Of a DNA stretch of 64,000 nt, positions 1 to 64,000 are shown piece after piece; positions within the stretch are counted from its first letter, which is position 1; every line of letters begins with the position of its first letter. This stretch comes from Deroplatys truncata. Lineage: Eukaryota > Arthropoda > Insecta > Mantodea > Mantidae. The position numbers were made by a program, and so were the translations under genes. The notes under the pieces were generated by a model. The model was not told where the DNA came from and did no database searches. It saw only the letters and a list, made by a program, of their open reading frames with translations. The DNA lies in the NCBI GenBank assembly GCA_030765065.1, contig CM060982.1, positions 14,071,630-14,135,629 of the forward strand, written 5' to 3'.

Positions 1-2809
1 ATTCTTCTTTGATTTACACATAGTTTATAACCACGTCGTTATTAACTGTTCGTCGTTAAACATCACCGTGCATCCACCAGTGTTTGATTTCATACTGACC
101 AGCGGAAGAATTCTTACGTCCTAACAGTAACGATATGACGCGAATGTTAACCGCAATGTCTGTAGCTGCATAGTTGTTTATTCCGTGGAGTTTTCTGCAG
201 GCCTATAAGCACTGTCCGCAAGGATTTCCCACCTTGCTCACGTCTTGAGTGTAAGACCTGCGTGACTTTGTTTTATTTCTGTTGTACACAGCCTAATTGT
301 CCGATCGTTTGACCCATTCTGCAAGTTAGAGAATTACCAGACAAAAACGTCGATTTCTCACAGTATTTTTATGCATTTGGCTTGCTTGGCGCATAACTAT
401 AGTAACACGACTGTTCTTGTTTATTCATGATTTTAAAATAAATTAGGGATATTATACATATAAGATTTTTAATTACTATAATTTTGAGCATTTTACGTTG
501 TATTTTATTGCAGGTTCCTCTTATGTTACATTGTATTATTATCTGTCTGTATATTTGTTCATGCATATGCAAAGGTATATTTACCTTCTCCCCTTACTTA
601 ATGATGAGTCGATACAATTATTGCACAATAATAAAATGTTATACATACTAACATTTAATGTACACTTTCATTTCTATATTTTGCCTTGGTTACGCCACTC
701 GAGCGGGCTATTTATAATACTCTTGCTTTAGGAATCTTGAAATGCCTATTTCTTTTATTCGTTCCCTTTGTCTGTCGCCATCTTGCGCCTGACTATAAAG
801 ACATATTGCATGTACCAATATATTGTTTTTAGCTAATTATACAGCGGAACTAATGATTTCCAAGTAGTTCTTTCTGTCTATAGTATACACACGCTCTTCA
901 GACGCTGTTGGGTGACTGTACCGCCAATTTCCAAAAAGTGAAATTGGAAGAATAAAAATGAATTTATTTCACAATCATATGTACTACATATCTCCATGAT
1001 ATATATTTATTTTGTTCTGCTATACGCATAGCCCCAGATGAGTACCTCATGGAAATTTTTACGGAAGTGGCTTTAGTTTATCGTGTTGACGACTTGATGC
1101 GCTTATCGCAGAATCTTTTAGCTGAGAAATGCCATATCTCTGTTTTCCGTTAATTCTCATTTTACCTGGAGCTTGTCAAGAATTTTATTACGTGCATGAC
1201 AGCCAAATTTTATTTTTCAACCCTCATCTCGAAGCGTGGCGCGAGGCCCCTCGAGTTAGACTGGTTGAGATTAAGGTAAAACCGTGAAGATAATTTTACC
1301 GCCGACTTAATTTTGTAGTTGGGCTTACGGATTCGCCGGAAGGTTCCGTCGCCATTTTAATTTTTTTGAGCCCTTATATAATTATTGCGGGTTCATTGGT
1401 AGATAATGGTAGATAGCGGATACCTAATTTTGCTATGCTCTAGGGTATTATAATTATCCTTATTTTTCTTTTTCCAAACAATGAACCAAAATTTGTGAAA
1501 TGGATGATGCCACCCCTTTCTTCTTAACTTGTATATTGTACCAAATATCTACTAGCTCTGCTGAGCATCCTTGTTTGTTATTTGCTTGATCTATAATTTG
1601 AGAGCGATTGCATCTTTGTTATATTGATGTATGATCTAACTGTACATGATCAGCTGTTTTCTTATCTATTAACGTCCTTATAAGTACAGATTGTAAACTT
1701 GGGAGCTGCCAAGTGTTCTTTTTAGGTGATGTTTTGTTTACATGATTATTTATTACGGATTTCGCAGGCCATCTTTATTTTTTTTACTAGTGTAATTCTA
1801 CCCACCCTTACCCACTCTATATCCAATTGCACATTAAAGGTTAACTTTGAGGTACACCCGTTCGCAATGTAGCTATGCGCGCAATATGAGCTATGATTCT
1901 GATAAGGTGTTTACCTTTGGGTTATTACCATCTACATAAAGTGCTTTACCGCCATTTTATGGTCGGCAGGGAATGGTAGGAACTCACTTTTTTTATTTCG
2001 CTTTTCTCCCTACCCGTACCTTTTTAGAATCCATATGTTTCCCTTCGTACCCCAACAACTATTTGCGTTCGGTACAAGACGGACGAAACCTAAACCTCTA
2101 ATTGATATTTTACTTATTTTCTTTTCTTTAAACACTTAATGTCACATTTACCTACCAAGATGCCTTACAGATGCAATAATTCGTGTAGAAAAGTCACTTA
2201 TTTAGTCTTTTCGAAATTCTACCTATATAATAGTTTACATTATTTAGATTTTCTTAGCATATATATTGCTTTTATGAGTTTCTGTCTATATTTAAACACA
2301 ATTAAACTGCCGGATATAGTTCTGCGATGACTACATATTTATATGTTTTTTTTGTCTTACTGTAATACGTTTACTTATTTTTCGTGCTAATTCACTGTTC
2401 CTATTCGTGTTTCCCCTTACATACTTTTTCTTGTGAATGATAGTATAAGGTTGCATCTGATTGCTTGTTTGGTCCCTAAGTTTCACTAATTCTTGATTTC
2501 CGGTTCTCTAAACTTTGTTTGAGTACAGCCTTGGTTATTTAGGTTACTTTTTGGAGATAATGATTCGTAATTGAATATTATACATGTCTACGGCATGTCA
2601 GGAACTTCTGGTTTAACGACTTTCCACTGGATATATCGCGAGGTTATCCGGTTAGTAGAGTTCGTGTTGTTTTAATGGTGTTGATTTTGCATTATCATCG
2701 TTGATATAGTTTTTTAAGCGACTATGGGAGTCGCCGTTGGTTTCTTTTGTTTACAGGTACGCCGCGAGGCCCTGGAAGCAAGGAATCTATAAAGAGCTTT
2801 GGATATTGC
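1..2809. other. AT-rich non-coding stretch, no gene recognised
   Basis: Only short open frames (under 80 codons) occur, none with a recognisable domain. I saw no terminal repeats, tRNA-like boxes or repeat family shared with the rest of the window. It could be intergenic DNA, intron, or transposon sequence too decayed to recognise. Confidence 0.5.
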
Positions 2810-2950
2810 CGTCCCTGTCATCCAATTCGTATAAACGCACTAACCTAGGCGTCGTAACCTAATTTCGGGCTAAATTTGGATATCACAGTCATCCCGTACT
2901 TATAAACACACTAACCTAGGTGTCGTAACCTAACCTCGGTATCCTGTCGT
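2810..2950. repeat. Tandem duplication, period about 70 bp
   Basis: Two adjacent diverged copies share the core ACTAACCTAGG, then a G/T-variable position, then GTCGTAACCTAA, at about 2839 and 2910. The TAACCTAA motif resembles the CCTAA-bearing unit of the minisatellite at 37258-37910 but the flanks differ, so common origin is not shown. Confidence 0.75.
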
Positions 2951-3921
2951 TTTACTACGTGTTTTTCACTCAAATGTTGGCAGCTTTTCATTTCTGAAGT
3001 GCATCAATATCGAAAATAGGAAATTTTTTGGACAATTATATTGCATTATCAACATTTAGCAGCCATCTGCAGCAAGAGTTTTAAATTTGTGGTACATTAT
3101 ACCCGCCCAAAATGTATAAACATTCAAGGAATACAATCTATGAATTGGATGCGTCTTTGTTTCTATGTTTTCACAATACACTCCTGCACCAACGACAGGG
3201 AAACACGCTTACGAATTTATAAAGTAATGGCAATTTAGTTTAGTTTAAATTCTTGCTGAAAGTTTCAGAAACTTCACAAAACGTAGAAAACAATGGTATA
3301 TATTACAAAAACAACTAAGTTGAAGTTTGAAGTGCTGCTTACGTTATATATATACATAGATAATAAACTAGGTGTTTACTTCAAGAGTCAAATTGTTGAA
3401 GATACATTTTCAACTTAGCTTAATTTTATGTGCTTCTCTGTTTTATATACCTATATTAAAAAGAATTCATTGTAAACGTTTATGTTTATGACTTTGGTTT
3501 ACTGTTGTTTAATAAACATAGATAAAATTATTAATACTATTACTATTATTATACACATTCAAGAACTACACTTTCAAAGCGTAGGTCAAACCGAAAAACC
3601 TCGTATTAGCAGATACGGACTTCTTTGTAAAAAGCTAATGATAAACAACAGACTACAAAACCGCCAGCATACTAGGCCCACATCAGAGACAGGGAACAAA
3701 AAGCAACAGATGTTGATCCAGAATGTTACCTAACCCCAATTACTATGAACACACAAGAGTGGTAAAAGCCAAATTTCGAGTTGCGACATGTCTTCACGAA
3801 AACCGCGTCCTACGGGTTCCATCATAGAATCTGTGAGCAAAGTGGATACCACCCGGCATCGGAGCAGTGTACCTGCATCCCCTGTGGACGTGGTTGTCGA
3901 CAGTACCACACATTTGCCTGT
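2951..3921. other. Non-coding stretch, nothing recognised
   Basis: AT-rich sequence with short frames only. The longest plus-strand frame near 3788-4189 runs into the antisense of the SINE that follows and is not a gene. Confidence 0.5.
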
Positions 3922-4215
3922 CAAAATTAAATTGAGTTTTATTTATGGACGCTGTTTAACTGCTGTGGTCCTTAGTGTCCCATTCTATATTGGGCGTGAA
4001 AGACCGGAAATTTTGCTCAGAGGCCTCTTTATCAGGCTTGAGGTTCTATTATGTGCCGTAAATCTACGACACGGAACCACAGGTTTTACTTCCCTTTCGA
4101 AGGAAGCCATGCTGAGGATTTTTACACTCGAAAAAAATCCTTCGCCCTCCGCCGGGTTTGAACTCGCGATTTCGGGAACTAGAGGCTAGCATGGTAACCA
4201 CTACACCACGAAGGA
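3922..4215 (-). mobile_element. tRNA-derived SINE (family S1), copy 1
   Basis: Read on the minus strand it begins TCCTTCGTGGTGTAGTGG, a tRNA-like head with an A-box (GTGTAGTGGTTACCATG) and a B-box (GAGTTCAAACC), the two internal RNA polymerase III promoter elements. A body of about 220 bp follows, shared with copies at 15699 and 61593, ending in an A-rich tail with ATAAATAAAACTC. The gene-like open frames here are artefacts of the SINE. The parent tRNA is not resolved. Confidence 0.88.
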
Positions 4216-5867
4216 ATCCTTGCCTGTAAAGCAAGGACAAACTAAGTTCTATGCAAAAGATGAAAACTCTGACTAACATGTACCATTTAACTTTGTACAC
4301 AGTATGTTTAATAAAATATTAAGTACCATGTTTATTCATAATACACTTTTATTTCCCTTTTATAAAAAACACACAGTGTTGCTGTACATGCAATATGTGT
4401 TTTTACACACAATACTCGCATATTTATGTCTATTATACGAATGTTCTGCACATTTCGCTTTTATGCTCCCTATTTTACGCGTGCATTCATTGCTTTTCTA
4501 GACTGTTCTCTTATTCGAAACGCAAATTTCACCGTATTGTAATTATGTTCCACACTTTCTAACGTCTAGCGATGCTGCATATTGCGTTGGTGGCTGCTGA
4601 CATCCAGCAATTGTATAATTATAATGTTGATATTTAACGTAACCGCTTCACGCGGTCGCCATATTACAGACACCTCATTAGGGCTGCGGACGGCTCCATA
4701 CAAGTCGGTTCGGTTTCCGTGACGTAATACGCCTCCGTACACCGAGTATATAACTGGGTTCTTTATTTGGCGGCAAGTTTGAAAATGTAGCAAGAATTTT
4801 TGCGCACAACATCGGCCATTACACTAACTTTTAGGTTTCCCTTTTTTGCTTATGAATAGCAGGATTTTCAGTAGTCAGTAACTTACCTTGTATATATTCA
4901 AACGGACTATGGCCTGGCAACGTCGATAATCTCCACTGTGACATCTTACCGAAAGTGCCAACTGGAGTGTATTCTCTTGAAATTGCATTATGGCTTGAGA
5001 TAATTATAACATAGTTAATACTTTTATAGAAGTTTTTATATTTCGCTTAATTACATACTACTAAGATAAGCTACATATTCAACAGCTTGTTTTCTTGGTA
5101 ATGCAATAATATGTTGGATGATTTGATGTGGTGGGGTTAGCAAGATTTCCCTATTTTTATAGCAAAATTGGCTGAATTGCATAGTAAGTCTGAGGCATGA
5201 TACCAGAAAATCAGTAAGGTGGTAAAATGCTGGCTCCTTTTGTGACTATATCCCACTACAACGGTAGGAAAAATCCAGTTATCTATTTCTGATGAATCCT
5301 AGGTTTCATTGTCTACCAAGCAAAACATATCAAGTTGTTTCACACTCAAAGAAAACAGAATTTGTTCTAGTATTTACGTTATGGGCATTTCTTTTTAATG
5401 TTGCTTCAAAGGTTTTCCTATAAGAGTTTCTGCTATTCTCTAGAATATCAAATTATTTGACTCTCGTTTAGGGGATAATTATTACACAACGGTTAAATAT
5501 TGGAGCTATACTTGTTAACAAAACCCCAGCATATGCATGTGGATTTCGTAATTAAAATGTAAGATAAAACTTAAATGGTGAGTTAGAGGTCTATTAAGAG
5601 CCACTACTTCACCGTCGCTATATCAGCAAATGGTAACAATAATACCAATAATAATACAAGCAGTAATATTGAATAAAACCGTTTATCACCCCCCAAAATG
5701 TTTCTGACCACACCGATGTCTTCTGTGTAAGCTGTTCGTATTTGGCAGCAGGGTTGGAAAGCTTGTTGGTGTTGTTTGATAGGTTTCGGCATGCGAAATG
5801 AAGACTTAAATGAAGTTAAAAATGAAATTTTGTTCTTCCAAAAACAATTTAATTTCTAAAACAAAAC
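4216..5867. other. Non-coding stretch, nothing recognised
   Basis: Contains a CpG-richer patch at about 4640-4745 that could be a remnant promoter or transposon end. No domain, splice-bounded exon or terminal repeat was found. Confidence 0.45.
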
Positions 5868-6835
5868 ATCTATTGTGTTACACTCACATGACTTTCTCTA
5901 ATCTTGTACAAACTATTTTTACAAACGCGTATTCTCCATATGCCTCATATTAATAGATCGAGATGTTAATCTTGTTGCTAGTTTTCTTGTAGATGCAAGG
6001 GGAATTGGTAAGCTTTATGCGATAGTCAAATATTTTAAGAGCTGGTTGCTATGTGGAGTATTCCATTCTTTTTGCAATACCAGGACAAAAAAAATAAATA
6101 ACGAATTCTCATTTGAGGAAAAAGTATAAGTATTGGAAAATTTAAGGGAATAACAAGCAATATCACGAAAATGGTTCACTCAACAAAAAATGTATATGAC
6201 ATAAATTGTGTATTTTAACGCGATCTACATTTTTTGCGCAGTAAAATTTTGTCTATCTCATATGGTTTACCAGCAATGCAAAAGTCGTTCACAATGAAGA
6301 ATACTTTTGGAGACATTCCTAGAAAATTCAAGATATACATTTTATTTGTCATGAAAGTATTTTAAATATATGATATTTTAATCAAAATAATTTGAGCCAT
6401 TTTTGAGAAAATTAAAATTTTCGAAAAATGTTCGATGTACAGTGTATTCTGGTGTGGCGAATTTTCTTGAAAACCTTCTTGTCGCATCTCTGGAATATAC
6501 TGAACCTAAATACCAAGTTTGGTGTTTATCCAACAGTTCGTTTCTGAGTTATGCTGTTCATAGCCAGACAGACACACACACGGACATGTTTCCAAAAATG
6601 CTTTATATGCATTCAGTGCACCTCAAAACATGTGTTTCCTGTGAAGTCTCGATATCGAATTTTTGGGTGGAATGCAATGCTCCCCCTACTTACTATACGT
6701 AGTAAGAAGTAATCAAAAATGCTTTAAATGCATTCAGTGCACCTCAAAATATGTATTTCCTGTGAAATCTCCATATCGAATTTTTGGGTGGAATGCAATA
6801 CTTCCCCTGCTTACTATACGTAGTAGAAAAAGTAA
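5868..6835 (+). repeat. Dispersed repeat R1, copy 1, with duplicated 3' tail
   Basis: About 970 bp that aligns along most of its length with 35563-36365, and in part with 10375-10590 (reverse) and 52555-52650. It starts near TGTGTTACACTCACATG and ends in a ...CTTACTATACGTAGTAG tail. The last part is present twice in tandem (from 6594 and from 6715, period about 121 bp). ACTTTCTCT near the start is roughly the inverse of AGAAAGT near the end, so it may be a non-autonomous DNA element, but the class is not established. Confidence 0.8.
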
Positions 6836-7310
6836 AAAAGAAAAATCATACACAAGATATAGGTATATAAAAATATAATCCTTTCAAAAGATAAATTTCT
6901 TTGTATAATGCAAAATAAATAAAAAATAAAATAAGAATCTGTATGTAAAAATATAAGCATTTCTGTCCGGCTTGGAATGAGAGATGGCCTCTCAGAAGGT
7001 ATTTGCCCTGCTGCAGAAAGGACTTTCTCAACTGACACGGAGGATACCAATATTGATTGAATAGGTATAATTTTGCATATTATTGTGAACTTTTTATCTA
7101 AAGAAGACTCCACGGAAGTGCTTTACAACATAATATTGAATGCGGTAACGTAGGTGCTTGTAGTAGAACCGAACAACTACAAAACGAAGAGAAAGTATTC
7201 AAAAGCAGCGCCTAGATTCGACAGCACCATTTAATTCACCCTTCGTTTACGTGCAACCACGGTTTACACTATACCGTATAGAGGCGGCAGAACGGAGTTA
7301 CTCATCAGTT
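6836..7310. other. Spacer between R1 and hAT-1
   Basis: About 475 bp without recognisable features. Frames on either strand overlap the R1 tail and show no domain. Confidence 0.4.
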
Positions 7311-9960
7311 CAGTGTTGCCATATCTACTTTTTAAGAAGGAAATCTCCTTGTTTTTTTTTGCAAACCTACTTTTCTACTTTCAGTTAATAAAAAATACAA
7401 AATCTCCTTCTTTTTTAAAAAATTCAAGTAAATATACTTATTTTTATCCTTTTTAAACGTAATTCATAATTTTGTAATTGATAAAGATGACATGTATCTA
7501 TACACTATTACGGTGAATTCCCTTTCACTCGGGCTCATGGGAAGCACGAGTTGATTCAACTATTGGTAATGCCTCCAATCGAAGCGTTGAGAAATGAAGG
7601 GAATTTCCCTCACCTTATCAATCACAGTTCACAGTTCGCACCTGCGCCTTGAAGCAGTTCAGTCATTTTCTTATAATTATCCAGTAGTTACATGCGTGTT
7701 TCACAGTTCAGTAGTGGTTTTCTTTGTTGTGCTAAACTTATGTGTAGTGATTAGTGGCCATGAGTGAAGGACCTAGGAAAAGAAACAGGTACTCACAATC
7801 TTACAAATCACAATGGGAAGAATCCATTAACTTAAAGGGATGGTTAATGAATAGTAAAAAAAAGGGAATACATTTGCTTGTTGCAAGTCATGTGCTATGA
7901 CATTAACGTTGCTTCTGTGGGTAAAACAGAACAAGAAAAACATGCAGAAAGTAACAAACATATAAGTAACGCTAAAGGACTTGTAGGTCAGGGGACACTA
8001 ACGTCTTTAGTAAGTGCATCTTCAACATTAAACCACCAGGTAAAAGTAGCGGAAGTTAGATTGAGCGCATTTGTTGAAGAACAGAATCTTTCTTTCAGCG
8101 TAATGGAATATTTGGCAATTGATTAAATCAATTTGTCCAGATTCGGAGGTTGCAAAAATGGTTACTTGCGGGCGGACAAAAGCGACTTCCATCGAGAAGA
8201 GTGTAACTGGCGCTGAAAGTAAACATAGGCAGTGCTAGTACACCGAGAAGATATGTTTTCTCCACTTGTGGACGAATCCACAGACATAAGCGTCACAAAA
8301 CACTTGACACTAGTCACACGTCTTAATGTAGAGGACGATATTATTGATGCTTTTTATGATCTGTTGCCTGTAAGCGATGGAACAGCACAGCAACTCCATC
8401 AACAAATCGTTAGCGCATTTGCAGCAAACAATATACCCTACAAAGAAAATGTAATTGGATTTGCAGCAGACAATACTTCTACTATGATGGGAAAGAAACA
8501 GTCTCTTAGTACACTTTTCCAGGCTGATATTCCAAATTTGTACTTATGAGGTTTATTTGTCACTCATTTAACCTCTGTGCCTCTTATGCTTGCTCAAAAC
8601 TTCCAAGGACTCCTGAAGACTTGACGCGTTATATATATCTAACTATCTTCACGTGACTGCAAAACGCACAGAAGCATTAAAAGAATTTGAGGCAGTTGTG
8701 CAAGTTGCCGCTCACAAACTATTGCATCCTTCCCAGACGTGTTAGTTGTCTTTGCATGAGGTAGTATCTCGTATTCTGAAACAGTACAATGCGTTGAAAC
8801 TGTATTTCACACATGCGCAGGCAACTGAGAAATTAGCAGCTCCAGAAATAATACTTCAGAATCTAAATGACCCTTGGAACCATTTTTACTTAGAATTTCT
8901 GGATTTTGTTTTGCCAGCATTTAGCAACTTAAATAAACAAATGCAGAGTGAAACATCCCAGATACATGCTTAAGAAAAAATGTATGTGCAGCAATAAGAA
9001 GCATTGCAGACTGTTATCTAAGATATGATTATGTCATTAAAATAGGGGAAAGCGAATTTCACTTTAAAAATCCCAGACACTTTCAACCGTTAGAAACGAT
9101 GTATTTCGGCGCTGAAGTTGCTACGCAATTATCTAAATTTAAACTTCCTGAAAGTGACATAAAGGTATTCAAATTAAGATGCCTTGGCTTTTACACTGAG
9201 GCCATAGATTAGATCTGTCAACGCTTTCCTCTTCGTGACAGTATTTTCAGGAATCTAGAACGTTTGGATCCTCAGAACATAAAATATGTTCAAACCATAG
9301 GACCTTTGATATCCGAGTTCCCCAACCTTGTTGAAGGGAATGAAATCCAAAAGATTGACACTGAATGGCGATTATTAAGGAACACCGAGATTGAAGTACA
9401 GGGTGATTCAGTGCAAGATTCTAAAGATGTGTAAAGCAAAAAACGTATCCTGATGGAAAGTCGGTGTTTCTATCCTTGGCAAAATTCGTGTGGCGTGTTT
9501 TGTGTCTACCATATTCAAATGCTGGTGTAGAACGTGTGTTTTCTTCTATAAACCCAATGAAAACTAAACAAGGAAATACGTTAGGCACAAATACAATCTG
9601 TGGCTTATTTCATACGAAAGGACCAATGGCACAAGATGACTGTCATTCATTTGTTGTGGATAGGTACTTGACAGATAGGGTAAGAGTGGATGTGTATGAT
9701 GGCGAGGACAATTAATGATACTAACAATGCTAAATGAGCCTACTATGTGTGCTGGACGTCATGAGCTTCATTAGTGAGTGTTGAAGAACAACTTATTTTA
9801 TGTCAATAGGCCTACATTTACGTTGGGTGTTGAGATTTAGGCATCATGATGCTCGTTGCAACATAGGGAAATTATTCTTTGTTAAACGCTTAAACTCTGT
9901 AAAATAGCTTTAAAAAAATTACAAATTTCGTGTTATAATCCCGTCACCGCTAAATAAATA
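7311..9960 (+). mobile_element. hAT-1 DNA transposon, decayed, 3' end not found
   Basis: The left terminus CAGTGTTGCCATATCTAC matches the CAGTGTTGCC type of hAT end, and related termini occur in hAT-2 (30350 and 17159). It is followed by a degenerate transposase gene. The base pairs before the terminus (CATCAGTT) would be the 8-bp target duplication, but no matching right terminus was found before the next element at 10141. The right boundary given here is approximate. Confidence 0.75.
7760..9715 (+). pseudogene. hAT-1 transposase pseudogene (SCAND3/ZBED-like group)
   Basis: An ATG at 7760 opens a lysine-rich N-terminus, but frameshifts and stops break the frame repeatedly. Recognisable blocks in order: VDESTDISVTK (about 8270), the start of the RNase H-like catalytic core; IGFAADNTSTMMGKK (about 8455), the second core block; and the C-terminal dimerisation region with LPYSNAGVERVFSSIN and KTKQGN (about 9500-9560), the hAT hallmark. 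The last stretch is one open frame to a stop at 9715. The gene would have catalysed cut-and-paste transposition; it cannot make a full protein now. Confidence 0.9.
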
Positions 9961-9965
9961 TGCAG

Positions 9966-9990
9966 CATGATGATGATGATGATGATGATA
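9966..9990. repeat. ATG trinucleotide microsatellite
   Basis: About eight ATG/GAT units in a row just past the hAT-1 remnant. Confidence 0.9.
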
Positions 9991-10140
9991 AATATATGGA
10001 ATAGATTGGCTGAAGGCTTCGGGCGATTTAGAGATATAGTTCTTTCCTATTGCAATACCATTAGAAATTCTACTTTTTTCTCCGGTTCGTGTCTAGTTTT
10101 TCGCTCCAACGGGGTTCGCAACTTTGCACCAGTTTTCTCG

Positions 10141-10240
10141 ACTAGCGCTTGCAGAAAGCCAACCGAAGTTGCCCGACGAAGTTCGAGCGAATGCCGAAAA
10201 TAAACGAAAGGGAACGATCTTCCAGTTCAAGGGGGAAGGT
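10141..10240 (+). repeat. Left 100-bp terminal inverted repeat
   Basis: Starts ACTAGCGCTTGCAGAAAGCC and is identical over its whole length to the reverse complement of 14931-15030. It is much richer in CG than its surroundings. Homology stops abruptly at base 100. Confidence 0.95.
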
Positions 10241-10374
10241 AGTCCATTCCGGCACATTTTGCTCCCATTGGCTGTGGTCAAATACGTAACGTGGAACGTT
10301 GGCGCGCGCATTTCGACTGGCAATTGAAAGTGAATACATAAAACCATGCGTTTCAAAGCAGGAATTTGTACATA

Positions 10375-10590
10375 CATAGTACAAATCGGTTTAAGTTCAG
10401 TACCTTCCAAAGATGTGACACAAAGATTTTCAAGAAAATTCCCCACCCAAAATAACCCTTTACACAGAAGAATTCTCGATTTTGTTTTCTGAAAAATGAC
10501 TCAAACGATTTTGATTAAAATGCCATTGTATTCAAGATATTTACATGAAAAATAAAATGTTTATTTTTAATTTTCTGGGAACAGCTTGTG
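10375..10590 (-). repeat. R1 fragment, reverse orientation
   Basis: The central part of R1 (around TGAACCTAAATACC, the polypurine GAGAAAATT zone and the TTTTAATCAAAAT zone) in reverse, clearly diverged. It lies inside the 100-bp-TIR element. Confidence 0.65.
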
Positions 10591-11718
10591 AAGTCCTCTT
10601 CATTCGGAAGGAATTCTGTATACTCTTGTGTAACTGGTAAATTTAAGCAACAGAGGAAAATGGGCTACACAAAAAATGTCAATGGGATAGATGGATCTGT
10701 TGCATCCCAGTTTTATATGTTATAATGTTTTATGTATATGCAAACTCCACCATCTTCTAAATGTTTTCTTATACAGGGTGAAAGATATTGCTTGAAATGT
10801 AATAAAATGGCTAATAGACACAGGCACAAGGAACATAAAACACTGTGTTTCATTTTTGTAGGCTTAATGACAAAAATTGTATTGGACATATTTGCACTAC
10901 TCATTATATAGAATCCATGATTAACGTACGGTTCAAGCAGTACCTTCCACCCTGTATACTGTCCTCCCAAATAATACCCATGCAGTAATAATGAGAATTT
11001 CTCGTTTCAAGTGATGTCTTTCTCAAACATATCTTCAAGGTAATAGAAATTACATGGGAAATTGAAATTTAAGCATAACAAAGTATAAAGTTATAATTAA
11101 AGCTTATTCAAAGGGAATTAATCATCAAAATAGTATCAACCTCATGTAAGCAGTTTATGTAGGGCAGATTGCATGTGATGATGATTAACACTTATTGTTG
11201 TCCTACTGTAATGCGTGTCGAGAAGTTTACTGTTGAAATGGTGATGGTTTACAAATTTTTCTCTCTTAGATAAGACATGATGGGGAGGTGAACATCCCCC
11301 CCCCAACGGCTGTTCTTGGCATTGGGTATATTCCTACTTACTCTGCATACTTCATAATTGTATGATGTGTTCAATTTCCCTTGAGCATTGCTCACAGTGG
11401 AACCAAATGAACAAACACAAACAAACATCACTGTATGGGCTCAATTTGCTTTTTTCCCATATGACCTGTCAATAAATTGAAGGTTCCCATGTGCTATAGG
11501 ACCTCCACTGTGTTATATCAAATGTTATATATAGAACCTTTCCCAGGAAAAGGAATCAAAGTGTATTTTCTATTCAATAACTGTAAGTTTTATTAACTAG
11601 TACTGGCTTTGTGTATGCATAAGTGACTTAAGTGCAATTACCTATAAGATCATTCCAATAGATTGTAATAACAGACATTCAAGAGGTTAGAATTTAATGA
11701 ACATTTTAATTGGGTAGG
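10591..11718. other. Interior of the 100-bp-TIR element, nothing recognised
   Basis: AT-rich, short frames only, no domain seen. It may be captured or ancestral internal sequence of the element. Confidence 0.4.
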
Positions 11719-11965
11719 CCATTCAAATGTATATTAATGTAGGCACATGTTCCTTAAAATACCATACAAATGTGTTATACAGTATTATTAAATATGAATG
11801 TGAATGCAATGTCTCTAAATAATAACAATGTCTCTTTGTGTTTAACCATTCAAATGTATATTAATGTAGGCACATGTTCCTTAAAATACCATACAAATGT
11901 ATTATACAGTATTATTAAATATGAATGTGAATGCAATGACTCTAAACAATGACTCTTTGTGTTTA
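11719..11965. repeat. Tandem duplication, period about 127 bp
   Basis: Two near-identical consecutive copies, starting CCATTCAAATGTATATTAATG at 11719 and again at 11846, with small differences (for example GTGTTATAC against GTATTATAC). Confidence 0.9.
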
Positions 11966-12126
11966 ACCATATCACACCCACTCTTCATAATTGTCAATCA
12001 CTTTAACATGTCGTTTAGTGTGCCAGTATTAATTGTTTTTTCATGTTGACTGCAGAAAGAATGTAACAGCACATGCTGATTTATAAATTTGGGGGCTGGA
12101 TGAGACACTCGTTCATTAGTATTGCT

Positions 12127-13620
12127 CTCTGTCCGGCTCTTCTTTAGATTACGTCCCGCAACTTTTTCCAGTATAAAAATCAAAGTCCAAAGGTACTTAC
12201 TGCGCATGCGCTGAGATGAGTAGCAGACAATCTTCATTGCTACCAACATTGCTCCTGCAATCACACTAGTTTTTGTTGCCTAGTATCTAATCTAATCCAA
12301 AGTTTTGTCCTGATCTAAAACTAATATCTAATCCAAAGTTTCATTTACAGTTTGGAGCTGATGCACTAAACAACAGGATAAACTTTTCGAATATCTTCGA
12401 TCAGTTCTTGGAAGGGATCTGCTAATCTGTTTTTTACGTCTTGCCGCCACAGGTATTCTGACAAATGGACATCCATTTGCGCGTTTCTGATGCCGCCCCT
12501 GGATAGGCGATGCCGGAGAGATCGCCATCGCGACTCGATATTGTTCGTGTGGACATTCGTTACGGGGTCCACAAAATGCTCGCTGTGGTTCACCGTCAGG
12601 TGCGCTGCAAAACCCCCAGCCATTAATCCATTATATCCGCCCCAACAGTCGGTGTGAATTGTGCTGGCGAATTCCACGTGTTCCTCAATTAATGCGAAGA
12701 GGGTGGCACCATCTCTTCTATTGTTGGGACACACTGTCATTCGCACTTCATTGGTGACCACGTCAATCATCCCTAGGATTCAGTTTCCTTCCACGATACG
12801 GCCGCGATGGTATTTTCTTCTCCCGATCTTGCATTCGTCGATTTGTACGACGTGGCCGGCACCGCCTATTTTACCCCTGTTGGCGTACTTGTCCATTGAG
12901 GAGATACAGACCTCTCGGCAGTAACTAAACCAATCGGCTATTGTTGCGTGGCTTATGTTACTATCACCGAGAGAACTTTGAATTACAGTTTGTTCGTAAG
13001 ATAACTTACTTGCGAAACTGTAAGTAAGAAGCAGCACTTGGGCAGGTGGCAGTCTTGAATTTTCGAACCACGTGCCTTTTGCCACGGACTCTGAAAACTG
13101 CTCTGCATGTCCTCTCCTACATGAAAATATTTGAAATTTTCGACCACGTTTTGTTACGGGATGTAGGACGGCATCACATTCCCGACATAACATTCGGGTT
13201 CTAAGCAAGCTTTCGTCGTATAGAAACTGCATACACTCTTGCTCATTGTTGCACAAAGGTGCTAGGTCAATAAAATTTATAAACCTTGTCATTGCTCGTA
13301 CGAAACTTCCACCTAGTAAGTTTATATACTGACTGCCAAGAGCCAGGTAGGATACCCATTTTCAGATTTAACAGTAAAACTGCTTCCTTTCTAACAATAG
13401 TACATCTGTTGCGCACATGTGAAGTTTCAAACATCTGCGGAACAGATGCTTGGGGTGATTGTGCAGAAGTTGGTAGGAGATGCATTCACAACTAACGATG
13501 TTTGCAGCGCTGCAATTACACGGAAACTTCGGGAGGTTTCGGCAGCTCTCGTACGCCTATCCCATGTCGGACTTTGCCAGAATTCTTGCGGGACGTAATC
13601 TAAAGAATATCCCTCTGTCC
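12127..13620 (-). mobile_element. Merlin DNA transposon, nearly intact
   Basis: The element proper is 12135-13612 (1,478 bp). Its ends form 27-bp inverted repeats starting GG; bases 12141-12161 (TCTTTAGATTACGTCCCGCA and the next A) have an exact inverse at 13586-13606. It is flanked on both sides by the octamer CTCTGTCC (12127-12134 and 13613-13620), matching the 8-9-bp target duplication of the Merlin/IS1016 group. One transposase gene on the minus strand fills most of it. It was inserted into the 100-bp-TIR element. Confidence 0.95.
12366..13292 (-). pseudogene. Merlin transposase with a single premature stop
   Basis: Merlin/IS1595-type (ISXO2-like) DDE transposase of about 308 codons; the ATG at 13292 is the first in frame and gives the usual family length. 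The N-terminal part has two cysteine pairs (CRECD and FSCRRGH regions), a zinc-binding module. The catalytic core shows VQIDECKIGRRKYHRG (first D), HTDCWGGY (second D) and NNIESRWRSLR (third acidic residue). The frame is whole apart from one in-frame TGA at 12780-12782, where the family normally has W in an EG-x-W motif, consistent with a single TGG to TGA change. This copy would therefore make only the first 170 residues, without most of the catalytic core. Confidence 0.93.
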
Positions 13621-14590
13621 TCCATAGTATTTTTAATTTTAATGTCCCTTTTAACTTCACAGGTTTACAGAGATTGGAGACTGGTGGGAGGGGGGATGAA
13701 GATGGTGCAATTGATGGAATTATGGTGGGGAAAACCAGAGAACATTCATTCTAAGTGCCATTTTATCTACCACAAAATCCCACCTCTGATCCCTAGGATT
13801 GAATCCAGGCTTTTTTGTGAGAGGCCATAGTGCTGCCCAATTAGAAGTGTGAATATGAGACAACATTTAAAACAGAGATAGCATTACTCAATACTATCAA
13901 GTAATGAAACCAAGAAGTTGTTTTACAAGCCAGCTCCCACTATGACTTCACAAATGAGGTGTATGTAAATAAAGTAGATACTTAAAAAAGAATAACTATT
14001 TCAGCAGATATTTTGCCATGCAATACATATTACACATTTATATAATTTAAGTTGGGTGTTTTGTCATAAATATGGTAGCTGACATTTCGATATGTAGAAA
14101 TCATTCAGCAATAATGTGGTAATACACAAGTTTTATGTAACTATTTGTGCTTCCAAGGCCAGCGCTTAACCGAGTTACCCAGATTGACAAAAAAATTCCC
14201 AAGGATATACAGTACATATGGAGAATTTTCTGTTTATGAAATGCTTTAAGTTATTTTGCAATGAAAAGAGCATTATGTCCTAATTTATTTATTTGGTATA
14301 ACAGCAGGAAATAGTGTTTGAGCACAACACTAATACACATCCAAAATCAAACTATGGATCCCAAAATATTATCATTACATCACATTCAAAATTGAAATAG
14401 GTATCAGACATACCCTTTGAGCACGAGTTCTCTTGTTCGTTTTACGATATTAGTGTGCAATCCATAAAAGTAAACTTTTCGAAATACAGTCCCTAATTTG
14501 AACACATTTCAACACTAAATGGCACAAACACACATTTTAACACCTTAACATACTAAGTTATAGTTTATATTTAAGGTTAGCTTGTTTTCG

Positions 14591-14591
<1 letters not shown>
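13621..14591. other. Interior of the 100-bp-TIR element, right of Merlin
   Basis: No domain or terminal structure recognised. AT-rich with short frames only. Confidence 0.4.

Positions 14592-14655
<64 letters not shown>
14592..14655. repeat. AT dinucleotide microsatellite
   Basis: About 32 uninterrupted TA units. Likely length-variable. Confidence 0.98.
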
Positions 14656-14656
<1 letters not shown>

Positions 14657-14930
14657 CAATTCTTCATTAAAACCAACTAAACTTTCGATTCATAAGCTGT
14701 CTTCTACCTTACTAGGTTTTCAGTCATGTTCCAGTTTTAAACATCGAATGCGCGTTATTTGGTACTCAATATTAAATAAGGTATCACTATAAACTCCTAC
14801 ATTTACACAATTGCTCGTTGATACGAAAATTCTGGTTTATTTTTATATTTTCGGTATTGCTATTTTATCAGCTGACTTGCATCTTAGTTTAGTTTCAAGC
14901 CTCAGCAATCAGCATGGCAGAGGTCGCGAC

Positions 14931-15030
14931 ACCTTCCCCCTTGAACTGGAAGATCGTTCCCTTTCGTTTATTTTCGGCATTCGCTCGAACTTCGTCGGGC
15001 AACTTCGGTTGGCTTTCTGCAAGCGCTAGT
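14931..15030 (-). repeat. Right 100-bp terminal inverted repeat
   Basis: Exact reverse complement of 10141-10240, followed directly by the duplicated nonamer GTTTTCTCG. Confidence 0.95.
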
Positions 15031-15039
15031 GTTTTCTCG

Positions 15040-15698
15040 TAGCGTCCCCACCTTACATCTCATAGAATTGCCTCAGTTGTATAGTGTGAAAATGAGTTGT
15101 AAGAACATAAATGAAATCGAAAAGTATTTTTTAAGTTGTGCTGCATTGAAGTCATTTGGTTTTCAGGTAGTATAAGTTTAATTTTCGTGATTTTTATTTG
15201 ATATGACGAAATGCGCTGGTTACAATAAGCGTGAAACATCTAGATGCTGGTCTCTATTACTTTTATAACGGTAATTTTGCTGCCAATCTCTCCCTTTGTT
15301 ACGTCACGCCGCTAAACCACATCAACGTTGCAGAACGAAATTCGCGATGAAGAAAAGTGGGTTACTAGTTCCATAGGGTAACGGATGTGACGTATGAAAG
15401 ACACTTGTGTTTGCGGAAAGGACCGGAACTTAAACTAATTGGTAGGTGGTAGGGTTACGTCTGTAAGCACCACAGAACACTAAAGAATGTAAGCACTAAG
15501 CAGCCAACTAAAATCCAGTCACTTCTGGAGCACGATTTTGATTTTACATAAAGAAGAACACATTGATAGTTATCGTGCATTTGCAATTCCTTTTTAATCC
15601 CCAATAATTTGCTGAAATTAATTTTGATAATATGGAATATTTAAACCACACTCGTTTCTCAATCACACTACAATTATCATGAAACTGCATGAGGGTTG
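15040..15698. other. Non-coding stretch, nothing recognised
   Basis: Mixed-composition sequence with some CpG (about 15290-15440). No coding similarity or repeat family seen. Confidence 0.4.
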
Positions 15699-15932
15699 TC
15701 CTTCGTGGTCTACTGGTATCATGCTAGCCTCTAGCTTCCGAGATCGCTAGTTCAAACCCGGCAGAGGGTTTTCGGGCGTAAAAAATGCTTAGTATCGCTT
15801 CGGAAGGGAAGTAACACTGTTGTCCCGTGTTGTAAATTATGGCACATAAAAGGTACTCAAGCCTGATAAAGAGACCGTCGAGCAAAATTTCCTATCTTTC
15901 CGCCCAATATCCATAAATAAAACTCAATTTAT
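15699..15932 (+). mobile_element. tRNA-derived SINE (family S1), copy 2
   Basis: Begins TCCTTCGTGGTCTACTGG with A-box-like and B-box-like (TAGTTCAAACCC) elements and the same body as the copy at 61593. It is shortened near the end: the segment between the CGCCCAATAT and CCATAAATAAAACTC blocks is deleted. Confidence 0.88.
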
Positions 15933-15949
15933 TTCGAAATGTATTCAGA

Positions 15950-16310
15950 TATTAAGGTTATTTACCTATTGCGGAATTGCGCGAGGTTAATATTAATGCG
16001 CTACATGCATTGGCATAAGTTTCATTAGAAGTGACGTAATCCCCGTTACGACATAAATTCACATTTTAATGCTATTTACGTACCGTGGAATTGGACGAGG
16101 TTATGATTTAATAGTTTCATGACACATACATTAGCTCAAGCTTATTTCATCAGAAATGACGTACTCCCCGTTAAGACATGTATTCACATAAGTTATTTAA
16201 CTATTGCGGAATCGCGTGAGATTATGATTTAATAGCTATGTGGTGCATACATTAGCTTAAGTTTATTTCATTACAAACGACGTAATCCTCATTAGGAAAA
16301 TTTCACGCTA
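15950..16310. repeat. Diverged tandem repeat, unit 115-121 bp, three copies
   Basis: Successive units share TATTGCGGAATTG, CGAGGTTATGATTTAATAG, CATACATTAGCT, TTATTTCAT and ACGTAATCCCCGTTA blocks. The GGAATTG-type core occurs at about 15971, 16085 and 16206. A further unit is displaced at 16696-16830. It begins directly after the SINE tail. Confidence 0.8.
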
Positions 16311-16695
16311 TTCTGACATCCTGTGCACAGCATTTTATTTTCTTTGAGCACAGCTGGCTCTGAATGCGTGACGCTTTTTTTTAAGCGGCTATAACATATG
16401 AATAAAAAGAAGAAATACCAACACATCCCTTACTTAGCGGATTCCCAGATTCTTACTTCAGTTGGCACTTCCGAATGAGCGTCAGTATTGCCGTGAAGAT
16501 GGCCGTGTTTTGTCTAGTTACTTTTCCAATTCCATTTCTGTAAGGCACAAAAAAAAATCGCGTTCTGGCGGGCGCCTGATGTACAACCGTTCGCATCTAC
16601 TTCTGCATTCCCTCATAAGGTAATTTATTTAATTATTTCTCACTTCCTTATACCTAATATAGCTGGGCGCAAGAAAGGCAATTTGCCGTAAATGT
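16311..16695. other. Spacer between tandem repeat copies
   Basis: No gene recognised. A CpG-containing patch at 16480-16620 has no clear function. Confidence 0.35.
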
Positions 16696-16870
16696 TTACA
16701 CATTTTTACCTATCGAGGAATTGAACGAGGTTACGATTTAATAGTTTTGTGGTATATACATTACTAGTAGCTTATGTTTATTTCGTAAGTAATTACGTAT
16801 TCTCAATTACATAATGTATTGACATTTTAAGGTTATTAGGCTATTGTGCGAGTTAATGTGGCACATGAAG
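16696..16870. repeat. Displaced copies of the 115-121-bp repeat
   Basis: Contains CCTATCGAGGAATTGAACGA, ACGATTTAATAG and TACATTACT blocks aligned with the array at 15950, then the start of another unit (ACATTTTAAGGTTATT) that is cut short by an internal deletion. Confidence 0.7.
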
Positions 16871-17698
16871 AAGGCTTTTCCCTGCCTTCTTCCTCTCGGC
16901 GGCAAGACTTATGTATTGCCGAAAACACTCGTATTCCGTAATACAACCTCTGCGTAATTTCAGCGACTTTCCATCCGCAAAGGTTGGCTGTGTATGGTGA
17001 CGTTGCCTACGGAGAGGCTGGCAGCAAGATTACACATTATAGCACCCTATGAACATATTTCTTTAAATTATGTTTTGTTCCATATTAAACACGCAAACAA
17101 CTCGCAGTGCATGCATCCCAACCGATGCAGCATTGTAGCATAGCATTACCAACATCGATAGTATTGTTGTCAATTCTACTTCTCCAAAAAAAAAAAGTGC
17201 TAAATCGCATTAAAATCGGCCAGAAAAAAGGAACATGGTACGTACCAGAATTTATTAGGAAATATTAGGAACCTTGAAAATAGACTTATTTTCTACACTG
17301 CACTGCTTGGCACTACATGTTTAATTTATTTCATTTACGGGAAAGGTCCCTATGATCATCAAGGTATGGACTGCCCTTTTATAATTGAAGCGCTAGGCAA
17401 AATATAAAAGAATAAATACATATATCACTTGTCTTGTATGTAAAAATATCTCTATATAACTAGAACATGTAAACTATATTACACACAATTGCTCCATGTG
17501 AATACTGGGATTTCAAGGTCATCCATATTTTCAAAGAACTCTAAATTATTTGTTGACGGTTCTGGTTTTTCAGCGTTGTTGCTATTGCTCTTTATGTAAG
17601 CTTCCATTGTACCTATGAAATATAAGCATGTAAGTTAATTTATAGGAATTACAGCATTAACAAACGTATGCTGCTAAATAAACTATTTAGGAATCTTC

Positions 17699-18706
17699 CT
17701 ATTTTTTCAGATTTGCATAATCAAATTTAAAGTTGTGATAGCACATTCCTTGGCATCGAAGAGCAGCACGAATCGTCAATAGAGAGTTTAACGTGGTGTT
17801 TCCCATTCTGTTCCTAAGTTGAATTTTAGCAAGGTTTATCTCACTGAAGCACCTCTCTACTTCCACAAAAGACTAAGGCAGAGCGAGAAGTATCCTTGCT
17901 AAATTGCTGAGTTCGCGAAAGGAATTCTTTATTTGCATAGCTTCGTACTTTGAGACTTCAGCACAAAAGCCAGCAGTCTGTGTCACATTCTGCCATTCTA
18001 CAAAGTTGATATTCTGCCCCTGGAATTCTATGTTAGACAGGATGGACTGTGATATTCCCATCTCCAGTATAGGGGAATGATTCCCTCTTCTATCCTTTTC
18101 AAGCAGTTTACAGGTGCTATAGATGACATCTTGCGAAACACATCCACGTTCTTTGGGAGACGTTTCTGTAGTTCAGAAACAAGGTGAATAATAAAGTTGA
18201 CTTTCCTGATTTATGTTTCTGTGTCCACATTTATCTTCCCATTGGTACGCAGAATTTGTACTTACTCTTCAAATATAGAACCAAATTTGGCTTGGAATCA
18301 AAAACTGATAGACATTTACTGAAAGCAGATCCTCTCGACATTTTTACGACCATCATTTTTGCCAGTGTTCTTATTAGAATAGTGGGGTCAACAGATATAG
18401 GCTGGAGCACATTGTTAACTGTGTTGCATTCCCTCAAAATTGGTTGTAGAAATGTCAAAAATAATTTGTTATTATTGTCTTTATACATAGTTGGAGCAGT
18501 GTAGCACTTTTCAGTCTCTGTGACTTCCCTGAAGTGTTCTACTGGCTAAGTGTACGTTCACAGACAAGTGGAATTGAGATCCAACGTGTTCTTGCAATTT
18601 GTAATATTTTCAGGGGATCCTCATCATAAAGTATTGTGTAGTTCATTGTAGACTTTCTGCCTTATTGAGGAGCGATAAAGCCAGTTACATATTTCAGAAA
18701 AAATGA
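17699..18706 (-). pseudogene. hAT-2 transposase, C-terminal part
   Basis: Reading leftward from 18706: DPLKILQIARTRWISI (the RW block of hAT transposases), an interval containing LFLTFLQPILRECNTVNNVL, and the dimerisation region with VEVERCFSEINLAKIQLRNRM ending at a stop at 17699-17701. Several stops and frameshifts interrupt it. It continues the coding similarity of 19745-20039, from which the LTR at 18711-19740 separates it. Confidence 0.88.
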
Positions 18707-19744
18707 ACACTGAGGCAGTATTTTAATGCCTAAATGATATTAATTGTATTTTTTATTAATTAAATTCAATAACAGCCCACCTAGAAAACAATATGTATAT
18801 AATTATTATATAAATTGTATGTAAAGTCATTGTAAATACTTATTTTTATTGTAAACATATTTATTAGTGATATGTAAATGTTTATATACTCTTAATAATG
18901 CAAAAACTGTGAGAATAATATGCTTTAGGATGTTAATAATGAGGTAATAATGTAATTTTGGTGACAATAATGTGTCTGAAGTTTTAAAAGTACTGGTTAT
19001 GAAAAGATCGGTAATAACGTAATTTCGCTTACAGTTTTGAATTAGCCAATCAAAAGTAAAGAAAGATTTTTAGTTTGAATACTTAAATTCTACTGGACTA
19101 GATTTAGCCAATAAGAGAATGACATTACTGAAGCTAAAGGTTTTTACTGTTGAATCTAGTCAGTCGCGGGCAAGATGTAGTGAACAGCAGACGTAAGAGT
19201 CGCGGACATGAAGTTGTGGAGAGTAGACGTGAAAGTCGTGGGTAAAAATGTTGTAAAGTATAAATGATAAAATTTGTGTTGATCGCCAAAAATGTATTAA
19301 GTGCTCACAGTTTTATTTTTATAAAGTGTTGTGTTTATAAAATGTGCAAATATAAAGTGAAATAAAAAGAAGTAAAAAATTAAAAAATAAATTGTGTGGT
19401 GTCTTACAATTTGAGTCTTATCACAACCCTACAAGAACTTGTGTTTCTATAGTGCGACTGAAAGCAGCCGAGGCAAATAACTTTAATAACATTATGTAAA
19501 AACAAGCATCATCTTCACTATAAAGTTTGGCGTCCTAAAAATCAAACATCATCAAAGTGTATCTTCATTATGTAACCTTAATAATATTTATGTAACCAAA
19601 AACCTACTTCAAATTGACGTACAACTGTGGGGCAAACTTCTCCAAATAATTACGGTAACCTACTATCTGCAATTTGAAGAACAACACTTCTTCAAATTGG
19701 CCCAAAATGTGGGGCTTACAAGAAACATCTCACATCAAAAACAC
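18707..19744 (+). mobile_element. Solo LTR (C type) inserted in hAT-2
   Basis: The LTR-like segment 18711-19740 begins TGAGGCAGTATTTTAATGCC, the same terminus as the LTRs of B, and is flanked by ACAC (18707-18710 and 19741-19744). With one ACAC kept, the hAT frame is continuous across the site. It aligns with the B LTR to about 19611, including ATTAGCCAATCAAAAG, a TATAAATG at about 19259 and CACTATAAAGTTTGG. It then has about 130 extra bases containing two primer-site-like segments (19612 and 19692). The right edge (...CATCAAAA) lacks the canonical CA, so that boundary is approximate by a few bases. Confidence 0.75.
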
Positions 19745-20039
19745 CGCTAAATTGCCTTCTTCAAATCCAAATGTGATGGTAACTTTTCTATGCAGGAATG
19801 AGAGAGGGCTGGCTGGTTGGAGTGACAAGAACATGGAATCGGGATTAGGTGAGGGATTTCTGGCTTAAGGAGGGTGTAAACTCCATTGTCTTTGTCAACC
19901 ATAACAAGTACATTATTACAACCTATAACACACATTTTCTGCAAATCCAAACCAAATTCAGACAATGTTGCTTTCATGCCTTTTACAATAGTTTTGCATC
20001 AACAGAGTCAATCTCCAACAGTTTTTTCAAAAATGTTTA
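19745..20039 (-). pseudogene. hAT-2 transposase, central part
   Basis: Shows KKLLEIDSVDAK, FGLDLQKMCVIGCNNVLVMV and IPHLIPIPCSCHSNQPALSH, the central catalytic and insertion-domain signature of the SCAND3/ZBED-like hAT group, ending in KLPSHLDLKKAI where the 18711 LTR interrupts. One frameshift lies near 19980. A conserved D in the DN motif is replaced (CNN). Confidence 0.9.
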
Positions 20040-20247
20040 AGCTTGAGATAGATGTGTTCTGTTGTTGTTAGGCACACGCTTGGGAAGCCAACTTGAAGTA
20101 GATTTATTGTTTTTAAAGTTTGTACCACACTTTGAGCGTTAATTTGAAGAAGATTGTTTGTTACATAATATGCTACTACGTATGAGAAACCGATTTGAAT
20201 ATGTATTTTTGTTGTTACGCTCCAACTTTTAAAATATTATATTAACT

Positions 20248-21179
20248 TGTTATGGTATTACTTACAAATGTTTGTGTATTTATGTTTACTTCACGCGTGG
20301 AAGCCATCTTGTGACGTCATTCATTTGTTCGGTTTGTAGCTCCATCTAGTGTTAGCAATTTGTGGTAGTATTAGTGTTTGAAAGAATTATAAGTTTTGTT
20401 TACTGTCCTCTGGCTAGCTATTATTTCTCAGTCGAACATGTCTCTTGAATCAGAGTGTGTAAACGGAAAGGAATCTTTTATCCAAATATAACACTGATGA
20501 AGAAATTTGTTTTACATATTTATTGTCAAACACGTTAACTATCACATGTATACATTGATCTTAACACTCGCCAAACTGAAACTGTTATAATAACTTCTTA
20601 CTGATCACTTTTAATCCACGTACTTCAATTTTTTTTGTATAATTAACTTTACCATACTTTAGATCTTTCATAATTCTGCTGCGCGTAACTTGTGAATCTA
20701 TATCCGATGTATGCCATACTAATACTTTCGACGAACTGACTGAGTGAAGACGACGTGTAATGTATTGAGATTTTCAATGAACTGACCGCGATCTACCTCT
20801 GACTTGGCTTATTTATACTCCTGCATCCAGATACGCCTAAAGATTATAACTGAATTACTATTGGCTAATAAAACGCGCCAACATTAGCGTCTATTTTAAT
20901 ATCCAATGAAAATTATGAATACATATGCTCTAGGGAAACATTCCAGAAGTTTCTACCGAAAAACGCGCCAACATTACGTAACTTCATTTCCAATAATGAT
21001 AAACAGCTCTGCATTATTGCACGCTATTATTGACAGTTTCAGTAAGGTCGTATAAACTTACTTATCAACAATAATTACAATCAATAAACATCTGAAATCA
21101 ATGTCACATATGTCAATGCATATTCATATTACAATCATTATTTACATTTAAGTAATTTGTGATACAAATTACTGCATCA
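20248..21179 (-). repeat. A1 3' LTR
   Basis: 932 bp, TGATGCAG...CCATAACA on the element strand. It contains two TTGGCGCGTTT motifs (minus strand of 20874-20881 and 20964-20971), an inverted CCAAT box, a TATAAATA box (20810-20817) and an AATAAA near 20520. Compared with 27916-28848 it has roughly a dozen substitutions and several small indels. Confidence 0.95.
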
Positions 21180-21919
21180 TATGCCCCACTAGAAACATAA
21201 TTATAAATATTTACAACTTGTTTGGAAATTTTATAATTGGGTTTTTAGTCTCCTAAATCTCGGAACACACGCTATCACTTTCACTTAACACTTCACACGC
21301 ATTTAACACATGACATATGTTTTTTTTTTTTTTTTTTTTTATCTCGCCACTACTTACTGGCTCTGGTTTAATGTGTTTAGACATTAATCTGACATTACAA
21401 ATTTTTTTTTTTTTATAGCAAATACTGTACCCTGAAGTATTTAATTACTGTTACAAAAAATGGTTTACTTTCTTATATTGTTAACAAAAATTTATCAGTT
21501 CAAGAATTTTTTTGTAATTATTAAACATATTTACCAAAAATATTCACCCTCTACACAAATATATTTACATCTCTTAAATCTAGGCACTGTTTCACATGTT
21601 CTGTTTGCTACATAAGTATTTGTTTTTAATTATTTTTACCCATTTTTGTTATTTTGTACTTTATTTTAACCATACTCTTGGAATTGCATTTACGTATCTT
21701 TTCTTTAATATCATATTAAGTTTCAATCTTTACATTCTTAATTTTCAAATACTGTTATAGTTACAAAAAAAAAATGTTATTTTCCTTTTTTTTTTTTTTT
21801 TTAAAAATTTAATTATGTCCAAAATTTTATTTCTCCTTTCACATGACGTACATATTTATTTAACCCTCTTACAATCCAATACATTTCTCTGCAAGTCATC
21901 TTTAACTATCCAGCATTTA
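21180..21919 (-). other. A1 3' untranslated region and polypurine tract
   Basis: About 740 bp between the integrase stop and the 3' LTR, very AT-rich with several T/A homopolymers (for example 21321-21341). It ends with the polypurine tract AGTGGGGCATA at the LTR edge. No envelope-like frame is visible. Confidence 0.8.
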
Positions 21920-23480
21920 CTATTTATCATCATTGGCTTCTGTTTCACCTTTATCTTCATTGTTGTATGGTTTCAGCATCTCAATATGGAACTTTCCAAT
22001 GCTTTTTCGAGTTGTTGGATTACATAACTCATATGTATTTGTTCCATATACTTCAACAACTTCATATGGTCCATGGTATTTGAGAAACATTCGCCAATAA
22101 AGTTTATTTGCTTTATCCGACAATTTCTTGGTTTTAACCAAAACTAAATCTCCTATTTTGATCCTCCATTCCTTTCTCTTCTTTTCTTCATGTTTAATTT
22201 TTCTTTTTATGGCCTTTTTCTTCATCCTCTCGAATGCTTTTCGGAACATCTCTTCTTCTGTTTGTGGTATCGAATGAGCATCTGGAATGGCTTCTGGAAT
22301 TTTCTTACACATTGTTTTGATCTTCTTTCCTAACTTAAGTTCACATGGTTTGTATCCGGTCACATTGTTTACAGTTTCATTTAGTAGATTCTGAACGAAA
22401 TTCACGTATCCATACCATTGGGTTTGTTTTTGATGACACAGCACCCTCAAATAATTTGAAATTTCCTTAATTTCCCTCTCTACTGGATTGGAGTTCGGTC
22501 TGTATCTTGACGAAAAATATTGTTTAATGCCATTTTCTTTCAGTCCATCCATAAATTTTTTTCCTGTGAAGTACGAAGCATTATCGCTCAATACAGATTG
22601 GATAGGTCCTTCTATCACATATGACTTGAGTAGTCTATTCAAACATGCTAAACCTGTAGGTTTTCTCAAAGGGTAAATTCTTACATATTTGCTGAATATA
22701 TCATAACAGACAAATATATATTTATTTCCAAATTGACTTGGAGGCATCGGACCATGAATATCAATACTAATTACACATCTCGGCTTATCCCTTATAACCG
22801 AATTAGTTTCAAATGCATATGCTGCATTTATTTGCTTTGCCTTCTGACACAGGTTGCAGCACGATATAAATTTCCGAACTTTCTGACGCAATTTGGATAT
22901 GTATAAATTCTCTAAAATCATAGAAGTTGTCCGGTCCGTCCCTGAGTGTGCTAACCCTTCGTGAAAATTCTTAATTAGTTCCTTTTCCATGCTTTTCGGA
23001 ACCATTACCTTCCAACTAGGCATTTCTTTTCCATGCTTCTTGTATAATGTCCCATCTCGAATTGCTACAATTTCTTTCTTTGCCTCTTCAATTAGTGGTG
23101 CCTTTTCTTTAAGTTCCAATAATTTTGCATCCTCATTTTGAATTTCCCCTATATTTTTCAATTTTCTAATCATTTCTTTGCTTAAAGGAATTTCAATTGT
23201 CAATATTTTGACTTCATTTCGAGGCCTTTCAATATTTTCGGGAATTTGTGGGTTGTAGTTCAATCTTGATAGCAAATCACTGAAGGTATTATTTTTGCCA
23301 GGAATGTGTATAATCTCAATATCGAATGCAGATATTGCATGAATGTATCTAGCAAGTTTTCCACTACATAATCTACACCGTTGTATGAAAGTTAAGCTGA
23401 TGTGGTCTGAATATACTTTCACCTTTTGCTGATAAATATAGGTTTTAAAACGAATTAATGAGAAATATAGTGCTCCAATT
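21920..23480 (-). pseudogene. pol: A1 RNase H end and integrase
   Basis: The open frame runs from about 23422 to a stop at 21920 (500 codons), with RNase H similarity upstream of it to about 23480. The start holds the RNase H end (VYSDHISLTFI). The integrase zinc finger follows (HEGLAH and CCNLC, an H-H-C-C arrangement). The catalytic D, D and E lie in SIDIHGP, LSDNASYF and NPVEREIKEI. A lysine-rich stretch and a GPY/F-type C-terminal module (KYHGPYEVVEVYGTNTYEL) end it. It would insert the cDNA into the host chromosome. It lies one frame back (-1) from the reverse transcriptase frame, so the polyprotein is broken at about 23490. Confidence 0.93.
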
Positions 23481-25143
23481 TCTGAGTTACTGAAGAATTC
23501 CGTTCAATATTTGTAAGTCCTCTAGAAGCTGTACTAATGACGTGAAAGTCATTATTGATGTCTCGCTGTCCTAAAATTCCGGCGTATCCTTGCATTGATG
23601 CGTTGACATAAATCTCATATTCCAAATCTTCTCTGGGCCTCTCGAGCAATATGGACTTAGCAAAGAGTTCTTTTACTCTCTCAAAACATTTCTGATGATC
23701 CTCTGTCCATTTCCACTTATTGTTCTTTCGGAGTAGCTGCCGCAGTGGTTCTATTTCAGCCGAATACCTTGGTACGAACTTACTCTGAAAGTTCAATACC
23801 CCTAAGAGACGTCTAATTTGTTTTACGTTCCTTGGTGGTGGAATTTTCATTATAGCTTCTATTCTCTTCTGATCAGGTCTTATACCTCGTTCATCCACTA
23901 CATAACCCAGAAAATTTATTTCCTTGACACAAAATTTTGATTTTTGTATGTTTACTGTCATACCATGTTGTTGCAGTTTGTTTAACACATAATGGACATT
24001 ATTCATGTGTTCTTCAAATGTTTGACTAATGATTAGGAAGTCGTCAATATACTTTATTAAGAAGTCATCTGCAGAATTTCCAAAGATACTGTGAATGGCT
24101 CTCAAAAATCCACTTCCTGAGTTTTTTAAACCAAAAGGATTTACACAAAAACGATACTGGATCCCCGAGTATTGAAATGAAGTGTAATCACGCACTTGTG
24201 GATCTAATTCCACTTGCCAATATGAAGCAGTGAGGTCAATGGATGTTAGAAATCTCCCTCTTGAAAGTTTCGTAATTAGTTGTTCAATTCCCTCACTTTG
24301 AAAATGATCTGGCTTCATATACTTGTTGACATATCTACCGTCTAAAGTTAATCTCAAACTACCATCTCGTTTAATACTCCAGCAGATTGAATTTATGTAC
24401 TGAGAATTGCTTTGCTCAATAATCCCATTTTCCAACATGTTATTTATTAGTTGTCTAGCTTTGTCCCGAAGACTTATAGGTAAATTGTCATACTTGTGCC
24501 TATATGGTGGTACGTCTTCTACTTGAAATGTATGCTGATATACATTACATCTGCCTGGGATATTACTAAATACTGAACTATTGTTCATCAAAACATCATG
24601 AAGGACTTGTTTTTGCATTATCGTAATATTATAAGCTTCTTCACACTTGTGTATTATTTCCTCATTTCTCTGCTCTTTCCAGCTGTTGTCTGTCTCGCTC
24701 ACATGGTCGTCTTTTGTTTGGATTGTAAATTCCTCTACTTTCTCTGGCATTTCTATTAGCTGTTGAAAATATGGCGTGGTATTCCCTTCATATTCTGTGA
24801 CTACCTGCTTTATCTGACTATTTCTATCAGTTTCTGTTATTTGCACAAAAAACTCTTGATCACAAAGATTTTTCTCATCCTTTGTCATCTCGATTACAGA
24901 AACTTTCTCTTTTATAAATGGTACCCTTATTTCTCTATCGTCTTTTGTCATTCTTAACTCTTCATGTTTAAAATCTATACTTGCTTCATATTCATGTAGG
25001 AAGTCACAGCCTATAATTATGTCACAAATCAGATGGTTTACAATTAGAAACATAACCTCAAAATTCTCTCCGCCGATAAGTATGTTGAGTAGAGCTTTTG
25101 TGTTTTTATGACCTGTGTCGTTCTTCCGATTGCAACACGACAA
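23455..25143 (-). pseudogene. pol: A1 end of protease, reverse transcriptase and RNase H start
   Basis: An open frame of 562 codons. The start holds the protease end (DIIIGCDFLHEYEA). The reverse transcriptase follows with LTLDGRYVNKYM, SIDLTASYWQVELD, VNPFGLKNSG and the catalytic YIDDFLIIS. The RNase H start is at YVNASMQGYAGILG. It ends early at a frameshift inside the RNase H domain (about 23490). It would copy element RNA to cDNA. The catalytic YIDD is intact although the gene is broken on both sides. Confidence 0.95.
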
Positions 25144-25423
25144 ACTAAATTACTAGTGGGAAGAGCCATAATTTTGTTACCTTCATTAATCAAATTTATG
25201 TAAAATTTCTGTGAACAAATTGAAGCTGACGAACCAGAATCTATAGTTGCAATGATCTCTTTCTTCGCAATTTCCATCCTAACATGAGGTGACTTGAAAT
25301 TTTCTCCCTTATCTTGTGTTGCTGCAATCTTATTACAGGGTGTGTGTGTAGGCATATTATTTGTATTGGTAATGGATACTGAATTATTAAAGACGTCCTG
25401 AGAACCTACTACACAGGAGTCTA
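25044..25423 (-). pseudogene. pol: A1 aspartic protease
   Basis: Retropepsin-like domain with the active-site motif ATIDSGSSASIC. The frame is open from just inside the gag end, in the -1 frame relative to gag, as expected if pol is made by ribosomal frameshifting; the overlap holds GGAAAAC, not a textbook slippery heptamer. A second -1 shift at about 25110 separates it from the rest of the protease and looks like damage rather than programme, because it falls in the middle of the domain. Confidence 0.88.
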
Positions 25424-27526
25424 TTAACAGTTTTCCTGGTTATTTCCATGCTCACGTACGGGACTGCCATTCCTAACAGGCGCTAAATCTATCTCATTGT
25501 CGCTACCATTGTTTTGAGTTCCCCTTCCTCGAGTTCGAAATCCTCGATTTCTGACATTATGTCCCCTGGGCACATAATTTTCTTGCCGTTCCTCAGATCT
25601 TTCCCGGTTATTGTTTTCCCTCCAGTGAGTGAAATTTCCCCTTTGTCTAATGTACCGCCTTCCATAATTTTGCCCTCTTTCAGGCAATCTTTCTGTCCTG
25701 ACATAATTTATTTGTTCCTGTCGACCTGGTCTCCCATCTATCCTCGATCTTTCAAACTGTGGAACGTATGATTGATACCGTTGTCTGGTATTATTTTCAT
25801 GACGCCTGTCTTGTCCTCTACTTTGCTGATAACTACCTTGGTAATTTCTTCTATCTCGCACATCTAAAAATCTATGTTCCCACTCCTGAGATATATCTTC
25901 TTCCTGTTGTTCCAAAGCTGTCATTAATTCTGTCATCTCATAGATGCTACGTGGTTTTGCAATTAATAAGTAATTTTGTATCCTTAAAGGATAATGCCTT
26001 GCGAGCAAACTCACAAAATCTTCCTTACTGATTGGAGGTGACAAGTTCCTAACCTGACTTGCATGTTTCAGTAAGTAATCAGTCATTGATATTCCCTCTC
26101 GTGGATTAAATTGACCATGACTAAGCATTGCTCGAATTCTGTGCTGTACCGTAACATTCCAAAATCTGTTCATGAATAACCTCTTAAAGGATTCATATGA
26201 AATTTCACCCCCTGATACCATTTGTAACCAATCTAAAGTTTTCTGGTCCAAACATCTTTTGACAACTATCATTTTCAATGCTTCAGGTATCTTTTTAATT
26301 TGAAAATACTCTGATAATTCTGCAATGAACTGTACTGGACTGGAGTTTTCATTAAATTTTGGAGGTGGAAAATCACTTAAGATATGATTGTAATTTTGCA
26401 AATTCCCTACTCCCATATTTAAATTCTCTAGTGTTACTTGTGCACTCTGAGTTTCAGCATTAGCTATAGATGAAGCTGCCGCATCACTCACATTATTTGT
26501 CATACCTGAGGAACTACCTCTATCATTATTTTGTACATCTGATACATTCACATCACATATATTTGCCCTTGAATTCAATTCTAACCTATTTACAGTACCT
26601 TGCAGATGTTCTATTGTCTGTTCCAATTTTTTATTATTCTCATTTTGAACAGCTTGGTGTTTGTTAATTTCAGAAGTTAGCTTTTGATTCAAATCTTCAG
26701 ACAATTTATTTCTCTGTGTTTCTGACTCCTTCTGAATTTCAGATATTTCCCCTCTGAAATTAACTTGCACCTGAATTAAATCTGCATTTGTAGCCTCCAT
26801 AATCTCTCTTAACTCATCTGAAATGCTACTCATTCGGCTACCTAATTCTGTACATTTTACATCAACATGTTCTATTTTATTATTAACCTCACTTTTTTGG
26901 TTTGATATTTCCCTGCTCATTTCTGACATTTTCTTTGAAACTTCACCTATCTCATTTGCTATCATTTCCTGATTTTCATTTCTCATTCTCATCATACTAC
27001 TATCTAGCTCCATGAATTTCTTTTCAATTTCTTCCCTGTTTTGTTCTAAGCTCTTACCAATATCTTCCCTTAATTCTCTCTTATTCTGATCTAGTTTTTG
27101 TTGTAAACTTCTATCAATATCTTCTCTTAATTCCCTATTATTCTTTTGCATATCTTCCCTTAATTTCTCATTACTCTGAGTTAATTTTTCTAATTTCTCA
27201 TTATTCTTTTGCATATCTTCCCTGTTTTGATCTATTTTCTTTTCTAATTTCTCATTATTCTTACTTAGGTGTGTAATACTCTTATTTAATGTTTCACCAA
27301 AATTTCTCAACATTTCCATCATACCAGCATCAAAATTAACATTTCCTGCTATTCTATTCTGACTTTCTGCACTAACATTTCCTCCATCAAATACTACATT
27401 GTTTAAGCTATTTTCTGTATCCTGTATTGAATTACAGCTAACTGTTACATTATCTCCCTCCATAATTGTTTCTTCAATATTATTAGTAGCCATTGTTTTC
27501 TTTATCCTACCACTCCTCAAGTACAT
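25424..27526 (-). CDS. gag: A1 Gag, intact
   Basis: 700 codons, starting MYLRSGRIKK, the N-terminal pattern also seen in B. Residues about 80-320 are a long coiled coil with repeated N-E-K-L/R-E-D blocks. A retrotransposon-gag capsid-like domain follows at about 390-520 (FIAELSEYFQIKKIPEALK, ESFKRLFMNRFW). The C-terminus (about 545-700) is rich in R, G, Q and N (RGNFTHWRENNNRER, RTRGRGTQ) and has no CCHC zinc knuckle, so RNA binding probably relies on the arginine-rich tail. The start is the first ATG of the frame, about 390 bp downstream of the 5' LTR. Confidence 0.93.
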   Translation of the reverse strand: MYLRSGRIKKTMATNNIEETIMEGDNVTVSCNSIQDTENSLNNVVFDGGNVSAESQNRIAGNVNFDAGMMEMLRNFGETLNKSITHLSKNNEKLEKKIDQNREDMQKNNEKLEKLTQSNEKLREDMQKNNRELREDIDRSLQQKLDQNKRELREDIGKSLEQNREEIEKKFMELDSSMMRMRNENQEMIANEIGEVSKKMSEMSREISNQKSEVNNKIEHVDVKCTELGSRMSSISDELREIMEATNADLIQVQVNFRGEISEIQKESETQRNKLSEDLNQKLTSEINKHQAVQNENNKKLEQTIEHLQGTVNRLELNSRANICDVNVSDVQNNDRGSSSGMTNNVSDAAASSIANAETQSAQVTLENLNMGVGNLQNYNHILSDFPPPKFNENSSPVQFIAELSEYFQIKKIPEALKMIVVKRCLDQKTLDWLQMVSGGEISYESFKRLFMNRFWNVTVQHRIRAMLSHGQFNPREGISMTDYLLKHASQVRNLSPPISKEDFVSLLARHYPLRIQNYLLIAKPRSIYEMTELMTALEQQEEDISQEWEHRFLDVRDRRNYQGSYQQSRGQDRRHENNTRQRYQSYVPQFERSRIDGRPGRQEQINYVRTERLPERGQNYGRRYIRQRGNFTHWRENNNRERSEERQENYVPRGHNVRNRGFRTRGRGTQNNGSDNEIDLAPVRNGSPVREHGNNQENC

Positions 27527-27897
27527 TTGAAGGTTACAATTTTGTTTTCTAACAAAAAAATTACAATACTCTGACCTTTGTGATGCTGTCTGTTGCTGTT
27601 ACTTTGATGTCCAGCTTCCTGCCCCTCTCTCCTAGGTTATATGTCGCTTCTGCATTGTGTTATGATGAATCTGCGTTGTTTTGTTGTCCTGTAGTTTGAA
27701 TTTCCCTGTTGCCTTGTAATCTCGGAATTACGATGTCCAATCATACGCGTAGTCTGTCGTCCCTTTTGTTGTTTCTGGAATCTGCGTCTTGTAGTTCAGT
27801 TCACATCTCCATTCGCCCCTTCCTGGTCATCCCACTTCTTCCTGGTTAATTCTGCCCCTTCCTGGTTATTCTGATCCTTTCCTGGTCACTATGCTCC

Positions 27898-27915
27898 ACG
27901 TTCTGGGTGCCAATT
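27898..27915 (-). promoter_or_regulatory. A1 primer-binding site
   Basis: On the element strand TGGCACCCAGAACGTGG follows the 5' LTR by three bases. It matches the tRNA-Lys(CUU) 3' complement (TGGCGCCCAACGTGGGGC) apart from one substitution and a two-base insertion. Confidence 0.75.
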
Positions 27916-28848
27916 TGTTATGGTATTACTTACAAATGTTTGTGTATTTATGTTTACTTCACACGTGGAAGCCATCTTGTGACGTCATTCATTTGTTCGG
28001 TTTGTAGCTCCATCTAGTGTTAGCAATTTGTCGTAGTATTAGTGTTTGAAAGAATTATAAGTTTTGTTTACTGTCCTCCGGCTAGCTATTATTTCTCAGT
28101 CGAACATGTCTCTTGAATCAGAGTGTGTAAACGGAAAGGAATCTTTTATCCAAATATAACACTGATGAAGAAATTTGTTTTACATATTTATTGTCAAACA
28201 CGTTAACTATCACATTTATACATTGATCTTAACACTCGCCAAACTGAAACTGTTATAATAACTTCTTACTGATCACTTTTAATCCACGTACTTTAATTTT
28301 TTTTGTATAATTAACTTTACCATACTTTAGATCTTTCATAATTCTGCTGCGCGTAACTTGTGAATCTATATCCGATGTATGCCATACTAATACTTTCGAT
28401 GAACTGACTGACGACGACGTGTAATGTATTAAGATTTTCGATGAACTGACCGCGATCTACCTCTGACTTGGCTTATTTATACTCCTGCATCCAGATACGC
28501 CTAAAGATTATAACTGAATTACTATTGGCTAATAAAACGCGCCAACATTAGCGTCTATTTTAATATCGAATGAAAATTATGAATACATATGCTCTAGGGA
28601 AACATTCCAGAAGTTTCTACCGAAAAACGCGCCAACATTACGTAACTTCCTCGTTTCCAATAACAGCTCACCCCCCTCTCTGCATTATTGCACGCTATTA
28701 TTGACAGTTTCAGTAAGGTTGTATAAACTTACTTATCAACAATAATTACAATCAATAAACATCTGAAATCAATGTCACATAAAAATGCATATTCATATTA
28801 CAATCATTATTTACATTTAAGTAATTTGTGATACAAATTACTGCATCA
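27916..28848 (-). repeat. A1 5' LTR
   Basis: 933 bp, same termini as 20248-21179. Promoter motifs (TATAAATA, CCAAT, TTGGCGCG) are present here as well. Confidence 0.95.
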
Positions 28849-29618
28849 AACTTTGTTATTAAACTGCTTCTATAGGTAGTATTTATGTTTATGTTTGCCT
28901 CGGCCTGCATCAATATTGTTTTAGAGTCACGTATTTCTTAGGCAGGGCGTGGTACGACAAGAATGTAGGCTTACACAGATTTTAAGTTTAAATTCACTTC
29001 TTTTTATTAATCCTTGGCACAAATTAAATAGCACTACACTGATATTAAGAGCTGTGAGATTCTTTAATTTAAAACTTGTACTTTGTTATCACATATACTT
29101 AATTTTCGTTACATGCGAATACGTAATATTTCTTTAGAGAACTCATCTCCCTTTCGGTCACTACCAAGGTCTGCCAGCAGCTGAACATATTTCAACCGTA
29201 TAAACTTTTAACTTTTTGTATTTCAAGTCTCTGATTGGCTAATCCTAATCCAATAGAATACGTGCATTTTACTAAAGCTTTTTCTGGCTGTTGATTGGCT
29301 AATTTTAAACTGTCACAAAAATGTACATTATCGTTGCTCTAATCATGACTAGTAGCATTTAAACTCTCAAACTCATTATTGCTTCAAGGTTACCTCATTG
29401 TTAGCAATGTTAAACTTATTATTGTCACAGCTCTTACACTATTAAACTACGTAATGCATTCACATAACATTATTAAACATGTTTACAATAATATAAGCAT
29501 ATGCAATGACTGTTACATACATTTTTTTACAAATTATTACATACATATTGCTTCAAGGCGGGCTGTTATTGAAATTATATATTATATAATTCAAGTGTTA
29601 AAAATACTGCCTCAAGCT

Positions 29619-30130
29619 ATACACTCTTTGTTCTCTGAGTAGTATAGAACACAAGCACCCAGTTGTTTAGTAACGGTAATGTCAGTCAGTGCTTTCATCC
29701 ACAAATATGCTATACTAACTATCACTGATATCTGTTTTAAGCAGATTTATTCTTGAAAGTGTGGATACTTTACATTTTTTATCACTTCACTGCATTTTGA
29801 AGTCAGTTAATTGGAAACACTGTTTATTTAGTTCCATATGGCGCAATGGATAGCCATAAAAAGGTCATCTGACCTCAGATCTAGCTGTTGTGAGTGATGG
29901 CACTTTAGGTTGAAAATTCAGTTCATTCGGTCTAGCAACAGAAAATAGCTTAGCCGTTTTTGAGTGCTTATCGGAGTTACAATGCTCTCTTTGTCTTGAA
30001 TTGAGAAGGTATTTACAATAACAACATTGCACTTTTATTTTATCAATAGGCACTTTTTGAATCCAGTCCTTATATTCTTCATCTTTTAACCACTCTTCTC
30101 GAAACTGCTTTGTATAGAGGTTTCTTCTGC
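29619..30130 (-). pseudogene. hAT-2 transposase, N-terminal BED-finger part
   Basis: Reading from 30130: EEWLKDEEYKDWIQKVP, the BED zinc finger (VQCCYCKYLL...HCNSDKHSKTAK, giving C-x2-C and H-x5-H), LFSVARPNELNFQPKVPS, then FVDESTD and a VTKQLGACVLYYS-type block near 29630. Stops and frameshifts occur around 29680-29860. It breaks exactly at AGCT (29615-29618), where the B2 LTR starts. Confidence 0.9.
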
Positions 30131-30587
30131 ATTTTTAACAAACACACGTGACTGTATCACTGCAAGTAAAATTTATTGCTGCTTACTCAAAGTGAAAATA
30201 GTGAACTAATGAAAATTACTAGCAGGTGATTCACTAGCACTACCTGTTGTAACAGTAGAATGGTGCAGACATATTGTTTAACTTCAGTCCCTTATGTTAG
30301 TATGTCAGAGGGGGGAGATCTTGTTATGCAAAAGTAGCCAGATAACACTGACTGTGCATTTTTTAATCACACTGTTGCATTGAAGTAGCTTATAATTTCA
30401 TTATTAAATTATTCTAAGGTTAACATTTAAAAATTAGTTTGAATAATTTGGATTTTTAAAACATTGCAATTAGTGGAGGATTACATAAAATCTGCCGGAT
30501 TTTCGGCTGTTGGCTGACAAGGAAATTTTCTGGCTTCAAGAAATTAAAATCTGCTGAGTTTGATACTGCTAATTGATAGCCAGGGCC

Positions 30588-31228
30588 TAAGCTGCAAAGC
30601 ATAGCCCAAGTTGAGGGCCCTAAGCCACAAAGCGGTGCTGAGGGGTATTTTTTAGAAGAAGGAAACTGGAGCAGTTGCGGCTACTCCACAGACTCCAAGA
30701 AACACTCTGGGTATTAAATAATCTCCATTTCCTAAGCATTTACCTAATCTTTCACGCATTTCGTCATACCAAACAAGAAGCATTTCTGTTAGCTCTAAAA
30801 TATTATGCATAAGGATCTCAGGAAGCCCAGTGCAACTTATTCCAGATCTTGCATAATTAGAAAATTGTGAACATGGTATAGGGGTACAAGTCGGACTCAC
30901 TACACATAATACACATGCATCTACAAGGTTATTTTATTGCTTTACTGTGATCAGTACAGATAATCAACATTAATTTACTTATAGATAACATATTTTGATA
31001 CATTTATGACCATGTTGTCAAGATCCTTGTACATGTATAACATTTCGGACAGTATATGAAAGTTTGAGTATACTTACGTATGGGGGTACCAGTCCAAATC
31101 GCTTGCTTATGCTGTCCTCTTGTCAACATTAGCAATTTGGAACATAGTGGAAGGTACAGAGTGCTGCCTTATATGGAAGCGGACCGTTGCTAGATATTTA
31201 GGGCCCTAAGCCACAAAGCATAGTCGAG
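30588..31228. repeat. GGGCCCTAAGCCACAAAGC direct repeats around an unidentified segment
   Basis: The motif occurs twice in tandem at about 30588 and 30615 and again at about 31199, each followed by similar GGYGCTGAG or AGTCGAG ends. The 550 bp between contain the coding-like minus-strand frame at 30652-30900. Unlike terminal inverted repeats the copies are direct, though GGGCCC is palindromic. Confidence 0.7.
30652..30900 (-). other. Unidentified coding-like frame, 82 codons
   Basis: The product is cysteine- and leucine-rich at the start (CTPIPCSQFSNYARSGISC) and continues LPEILMHNILELTEMLLVWY and GNGDYLIPRVFL. Its composition looks more protein-like than the surrounding AT-rich frames, and the frame is open before its ATG. 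I do not recognise the family. It may be an exon fragment of a host gene or of another transposon; no clear splice sites define it. Confidence 0.35.
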
Positions 31229-31239
31229 TTTGTAAAAGA

Positions 31240-32085
31240 CCACTTCTACAATTTATGACATTGTAAGCCAGCTGAGACAACGTAGAATGTGAAAACCACT
31301 TATGTATTTCACAAATCATAAATTCAATGTCTCTAGGTAAGGTTTCTTCAATGGCATGTGATATCGCTAATTGCAAGGAATATCAGATGCAAGTACGTAA
31401 GTATTATGCAATTATCTTTACATCAATTTTTCATTTGAACATAATGACACCACAAATAATGCATGCATTGTCTGTTCCCATACCTTGAGTAGTTCTTAAA
31501 GAAATTGCTTAAGTTTTTGCATCGTATTTTTCAAATTCGATGATGATAATAAGATAGGTTGACACAATTTTGTTAATTTCAGAACTAAAATATAGAATGC
31601 ACACAACCAACAGCTTTAAAACTGATATCTGAATGATAATACTGAACTTTTTATCGCCAATATCACTTATTAACCAATCAAAAAATGTGGAGCAAGCACA
31701 TTTAAAATTTTTTGCACTTGTTTATATGCAAACAAATGTGTGCGGTTTTACAGTCTCTGAATGCGAATATTTGTTTACATAATGGTGACAAGTGGTCACT
31801 GGTAACTAAGGATAAATGAGTAGCAATAAATAAAGGCAATTTTGCTTCAGCTTTGCTACGGTAAGAAACTGTGGCTTGGCTACAAAAATGGTTTGCTGGT
31901 GGTAACTTGTTTTTTGAAGTCATACACTCTAGACTAATTTCAACTTTGCAAAATGCTTTTGTTCTATCAGAAGGAACGGGTTGAATCCAGTCTTTGAATT
32001 CAGCTGGTTTTCATATTCTACTCTGAAGCTTTGTATATACTGACGTTTTGGTGTTGTGTATGAAATAAATAAGACAAAAATGAAG
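31240..32085 (-). pseudogene. hAT-3 transposase fragment, N-terminal half
   Basis: Same group as hAT-2. Blocks in order on the minus strand: YIQSFRVEYEN, a frameshifted DWIQPVP-like block (about 32010), LPLFIATHLSLVTSDHLSPLC (about 31800), and LQLAISHAIEETLPRDIEF with HKWFSHS (about 31290-31370). The catalytic middle is badly decayed and the C-terminal half is missing, with the GGGCCCTAAGCC repeats beginning at the break. Fragments of the 5' end may reach about 32960. Confidence 0.82.
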
Positions 32086-32176
32086 GAAAAAATTTCATTA
32101 TGCTTTTTTATCATGTGCAATTAATAAAATGAATTATACTTTTTAAAGACCTGCTCGGTCTAAGGATTGTCTTTGA

Positions 32177-32273
32177 TGTAGTCAGCTGAAGAATTCAATG
32201 GCATAGGTGGGATTTGAAAACGATTCTCCCACTTTCCATGTGGTTGCTATAACCATTGAGCTACTATGAAAAA
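32177..32273 (-). mobile_element. tRNA-like SINE head (family S2), copy 1
   Basis: On the minus strand TAGCTCAATGGTTATAGCAA (A-box like) is followed 35 bases later by TTTTCAAATCCCACC (B-box like). An inverted relative lies at 32505-32610. Confidence 0.65.
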
Positions 32274-32504
32274 AATGATCCTTAGAGCAGGTAGGTCAAA
32301 GTTTAATTAATTTCATTAATTGTTCATAATAATAAAATATAACATTTACTTCATAGTGGGCCTAACTATTGGTGTACCCAGGAATAACGTACTTACAAAT
32401 TTTAGTCACCATTTAGATCGCTATCTCTAAAGTGAGATGCCTTGGTGGTTTACCTGGGAAAGAACTTGAATCAGTTGGGGAATTCACTGTCCTACCAGCG
32501 TGTT

Positions 32505-32610
32505 GCCATAGTACCTCAATGGTTGGAGCAACCACATAGAAAGTGGGAGAGCTTTGTTAAAATTCCGGCTCTGACATTGAATTTTACAGCTGACATTTCA
32601 TAAAAAATAT
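32505..32610 (+). mobile_element. tRNA-like SINE head (family S2), copy 2
   Basis: Shares CTCAATGGTTGGAGCAACCA, AAGTGGGAGA and ATTGAATTTTACAGCTGAC with copy 1 in opposite orientation, with a degenerate B-box. A weaker tRNA-like head (minus strand 32995-33062) may be a third related sequence. Confidence 0.6.
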
Positions 32611-33409
32611 AAATCCTGTTTTGCCCGTATGCTATTTTGTTTCATCCGATGTGTGATCGGATAAACCACTCAGATCTGACTGAATCAATTTTCCTGTTTC
32701 AGCAATGCTGAGTCACAGACTATATATAGGGATGGTTATTCCCTGGATTATGTAAGACCTCATTGCATCATGGTTCAAACTTCCTGTGATTATAATATTG
32801 CCCCATCATGTCCCCTCTATCTTTTAAAGGAGCAAATTAAAATAAAAGTGGCTAGAAGTGGCTATAGAAAATGTGACAAATGCCAGAAAAGCCATTAGTG
32901 ACTTTTTCAGAAATTTGTAGCTAGTAATGGCTAGAAATAGCTTAAGAGTTATCCAATGTTATTTTCTCAGGATAAGGAAACCCGGAATACCAAACCAACC
33001 AGCTTTTGAACTCAGATCCTTCCAGTTGTCAGAAATGCTACTTCTGTGTGGTTGAGCTGGACTAAGGTTGTATATTTCCAAAAATGTTTCAGTAGAAGTG
33101 ATATAAGAAATGGTAGAGCATTTTCATACCTTGTATATTCTGCCTTTGAAATTGTTTTGTGTCATTTCAGTTTTTCGTAATCAAAATCATTTAGGTAAGC
33201 AATATAATTAATTTTAGTACAGCCTCTGCTTGTATCCCTTACTGCTTTAAACCTTTACTCAGATAATTCAAAACAAATAATGAGTGAATATATGAAATTG
33301 GTTCTCAAATTAGCCTGAAGTTCAAGGAGCCTAGGGTTATCCAGAAGGTCTTCATAGGATAAGGAAAAGCTTTACTCAAGTAACTCATCCCAACTCCTTA
33401 CAGATTATA
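32611..33409. other. Non-coding stretch before the Harbinger element
   Basis: No gene recognised. It includes the possible 5' remnant of hAT-3 (to about 32960) and a tRNA-like segment at 32995-33062. Confidence 0.4.
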
Positions 33410-33492
33410 AGGTGAGTCCACACTGTTCAACATGTTAACTTTTAACATTCCATCCACATGGTTGGGACAACAAAATCTTTCAACGAAGCAAG

Positions 33493-34688
33493 ATGGACTC
33501 CCGTGATGAGGATTTAGCTATTGCTATTTGTATCTCTGCTTGGTGTGTAATGAAGAAAAAGAAAAGAAGGTTCATCGGTACTCGAGTGACAACATTTTGA
33601 ATGAACTTAAAATTAACTAAGATTTGGTTTCCAAAAATTCTTGAGGATGAGAAAACTGACTAACTATTTTGAGCAATGTAGAACCTATAATTTCTGAAAA
33701 GGACATTCATTTGGGAGCAGCAATTCCAGGACCTGTAAGGTTTGGAATATGTCAGCATTTCCTGGCTACTGCTGATTCATACACATCATTGATGCATTTA
33801 GTTACAGTATACATTTGTAACAGTCTCTTGGGCATTAAAACCCCTCCCCAAAACGTTATGTGACATGTTGGGAAGTTATCTGAATAATAAATGTTGTCTC
33901 AATATTAAAACCACAAATGTGCAAAATCAAACAATTTATTTCAGTGAGAAGAGAAGTATATTTGTTTAAACTTACTTTATTTAATTTTCATCCAAAAATG
34001 TATTGTATTTCAGATATCCCTCACAGAAGATTTTGGGGAGGGAGGGAGAAAGAGAGAGGGAGGGAGAGAGAGAGAGGGAGAGGGATGGATGGATGGACGG
34101 GCGGGCGGGTGGATTTCTTTCTGAAATGAATTTTCATCACTGCATGGGTGCAATGGATGGCAAGCATGTAGTGCAGCAAACGTGGCAGCTTGTTCAACTA
34201 CAAGCAGACTTATAGTTTAGTGTTGCTTGCTGTGGTGGATGCATTTTGTAACTTTGTGTATGTTGATGTGGGTTGCTAAGGCCGCATATCACATAGTGGA
34301 GTTTTCAGACATACAAATTTGTGTACCCACCTTGAAAATGAAAAAGTGGTTTCATGTGTTTTGGTTGTAAATGAGGCTTTCCCACTGACAAACAATGTTT
34401 TGAAGCCCTAGCTCCCATGTCAGAGGAACTCAAGAAAGAATAATTATAGACTTTCAAGAGCATGTAATGTTGCAGAAAATGCTTTTGATATTTTGTCCTC
34501 TGTATTCTGAGTGTTCAGGAAGCCTCTTTCTTTAAATGTTGATACTGCAACTTCAGTTGTTTTAACAAGCACCATTCTCCACAATTTTCTGAGGAGAAAC
34601 AACTCAGTAAAGTAACTGTATTCACCACTGGGTTCATTAGATGTAGAGGACACAGACAGGAAACCTAATTCCTGGATTCTGGAAGAGT
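33493..34688 (+). pseudogene. Harbinger transposase, N-terminal and catalytic part
   Basis: The ATG at 33493 starts MDSRDEDLAIAI, typical of these transposases. The N-terminal helix block follows (EPIISEKDIHLGAAIPG, FLATADSYTSLMHL at 33690-33800), then a low-complexity GGGA/GGAT run (34035-34110) that may be in an intron. The DDE_4 core has HCMGAMDGKHVV (first D), VLLAVVDAFCNFVYVDVG (second D), then NEAFPLTNNVLKP, NVAENAFDILSSVF (acidic residue) and ILHNFLRRN. Stops and frameshifts are common. It is cut at GAGT (34685-34688) by B. Confidence 0.88.
34035..34112 (+). repeat. GGGA/GAGA and GGAT/GGGC simple repeat
   Basis: A purine-rich run changing from GGGA/GAGA into GGAT and GGGC units. The apparent protein frames across it are low-complexity artefacts. 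Confidence 0.9.
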
Positions 34689-36497
34689 TGTGGGAGGTTT
34701 TTGGGTTACGTAATTGTTAATTTAGGTGATGTTTTTGGTTGTGTAATTATAGATTCACGTTGAGGAACGCCACTTTGAGAATGTTATTGAACCTCGTATT
34801 TGTTGCCGCCAAACTTTATAGTGAAGATGATGCTTGTTTTTACGTAGTATTATTAAAGTTATTTGCCTTGGCTGCTTTCAGTAGCACTATAGAAACACGA
34901 GTTCTTGTAGGGTTGTGATAAGACTCAAATTATAAGAGCCACACAATTTACTTTTTAATTTTTACTTCTTTTATTTCACTTTATATTTGCACATTTTATA
35001 AACACAACACTTTATAAAAGAAAACTGTGAGCACTTAATACATTTTTGGCGGAGAACACAAATTTTATCATTTATACTTTACAACATTTTTACCCACGAC
35101 TTTCACGTCTGCTCTGTGTAATATCTTGCCCAAGACTCTTACGTCTGCTGTCATTTTTACCCACGACTTTCACGTCTGCTCTATATAATATCTTGCCCGA
35201 GACTCTTACGTCTGCTGTTTACTACATCTTGCCCGTGACTGACTAGATTCAACGGTAAAAACCTTTAGAGTCGGTAATGCCGTTCTCTTATTGGCTAAAT
35301 TCTAGTCCAATAGAATTTAAGTATTCAAACTAAAATCTTTTCTTTACTTTTGATTGGCTAATTCCGAACTGTAAGCGGAATTACATTATTACCGATCTTT
35401 TTCATAACCAGTACTTTTAAAACTCCAAACACATTATTGTCACCAAAATTACATTATTGCCTCATTATTAACATCCTAAAACATAGTATTCTCACAGTTT
35501 TTGCACTATTAGAGTATATAAACATTTACTTAGTATTAATAAATGCGTTTACAATAAAAAAAATCTGATGTGTTACACTCACATGACTTTCTCTGCTCTT
35601 GTACAAACTACTTTTACAAACGCTTATTCTCCATATGCTTCATGTTAATCGAGATGTCAATATTATTGCTAATTTTCTTGTAGATGCAAGGGGAATATGG
35701 TAGGTTTTAAGCGATAGTCAAATATTTAAGCGCTGGTTGCTATGTGGCGCATTCCATTCTCTTTGCATGTCCAGGACATAAAAAAATGAGTAACGAATTT
35801 GAGAAAAAGTATAAGTATTGGAAAATTTAAGGGAATAACAAGCAATATCTCGAAAACGGTTCACTCAACAAAACAAATGTATATGACATAAATTGTGTAT
35901 TGTAACGCGAGTTTACCAGTTATGCAAAAGTCGTTCAGAATGAAGAACACTTTTGGAGACATTCCCAGAAAATTCGAGATATACATTTCATTTGTCATGA
36001 AAATACCTTAAACATGTGATATTTTAATCAAAATCGTTAGAGCCATTTTTGAGAAAATTAAAATTTTCGAAAAATGTTCCATGTAAAGGGTAGTCTGGGG
36101 TGGGGGGATTTTCTTGAAAACCTTCGTGTCGCATCTCTGGAAGATACTGAACCTAAATACCAAGTTTGGTGTTTATCCGACTGTTCGTTTCTGAGTTATG
36201 CTGTTCACAGACACACACACAGACACACACACGGACATGTTTCCAAAAATGCTTTTTTTGGATTCAGGGAGTCTCAAAACATGTATTTCCGGTGAAATCT
36301 CGGTATCGAATTTTTGGGTCGAATGCAATACTTCCCCTACTTACTATATGTAGTAGAGAAAGTAATAAGTATTTACAATGACTTTACATACAATTTATAT
36401 AATAATTATATACATATTGTTTTTCAAGGTGGGCTGTTATTAAATTTAATTAATAAAAATACAATTAGTGTCATGTAGGCATTAAAATACTGCCTCA
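34689..36497 (-). repeat. B 3' LTR, interrupted by R1
   Basis: Aligns with 43805-44690, but about 800 bp of R1 (35563-36365) sit in an AATAA-rich site in the middle. An internal segment with ACCCACGACTTTCACGTCTG and CTTACGTCTGCTG is tandemly repeated at 35094 and 35158 here but single in the 5' LTR. Two inverted CCAAT boxes occur at about 35290 and 35352. Confidence 0.9.
35563..36365 (+). repeat. R1, copy 2, inserted in the B 3' LTR
   Basis: About 800 bp aligning with 5868-6835; the 3' tail is single here. The uninterrupted B LTR at 44560 shows the empty site, so this proves R1 is mobile or was mobilised. The precise duplication is masked by an A-rich target. Confidence 0.85.
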
Positions 36498-37254
36498 AAT
36501 TGCCCCCTTTTAGAAATATTTAAAATTTACTCTTTTTGTTGATTCTTTAAATTTTCAAATATTTTCTAAAAGTCCCCGGAAAGAAAGAAACATAACTTTT
36601 ATTTTGCACTTCCTATCTTTCACTGTCACTTACTTACTTTTTCTTCAACACTCGTGTATAGCTGAACACTTCCTATTCACATGCGTAGCACTTTTCAAGG
36701 TTAATGACCTGAGCTAAGTTTGCTCATTCACTATCACTTTCACTAGTAAACACTTTATATGCTTAACAATTTTACATACAATTATAAATGTTAACATTTG
36801 TTACCCTTTGTATACAATTTGTTTCCTAAATTTTAATTTAGGGCTAATATTGTCTTATAGTGTGCCCGTAGAAAATGCTTATAAAATCAAAAGGAAAGCG
36901 AATAAATTACCTTAAGAGTGAGCTTAGAACACGATGTGGTCTTGTCTATAGCTGGTGCCCACCTGCCCGCCCGTTTAAGGTATTTTAGTTATATAGGAAA
37001 ATCGCGTCAGGAAGTAAACAAACGTAGCCATTTTGCAAAAAATTACATGCAAATTGGGTACTGCCAACGTAAATAAAAATGTAAAATCAGCTAAAAATGC
37101 GATGCGCCGTTGTTACCGCTATTTGTTGTTGTTGTTCTGCGATTTTGTTGAAACGCAACGCATGCAAATTAACAGTGCGTATTTAATATAAAGCAAAATG
37201 GTTTGCACGGGATGTGAGAATACTGTCTTTAGCATTCTAACTCAACACGTGCTA
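36498..37254 (-). other. B internal region near the 3' LTR
   Basis: Polypurine tract at the LTR edge, then AT-rich sequence without a recognisable gene. The place where pol would be expected is empty. Confidence 0.6.
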
Positions 37255-37257
37255 TGC

Positions 37258-37910
37258 TTATATAAAAAAACTAACCTAAACCTAACTTTTCGTGAATTCA
37301 GAAACGTAAGCTTATTTAAAAAAACTAACCTAAATCTAACCTTTCGTGAATTCAGAAACGTAAGCTTATATAAAAAAAACTAACCTAAACCTAACCTTTC
37401 GTGAATTCAGAAACGTAAGCTTATATAAAAAAACTAGCCTAAACCTAACCTTCCGTGAATCCATTAACGTAAGCTGATATAAAAGAAAACTAAACCTAAC
37501 CTAACCTCCCGTGAAGCAGAAATGTAAGTTTAGGAACGCACGCTCGCTTCGCTCACGTGCTTTGATGTAAACAGTGGTAACAAATTAAAACAAGGATATA
37601 TATAAAAGTAATTCAGAAACCTATGGTTATATAAAAAAAACATAACCTAAACCTAACCTTTTGTGAATTCAGAAACGTAAGCTTATATAAAAAAAACTAA
37701 CCTAAACCTAACCTTTTGTGAATTCAGAAACATAAGCTTATATAAAAAACTAACCTAAACCTAACCTTTTCTGAATTCAGAAACGTAAGCTTATATAAAA
37801 AAACTAACCTAAACCTAACCTTTCTTGAATTCAGAAACGTAAGCTTATATAAAAAAAAATAACCTAAACCTAACCTTTCGAAAGCTTACATAAACAAAAA
37901 ATCTAACGTA
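37258..37910. repeat. Minisatellite of about 54-bp units with CCTAA telomere-like core
   Basis: About ten units carry AACCTAAACCTAACCTTTCG, GAATTCAGAAACGTAAGCTT and an A-run. They lie in two blocks (37258-37540 and 37605-37910) separated by about 65 bp of unrelated sequence. GAATTC starts recur at 37294, 37348, 37403 and again at 37665, 37720, 37773, 37827, giving a 53-55-bp period. The array lies inside the B internal region. Confidence 0.93.
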
Positions 37911-38343
37911 AGCGTAACCTTCTGTTAATTCATAAAGCACAGGTTGTCTAAGATCCCTGCGCTACACTCTGTGGTCGTTTCCGCATTCGCAGCATTAATT
38001 TTCATTTTGGCGGCATTAATTTGTTATATGTTGGCAGCATAAACATATGACATACGTGACATGTGTTGAGCTAGTGCATGGCATAGTGTGACATCTGTTG
38101 GACAATATAACACATCATATTCATCGCCGTGGGGCACACTGTAAGATGATATTATCGTAATTTATAATATAGATGTAATTGCTACTAAGATTTTCTACTA
38201 ACAATGGAATTTTAATGCTTCTGTTTCTAAAAATTTTCCTTTTGTTATTTATTACCTGCTCTATTTAGTAAAACAAATTATTATTTACATATTACTTTAC
38301 AATTTTAAATTACATTGATTTTCCTTTTTATGTTCCAAATACA
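37911..38343 (-). other. B internal spacer
   Basis: No frame or motif recognised between the minisatellite and the basic-repeat coding region. Confidence 0.5.
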
Positions 38344-39074
38344 TTATTTTGTTTTTCTCTTGTGCCACACATAACCTGTAAATTTTACTTTTCTTTTCTT
38401 TTTGTTTCTCAGATTGTTTACATTTATTTTCTCTTTCATTTTATTCCTATGCCACACATAATTTAAATACTTTCTTTTCTTTTTATTTCTCAGACTGTTT
38501 AAATTTAATTTCTGTTTCTTTTTGTGAAACATATACCCAACATACTCCTACTTTTCTTTTCTTTTTGTTTCTCAGACTGTTTGCATTTATTTTCCGTTTC
38601 CTTTTATGCCACATATAATCTACATATTTTACTTTCCCTTTCTTTTTGTTCTTACACCACAGACCTTTTAGCTTTGCCCTAGTTTTATGTTGCACAGTTG
38701 TGTTTGACATCAAATTTGATACATGCTTTTGTTTATGTGTGTCATTTTTGTTGTGTGTTTGAGATGTTGATGCTATGGAAAAAGCAATTGCATCTCTTGT
38801 TTTGTTTGTTAACAAAGGTGATACATCTCTTTCTGTATTTGCATTACTGACATTCATTTGGTTAGCATTTACAAAACTAGTTACATCTGTATTTACCTTT
38901 GGTACTGTTACATCTATCTGTACTTGCACAATGTTTACATTTGTTTTTCCTACTTCTTCAGTTTCCTTACTAGTTTCTTGTACTTTATTTAACTCTGTTT
39001 TCAACTCTGTACTAGCTTCATTTAACTTATTGTTAGTTTCCTTTCCCAGTTGTACTAGTTTCAGTTACTTTATT
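38344..39074 (-). pseudogene. B gag-like protein, C-terminal part with basic repeats
   Basis: Minus-strand frames starting at the A2 insertion point continue a coiled-coil/low-complexity region (KETNN, LKTELNKVQETSKETEEV), then a T/N/S-rich part. They end in about four copies of a 28-residue basic repeat of the form NKKKRKVKYV-x-YMWHKRK followed by INANSLR. One frameshift near 38500 splits the array over two frames. KKKRKV is a classic monopartite nuclear-localisation sequence. The repeats may bind nucleic acid in place of a zinc knuckle; that is inference. Confidence 0.65.
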
Positions 39075-40010
39075 TGATACGGTAATTTGTATCACAAATT
39101 ACTCAGATGTAATTAATGATAGTAATATGAATATGTATTTTTATGTGACATTGATTTCAGAGGTTTATTAATTGTAATTATTATTGGTAAATAATAATAT
39201 ACGGCTTTACTGAAACTGTCAATAATAGCGCAATAATGCAGCAAGGGGGTGAGTTGTTTATCATTACCGGGAACCATGAAGTTACGTAATGTTTCGCGCC
39301 TTTTCGTTAGAAGCTTCTAGAACATTTCCTAAAGCAATATGTATTAGTGGTTTTCATTGGATATTAAAATAGACGCTAATGTTGGCGCGTTTTATTAGCC
39401 AATAGCAGTTCATTTATAATCTTTAGGCGTATCTTGATGCAAGCCTATAAATAGTGTGGGTTCGAGGTAGCTTGTCCCCCAGTTCAACAGAATTCTCAGT
39501 ACTCTACACGTCGGTCTCTCAGTTCATTTATTTCGCCAAGTTATACGCAGCAGAATTACGAGAATTATTATAAAGTATTATACAGTTAAAAAATACACAA
39601 AGTTGAAGTACTCGAGTTAAAAGTGATAAGTAAGAAGTTATTACAAACAGTTTCAGTTTGGCGAGTATCCAGATTAATATGTAAAAGTGTTTGTGAACGT
39701 GTTCGGCAATAAAAATTATAAAACCAATTTCTTCGTCAGTATAATTTCTGGATAAAAGATTCCTTTCCGATTCACACCCTGCAAGAGTTAAATGTCGACC
39801 TAAAACAGCTAGCCGGAGGACAATATACAAAACTTTAAATTCTTTCGGAAACTAATTGATACAAATTGCTACGCCAGATGGAGCTACGAACCAGACAAAG
39901 GAGTGACATCACAAGATGGCAACGCGTGAAGTAAAGCAGCACAACATATGATCTACAAGTTCTAATAACTTACGCTATAAATATTACGTAAGAAACATTT
40001 ACCGTCGCAT
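39075..40010 (+). repeat. A2 5' LTR
   Basis: 936 bp, TGATACGG...CCGTCGCA, clearly related to the A1 LTR. Motifs: TTTCGCGCC (39292-39300), TTGGCGCG (39382-39389), GCCAAT (39398-39403), CTATAAATAG (39445-39454) and AATAAA near 39708. It differs from the 3' LTR by seven substitutions and one 1-base indel by my count. Confidence 0.95.
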
Positions 40011-40360
40011 AATGGCACCCAGAACGTGGGGCGCGATAACCAGGAAAGGAAGGCGAAGTGACCAGGAAAGGAACACGATGACTAGGAATGAAGCAGAGTA
40101 ACCATGAATGCAGCAGTGAAATGATCTACAAGACGCAGATTCAAGAAACAACTAGAGGAGCGACAAACGGCGCGGATAAGTGGATACAAAAAACATCGAG
40201 ACGACGTAGATTCATCACAACACAACGCAGAAGCGACATACAAATCTAGGAGAAAGGGGCAGAATGCTGGACATCAAAGATACATCAGCAGATAGCATCA
40301 GAAAGGTTAGAAAAGTATGATTTTAATTTTAAAAAAAAAAAAAGTGTAAAACAAGAAACA

Positions 40361-41251
40361 ATGATGGAAGGGGATAGTGTAACAGTTAACTGTAAGTCAA
40401 TACAGGTTACAAAAAAAGGCTCAAAAAATGTAATATTGGAGGGAGGAAATGTTAGTGCAGAAAGTAAGAATAGAATAGCAGGAAATATTAATTCTGATAC
40501 TAGAATGATTATGGATATGATAAAAAAGATTAATGATAATATGCAAAAGAGTTTTGAGAAATTAGGGGAAGCTATAGACAGGAATCATAGGAAATTAATG
40601 GAAAGTATTGGTAGGAGTAATGAGATATTAGAGCAAAAAGTAGATCAAAGCAGTGGAGAAATTGAAAAGAAAGTTACGAAGCTAGATAGTAGTATGCCAA
40701 AAATGAGAGATGAAAATGAGGAAGTAATAGCAAGTGAGATAGGAGAAATTTCAAAGAAAATGCTAGACATGAGCAAGGAAATAGGTAACAAAGAAAGTGA
40801 GGTTAATACTAAAAGTGAGGTTAATGTAGAATGTACAGAGTTAGGAAGTCAAATGAGTAGTATTTCAAGTGAGTTAAGAGAGATAAAAGAGGTTAGGAAT
40901 GTAGATGTAAATCAGGCGCAAGTTAATTTCAGAGGGGAAATATCAGAAATACAGAAGGAGTCAATAACGCAAAGAAAGAAATTGTACCAAGATGTTCAGA
41001 ATGAAAACTCCAGTCCAGTACAGTTTGGTACAGATTTGTCAGAGTACTCTCAAGTTAAAAAGATAGTAGAAGAATTGAAAATGAAAGTGGTTAAAAGATG
41101 TATTGTTCAGGAAACTGTAGATTGTTTTCAAATATTATCAGGGAACGAAATGTCAAATGAATACAATAGGTTATTCATGAACAATAATTTGAAGGTTAGG
41201 TTACGGCTACGAGTAATGTTTAGCCACACACAATTTGATCCAGGAGGGTAA
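40361..41251 (+). CDS. gag: A2 truncated Gag
   Basis: 296 codons. The N-terminus (MMEGDSVTVNCKSIQ, GGNVSAESKNRIAGN) and the coiled-coil region align with A1 Gag from its residue about 20. At about residue 218 the sequence jumps, relative to A1, over most of the coiled-coil end and linker straight to the capsid start (NENSSPVQF). It then stops within the capsid domain after HTQFDPGG. The A1-like MxLRSG start is not in frame. It is unlikely to make a functional capsid. Confidence 0.8.
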   Translation: MMEGDSVTVNCKSIQVTKKGSKNVILEGGNVSAESKNRIAGNINSDTRMIMDMIKKINDNMQKSFEKLGEAIDRNHRKLMESIGRSNEILEQKVDQSSGEIEKKVTKLDSSMPKMRDENEEVIASEIGEISKKMLDMSKEIGNKESEVNTKSEVNVECTELGSQMSSISSELREIKEVRNVDVNQAQVNFRGEISEIQKESITQRKKLYQDVQNENSSPVQFGTDLSEYSQVKKIVEELKMKVVKRCIVQETVDCFQILSGNEMSNEYNRLFMNNNLKVRLRLRVMFSHTQFDPGG

Positions 41252-41993
41252 ATAGCAATGAGATGTAAACTAGATGCTGGATAGTTAAAGATGACTTGCA
41301 GAGAAATGTATTGGAACGTAAGAGGGTTAATTATTTATATGTCATTTGAAAAGAGAAATAAATTATATAAAAAATAAAAAAAGAGAGAGAAATGTTTAAA
41401 AAAAAAAAAAATAAATAAATAAATTAAATTTTTAGTAACTGTAACAACATTTAAAAATTAAGAATGCAAAGATTGAAACTTAATATGATATTAAATTAAA
41501 AGTACGTAAATACAATTCCAAAAGTATTGTTAAAATAATAATAAATTCAGAACAAAAAAATTGTTAAAACTAATTAAAAACAAATATTTATGTAGCAAAC
41601 AGAAAAGGTGAAACATTGTCTAGATTTAAGAGATGTAAATATTTGTGTAGAGGGTTAATATTTTGGTAAATATGTATAATAATTACAAAAAAATCTTAAA
41701 TGTATAAATTTTTGTCAACAACTTAAAGTAAACAATTTGGTAGCAGTGATCAAATAATTTAGGGTAAAGTATTTGCTATAAAAAAAATTTTGTAATGTCA
41801 GATTAATATCTAAATTAATTAAACCAGAGCCAGTAAGTAGTGGCGAGAGAAAACATATGTCGTGTATTAAATGCGTGTGAAGTGTTAAGTGAAAGTGATA
41901 ACGTGTGTTCCAAGATTTAGGAGACTAAAAACACAATTTTAAAATTTCTAAACAAGTTATAAATATTTATAATTATGTTTCTAGTGGGGCATA
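41252..41993 (+). other. A2 3' untranslated region and polypurine tract
   Basis: AT-rich with A homopolymers, homologous to the A1 region 21180-21919, ending in AGTGGGGCATA at the 3' LTR. Confidence 0.75.
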
Positions 41994-42928
41994 TGATACG
42001 GTAATTTGTATCACAAATTACTCAGATGTAATTAATGATAGTAATATGAATATGTATTTTTATGTGACATTGATTTCAGAGGTTTATTAATTGTAATTAT
42101 TATTGGTAAATAATAATATACGGCTTTACAGAAACTGTCAATAATAGCGCAATAATGCAGCAAGGGGGTGAGTTGTTTATCATTACCGGGAACCATGAAG
42201 TTACGTAATGTTTCGCGCCTTTTCGTTAGAAGCTTCTAGAACATTTCCTAAAGCAATATGTATTAGTGGTTTTCATTGGATATTAAAATAGACGCTAATG
42301 TTGGCGCGTTTTATTAGCCAATAGCAGTTCATTTATAATCTTTAGGCGTATCTTGATGCAGGCCAATAAATAGTGTGGGTTCGAGGTAGCTTGTCCCCCA
42401 GTTCAACAGAATTCTCAGTACTCTACACGTCGGTCTCTCAGTTCATTTATTTCGCCAAGTTATATGCAGCAGAATTACGAGAATTATTATAAAGTATTAT
42501 ACAGTTAAAAAATACACAAAGTTGAAGTACTCGAGTTAAAAGTGATAAGTAAGAAGTTATTACAAACAGTTTCAGTTTGGCGAGTATCCAGATTAATATG
42601 TAAAAGTGTTTGTGAACGTGTTCGGCAATAAAAATTATAAAACCAATTTCTTCGTCAGTATAATTTCTGGATAAAAGATTCCTTTCCGATTCACACCCTG
42701 CAAGAGTTAAATGTCGACCTAAAACAGCTAGCCGGAGGACAATATACAAAACTTTAAATTCTTTCGGAAACTAATTGATACAAATTGCTACGCCAGATGG
42801 AGCTACGAACCAGACAAAGGAGTGACGTCACAAGATGGCACCGCGTGAAGTAAAGCAGCACAACATATGATCTACAAGTTCTAATAACTTACGCTATAAA
42901 TATTACGTAAGAAACATTTTCCGTCGCA
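41994..42928 (+). repeat. A2 3' LTR
   Basis: 935 bp. The TATA box of the 5' LTR is changed here (CAATAAATAG at 42364-42373). Otherwise nearly identical. Confidence 0.95.
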
Positions 42929-42932
42929 TATT

Positions 42933-43480
42933 ACATGACCCTACTCTGATTTCATCTATCAATTTATTATTTTCATCTATCTTATTATTAGTTTCAGTGA
43001 ACGTATCATTTAACCCTCTTTCATTTCATCTATTTTTTTTACATAACCTTGCATTATCTTCTTTTAACTCTTTTCTTAGTTTTGCATTGTCTTCTTTTAA
43101 TTCTTCTCTCATTTCATTTAATGCTTCTAAAATACACTTTACATAATAATTTTGTTGTGAGAAGTTTACTTGCTCATCTTGTTGGCTAGATGTGTGAGAG
43201 ATAGTCTCTCTTTGTTTTGTTCCTTGCACTAACATGTATAAAGGTGATTGACCTTGCACATTACTGCTATCTGATTGACTTTGCATACTATTGCTCTCTC
43301 TTTCAACATCTACTTCTGAATTTTCAGATAACTGCTCATCCACTTCTAAATTACAATCTGTAATATCTGACCTAACCTAACCTCAACTACCTCCATATTT
43401 TCTTTGTTTATAGCTTCCATTTTATTGTTTCTATTAACTTTCGAACTATTTAACTTAACTTTTCCACTTCTTAACAGCAT
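42933..43480 (-). pseudogene. B gag-like protein, N-terminal part
   Basis: The start at 43480 reads MLLRSGKVK, matching the A1 Gag start MYLRSGRIK, which links the two families. A frameshift within a TTAGGTTAGG stretch (about 43375) moves to the frame open to 43026. That frame has an S/Q/E-rich region (ENSEVDVERESNSMQSQSD), then a coiled coil (ALNEMREELKEDNAKLRKEL). A further shift leads into ETNNKIDENNKL at the A2 insertion point (42933). The rest is at 38344-39074. No capsid or zinc-knuckle domain was recognised. Confidence 0.7.
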
Positions 43481-43784
43481 GAATTTTATTTAAATTTTAC
43501 AATATTTTCTAAATTTTATATTTACAACATAAAAAGAATTGAACGTTCTGACCTTTAATTTGTAGTTGTTATTTAATTTCAATACTCAGTGTTCCTGCGT
43601 AATTTGTTGTTAAGATGTTTACCAAGTGCCCCTTACTCCTGAAGAATTGTTATCCTGGATTCCTTTGTCAATTTGGTGCTGATCTTGAAGTTCCAAGCTG
43701 CAATTTCGCTGTATGTTTGTTGTTTCTGGCCGCCCTGTTGGATTCTCTTCTGTGACGCCATCAATTCCCGTCGTATTCGTAGCC

Positions 43785-43804
43785 ACCACGTTGTGGCGCC
43801 AATT
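43785..43804 (-). promoter_or_regulatory. B primer-binding site
   Basis: TGGCGCCACAACGTGGTGG on the element strand, two bases past AA after the LTR end. It is close to the tRNA-Lys(CUU) complement with one inserted base. Confidence 0.7.
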
Positions 43805-44690
43805 TGCGGGATGGTTTTTGGTTACGTAAATATTATTAAGGTTACGTAATGAAGTTGCACTTTGATGTTTGATTTTTAGGACACCAAACTTTATAGTGAA
43901 GATGATGCTTGTTTTTACATAATATTATTAAAGTTATTTGCCTCGGCTGCTTTCAGTAGCACTATAGAAACAGGAGTTCTTATAGGGTTGTGATAAAATT
44001 CAAATTATAACACGCCACCCAATTTACTTCTTAATTTTTATTTCACTTTATATTTGCACATTTTATAAACACAACACTTTATAAAAGAAAACTGTGAGCA
44101 CTTAATACATTTTTGGCGGAGAACACAAATTTTATCATTTATACTTTACAACATTTTTACCCACGACTTTCACATCTGCTCTGTATAATATCTTGCTCGA
44201 GACTCTTACGTCTACTGTTTACTACATCTTTTCCGCAACTGACTAGATTCAACGATAAAAACGTTTAGCGTCGGTAATGCCGTTCTCTTATTGGCTAAAT
44301 TCTAGGCCAATAGAATTTAAGTATTCAAACTAAAATCTTTTATTTACTTTTGATTGGCTAATCCAAACTGTAAGTAAAATTACGTTATTACCAATGTTTT
44401 TCATAACCAATACTTTTAAAACTCCAAACACATTATTGTCACCAAAATTACATAATTGCCTCATTATTAACATCCTAAAACATAGTATTCTCACAGTTAT
44501 TGCACTATTAGAGTATATAAACATTTACTTAATATTAATAAATGCGTTTACAATAAAAATAAGTATTTACAATGACTTTACATACAATTTATATAATAAT
44601 TATATACATATTGTTTTTCAAGGTGGGCTGTTATTAAATTTTATTAATAAAATACAATTAGTATCATTTAGGCATTAAAATACTGCCTCA
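43805..44690 (-). repeat. B 5' LTR
   Basis: 886 bp, uninterrupted. It shows the empty site of the R1 insertion and two inverted CCAAT boxes (ATTGGCTAA). Confidence 0.93.
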
Positions 44691-44694
44691 GAGT

Positions 44695-44840
44695 GAAGGA
44701 GAATTTGAAGGGTTTTGTCCTCTACAAGGGCATGGTGGCAGATACAGTTTCTCTGCTAAGGAAACAAGGGATGAATTTGCATTTTTTTTTTTTCCCTAAG
44801 CAAGAAGAGGCTGTACCTTGGTGGAATAATGTTTCCTGAA
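44695..44840 (+). pseudogene. Harbinger transposase, C-terminal end
   Basis: Directly after the second GAGT the sequence resumes the transposase C-terminus: GFCPLQGHGGRYSFSAKETR then QEEAVPWWNNVS, the usual P-x-R/Q...AK-x-R-x-F...W ending of Harbinger transposases. The frame joins the part left of B through one GAGT copy. Confidence 0.8.
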
Positions 44841-47097
44841 GTTGATGTGAAGCAGTTAAAAATAAAAAAAAAAAGAAAATCTAAAATAAAATTTAAATGT
44901 TTTTAATGTCCTTTTTCTGTTTCCCAAGGCAATTTTGTCATATATATATATATTAAAATCAATGCAGTCTTGTATACCTGCCAGAAGCAAAGGAGTGGGT
45001 CAAGCTCTTGATGAGAGAATTTCTTACATGACTGGGTGTAATACGAAAAATGCCGAAAAAGCAACAATTTTTATTCGTCTCCAACACCTTCTTTACATAT
45101 CTGAGAAACTAAAGGTGTTCACAAACTAAAGTCATGTGACTTCTTGCCATAACATGCTGTGCCATTGCTCACCACAAAGTTTATTAATGTGCAAAATTAT
45201 GACAGTTATAGTTGGATTGATAGTGCTCAGCCTGACACATGCTTGCTCCTGTCAATGTATAATTCTGTGCATCTGCATGAAACAGAGTAATTATGTTAAT
45301 ACAAACAATGCTTAGTACCAATAATAATTTTAAAAGGTATAACTTGTCTCTTATTGATAGGTTATGAAAAGCAAACACATAATTAGCTATAAATTAGGTG
45401 TTAAGTAAAATGTGAACTTTGCAGTTTGAAATGAATGAAGAATAGAGTTCTATAACCCACTGTTTATGGGAATTGACACACCTCACTTATGTCTTGAAAT
45501 AACTCTTCTTTTCTTGGCATTAGAAGACTTTTATACAAAGTATGATGTTCCTGGTGAAAGTATCAAAGCAGTAGATCTTAAAAGTTGTTCCTGAAGTGCA
45601 TTGGCAATAATGTCCTCCATTTTGGAAGAATACATGTGAGACTAGAGGACTGAAATTTTCTTCTTCTACAACTCTCGACCAATAATTTAAAATTTGTATA
45701 CATATATTCTTGTACCACATTTGAATGTTGTGTATCAAAACAGTGTAAGTAATAACTTAAAATCCCCTAATAAAACATGCTCATTGTGCTGCAGATTTTT
45801 AAAGTTACATTTTGCCAGTTAGTTAATTAAAACATATGTACTAAGAATTGCTTCGGGTTTCATTTGAAATGTGGACTTCAAATATCTCAAAAAAGTTAAT
45901 ATTTTTACCACATACAAAGCCAGACCAATCTTTTTTTTCCTGTGTTCATTATTTATTCTATAAATTATATGAAGTTCAGCAGGATTGAAGGAGGCTTAGC
46001 AAGCGTTTTAAATAGTATTCAAGATGTGTAGGAAATTACTGTGCATTCACACGATTTAGACAAACGTATTTCACTCATCCAAATTTGGTGCAAGAATACA
46101 TGTATTTGTATGTATTTTATTTCCATAATGCTATACAAAAATCTTACAGTTTTTAATACATTACTTTGAGTTGCTATTTGTTTTTTCTTTCTTTAGTCCA
46201 TCATGCATTTTACCACTGTGGTTATGTATGCTTGGTGGCTCTTGCACAGGTTGTTTTGTATTTTACATATGTTTGCATTTTGTCAAGTGATACTGTATTT
46301 AGAATATATTAAATACTCTGAAACATTTGTAATATACCTACATTGTATTTGTAACAAACTAAGTTAGTACTGGGTTTGTGTTAATTTTTTCCTGAGCAGT
46401 AATGTGTAAATTCAAGTTTCTGGCAAAGCACTCATAAGTTATGACATAAAAGCACACTAAGAGAAGGTAAAAATGTTCAGCTTTTTAAACAGCTTTAACT
46501 GCAGTTGTTAGCATCATGCACCATTCAAATGTTTTCTTATGTAATTAAAGACTTTAAAAATAATTACCTAAGATTGTTTGACCATATTTCATTATTTTCA
46601 ATTAAGGGGCAGGTTGGGAGTATTTTCTAAAAAGCTCTGCCTTGCATATTAATAAGATGTCTGAAAAATTATGAATTTTCTTATTATATAACTTAGCATT
46701 TACAATTTATTCTGCTCATAGGAATGCAAAAACTGCTGTTCAGGAAGTTGAGGATTTTAAAATGTATACTTTTGGCTAAATCTATATATTTCAATACTGA
46801 GTAAAATACCACTGCTGGGTAGAGAAAGTGATAAAGGCATGTAAAAAGAAAGAAAGAAAACAGAAAGGAAGCACTTTAAATGCCAACATTTTCTGGAACA
46901 ATAAAACATTAACTATAGGAGTATTAATACTAATGCCTATCTTTGTATGTACAAAATAGAAAATACAAAATGCACAGGTCATAAAAAACGTACACAAAAA
47001 TGATTTAATAGTTACCAACTTTATTCAAATTAAATTAAAACCCTAATCAACATTTTCACTTGGAAGTACATACTGAACTTTTACATTTGCACTTAAA
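44841..47097. other. Inside Harbinger, no gene recognised
   Basis: 2.2 kb of AT-rich sequence with short frames on both strands. A short TA microsatellite lies at 44940-44953. I find no domain or repeat shared with other parts. Confidence 0.45.
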
Positions 47098-47408
47098 CAA
47101 GCCATTTTCTACTCAAAAGAATTTTTTGTACATTAAATTTGGCTCAATTCCGTGATACCTCGCCTAGCTTTGTAAATTGTTTTGCCACAAGCTCCCCAAA
47201 TATAGCACACTCATCCTCTCTTTTTTCTTGTATCACTTTGATAGGTAGTTTTTAAAGCAGGCTGCAAGAACTCATCACTAGGCTTTCTTTTTGTGGTGCG
47301 CCTTGGTGTGTTGCGCAAGGTAGAGGTGGAGGCTGAAGCCATAAAATTGTTTTCCTTTTCCTCCGTTGTTGCATCGACTTCACCTTCTCCTGCTGCATGA
47401 CTGTCTTC
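47098..47408 (-). pseudogene. MADF gene of Harbinger, exon 2
   Basis: Begins right after a good 3' splice site (TTTTCCACAG, at 47409-47414 on the minus strand) with EDSHAAGEGEVDATTEEKE. A basic/serine-rich linker follows (RNTPRRTTKRKPSDEF), then CAIFGELVAKQFTKLGE, the BESS-like or C-terminal self-association helix found in MADF proteins. An in-frame TGA near 47147 precedes further similar sequence (AKFNVQKILL). Partner of exon 1 across an intron of about 1.2 kb, in phase 0. Confidence 0.72.
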
Positions 47409-47516
47409 CTGTGGAAAATATGGAATTTGTATTAGTTATAGGACATCTACGTACATTATATGTTACGTGCTTGTGTTTCAATTTCAGCTGGTTTTCAGAG
47501 AAAATATTAATCAAGC

Positions 47517-48246
47517 AAGGACAGAGGTGCAATTGATGGAATACATGTAATTCTACAAACACCAATCAACAGTGGCATTTGTACTACAATTACAAAAACA
47601 GTTTTGGCATCATTCTGCTAACACTAGTTGATGCTGCTTACAAATTCATCTTTGTGGACATTGGCTCCCAGAAAATAATTTAAAATGCTGGTGTATTCAG
47701 ATATACAAAACTGCTTTATGAACTTGAAAGTAACCCAATAAGTTGGTAGAACACAAATGAGATAGTTAAAGATGATCTTTCCTTTGACAAATAATATTGT
47801 GAAGCTGTTTGCAGGCACACACCATAAGGAGTATTGAGAAAGAATTTTCAACTAGAGGCATTCAAGAGCATGAAATGTTGAGCATACTTTTGTGTTTCTG
47901 GATTCAGTTTTCAGAGTTTTCTGAAAGCTCATGGTATGAAAGTGGATACAGTTGGGCTCGCAAGTACTGTGCTCCACAACTTTCTAAGAAGAAGCACTGC
48001 ATCAAGAGCAAGTTATTCCCTACCAGGCTCCTTTGACTTGGGGATACTGAAATTGGCATCATCATTCCTGATCAGGTCACCATTCCTGAAGGAGAAGTGA
48101 ACAGTCTTCATCCATTACAGAAAACACGAAGAGAAAATAATAATTCTGTAAAGGAAATTTGTGAACTTTTTAAAAAAACTGAATTAGGAAGTGTGCCAAG
48201 GCAGAACAGAGTCAAAGATATGTGTGCATCTAAATGTGCATTTTAA
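47517..48246 (+). pseudogene. Second Harbinger transposase fragment, in the MADF intron
   Basis: Blocks: GAIDGIHVILQTPINSG (first D), LVDAAYKFIFVDIGSQ (second D), FPLTNNIVKLFAGTHHKEY, LDSVFRVF, STVLHNFLRRS, then SFDLGDTEIG and a C-terminal LHPLQKTRR-like end. It is heavily frameshifted. It overlaps the same domain region as 33493-44840 but differs in sequence, so it is a separate insertion or older paralogue. Confidence 0.82.
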
Positions 48247-48594
48247 GTCAGTTTCATTTTTTTAACTGATTTAACCTTAAATGGGTAAACCTGATTATGT
48301 GAAATCAGTTTACATTGTGATCTGAATTATGCTTGTTTTTAACCAAATAAAATGCTGTTACAATGAGAATATAGTGCTTTGAATCTGCCAAGCAGTCCTT
48401 AACTTATAAAAATTAGATCACAACCATTGTTATTGAGGCAGAAAGTACATGTGTAAACTGTTATTTCAGTGAGTTTTGAATGCCATATATCATATTTATA
48501 AACTGTCTAAGTGAGAAAACTAAATTTTTCAGGAGAAAGAATGTACTAATTCAGTGGCAACATAGATATGGCGTATAGGATGCATTAAACTTAC

Positions 48595-48932
48595 CTCTGG
48601 AGTTTCCAACTTGGAACGAGTTCCCACTCCACAGGAAACCCATTTGATTGAATGCAAACCATTTAGATTTATAAATGTTGTCCACCCGGCTACCCTACTT
48701 GAGGCTTTCTTGCACCTTTGGCAGCTCACCACTGTATTGTGAGAGGAGTGACACTATCTTTTTTTCAATGTTGGCTTTGCAACAAGAATATATTATGCAT
48801 AGTTTGGCATAATTGTCCGCCCTTTTAATCTTGTCCCAGTAGTCTTTGCAGGAAACATCCCACAATGATGGTCTCAACATAATATCATTAAATTAACAAA
48901 AGCATCGTTTCTTTTGTCCATTCCATGACCAT
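48595..48932 (-). pseudogene. MADF gene of Harbinger, exon 1
   Basis: Starts at 48932 or, more likely, 48926 with MEWTKETMLLLI, the normal MADF opening. After two stops and a frameshift it continues LWDVSCKDYWDKIKRADNYA and KKIVSLLSQYSGELPKVQES, then WFAFNQMGFL. It ends at a consensus 5' splice site AG|GTAAGT (48594-48589). MADF is a Myb/SANT-like DNA-binding domain; in Harbinger elements the Myb-like partner helps the transposase reach the nucleus and bind DNA. It is damaged but recognisable along its whole length. Confidence 0.75.
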
Positions 48933-49259
48933 GTGAGCAAACCAAATCACCATAAAAGTCAAGATACAAAATAACAATGCAACTAGTGAACATGTGATTA
49001 TAGTGTGCAGCAGGAATCGGAAGTACGCTGTTGCCATGGTTACACCTGGGAAATTTCTGAAGCTCGCCCAATCACACACGAAGAGCGAATTGACTTTACA
49101 AGTTTTCCATCAAAAGAAGTAAACACCCAGCATGTTAAAAATGTCAAGCGAAACACTACTCAGTTAACATGTTACGTCAGTACTGCAACCGAAATACGGC
49201 CAACATGCAAAATGTCAAGCACTTAGGTTTGTTAAATGTTAATCAGTGTGGACACAGCT

Positions 49260-49660
49260 CAAGACATAAATGTAACACATTTACTACTAATATATCTATA
49301 TCAGTAGTGCTGTATTCAATATTAATTTTACGTATGTAGTATTATTTATTGTGTCTAATATAAAAATTTTAGCCTGCCATTGAGTTTGTAAAATACATTT
49401 GCAAAGTCCCTTCCTTAAGTTTAGCTTCTCATTTGAGCATCATTTCATCATTCCATTTACTGTCTCTGCAGAACTGAGTTTTTTTGTTAAAGCATGTTAA
49501 ACACTTTGGGGTGTGGGAGATGCCTTCAGCCCTTTGGTACCTTAATCAAGTTTAAATAATAATTATAATATAATTAATATTACTACTACTATTGTTATTT
49601 AACACAAATTGGACTGAAACCTTTTTTTTTGGTCAGAGTTTTTGTGATATTGTGAGTAAG
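49260..49660. other. Spacer, nothing recognised
   Basis: AT-rich spacer with ATT-rich runs near 49555-49600. Confidence 0.4.
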
Positions 49661-49666
49661 CTAACC

Positions 49667-50240
49667 TTAAGGAGCACTAATATCACTACAAGCTTTATTT
49701 CCAGAGCTCATTGTTTGAATATTAAAAACAGGGCATGCTATATTTAGGACATCAGTCATACTGAAGTCACATATTACATTAGTGGTGAGTTGTCCTATAT
49801 TTAAGCCATCAAACATATTCTTCTTAGCAGCATACTGATTTGAAAAAGAGACAATCAGATTTAAAATGTCTTCAGCTATAAATAAAGAGAATAGTTCTTT
49901 AGGTGTGAGGGAATTTCTGGGGCCAAACAAAGTAGGCCACACTGCTGTATCACTTTCTATATCTCCATCTAGCCGTTGGTATTTCTTTTTGTTCTTTTGA
50001 GCTAGTGATGATGACTTACATGGTTCAGCATTGTTTACACATTCAATTTCTGCAAGAATGTTAAGGAAAATTGTCTAGTGTTGGTTGTTGTTCATCACCC
50101 GAGTCTTCATCTGTGATTGGTTCACACGCATTGCCCAGAGGTAGAGCAGAAACCTCTATTTCCTCTCCGTTGGTTTACAATCTCTTCTGGCATTCAAAAT
50201 CTTAATCATTTCATTTAATGTCAGACCCCCTGCAACAATG
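49667..50240 (-). pseudogene. piggyBac transposase fragment, N-terminal
   Basis: Blocks: GGLTLNEMIKILNARRD (about 50220), an acidic stretch near 50090 (ITDEDSGDEQQ), and WPTLFGPRNSLTPKELFSLF with NQYAAKKN (about 49940-49830). This is the order of the piggyBac N-terminal and early catalytic regions. The DDD core and the C-terminal cysteine-rich finger are absent, so this is a truncated, frameshifted fossil. No TTAA-flanked ends found. Confidence 0.72.
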
Positions 50241-50909
50241 GAATCATTGTCACACAATTTCATATGGATTATTTTGAATGCATTAATCCAATATAAAAGA
50301 AATGGTTCAAGTAGAGCTTTACAAATATTCTGCCTAGACTCGGAACAGTAAAACATGTGTATAAGTATAGCTAAATACGACACATCAATAGGGGTTTTCA
50401 ACTCCCGTGAGCCTGTCGTCCTATATGTAGGTCACGCATATATAAAGATTTTGAGATGACAAAGTTAAAGGTTAGCACTTTATGATTGTTACATATGTTG
50501 AGTTGAAGCATTTTTAAATAAATAGCAATTTTGTAAACAAAATATTAGGATATGCTTACTTTTCTAAACGTAGTTGCATCTAATCAGTCATTTTTACACA
50601 ATGCATTAATAATACTGCTGTATAATCCACAAAACAAATGCAAGAATTTGGACTACTAATATAATTCCTCTTATAAACCTTGTTCTTTGCACAGATGTTG
50701 TTGATATCTTTTGAACATAACTGGTACTATTAACTAAAGGGTAAAAAGGATGCATAGGTGAAGTGTCTTACATGTAGGACATCAGCCATAAGAGGGTTAA
50801 AAGAATGAACAAATAACAAATTGTAAAGAATATTATGTTGTATTCAAAGATTTTAATTGCTCTGCATTCATTTTAGACAAAAGTTACATTATGTGTAATG
50901 TTGTTTCAG
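50241..50909. other. Stretch upstream of the candidate exon
   Basis: No recognised coding region. A pyrimidine-containing TTGTTTCAG acceptor at its end borders the exon. Confidence 0.4.
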
Positions 50910-51050
50910 GATAATGTGTCTGATGCCTGGTATTACAGCCTAGAAGGTCAAAAGATACTTTTGGAACATACAGTTTGTCATCCATTGGTAAAGCAGTGGC
51001 CCGTAAACCGTTTCTATATGCAGAACTTTCTGAAAGCAGTGATTACTCAG
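50910..51050 (+). CDS. Candidate host exon, FAM86/EEF2KMT-like
   Basis: 141 bp (47 codons), phase 0 at both ends, bounded by TTGTTTCAG and a GTAGTG donor. The peptide DNVSDAWYYSLEGQKILLEH then TVCHPLVKQWPVNRF-YMQNFLKA resembles the N-terminal segment of FAM86-type eEF2 lysine methyltransferases (TVCHPL...YPPS...F). It has no stop and is not transposon-like. No neighbouring exon was found inside the window, so introns would have to be long. The alternatives are a processed-gene fragment or chance. Confidence 0.42.
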
Positions 51051-51519
51051 GTAGTGTGTTACTTTTTATTATTTTTATTGAAGTGTAAATGTCTTTTGCA
51101 AAGACATTCACAGAAATGTTGGCAAATTTTGAAAAATGTCCCTTCTTGTGTTCCCATTTGATTTTATTCTGTAAAAATAAATTTTCTGCCTATAATACAA
51201 ATGCCATCTGATGCTGAGAGCTGCAGTTACGCCTTTGTGTCACACTAATAAAAAGAAAATCCTATCGTAAATAAAAGCATGTTAAGCAAGTGAGTTCACT
51301 ATGGAAGAAGCACAGGGAGGCATTTTGATGTGGAGTTGATTTGCCAACCGAGTGCTAGACTTTCAGATGTCACTGCAGAACTCAAAGGTTTAAGTAAAAC
51401 TTTTAGCAGGGAACACATGTTTTTCAGAAATAGTTCCACAAATTTTGGTGGCAGGTGCCTCCCACCAAAACAAGAAAAAACTTTCACATAAACATATCTG
51501 CAGATATACTTTGGTTTTG
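51051..51519. other. Stretch after the candidate exon
   Basis: Would be intron if the exon is real. No other feature seen. Confidence 0.4.
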
Positions 51520-52330
51520 AGTTATTAATGAAAGTTTATCAAAACAAGAAACAAAACCCAATAAACACAATGTCAAAACAGAAACTCATAATGTGTGTTC
51601 AAAATACCCTCCTCTTGCTTTCACACATGTATGCTTCAGATCATGGACTATCGCATCCTCTGAAGTACTCCTTACACAGTTTTGAAGGGTTTCATAGGCT
51701 TGCTGTGGTTAGGAATGTCTATTGCATTTAGGTGGCCGCAAAGATAATAACCAAAGGTCAGTGGAACATGCAAGCCATGGAACTATAGTAGATATCAGCA
51801 GGCGCATATTGAACAATGCAGCTAAAATATGCTGGAGCTCCATAATGTATAAATCACATGTTTCTTGTTATTTGCAAGGGCACATACTGTAACAAGGCTG
51901 GAAGTTTGTTCTGAATGTGGTTCTAGTAGACAGCGCCTTAAGAGCTGCTGGGAGAAATATGGACCTACTAGACAGTTGCCTACAATTCCAGCCCACACAT
52001 TAATCTTAAACTGATGCTAGTGTTCAGCCTGAATTATACTAGTAGGATTTTCATCTACCCACAAATATTTGTGAACAATTTTTATTACACCTGTTTCTAA
52101 TGTTGCTCGTCTTTAAACAAGATAGAAGAGGCAAGTTTGTGCAACAAACCACCAGCAGAAGCTCCCCCATGATGGGGGATCAAAAGATCCTGCAGGAAGG
52201 GTTATGAATTACCCCATATGTAATAGTGGGAGGCACTGATATCTAGATCTTCTGCAACAACCTCTAAAATATGTTCTTCCTATTTAGGCATATGAGTGAC
52301 TCTCGATCTTCCCCGATCCATAGTTTATGG
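51520..52330 (-). pseudogene. mariner/IS630-like (DDE_3) transposase pseudogene
   Basis: Minus-strand blocks: ILEVVAEDLDISASH-type helix (about 52290), WWFVAQTCLFYLV (about 52140), VDENPTSIIQAEH and QFKINVWAGIVGNCLVGPYF (about 52060-51970), a PLTFGYYLCGHLN block matching the usual PPDFFLWGHLK motif (about 51750), and a C-terminal LQ-x-R block near 51660. All frames are broken. Belongs to the eukaryotic IS630/Tc1-mariner-related DDE group common in insects. Confidence 0.75.
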
Positions 52331-52554
52331 TGCCACAAATCTTGTCTCGCTAACAGGACAAGCAACTCAAATGTTTGATGACCTGATGGATTTCAGTCTG
52401 GAACAAGTAACCTTGCATCTGTTACCATTTGCATGACCATACATAAAAATCATATCTGCTTAGTCATGAAATGGATATGTTGCCATGGTTTAACACAGCA
52501 CAATGTGCAACACAAGTGAAATGTACTAAAAGTGCTGCTGTTTTTTTATTCAGA

Positions 52555-52650
52555 GGACCTCGGTAAGTGTATTTCCATTGAAATCTTGATATTGAATTTT
52601 TTGGTTGAATGCAATAATTCCTTTACCTAACCAGTAGAGAAAGCAAAAAG
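52555..52650 (+). repeat. R1 3' tail fragment
   Basis: About 95 bp matching the R1 end (GTATTTCC...GAAATCT...ATTGAATTTTTT...AGTAGAGAAAG). Confidence 0.65.
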
Positions 52651-53719
52651 GACTTAGTAGGCAGTGGTATTGATGTCGGTACTCGGAGCAGGACTTGGAA
52701 CCGTGTTAATAGTTTTATTGTCTTTGTTGTACGTGCATCTGCAATTGGAACTAACAAAAGGCTATTTCTTTAATGATTTGGAAAAAAATAATTGCATTTC
52801 TATATATCAGGGGTGGCAAGAATTCTTTAATTTGCTAATCACCAAATATACAACACACATGGCACCACCTATCTCTACTAAATGTTTGGTTCAGACAGTG
52901 AACATATTGGTTTGTGACATTGAATGGGCAGTGGGGAAGACGTCTCGAGCATTCTTCTGTTGATTTCATACAAGAAGTCAGTAGCATAGTGAGTAAATGG
53001 AAGATACTCATGCTTGTTAAGCAATGCGTTATCTTAAAGCCATTCCAAAACTTTGAGAAGATAGCAGGTAGAGTATGGGTGGCACAAAAGAGCTGTGGAA
53101 AAGTGAGTCCCATTAATAAAGACCATGGAAAATATTTGTGTTGTTCAGCGCTTGTTAGCTGGTAAGGTGCTTGCAACTTTTTCTTCTGAACTCAAGGACA
53201 TTTTGAAGCTGAACTTCCTTCATGAAAGAACAATAAATGACACTGCCTACTGCAGGCAGGTGGAAGTAAAAGTTACTTATTATGGTAAATGGTTTTGCAC
53301 ACAATAGTAGTGGATTTGGCGAGTTTTGGTGGAAACACAGTACTAAATTACAATTAAGCGCAAACATTTTCGCATTTACTTCTCAATATTTGTGTGTTGA
53401 CAATGTTAATAAATAACTTCGTGCAATTTTTGTATAATTATAACCATTTCTGATTTCATTTTAGTTAAAAAAAAATAAATTTTCACAATTTTTTTCACCA
53501 ATTTCGCATAAGGATATCAATGAAGCACTCCTTTCATAGCTAGCTCACTAAAATTGACCAGTTTTCATATCACATACATCTTATGACTTGTAAAATTTAC
53601 ATATTATGTTTAAACTGTAATACTAATAACTAATGTTCAAAAATAAACATATCAAATTCTAAGTTGCCCTTCCTCACTATCCAAAAAACTCTCACAAACA
53701 GCATCTACTTCTTTATCGA
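52651..53719. other. Unassigned stretch with a possible hAT terminus
   Basis: CAGGGGTGGCAAGAATTCTT at 52808 resembles the CAGGGGTGGC termini of GTF2IRD2/ZBED-type hAT elements and could be the 5' end of hAT-4, but no right end was found. Frames at 52664-53307 are not recognised. Confidence 0.35.
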
Positions 53720-53724
53720 CATTG

Positions 53725-54576
53725 ACAATGTTGTTTTTAGATATTAAATTTTTGTAAAATACAGGCTTTCATTTTCCTTCCAGTTATCACCAAATGTTTT
53801 TTTTAATAAGTTTTTGACCTCTTTAACTTTTTCCTCCTTTACTTTTACACCTACATCTAAATTCCTTGCAATACGCATTTCTAAGGTTTTGCCTCACTTC
53901 AGAATGGTCTTGCCTACATGCAAATTGGACCGATAATTTGCCTTACGTCTCACTAGAACTTTGCCTGAGGTAAAACGTAAAATAATATACGTATGTATTG
54001 TAATGAAAAGAAGCTAGAAACAGTGATGTGTATTGAATTTATTTAAAGGTGATGTTAGTGTAACAATTTCGACTCACCTTTAAATAAAAAGTAAAATAAT
54101 ATGTTTAGATGCCTTAAATTTAAAATGTTAGGATCTTGGTGACTTCCATATTACCTTTGCAGCATACTTCCAATCTTGTACAGATACATCTGTCCCTAGC
54201 CTGATTTCCTTTCCATGATTTTTATAGATTTCAAAATATTCTTCATGCCTACTGGTAGTGTTTCTCATTCTTATTTCTTTCTCTATTTGCCCGAAAACAT
54301 GATCGGGAGGATGAATGAATGGCCAGGAATAGGAAAGATCTTTTCTATCACCTGCACGTTCTGTGGTCCTTGAATAGTAAGCCATTTATTATACATGCCT
54401 ATCATAGTAATGTTTTTATTTTGTCCACAGCAGACATCTGCAAATAGCCTTACTTTCTTAACTCCAGAAAAATCGGATTTGCACAGTTGACCGTATACTG
54501 CTGACACAATTTTGTTTGAACCTTTAGGATGTTCATTTTCTGTCCAAACAGAATTACAACTCAGAGAAAAGGTCAC
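53725..54576 (-). pseudogene. DUF7869-like transposon protein fragment
   Basis: Minus-strand blocks: WTENEHPKGSNKIVSAVYGQ, VRLFADVCCGQNKNITMIGM (a D-C-GQN-x-N signature), FPIPGHSFILP and DHVFGQIEKEIRMRN. After one frameshift there is LGTDVSVQDWK, and near 53800 a C-terminal VKNLLKKTFGDNWKENESLYF-type end. I place it with the DUF7869-like proteins seen in many arthropod transposons; the exact superfamily (Sola or other) is uncertain. It abuts hAT-4 head to head. Confidence 0.6.
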
Positions 54577-56085
54577 ATCCTAAGAAGAGGAATAGTAAGA
54601 AGGGATGGCGGCATAGCAGAAACCTCAGTATATGTGAGTTACGAGATAGCACTAAAAATTGCCAGGTTTAGTTGTTTTTCGAATTGTTCACTTACTAAAC
54701 GTATGCTTATAGCTGCCGGCAAATTCATCCCTGTCAATGTTCATCAGTTCGAGAGTGTAAGTCTGTCACCTCGTATATCACAGAGATTTCAAGATCTAGC
54801 CGACGATCTTTACGGACAGCTTGTTAAAAGAGCAAGAGAATTCGATGCATTCTCTGTTGCCATTGCTGAGACCATTGCCATATCAGTTATGTATTCGTGG
54901 GGTGAATGACAACTTGGTAGTTTGGAAGAAATGTTATATCTGGTGCCAATGAAAGGCACAACAACAGGGTCAGACATTCTGAAGTGTGTAGTGGAAGTTG
55001 TGGAGAATGCAGGGATCCCATGTGATATACTTGTATTGGCGATGGTGCTCCAGCTATGGTGGGTCCGCATAACGGGTTTGCGAGTCTCCTAAATAATAAA
55101 TTAAAAATGAAATAACAGTGGTCTATTGAATAGTTCATCCAGGAAACCTGCATGCCAAAACAGTGACTAAACAATGTAATGAGTCTGGTAGTGAAGGTTG
55201 TAAACAAATGAGGTACCACGGTCTAAAATACAGACAATTTAAAACCTTAGAAGGTTTTGAGCATGTGTATGATGATATTTCATATCATACAGAAGTTAGG
55301 TGGCTCAATCGAGGTAAAGTTTTAAGTAGATACTTCGAATTATGTGAAGAGATACTTTTTCTTGGAAATGTGTGGAGAAGTTATTGCAGAGCTGGTAAAT
55401 GTTAAGTGGAAATGTGATCTTGCGTTTGTGGCCGATATAAACAAACATTTGAATGATTTGATATGTATCACTTCAAGGGAAAAAAACACATATGTTCTCT
55501 ACCATCGAAGCTTTCAAAAATATGTTGTTATTGTGGGAACGTCAACTGTTACATTGTGATCCTTATCATTTTCCCAGATTGGAAAGTGTGATCCGTGATA
55601 CTGATTCCCTAGAGGTGGGATGTTATGTTGAAAACCTCTCGTGTGTTTTATGAAAGATTTCATCATCTGATGGGCTTAAAATGGATTTTGATTTATTCGC
55701 TTCACCATTTAACTTGAATATTGATGATACTCTCAAACATGTTCATCTGGAGCTTATCACCATGAAATGTGACATTGAGTTAGCTGACAGTTACAGAAAC
55801 AGAGGAAGTTTGCTAGATTTCTGCAGTCAATTTCCTAAATCAAGATTCCCTCATTTACACAGGCATGTGGCATCTATGATTGCAATATTTGGTTCGACCT
55901 ATGTATGTGAAGCCTTGGTTTTGGTTATGAAACGTAATAAAGGCCCTCAGAGAGCCAACATCAGTGATCATAACTTAAGGTGTGCATTAAGTGTTCAGAG
56001 TTGTGTTTCATTGTCTCCAAATATGGCGAATATTTTGAAAACCAAAAGATGTCGGAAAGCAAGACTGTCCACCGAGAAGAACTGA
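54565..56085 (+). pseudogene. hAT-4 transposase (ZBED5/GTF2IRD2-like)
   Basis: Blocks in order: VSYEIALKIARFSCFSN, FESVSLSPRISQRFQDLADD and KRAREFDAFSVAIAET (54630-54880), PMKGTTTGSDIL, the TEVRWLNRGKVLSRYFELCEE motif (about 55290-55350) and the C-terminal dimerisation region (KSRFPHLHRHVASMIAIFGS and CEALVLVMKRNKG to a stop at 56085). The TEVRWLSRGKVL motif is diagnostic. There are many stops in the centre. The last 134 codons are open. Confidence 0.88.
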
Positions 56086-57207
56086 ATGTATTAAATTGTT
56101 ACTTGAAATATATATTTGCTATCCAGTTTATATTCGTTTAATTTGAAGTCCTCTTTGTAATATCACTATAAAGTGAGTTTTATTGTGTTATTTTATATTT
56201 GTGCAACTTTTCCAGAATAAAAACTGTGCTAATTTCCACTAACAAGGTACTGTGTCGTTCTTATAGTAAAAGATGTTGCATGTATATGCTGTCATTTGGC
56301 TGTAATGGACTAAAAGCTATAATTGATTAGTGTTGGGTTGTTTTGTCTATAATTTAATACCAAGCACAAGAGGAATAATAAATCATGTGTAACACAGTTT
56401 GTGACTGATTCCTTCTGTACTATCCTCCCTAATATTTTAATGGTAACGCAACTACAGATTACCGGACTCCACCGCGTGAAGTAGGGACTGACTCATAGGC
56501 ATTATACCTCGCTGGCACAGACCAGTGACCTTCAGCACCGTGCGTATTTTACAGATACAGCGTGCTTGGGAGTTGGTTGTCCCTATCCTGGAATAAGCGA
56601 ATTATAAAAAGTCAATAACAGAGAGGGATGGGAACCCCAGTGTCGGAAGTTAATGCCCTAAAATAAGTATCTATTATTCAGGTAGTTACTAAGTTAAGTG
56701 ATTTGATGTTTCCAACTTATGAATTCTCAGCGGAGTGGTACTGGCGACGCGACATCAGAGACAAGGTAGTTGACCAACAGGAATTCAGCAATGACGCCTC
56801 AAAATTTGTGCTACAACAGTTAAGCTCGAGTTAACTTTTACCTTGCGACGTGGTGACATCCACAGATTTGTGTGTTCTTGTTAAGGTGGTATCAAACTCC
56901 AGCAAAATGCATTCTATTTCAGAAGAAGCATGAAATTACCCCGAATTGTATAAATTGAATTAAAGTGCATAGAAACTACAACGAAAATGCTTGCGCATTC
57001 GCCCGGGCTTCATGCGGCAATATCAGAATGTGCCAGCTCATTGTGAACAGTAGATTTTGGGAGCAATAATCTGTCGTGTGCTGCTCATGTCGCTTGCCAG
57101 TGCCGCTCCATTGTGAATTGGGCATTAGGGGACGATCGAATAACAAGCCTAAGAAGAGATGATTAGTAGTTTCTGTCGCACAGATGATATCTAACGGATG
57201 GGTGGTT
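56086..57207. other. Spacer between hAT-4 and hAT-5, nothing recognised
   Basis: No gene recognised. It includes a GC-richer stretch at 56460-56640 without known motifs. Confidence 0.4.
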
Positions 57208-57464
57208 GTCTAGAGCAGCGCTTCCCTAACTTCTTCGGCCCGCGAACCCCTTCCACAAAAATCTGAATTTCGAAACTACTGACAAAAAGTCGTACTTACT
57301 ATAAACATGCAAATAAATAAGTTTTAAGAAAACGGCTTAATTGCCCTAATGTCTAGTTATGGCTTAACATACACAATGGGTAGGCCCAGCTGCAATATTA
57401 GAATATTTTGCACTTCTTTCTCAACCTACAAGTTTTCATTATATGTAGAATTAGGTTACCTACC

Positions 57465-59230
57465 TCTTGGAATTTAGTGAGAAGTTTGCGCCTGCTTTAT
57501 ATTGCACAGAACTTTGACGTCATGAACCACAGAAGTTAAGTACACACTCAAATCACTTTCGGCAGAAAGTTGGTTTCTGTATTTATTTTGTAAATAGGCA
57601 TATGAATAAAATTTCTTTTTGCACAAATATATAGACATGAAAGGTAATAAAGCTGTTTAAAGCTTTATTCGCTAGTATTGGGAACTCCATCTTTAAACTT
57701 AACCAGAAGTCTATCAGTGACAAAGATTTTTAACGTTTCTGTAATTGTCAAATCGGTGGAAAGTTCCAGAAGCTGATCCTTTTTATTTATACTTAGCATG
57801 GATTCCAAATTGTTGACTTCTCTAATTAAAAATCCAATTGTTATTACTGGTCAGAGTAGGGAAATGATCTCGGAGGGTTTTTCCAAGTTTCTTCAAATGT
57901 TTCTTAATCATGCTTTTGACATTTTCTTCCAAATAAATATGAATTTCTACCAGGACATCGTGAATGGTACCAAAGCTTTTATTTTGATTGATATTTAAAT
58001 GCATTTCCCGAAAGTTAACTTTTGAAATGAATGATCAGATACAGTCTTGCACAGTATAAACATTTGTGTTTGACCCATAAAGAATTAAATTTAAACCATT
58101 TATTTTTTTAATAAATGCCTGCAAATAAGCCAGTGTCAGAAGCCAGGTTTTATCTTCCATGTACTTTGCTTTGGGAAAGCTGTGGTGGGTGAGAAAAATA
58201 TAAACTTCGTCATTAAGTTCATACAATCTGGAAACAGTTCTACTTCAAGATAACCGTGCCAGTTAATAAACTCTTGTAGTTGCTTTCTATTTCCTCACAA
58301 AGAGATGCAAACATTCCAGAATTTGCAGGACAGCCTTAACAAAAATTACAATTTTCACTGCACCATCCAGTACACATTTTAATCCATCGGGTATGCATTT
58401 GGATGCAAGATCTTGTCTATGAATACAACAATGTGTCCAAGTAGCATTTACTACTACCGATTTCTCTCGCTACAAATTCCACATAACACTCTGTCATTGA
58501 TTTTGCACTAATTGTACAAATTCCAATACCAATGTATTGCATTTTCACAGAAGTACTCATCGGTTAACTTAATTAGGTCTTCCCTGCAGAATAAGAGCTC
58601 TTCTTTTACAGAATCCCTATTAATATAACGGACGAAAAGTAGTAAAATGGCTAAATTGGCAGCATCAGTTGACCACAAAAGGGACGATTATGAAATCATT
58701 CAATTTCATTTTGATGAAATGTCGTTTTTGACATTGTTTGCCATATTGATAATTCGACGATTGATTGTATTGTCAGACAATGATGCCACATTAACTTTTT
58801 ATATGAAATATTCACCAAGCATGCACTGCATTACATCTTTATACTTTTGCGATGGTATGACTTTTCGTACTTTTAGCAATTATTCTGTAACTGACACGCT
58901 AAGACGGTTTGAAGGCACTGTCGTCAGTGCAGTAGATAGGAAAGAGGTTAAATAATTTTTTCACTCGTTAACTTTGTGCGTATAAAAAATCAGCAGATCT
59001 ATTCATACAGGTGGAGTGTTGGATTTATAAATGCCATTTAAGCAGTGGTTTCAAATTGCTGTTGGCAAGAATGTCACTACAAACAAATTGTGGTTTTGGA
59101 CAGTCCTCTTCATCTGCATACAAATATCCAAACCTAATTTAATTAACGTTGTGCTTTCTTTACACACAGTTCAACTGGAACTATGATCGACGCACATCAC
59201 TAGAACTTGAATGACCTTTTGAGGTTGACG
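57465..59230 (-). pseudogene. hAT-5 transposase (ZBED5/SCAND3-like)
   Basis: Minus-strand blocks: EDCPKPQFVCSDILANSNLK-type BED finger (about 59110), VIPSQKYKDVMQCML and INRRIINMANNVKNDI (58870-58700), LLLFVRYINRDSVKEELLFC (about 58600), FASLCEEI (58310), DEVYIFLTHHSFPKAKYMED and LLTLAYLQAFIKKINGLNL (58215-58080), HLKKLGKTLRDHFPTLTSNN (57890-57830), and a C-terminal NKYRNQLSAESDL (about 57500). It spans the whole protein but every segment carries stops or frameshifts. Confidence 0.87.
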
Positions 59231-60070
59231 CTGACACAAAACTAACTTCCGATAATGTTATTCCCCGTTTCTCTTTCAAACTTCCACTTTTAGACCAGTT
59301 ATCCAGTGAATGGAAACCGTTCTGTTACACAACTAATGTGACATTAGCATTTTCTAGTTAAGCAGAATTAAAATACAAAGTTAAGTAATTGCGATTGTTT
59401 GTTATTTATTTAGAAATGTGTAACTCAATTGGCTTTTCATTTTCTGAGGCGGAACTTAATACTTCTCACAGAGAACTTTGGAAATTAGAAATTAATGTAA
59501 AAACATGTAGTTTTAAATCCAATTAGAAGTGCAATTCATCACTTTTATCACCCCTATACGGCCCACCAAAAGGGACTGGAGGTCCAGACATACTGTCTGA
59601 AACCTTAAACAGATCGGAAAGGCATCAAAAGAAAAAAACACTTTTCCAACTCTTATCTGTACAAACATAGATACAGCGAGCAACCTTCTTAACCAAAACG
59701 ATCTGACCTTTCCTTTATTATTGAATAGCATCCCAGCCCCCAATAGTGGAAGGAATGACGTACTTTTGGTTGTGGCTAGCGAAATTCTGCTTGTCATAAA
59801 TACAATACTTTGGATTGGGGGCTGGTAGAGCTGCTCATCGAACGAGTTTTGGTCACTCTTTTATACCATTCATGCCTTCGAACACAAATGACTTCCTGCA
59901 TACGGGTGAGTTGGTTGTACTGATTGCGAGAGGTGTCCCCCTCTCAGGCCATTGCGTTTGGTATACCGAATGAGTATATGTCTCATTTCCTGTTCGAACG
60001 CCCAGAGTGACCAGGCCCAAGGGGAAGGCTCAGTCTGTTTACTTTACTAGCGTTGTTGCCTTCCTTATAC

Positions 60071-60470
60071 TTAGCCAAGTTTGCGTGATAATGGAGTTGA
60101 ATGATGCATATCAAGTTCAAGCGCGGCCAACAGCCATAGCTGATATGTGAATGTATGCACTAACAATGAATTACTAACAGTAATAAGTTTTGTTGGCTGT
60201 TTTACAATTAGTTTATTATCCAGGTATTGTGTATGTAGAATATGAGGTTTATTCTTGCTTTGAAGCCGAGACAAAATTTGAACTTTCCTAGAATTTGTGT
60301 TGGGAACTTTTTCTTTAAGCATAGAGTGATAGCTCGCATTGTCCAATACTATCACGCACTTTTCTAGCCTCTGAAGGAGATCGGTAAGCCTTTCCCTAAA
60401 CAGCAAAATACTCATCTCTATGATAATCACCACCACTTTTTGACTTAACTTTGCCCCTTCTCTGAAACCA
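60071..60470 (-). pseudogene. Tc1/IS630-like DDE_3 transposase fragment
   Basis: CVIVLDNASYHSMLKEKVPN with TNSRKVQI matches the second catalytic aspartate region (V-x-DNA-x-YH) of insect IS630/Tc1-like transposases. Upstream similarity (DYH...EYF) is frameshifted. No ends were identified. It lies inside hAT-5 and presumably inserted there. Confidence 0.62.
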
Positions 60471-61415
60471 TATTTTGCTTATCTGGCATGTTAAATTATT
60501 AGATATCCTTCACCTAATGCGGTACCTTTACAACACTTTTCATTTAGAATCCTGCCAAGTAAAAATTTTAGCATGGTTTTGGTTTACCCGAGTTTCGTTA
60601 CTGTAAATAATAGGACAAGAGTGTTCCTCTGCACTTTAAAGAATAATTATTAATTCAGTTGTTGCATTATAATATAATTTGTAATGTTTTAACTAAATGT
60701 TTATACAGATGACAGTTGCTTTTTCCTCTCACAGAAATTCCGAAAGAAATCGTATATGAAACTTTTACGGTATATATTTTGGAACATATTTTCATACATA
60801 CTTTGCTTAGGTATAATGATAAAACGAAACGAAAATAGAATTTTTGTGTCATAATGTAAAAGAAATGTTGACCGTAACAGTATGTAGAAACAATTTTAAA
60901 AACACAGTAATATGACATTGGCTATTGTCATTCGTTTGCCTTAAAGTACTGAAGCAATACCTCGAGAACACTGCTATTATGTGAACTCTCCAAGGAGAGA
61001 ATACTCGAACCATTTCCCACGAGAAGGCATGTGAACCAGAAGCTCGACCATAGTTCGGTATATTCTTGCTTTTCGAATAGGTTGGGATGGAAGAAACGAG
61101 CGAGTCTCACTATGTACCATATGAAAGAATGAGTAAAACACATGTCCTTGACCGCTCTAGTGGCTGGTTGAGCTCCTACGTGTTTTCGTGTATTGCGGTT
61201 GTGTCATATCCCTGCTAATCGTATTATTGGAAAACGATTATAAATGCTGATTTCCGTGGCATAATTTAAATTACATATCACATTATTCAGAACTTAATTT
61301 TATAACATTAATGTAAAATTTTAATGACAATACAGTAACAATAAAACATAGTAATAACCATCCACGAAAACCACCATTGCGGAAAATTTTATGTGAACCC
61401 ATTGGAAGTTTTCGC
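60471..61415. other. hAT-5 right part, no gene recognised
   Basis: AT-rich, short frames without domains, ending in the hAT-5 terminus. Confidence 0.4.
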
Positions 61416-61592
61416 AGGAATTCGTGAACCATAGTTTGGGAACCGATAGTCTAGACCATAAAAAGTGTAATGCTACAGATTTATGTCATACATTGCTCAG
61501 TCATCCAGTCATGAACTAATACTGCTGTTTGTATAGCAGTTCTAGTTTGTACGCTATTTGGATCATCTACGTCTAATACTATGTCTCTGTCA

Positions 61593-61882
61593 TCCTTCGT
61601 GGTCTAGGGGTACCATGCTAGCCTCTGGTTCCCGAGGTCGTGGGTTCAAACCCGGCAAAGGTGATGGATGTTTTCGGGCGTAAAAATCCTTAGCATGGCT
61701 TCTTTCGGAAGGGAAGTGAAGCTGGTGGTCTCGCGTCGCAGTTTTACGGCATGTAAAAGAACCTCAAGCCTGATAAAGAGGCCTTGAGCAAAATTTCCGG
61801 TCTTTCACGCCCAATATAGAATGGGACGCTAAGGACTATAGTAGTTAAAGAGCATCCATAAATAAAACTCAACTTAATTTTT
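61593..61882 (+). mobile_element. tRNA-derived SINE (family S1), copy 3
   Basis: TCCTTCGTGGTCTAGGGG, A-box and B-box (GGGTTCAAACCC), full body and CCATAAATAAAACTC tail. Best preserved of the three copies. Confidence 0.9.
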
Positions 61883-62149
61883 ACTATGCTTCTGTGAATA
61901 CAAGAATACGTGCATATGGGAGCATGTGGGAGTGTAGTTCTTGCAGATACAGTAGATCCCTGTGGTAAGCCGTTTGAGGTGAAAGGGTATTCGAAAATTC
62001 ATATTCGACTGTGTCTATTGGTAAGAAGATGAATAATGGTGCGAAACTGACACGTTATACCAAAACGGACCAATTCGGGAAATAGTAATCAGAACTTTTA
62101 AGGATATAAAAGAAAGAAAAGTAAAAAGAGTATGAACCACTTCATTCTG

Positions 62150-62390
62150 TTAAGAGTTTAAAAAGTATGTTGGTAGAAATGTGGAGTGTCTTTTTCTAAA
62201 ACCGGATTGCCATTTCGATTGTTCGAGATGGCTCTCCAGCTTATGTAAATGACTGATTTGAGTTTGCTCTTAATAATTTTTAACGACGACGTGTAAGAGT
62301 TACAGGGCGGTAATTCTGTGATTGTGTAAGTGATTTCATTGTTTTTATAATAGGAAAAATATCGAATGTTTTCAAGCAGGAAGAATTATT
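62150..62390 (-). pseudogene. Non-LTR (LINE) reverse transcriptase scrap
   Basis: IIKTMKSLTQSQNYRPVTLT, then after frameshifts LESHLEQSKWQSGFRKRHST, matches the NYRPVTLT...QHGFRK-x-RST motifs of jockey/CR1-type reverse transcriptases. Too short to name the clade. Confidence 0.6.
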
Positions 62391-63348
62391 GTAGAAGAGA
62401 GGAAGTAATATCTCAGTATTATAACTTGTCCCTTGAGACAGCTCAGTGACAGTTCACGTTACTGCAGCTATGTGTGTGACAGCCAGTCATCTTGGATACC
62501 ACCCAATACCCCCTCCGCCTATAACCTCCAGCATAGCATAATCCTTTCACTTTTGACAGATTTATTTATATTGCAGCTTTTGGTACGTATGTTTTAGTCT
62601 CGTGAACGCTGGAAGAAATACATGCACATATAAAAATAGACAAGGCCTTGATGTAATATATAATAAACAGTAATCAGGTGCTATTAGAAATAATAATAAG
62701 GTGAAACACGCACAAGTGTGCAAGTATGAAACAAATCTTTAGTTTTCAGCACTGAGTTCCGTCACTGATTTTGAGCACAAGGAAAACCTATCACTGGACC
62801 AGACCAATTTGGATGAAATGTGGTACAATGGTCAATTAAGACACCCTAAATGCATAGGCAATAATTATTTTGCCGTAAAATCAATGATAAAACCACAATG
62901 GTTCATTAAAGATCAGCGGGGCAGCTCGGCATGGCAAGGCACCCGCGTAGCTGCAAGCAGCAGGCAGCTGAACTCGACCATAGCCTAAAGTATGTGACCA
63001 TCTAGCACAGTTGAAATAAGAAAACAACATGAGCTCTATTAATCCAGTGAATGTTATCAACATATAAAAGAATAGAGTTAAACACAAGTTTACAAACAGC
63101 ATGCAACCTGGTGTAGAGGACCAGCGGTTAGCAAATTTTCTCCAGGATATAATAGAACAAAAACATTATAATGTTCGGAAGAAAACGTACAGATGATGTT
63201 AGATTTTAGTGATACAAGTGATGACACATTACAGATTATAGGAGTTGTGAAAGTGAGGACGATATAAACAAATCGTCCACGACTTGCCTTCTCGTCCACT
63301 TGCGGCCTTCTCTTCTCAATAATAGAAATATAAAGATAGTTTTAATTT
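62391..63348. other. Non-coding stretch, nothing recognised
   Basis: Mixed sequence; frames on both strands lack domains. Confidence 0.4.
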
Positions 63349-64000
63349 ATGGAAAAAAAAAATAAAAACGATCGCATGGATCATCACACAGTAAAGGCAA
63401 CAGAGAAACCAATGTTAATGCAAATAAAAGAGCATGTAATGAACAGATTTCGTGAAGCAAGAGATAAAGGTGTTATTGTTCATTATTGGCACCTACAGAC
63501 TTGTGCACAAATTATTGCAGAAGTGGATTGAACGAAGTTCAAATTTTAACGTCTTTTATCGATTCACTGAAACAACAAAATCGAGTTTCCTCCAGAAGAA
63601 TAACACAGTTTGTCGCCGTTAAAAATGTGGAAGATGAAATAAAATATGTGGAGGAAGCTAATTTGTTTGTACAAGGAATAAATCAGTTCATCAGGTACAA
63701 CAACCTTGAAAATACCTGCGTATAAAATTGGATCAAAGTCAGTTTAACTACGAAGTGTCAGGGGATCGGACTTAAGTGAGAAAAGGAGGAAAATGTACTA
63801 CCGCATCGGTTCAGTCCATCCACGTCACAAAGCATTCGCACACAGTTGTGTTAATATCCATTTGAGGTGAACTACGTAAAGAAACCTTATATATATTTTC
63901 AAGAAGTTACAGGAAACTGATTCGGGCCAAATGTAGAAAAGAAAATTCGTGACAATCTTTCACCAGTTATTTATTTGGATTGTAGTTCTAGTGAAAAAAT
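63349..64000 (+). pseudogene. pogo/CENPB-like transposase, partial at window end
   Basis: Start MEKKNKNDRMDHHTVKATEK, an N-terminal helix block (MNRFREARDKGVIVH), then after a frameshift SLKQQNRVSSRRITQFVAVK, matching the W-x-FKKR...SRKITKFV end of the CENPB DNA-binding region. A linker (EEANLFVQGINQFIRYNN) follows, then decayed DDE-core similarity (a Y-x-V-x-G-R-LSEKG block near 63760 and FQEVTG...FGP near 63920). It continues past base 64000. Confidence 0.68.

Follow-up and report, generated by a model that had tools for sequence, protein, structure and literature searches.

Mutator-like elements (MULEs) differ widely in the length of their inverted ends, and the reason for this variation is described as unclear (PMC6446971). 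As outlined in PMC13359780 and PMC6446971, the MuDR-1x-like and arthropod MULE clades combine a MULE-domain transposase bearing a zinc finger with 8–11-bp target-site duplications, and long inverted ends are possible among them. Galileo, a P-superfamily transposon of Drosophila, is portrayed as carrying its longest ends in non-autonomous copies, as including chimeric copies, and as having expanded its ends in one copy through duplication and inversion of 441 bp of internal sequence (PMC3573991). The Tm1 Mutator/Foldback elements of root-knot nematodes are reported with 9-bp duplications and non-autonomous copies, and a copy with a MULE-domain transposase was found through shared ends (PMC3169594). 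Altered end structures also occur in the amplified non-autonomous plant MULEs with tandem terminal inverted repeats treated in PMC3310237. Here we describe an element at positions 10141–15030 of a 64,000-nucleotide stretch of the Deroplatys truncata genome (the window). We interpret it as a non-autonomous MULE deletion derivative whose right end was overwritten by a copy of its left end, and we place the probability of this whole explanation at about 0.92.

The two arms of the element are exact reverse complements at 100 of 100 positions, and GTTTTCTCG lies directly outside both, in agreement with the original prediction. The similarity stops at 100 bp, as the next 20 bases match at only 6 of 20 positions (ungapped). 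When the window was shuffled 10 times at constant mononucleotide composition, exact inverted repeats reached at most 15–20 bases, and two 9-mers drawn at random from the window coincide with probability 2.9e-5; the combination of 100-bp inverted ends and matching 9-mers is excluded as a chance effect. The arms were also correctly anticipated to be CG-rich unlike the rest, with a GC content of 0.51 vs 0.35 for the window and a CpG observed/expected ratio of 1.41, compared with 0.70 for the inside of the element and 0.68 for the window. As a single strand, the arm folds no better than shuffled sequence (z 0.11), an arm 20-mer was not found in viral and prokaryote contigs, among which records of the window's own genome may be missing, and arm-derived peptides were not found in the protein collection.

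Table 1. Features of the element and its borders (window positions).
Feature	Position	Strand	Basis or remark
Left target-site duplication, 9 bp, GTTTTCTCG	10132..10140	.	Read from sequence
Left arm, 100 bp	10141..10240	+	Outer 29 bp (10141-10169), inverted repeat common to the related elements compared; 10170-10240, left-end sequence
Left subterminal region (consensus 101-523)	10241..10663	+	Parts of it precede the transposase gene in the C1, C10 and C12 copies
Old repeat piece	10390-10622		Inside left subterminal region
Putative internal-deletion scar (consensus 524-537)	10664..10677	.	Site at which the transposase 3' end survives in partly deleted copies
Putative former 3' downstream region of transposase gene (consensus 538-1022)	10678..11161	+	Alignment to transposase-bearing copies
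MITE-like hairpin	10770-10801 and 10927-10958 (arms)		Inside 10678..11161
127-bp tandem repeat, about 2 units	11719..11970	+	Unit number differs among copies
Merlin insertion including duplications	12127..13620	-	Element 12135-13612; 8-bp duplication CTCTGTCC on each side
Merlin transposase frame	13292-12366	-	PF12762; one internal stop
(TA)n tract, 31.5 units	14592..14654	.	Consensus has just a short TA run
Right arm, 100 bp	14931..15030	-	Left-end sequence instead of the right end of asymmetric relatives; outer 29 bp, 15002-15030
Right target-site duplication, 9 bp, GTTTTCTCG	15031..15039	.	Read from sequence

The arm was searched for in the window's own 4.29-Gb genome. Among the matches listed after scoring the best 40 of 1305 first-look candidates, 40 of 41 are 100% identical to the arm and one is 81% identical. 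Both arms are present at 18 of the 20 places fetched; because these places were drawn from the 40 best, exact matches of the 1305 candidates, older and broken copies are under-sampled. Solitary arms lacking inversion and duplication, which would have spoken against a transposon, are not the pattern in this sample. Exact 9-bp duplications flank 13 of the 18 two-armed copies, two others have 8-bp duplications, two have none, and the remaining copy (L016, whose flanks are the same as those of L015) matches at 8 of 9 positions. The window copy itself matches at 9 of 9, within the 8–11 bp expected of a MULE. The family consensus, built from 16 copies, is non-coding and ~3.25 kb long (3246 bp; longest frame 120 aa).

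The window element is one copy of this young, ~99%-uniform family of deletion derivatives, and it exceeds the consensus in length owing to a 1,478-bp Merlin insertion of its own, absent from 18 of 18 other copies compared. The nested Merlin had been recognized beforehand; it has an IS1595-type transposase domain (PF12762, E 3.5e-10), ends of 27 bases that are 93% alike, and CTCTGTCC on both sides, consistent with the 8–9-bp duplications of Merlin elements. Two other expectations for the interior were not borne out. No R1 fragment turned up when all six frames of the complete element were scanned against Pfam at E ≤ 1, PF12762 being the sole match, and the interior is not decayed but, with Merlin set aside, 99.1% identical to the family consensus. 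Several copies were considered and rejected as transposase carriers: the longer copies L014 and L018 have LINE-like frames (read by eye rather than by domain search), and the longer copy L028 holds other repeats. A MULE copy with a 428-aa frame, FLYWCH-like by eye (L035), has unrelated ends.

The same genome encodes a MULE transposase of ~758 aa with a MULE catalytic domain (PF10551, E 9.5e-11 in the C10 copy). Its C2H2 and ZSWIM matches are weak, falling below the Pfam cut-offs, and SWIM-like cysteines were read by eye. Similarity searches returned relatives in Gryllus (50%), Nephila and Apolygus and a flea protein named mudr-1x. There are four full-length open frames of 92–100% identity, and a further long-frame copy, on C8, is just 45% identical. 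The left arm lies upstream of three of six long-frame copies inspected (C1:34885540, C10 and C12) and was not seen within the 1.6 kb fetched at C1:34765811, C8 and C1:21364178. The transposase-bearing element on C1 spans 10.9 kb, and its stretches to the left and right of the gene are collinear with the family, in the order consensus 1–250, 250–536, the 758-aa frame, 538–1022, 1022–1820, 1821–2692 and 2679–3143, then a right end, with block identities of 83–96%. The segment of the window copy corresponding to consensus 538–1022 is 96% identical to this element and 89–91% identical to the C10 copy. The ends of the C1 element have an outer ~29 bp of the window's type, not identical to the window's. 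The MULE copy that was proposed as a check was thus found, with one modification: the transposase-bearing copies share the type of the outer ~29 bp and the internal regions, but not the whole 100-bp arm at both ends.

A single transposase copy showed both ends; the duplication around it agrees at 7 of 9 positions, and its transposase is missing the stretch that holds the presumed third catalytic residue. At the three transposase-bearing left ends the inner motif is GGAGACGGAACA vs GCAGAAAGCCAA in the family, so the young family may have been mobilized by another, unseen copy. Among the 64 transposase matches listed, the closest to any of the 40 exact arms is 2.2 Mb away.

Comparison of the two ends across relatives separates an outer from an inner portion. 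Over positions 1–29, left and right match at 26–29 of 29 positions in all seven pairs compared (ungapped). Over positions 30–100, the counts are 71/71 for the window and 70/71 for the consensus, vs 19 (B), 26 (L036), 14 (L037), 20 (L027) and 22 (B122) of 71 in the relatives, so that, among the copies compared, the match is limited to ~29 bp in those bearing the enzyme, in older ones and in some young ones. The asymmetric elements L027, L036 and B122 have exact 9-bp duplications, and the asymmetric L037 has none. On these alignments, the 100-bp repeat is most likely a right end overwritten by the left end, and the ancestral end was probably something other than the 100-bp arm. The opposite polarity, in which the symmetric form is ancestral and asymmetric right ends are later replacements, is very unlikely. 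Both forms are abundant: right junctions across the genome number 259 in the converted state (≤1 mismatch) and 373 in the unconverted state (≤2 mismatches), counts obtained at unequal tolerance. Where the left end is exactly of the window's type (28 cases on C1–C7), converted partners lead by 14 to 6. The transposase-bearing B and the ~93–94%-identical L036 and L037 are nevertheless asymmetric, and their right ends resemble one another and that of L027. Exact right junctions on C1–C7 number 96 unconverted vs 60 converted. The paired states of a marker at arm position 62 (A/A 8, A/G 22, G/G 4, G/A 0; n = 34), with no significant enrichment of equal pairs (Fisher p 0.55, n = 34), are compatible with copying on more than one occasion.

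Evidence for the loss of the gene comes from partly deleted copies. L036 and L037 hold an extra ~1 kb at consensus 523/538, comprising the transposase C-terminus and 3' region, which aligns to L034 3440–5003 in two blocks at 80–91%. L046, fetched up to but not including its right end, reads left end, transposase residues 502–757 and consensus 538 onward. Shared C-terminal starting points account for 38 of the 64 transposase matches listed (59 of 953 candidates scored), at residues 502–503 (7), 561–566 (23) and 584–588 (8). Collinear blocks flank a deletion at consensus ~523/538, and the gene is missing. Given a collinear element with a MULE transposase and these partly deleted copies, the window family can therefore be classed as a Mutator-like deletion derivative, which, with the duplications, bears out the earlier suggestion of a Mutator-like transposon without its own transposase.

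A Pack-MULE, in which Mutator-like ends of unrelated origin picked up part of a gene of the host, possibly one domesticated from a MULE, is very unlikely. The four open frames, at 92–100% identity, could be host genes and the interior holds older repeats, but the C1 copy is collinear with the family throughout, from its left end up to the gene and from the gene to its right end, a left arm precedes three of the transposase copies, and partly deleted copies exist. The one piece of the interior that could be identified comes from the 3' region of the element's own transposase; consensus 1022–3143 is found in the full C1 element but may have another ultimate origin. We give very little credence to a Foldback/Rehavkus (MULE-NOF) element with a transposase of a different clade. 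Rehavkus elements are characterized in PMC6446971 by 9-bp duplications, ends of 26–400 bp, a minisatellite and a PHD finger, and the 9-bp duplication, 100-bp inverted ends and internal 127-bp repeat of variable number are reminiscent of them. The linked transposase, however, has a MULE domain with a weak C2H2 finger and no PHD finger at E ≤ 0.1, a threshold at which MULE, a ZSWIM RNaseH-like and three C2H2 models are listed, and the 127-bp repeat lies mid-element rather than adjoining the right end. Very recent insertion alone, without end copying, agrees with the 0 differences in 109 left/right positions (95% upper bound on divergence 2.7%) and with the near-identity of the interior to the consensus, but it leaves the ~29-bp-limited match of five relatives unexplained and is highly improbable. 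Recency and end copying are compatible, and recent insertion concerns the last step only.

In our preferred reading, a deletion derivative with an overwritten right end, the related ~758-aa transposase, made elsewhere in the genome, would bind the outer ~29 bp of both ends, excise the element and insert it at a cut staggered by 9 bp or, in some cases, 8 bp. On this reading, loss of the transposase gene from the interior gave rise to the family, leaving the scar and sparing the left region and the region downstream of the gene. A ~100-bp copy of the left end would then, in one lineage, have taken the place of the right end's outer ~60 bp, presumably during break repair or template switching and in that direction; an inverted repeat of ~29 bp whose inner flanks differed would thereby have become a perfect one of 100 bp. 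The window copy, inserted at GTTTTCTCG, would descend from this converted lineage, and it carries the Merlin that the 18 other copies compared lack. The original prediction had proposed mobilization in trans or end conversion; end conversion appears to be involved and a transposase-bearing relative lies elsewhere in the genome. Mobilization in trans by this very transposase is inferred.

On balance, we favor the view that long inverted MULE ends arose here in one copying step and that both forms jumped side by side in one genome. If so, this step amounts to a natural experiment on the purpose of long ends, and the family offers a clear example of how such ends can arise. Because ~29-bp and 100-bp forms coexist with partly deleted and open transposase copies, they allow a direct comparison of how long ends originate and what they do. 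Long ends may or may not have brought a benefit, as unconverted right junctions are at least as common as converted ones genome-wide, yet converted partners lead among the exact-type left ends on C1–C7.

Among described systems, the MuDR-1x-like clades are a candidate placement suggested by similarity to the flea relative; in contrast to them, the abundant form here is gene-less, with 100-bp ends that look secondary. Galileo differs in its transposase superfamily, in its 7-bp border sequences and in its ends of 18 to 1,250 bp, as given in PMC3573991, whereas the ends here changed in what appears to be one discrete step from ~29 to 100 bp. Tm1 is described with a FLYWCH/Phantom-type transposase and composite, foldback-like ends (PMC3169594). 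In the plant MULEs, ends are duplicated in tandem (PMC3310237), whereas in the mantis element one end appears to have replaced the other.

The element at 10141-15030 is best read as a Mutator-like (MULE) deletion derivative that lacks a transposase and acquired its perfect 100-bp ends secondarily. As the original prediction held, its arms (10141-10240 and 14931-15030, 100 bp each) are exact reverse complements with GTTTTCTCG on the outer side of both. The left/right similarity stops at arm position 100, the next 20 bases matching at 6/20, and the longest inverted repeat in 10 base-shuffled windows was at most 20 bases. GC and CpG are higher in the arms than in their surroundings. A Pfam search on six frames of the element returned a Merlin domain as its sole match.

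The arms belong to a family within this 4.29-Gb genome, in which the window lies at C8:14071630-14135629. When the best 40 of 1305 first-look candidates were scored, 40 of the 41 arm matches listed were 100% identical and one was 81%. Diverged arms are also present, the arm of an older copy within L012 giving 41 listed matches from 100% down to 76% (best 40 of 1184 candidates). We fetched 10 kb around each of 20 exact-arm places, a choice that biases the identity of that arm and leaves the partner arms unselected. Both arms occur in 18 of the 20, the right arm of L027 matching over 31 bases only; L012 has no family right arm, and L020 retains just the left 1.3 kb in range. Among the 18 two-arm copies, the target-site duplication is 9/9 in 13, 8/9 in L016, and 8 bp long in L018 and L024, with none at L017 and L023; L016 shares its flanks with L015 and is a duplicated insertion. 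Five further short stretches comprise two with both arms (duplication 8/9 in L032, none in L033), two with one arm only within the stretch fetched (L030 and L031), and a head-to-head chimera (L029). Insertion targets are GC-rich: 14 duplications have 56% GC, and flank GC in 17 copies drops from 48% within 50 bp to 39% within 900 bp. In L018 and L010 the duplications correspond to right subterminal sequence of the family itself, and L018 looks like a self-insertion because its flank carries the sequence of another copy.

The consensus spans 3246 bp and was built from 16 copies: the window copy minus Merlin and the 15 that are shorter than 3.7 kb. Interior identity to it is 98.8-99.2% in 15 of the 16 copies and 95.3% in L019; the number of 127-bp repeats differs between copies. 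Its longest frame, 120 aa, runs through the arm. The insertions in three longer copies are, as judged by eye, retroelement-like or other repeats and not the transposase. The nested Merlin element is seemingly young; it is missing from all 18 other copies compared, with its empty site visible as an 8-bp overlap in 16 of them. The old repeat module in the family's left region recurs elsewhere in the window and in fetched loci, and a gag-like frame lies between the terminal repeats of the shorter LTR element.

Repeats and mobile elements in the window
Feature	Coordinates	Frames	Repeats or duplication
Merlin element	12135-13612	transposase frame with single stop	intact 8-bp duplication
Old repeat module	10390-10622, 6276-6510, 35921-36157		~71-82% identical between places
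LTR retrotransposon	20244-28848	gag/pol-like, minus strand	~940-bp repeats, 96% identical
Shorter relative of the LTR retrotransposon	39072-42930		~940-bp terminal repeats, 99.1% identical
Tandem array	37252-37936		several repeat registers

A candidate transposase source is present in the same genome. The related-end pattern ACAAGYGCYTGCAGANAGC has 639 genome matches (reversed control, 0), and pairs spaced 4.1-4.3 kb pointed to L036 and L037. Both have ~93-94% identity to the consensus, and at consensus 523/538 they hold an extra ~1 kb coding for the end of a MULE transposase. The MULE domain PF10551 has at least 150 matches in the genome (best 150 of 735 candidates). The C10 copy, L034, encodes a transposase of 758 aa, counted from the first Met, with the same C-terminus as in L036 and L037, and the DNA downstream is family consensus 537-1022. 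A related copy on C1 sits in a 10,877-bp element (insertions included), where the transposase is preceded by the left arm and consensus 1-536 and followed by consensus 538-3143 and the right end; the duplication is CGCTCATTG/GGATCATTG (7/9 match). A left arm lies at a similar distance upstream of the C10 and C12 transposase copies too. The upstream DNA of a second C1 copy is homologous, but the 1.6 kb fetched there contains no arm, nor does the same span at the C8 copy or at a C1 copy with a 642-aa frame. Two transposase copies, at L038 (C1) and L042 (C12), have a further family end in head-to-head orientation ~217-262 bp upstream of their left arm, which may be coincidence or an insertion preference.

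The L034 and C1 transposases differ at 60/755 residues (dN 0.038, dS 0.095), and the C1 protein lacks the residues around what we presume to be the third catalytic position (NMAIE in L034). Matches to C2H2 (E 0.0012) and ZSWIM (E 1.6e-4) both fall below Pfam cut-offs; a SWIM-like CxC..CxH is visible by eye close to the C-terminus. More than one MULE lineage is present in the genome; another MULE copy (L035; 428-aa frame, long diverged inverted repeats) has ends unrelated to the family. The transposase protein search listed 64 matches (best 59 of 953 candidates), among them four full-length open frames (100, 97, 93, and 92%). Many others are C-terminal pieces, of which 38 start at residues 502-503, 561-566, or 584-588. 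L046 has a left end that is 97% identical to consensus 2-536, then residues 502-757 and the 3' region, its right end lying outside the fetched stretch. From these shared starts, L046 included, the transposase gene looks to have been lost through several different deletions.

The symmetry of the ends varies within the family. Positions 1-29 match between left and right at 26-29/29 across seven pairs (ungapped). At positions 30-100, the match is 71/71 in the window element and 70/71 in the consensus, and elsewhere 19 (C1 element), 26 (L036), 14 (L037), 20 (L027), and 22 (B122, an asymmetric copy) of 71. L027 and B122 have family-type left ends and different but related right ends, with exact duplications CCTTAAGCT and CTTCTGAAG, respectively; the duplication is exact in L036 and absent from L037. 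Because L027, B122, and L036 have exact duplications, asymmetric copies have transposed as well. The converted right junction, a copy of left-end sequence, has 259 genome matches at ≤1 mismatch (control, 2) and the unconverted one 373 at ≤2 mismatches (control, 0), a rough ratio given that pattern length and mismatch tolerance differ. On C1-C7, exact junctions number at least 60 converted and at least 96 unconverted among the matches listed. Exact window-type left ends there number 28. The right-end partner is converted for 14 and unconverted for 6; 1 has both types in range, and 7 have no exact right end.

Arm position 62 is a possible marker of the origin of the copied end. There A outnumbers G among exact left ends (105 against 59), and G outnumbers A among exact converted right ends (74 against 23). 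The 34 left/right pairs, for which 100 of the 105 left-A places were used, divide into A/A 8, A/G 22, G/G 4, and G/A 0, with no significant association (p 0.55); the window copy itself is A/A. This pattern fits an end copied from a G-type left end, followed by later change or re-copying. A likely route to the end change would be a break at the right end, with the left end then serving as template for repair or for a template switch; by eye, no more than one base is shared at the conversion junction (GGT|A versus AAT|G).

In the literature searched, mostly outside subscription journals, we found no report of such end replacement in MULEs. Gap filling and template switching have been described for animal Pack-TIRs (PMC8277862). 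In Galileo, inverted duplication is reported to lengthen the ends.
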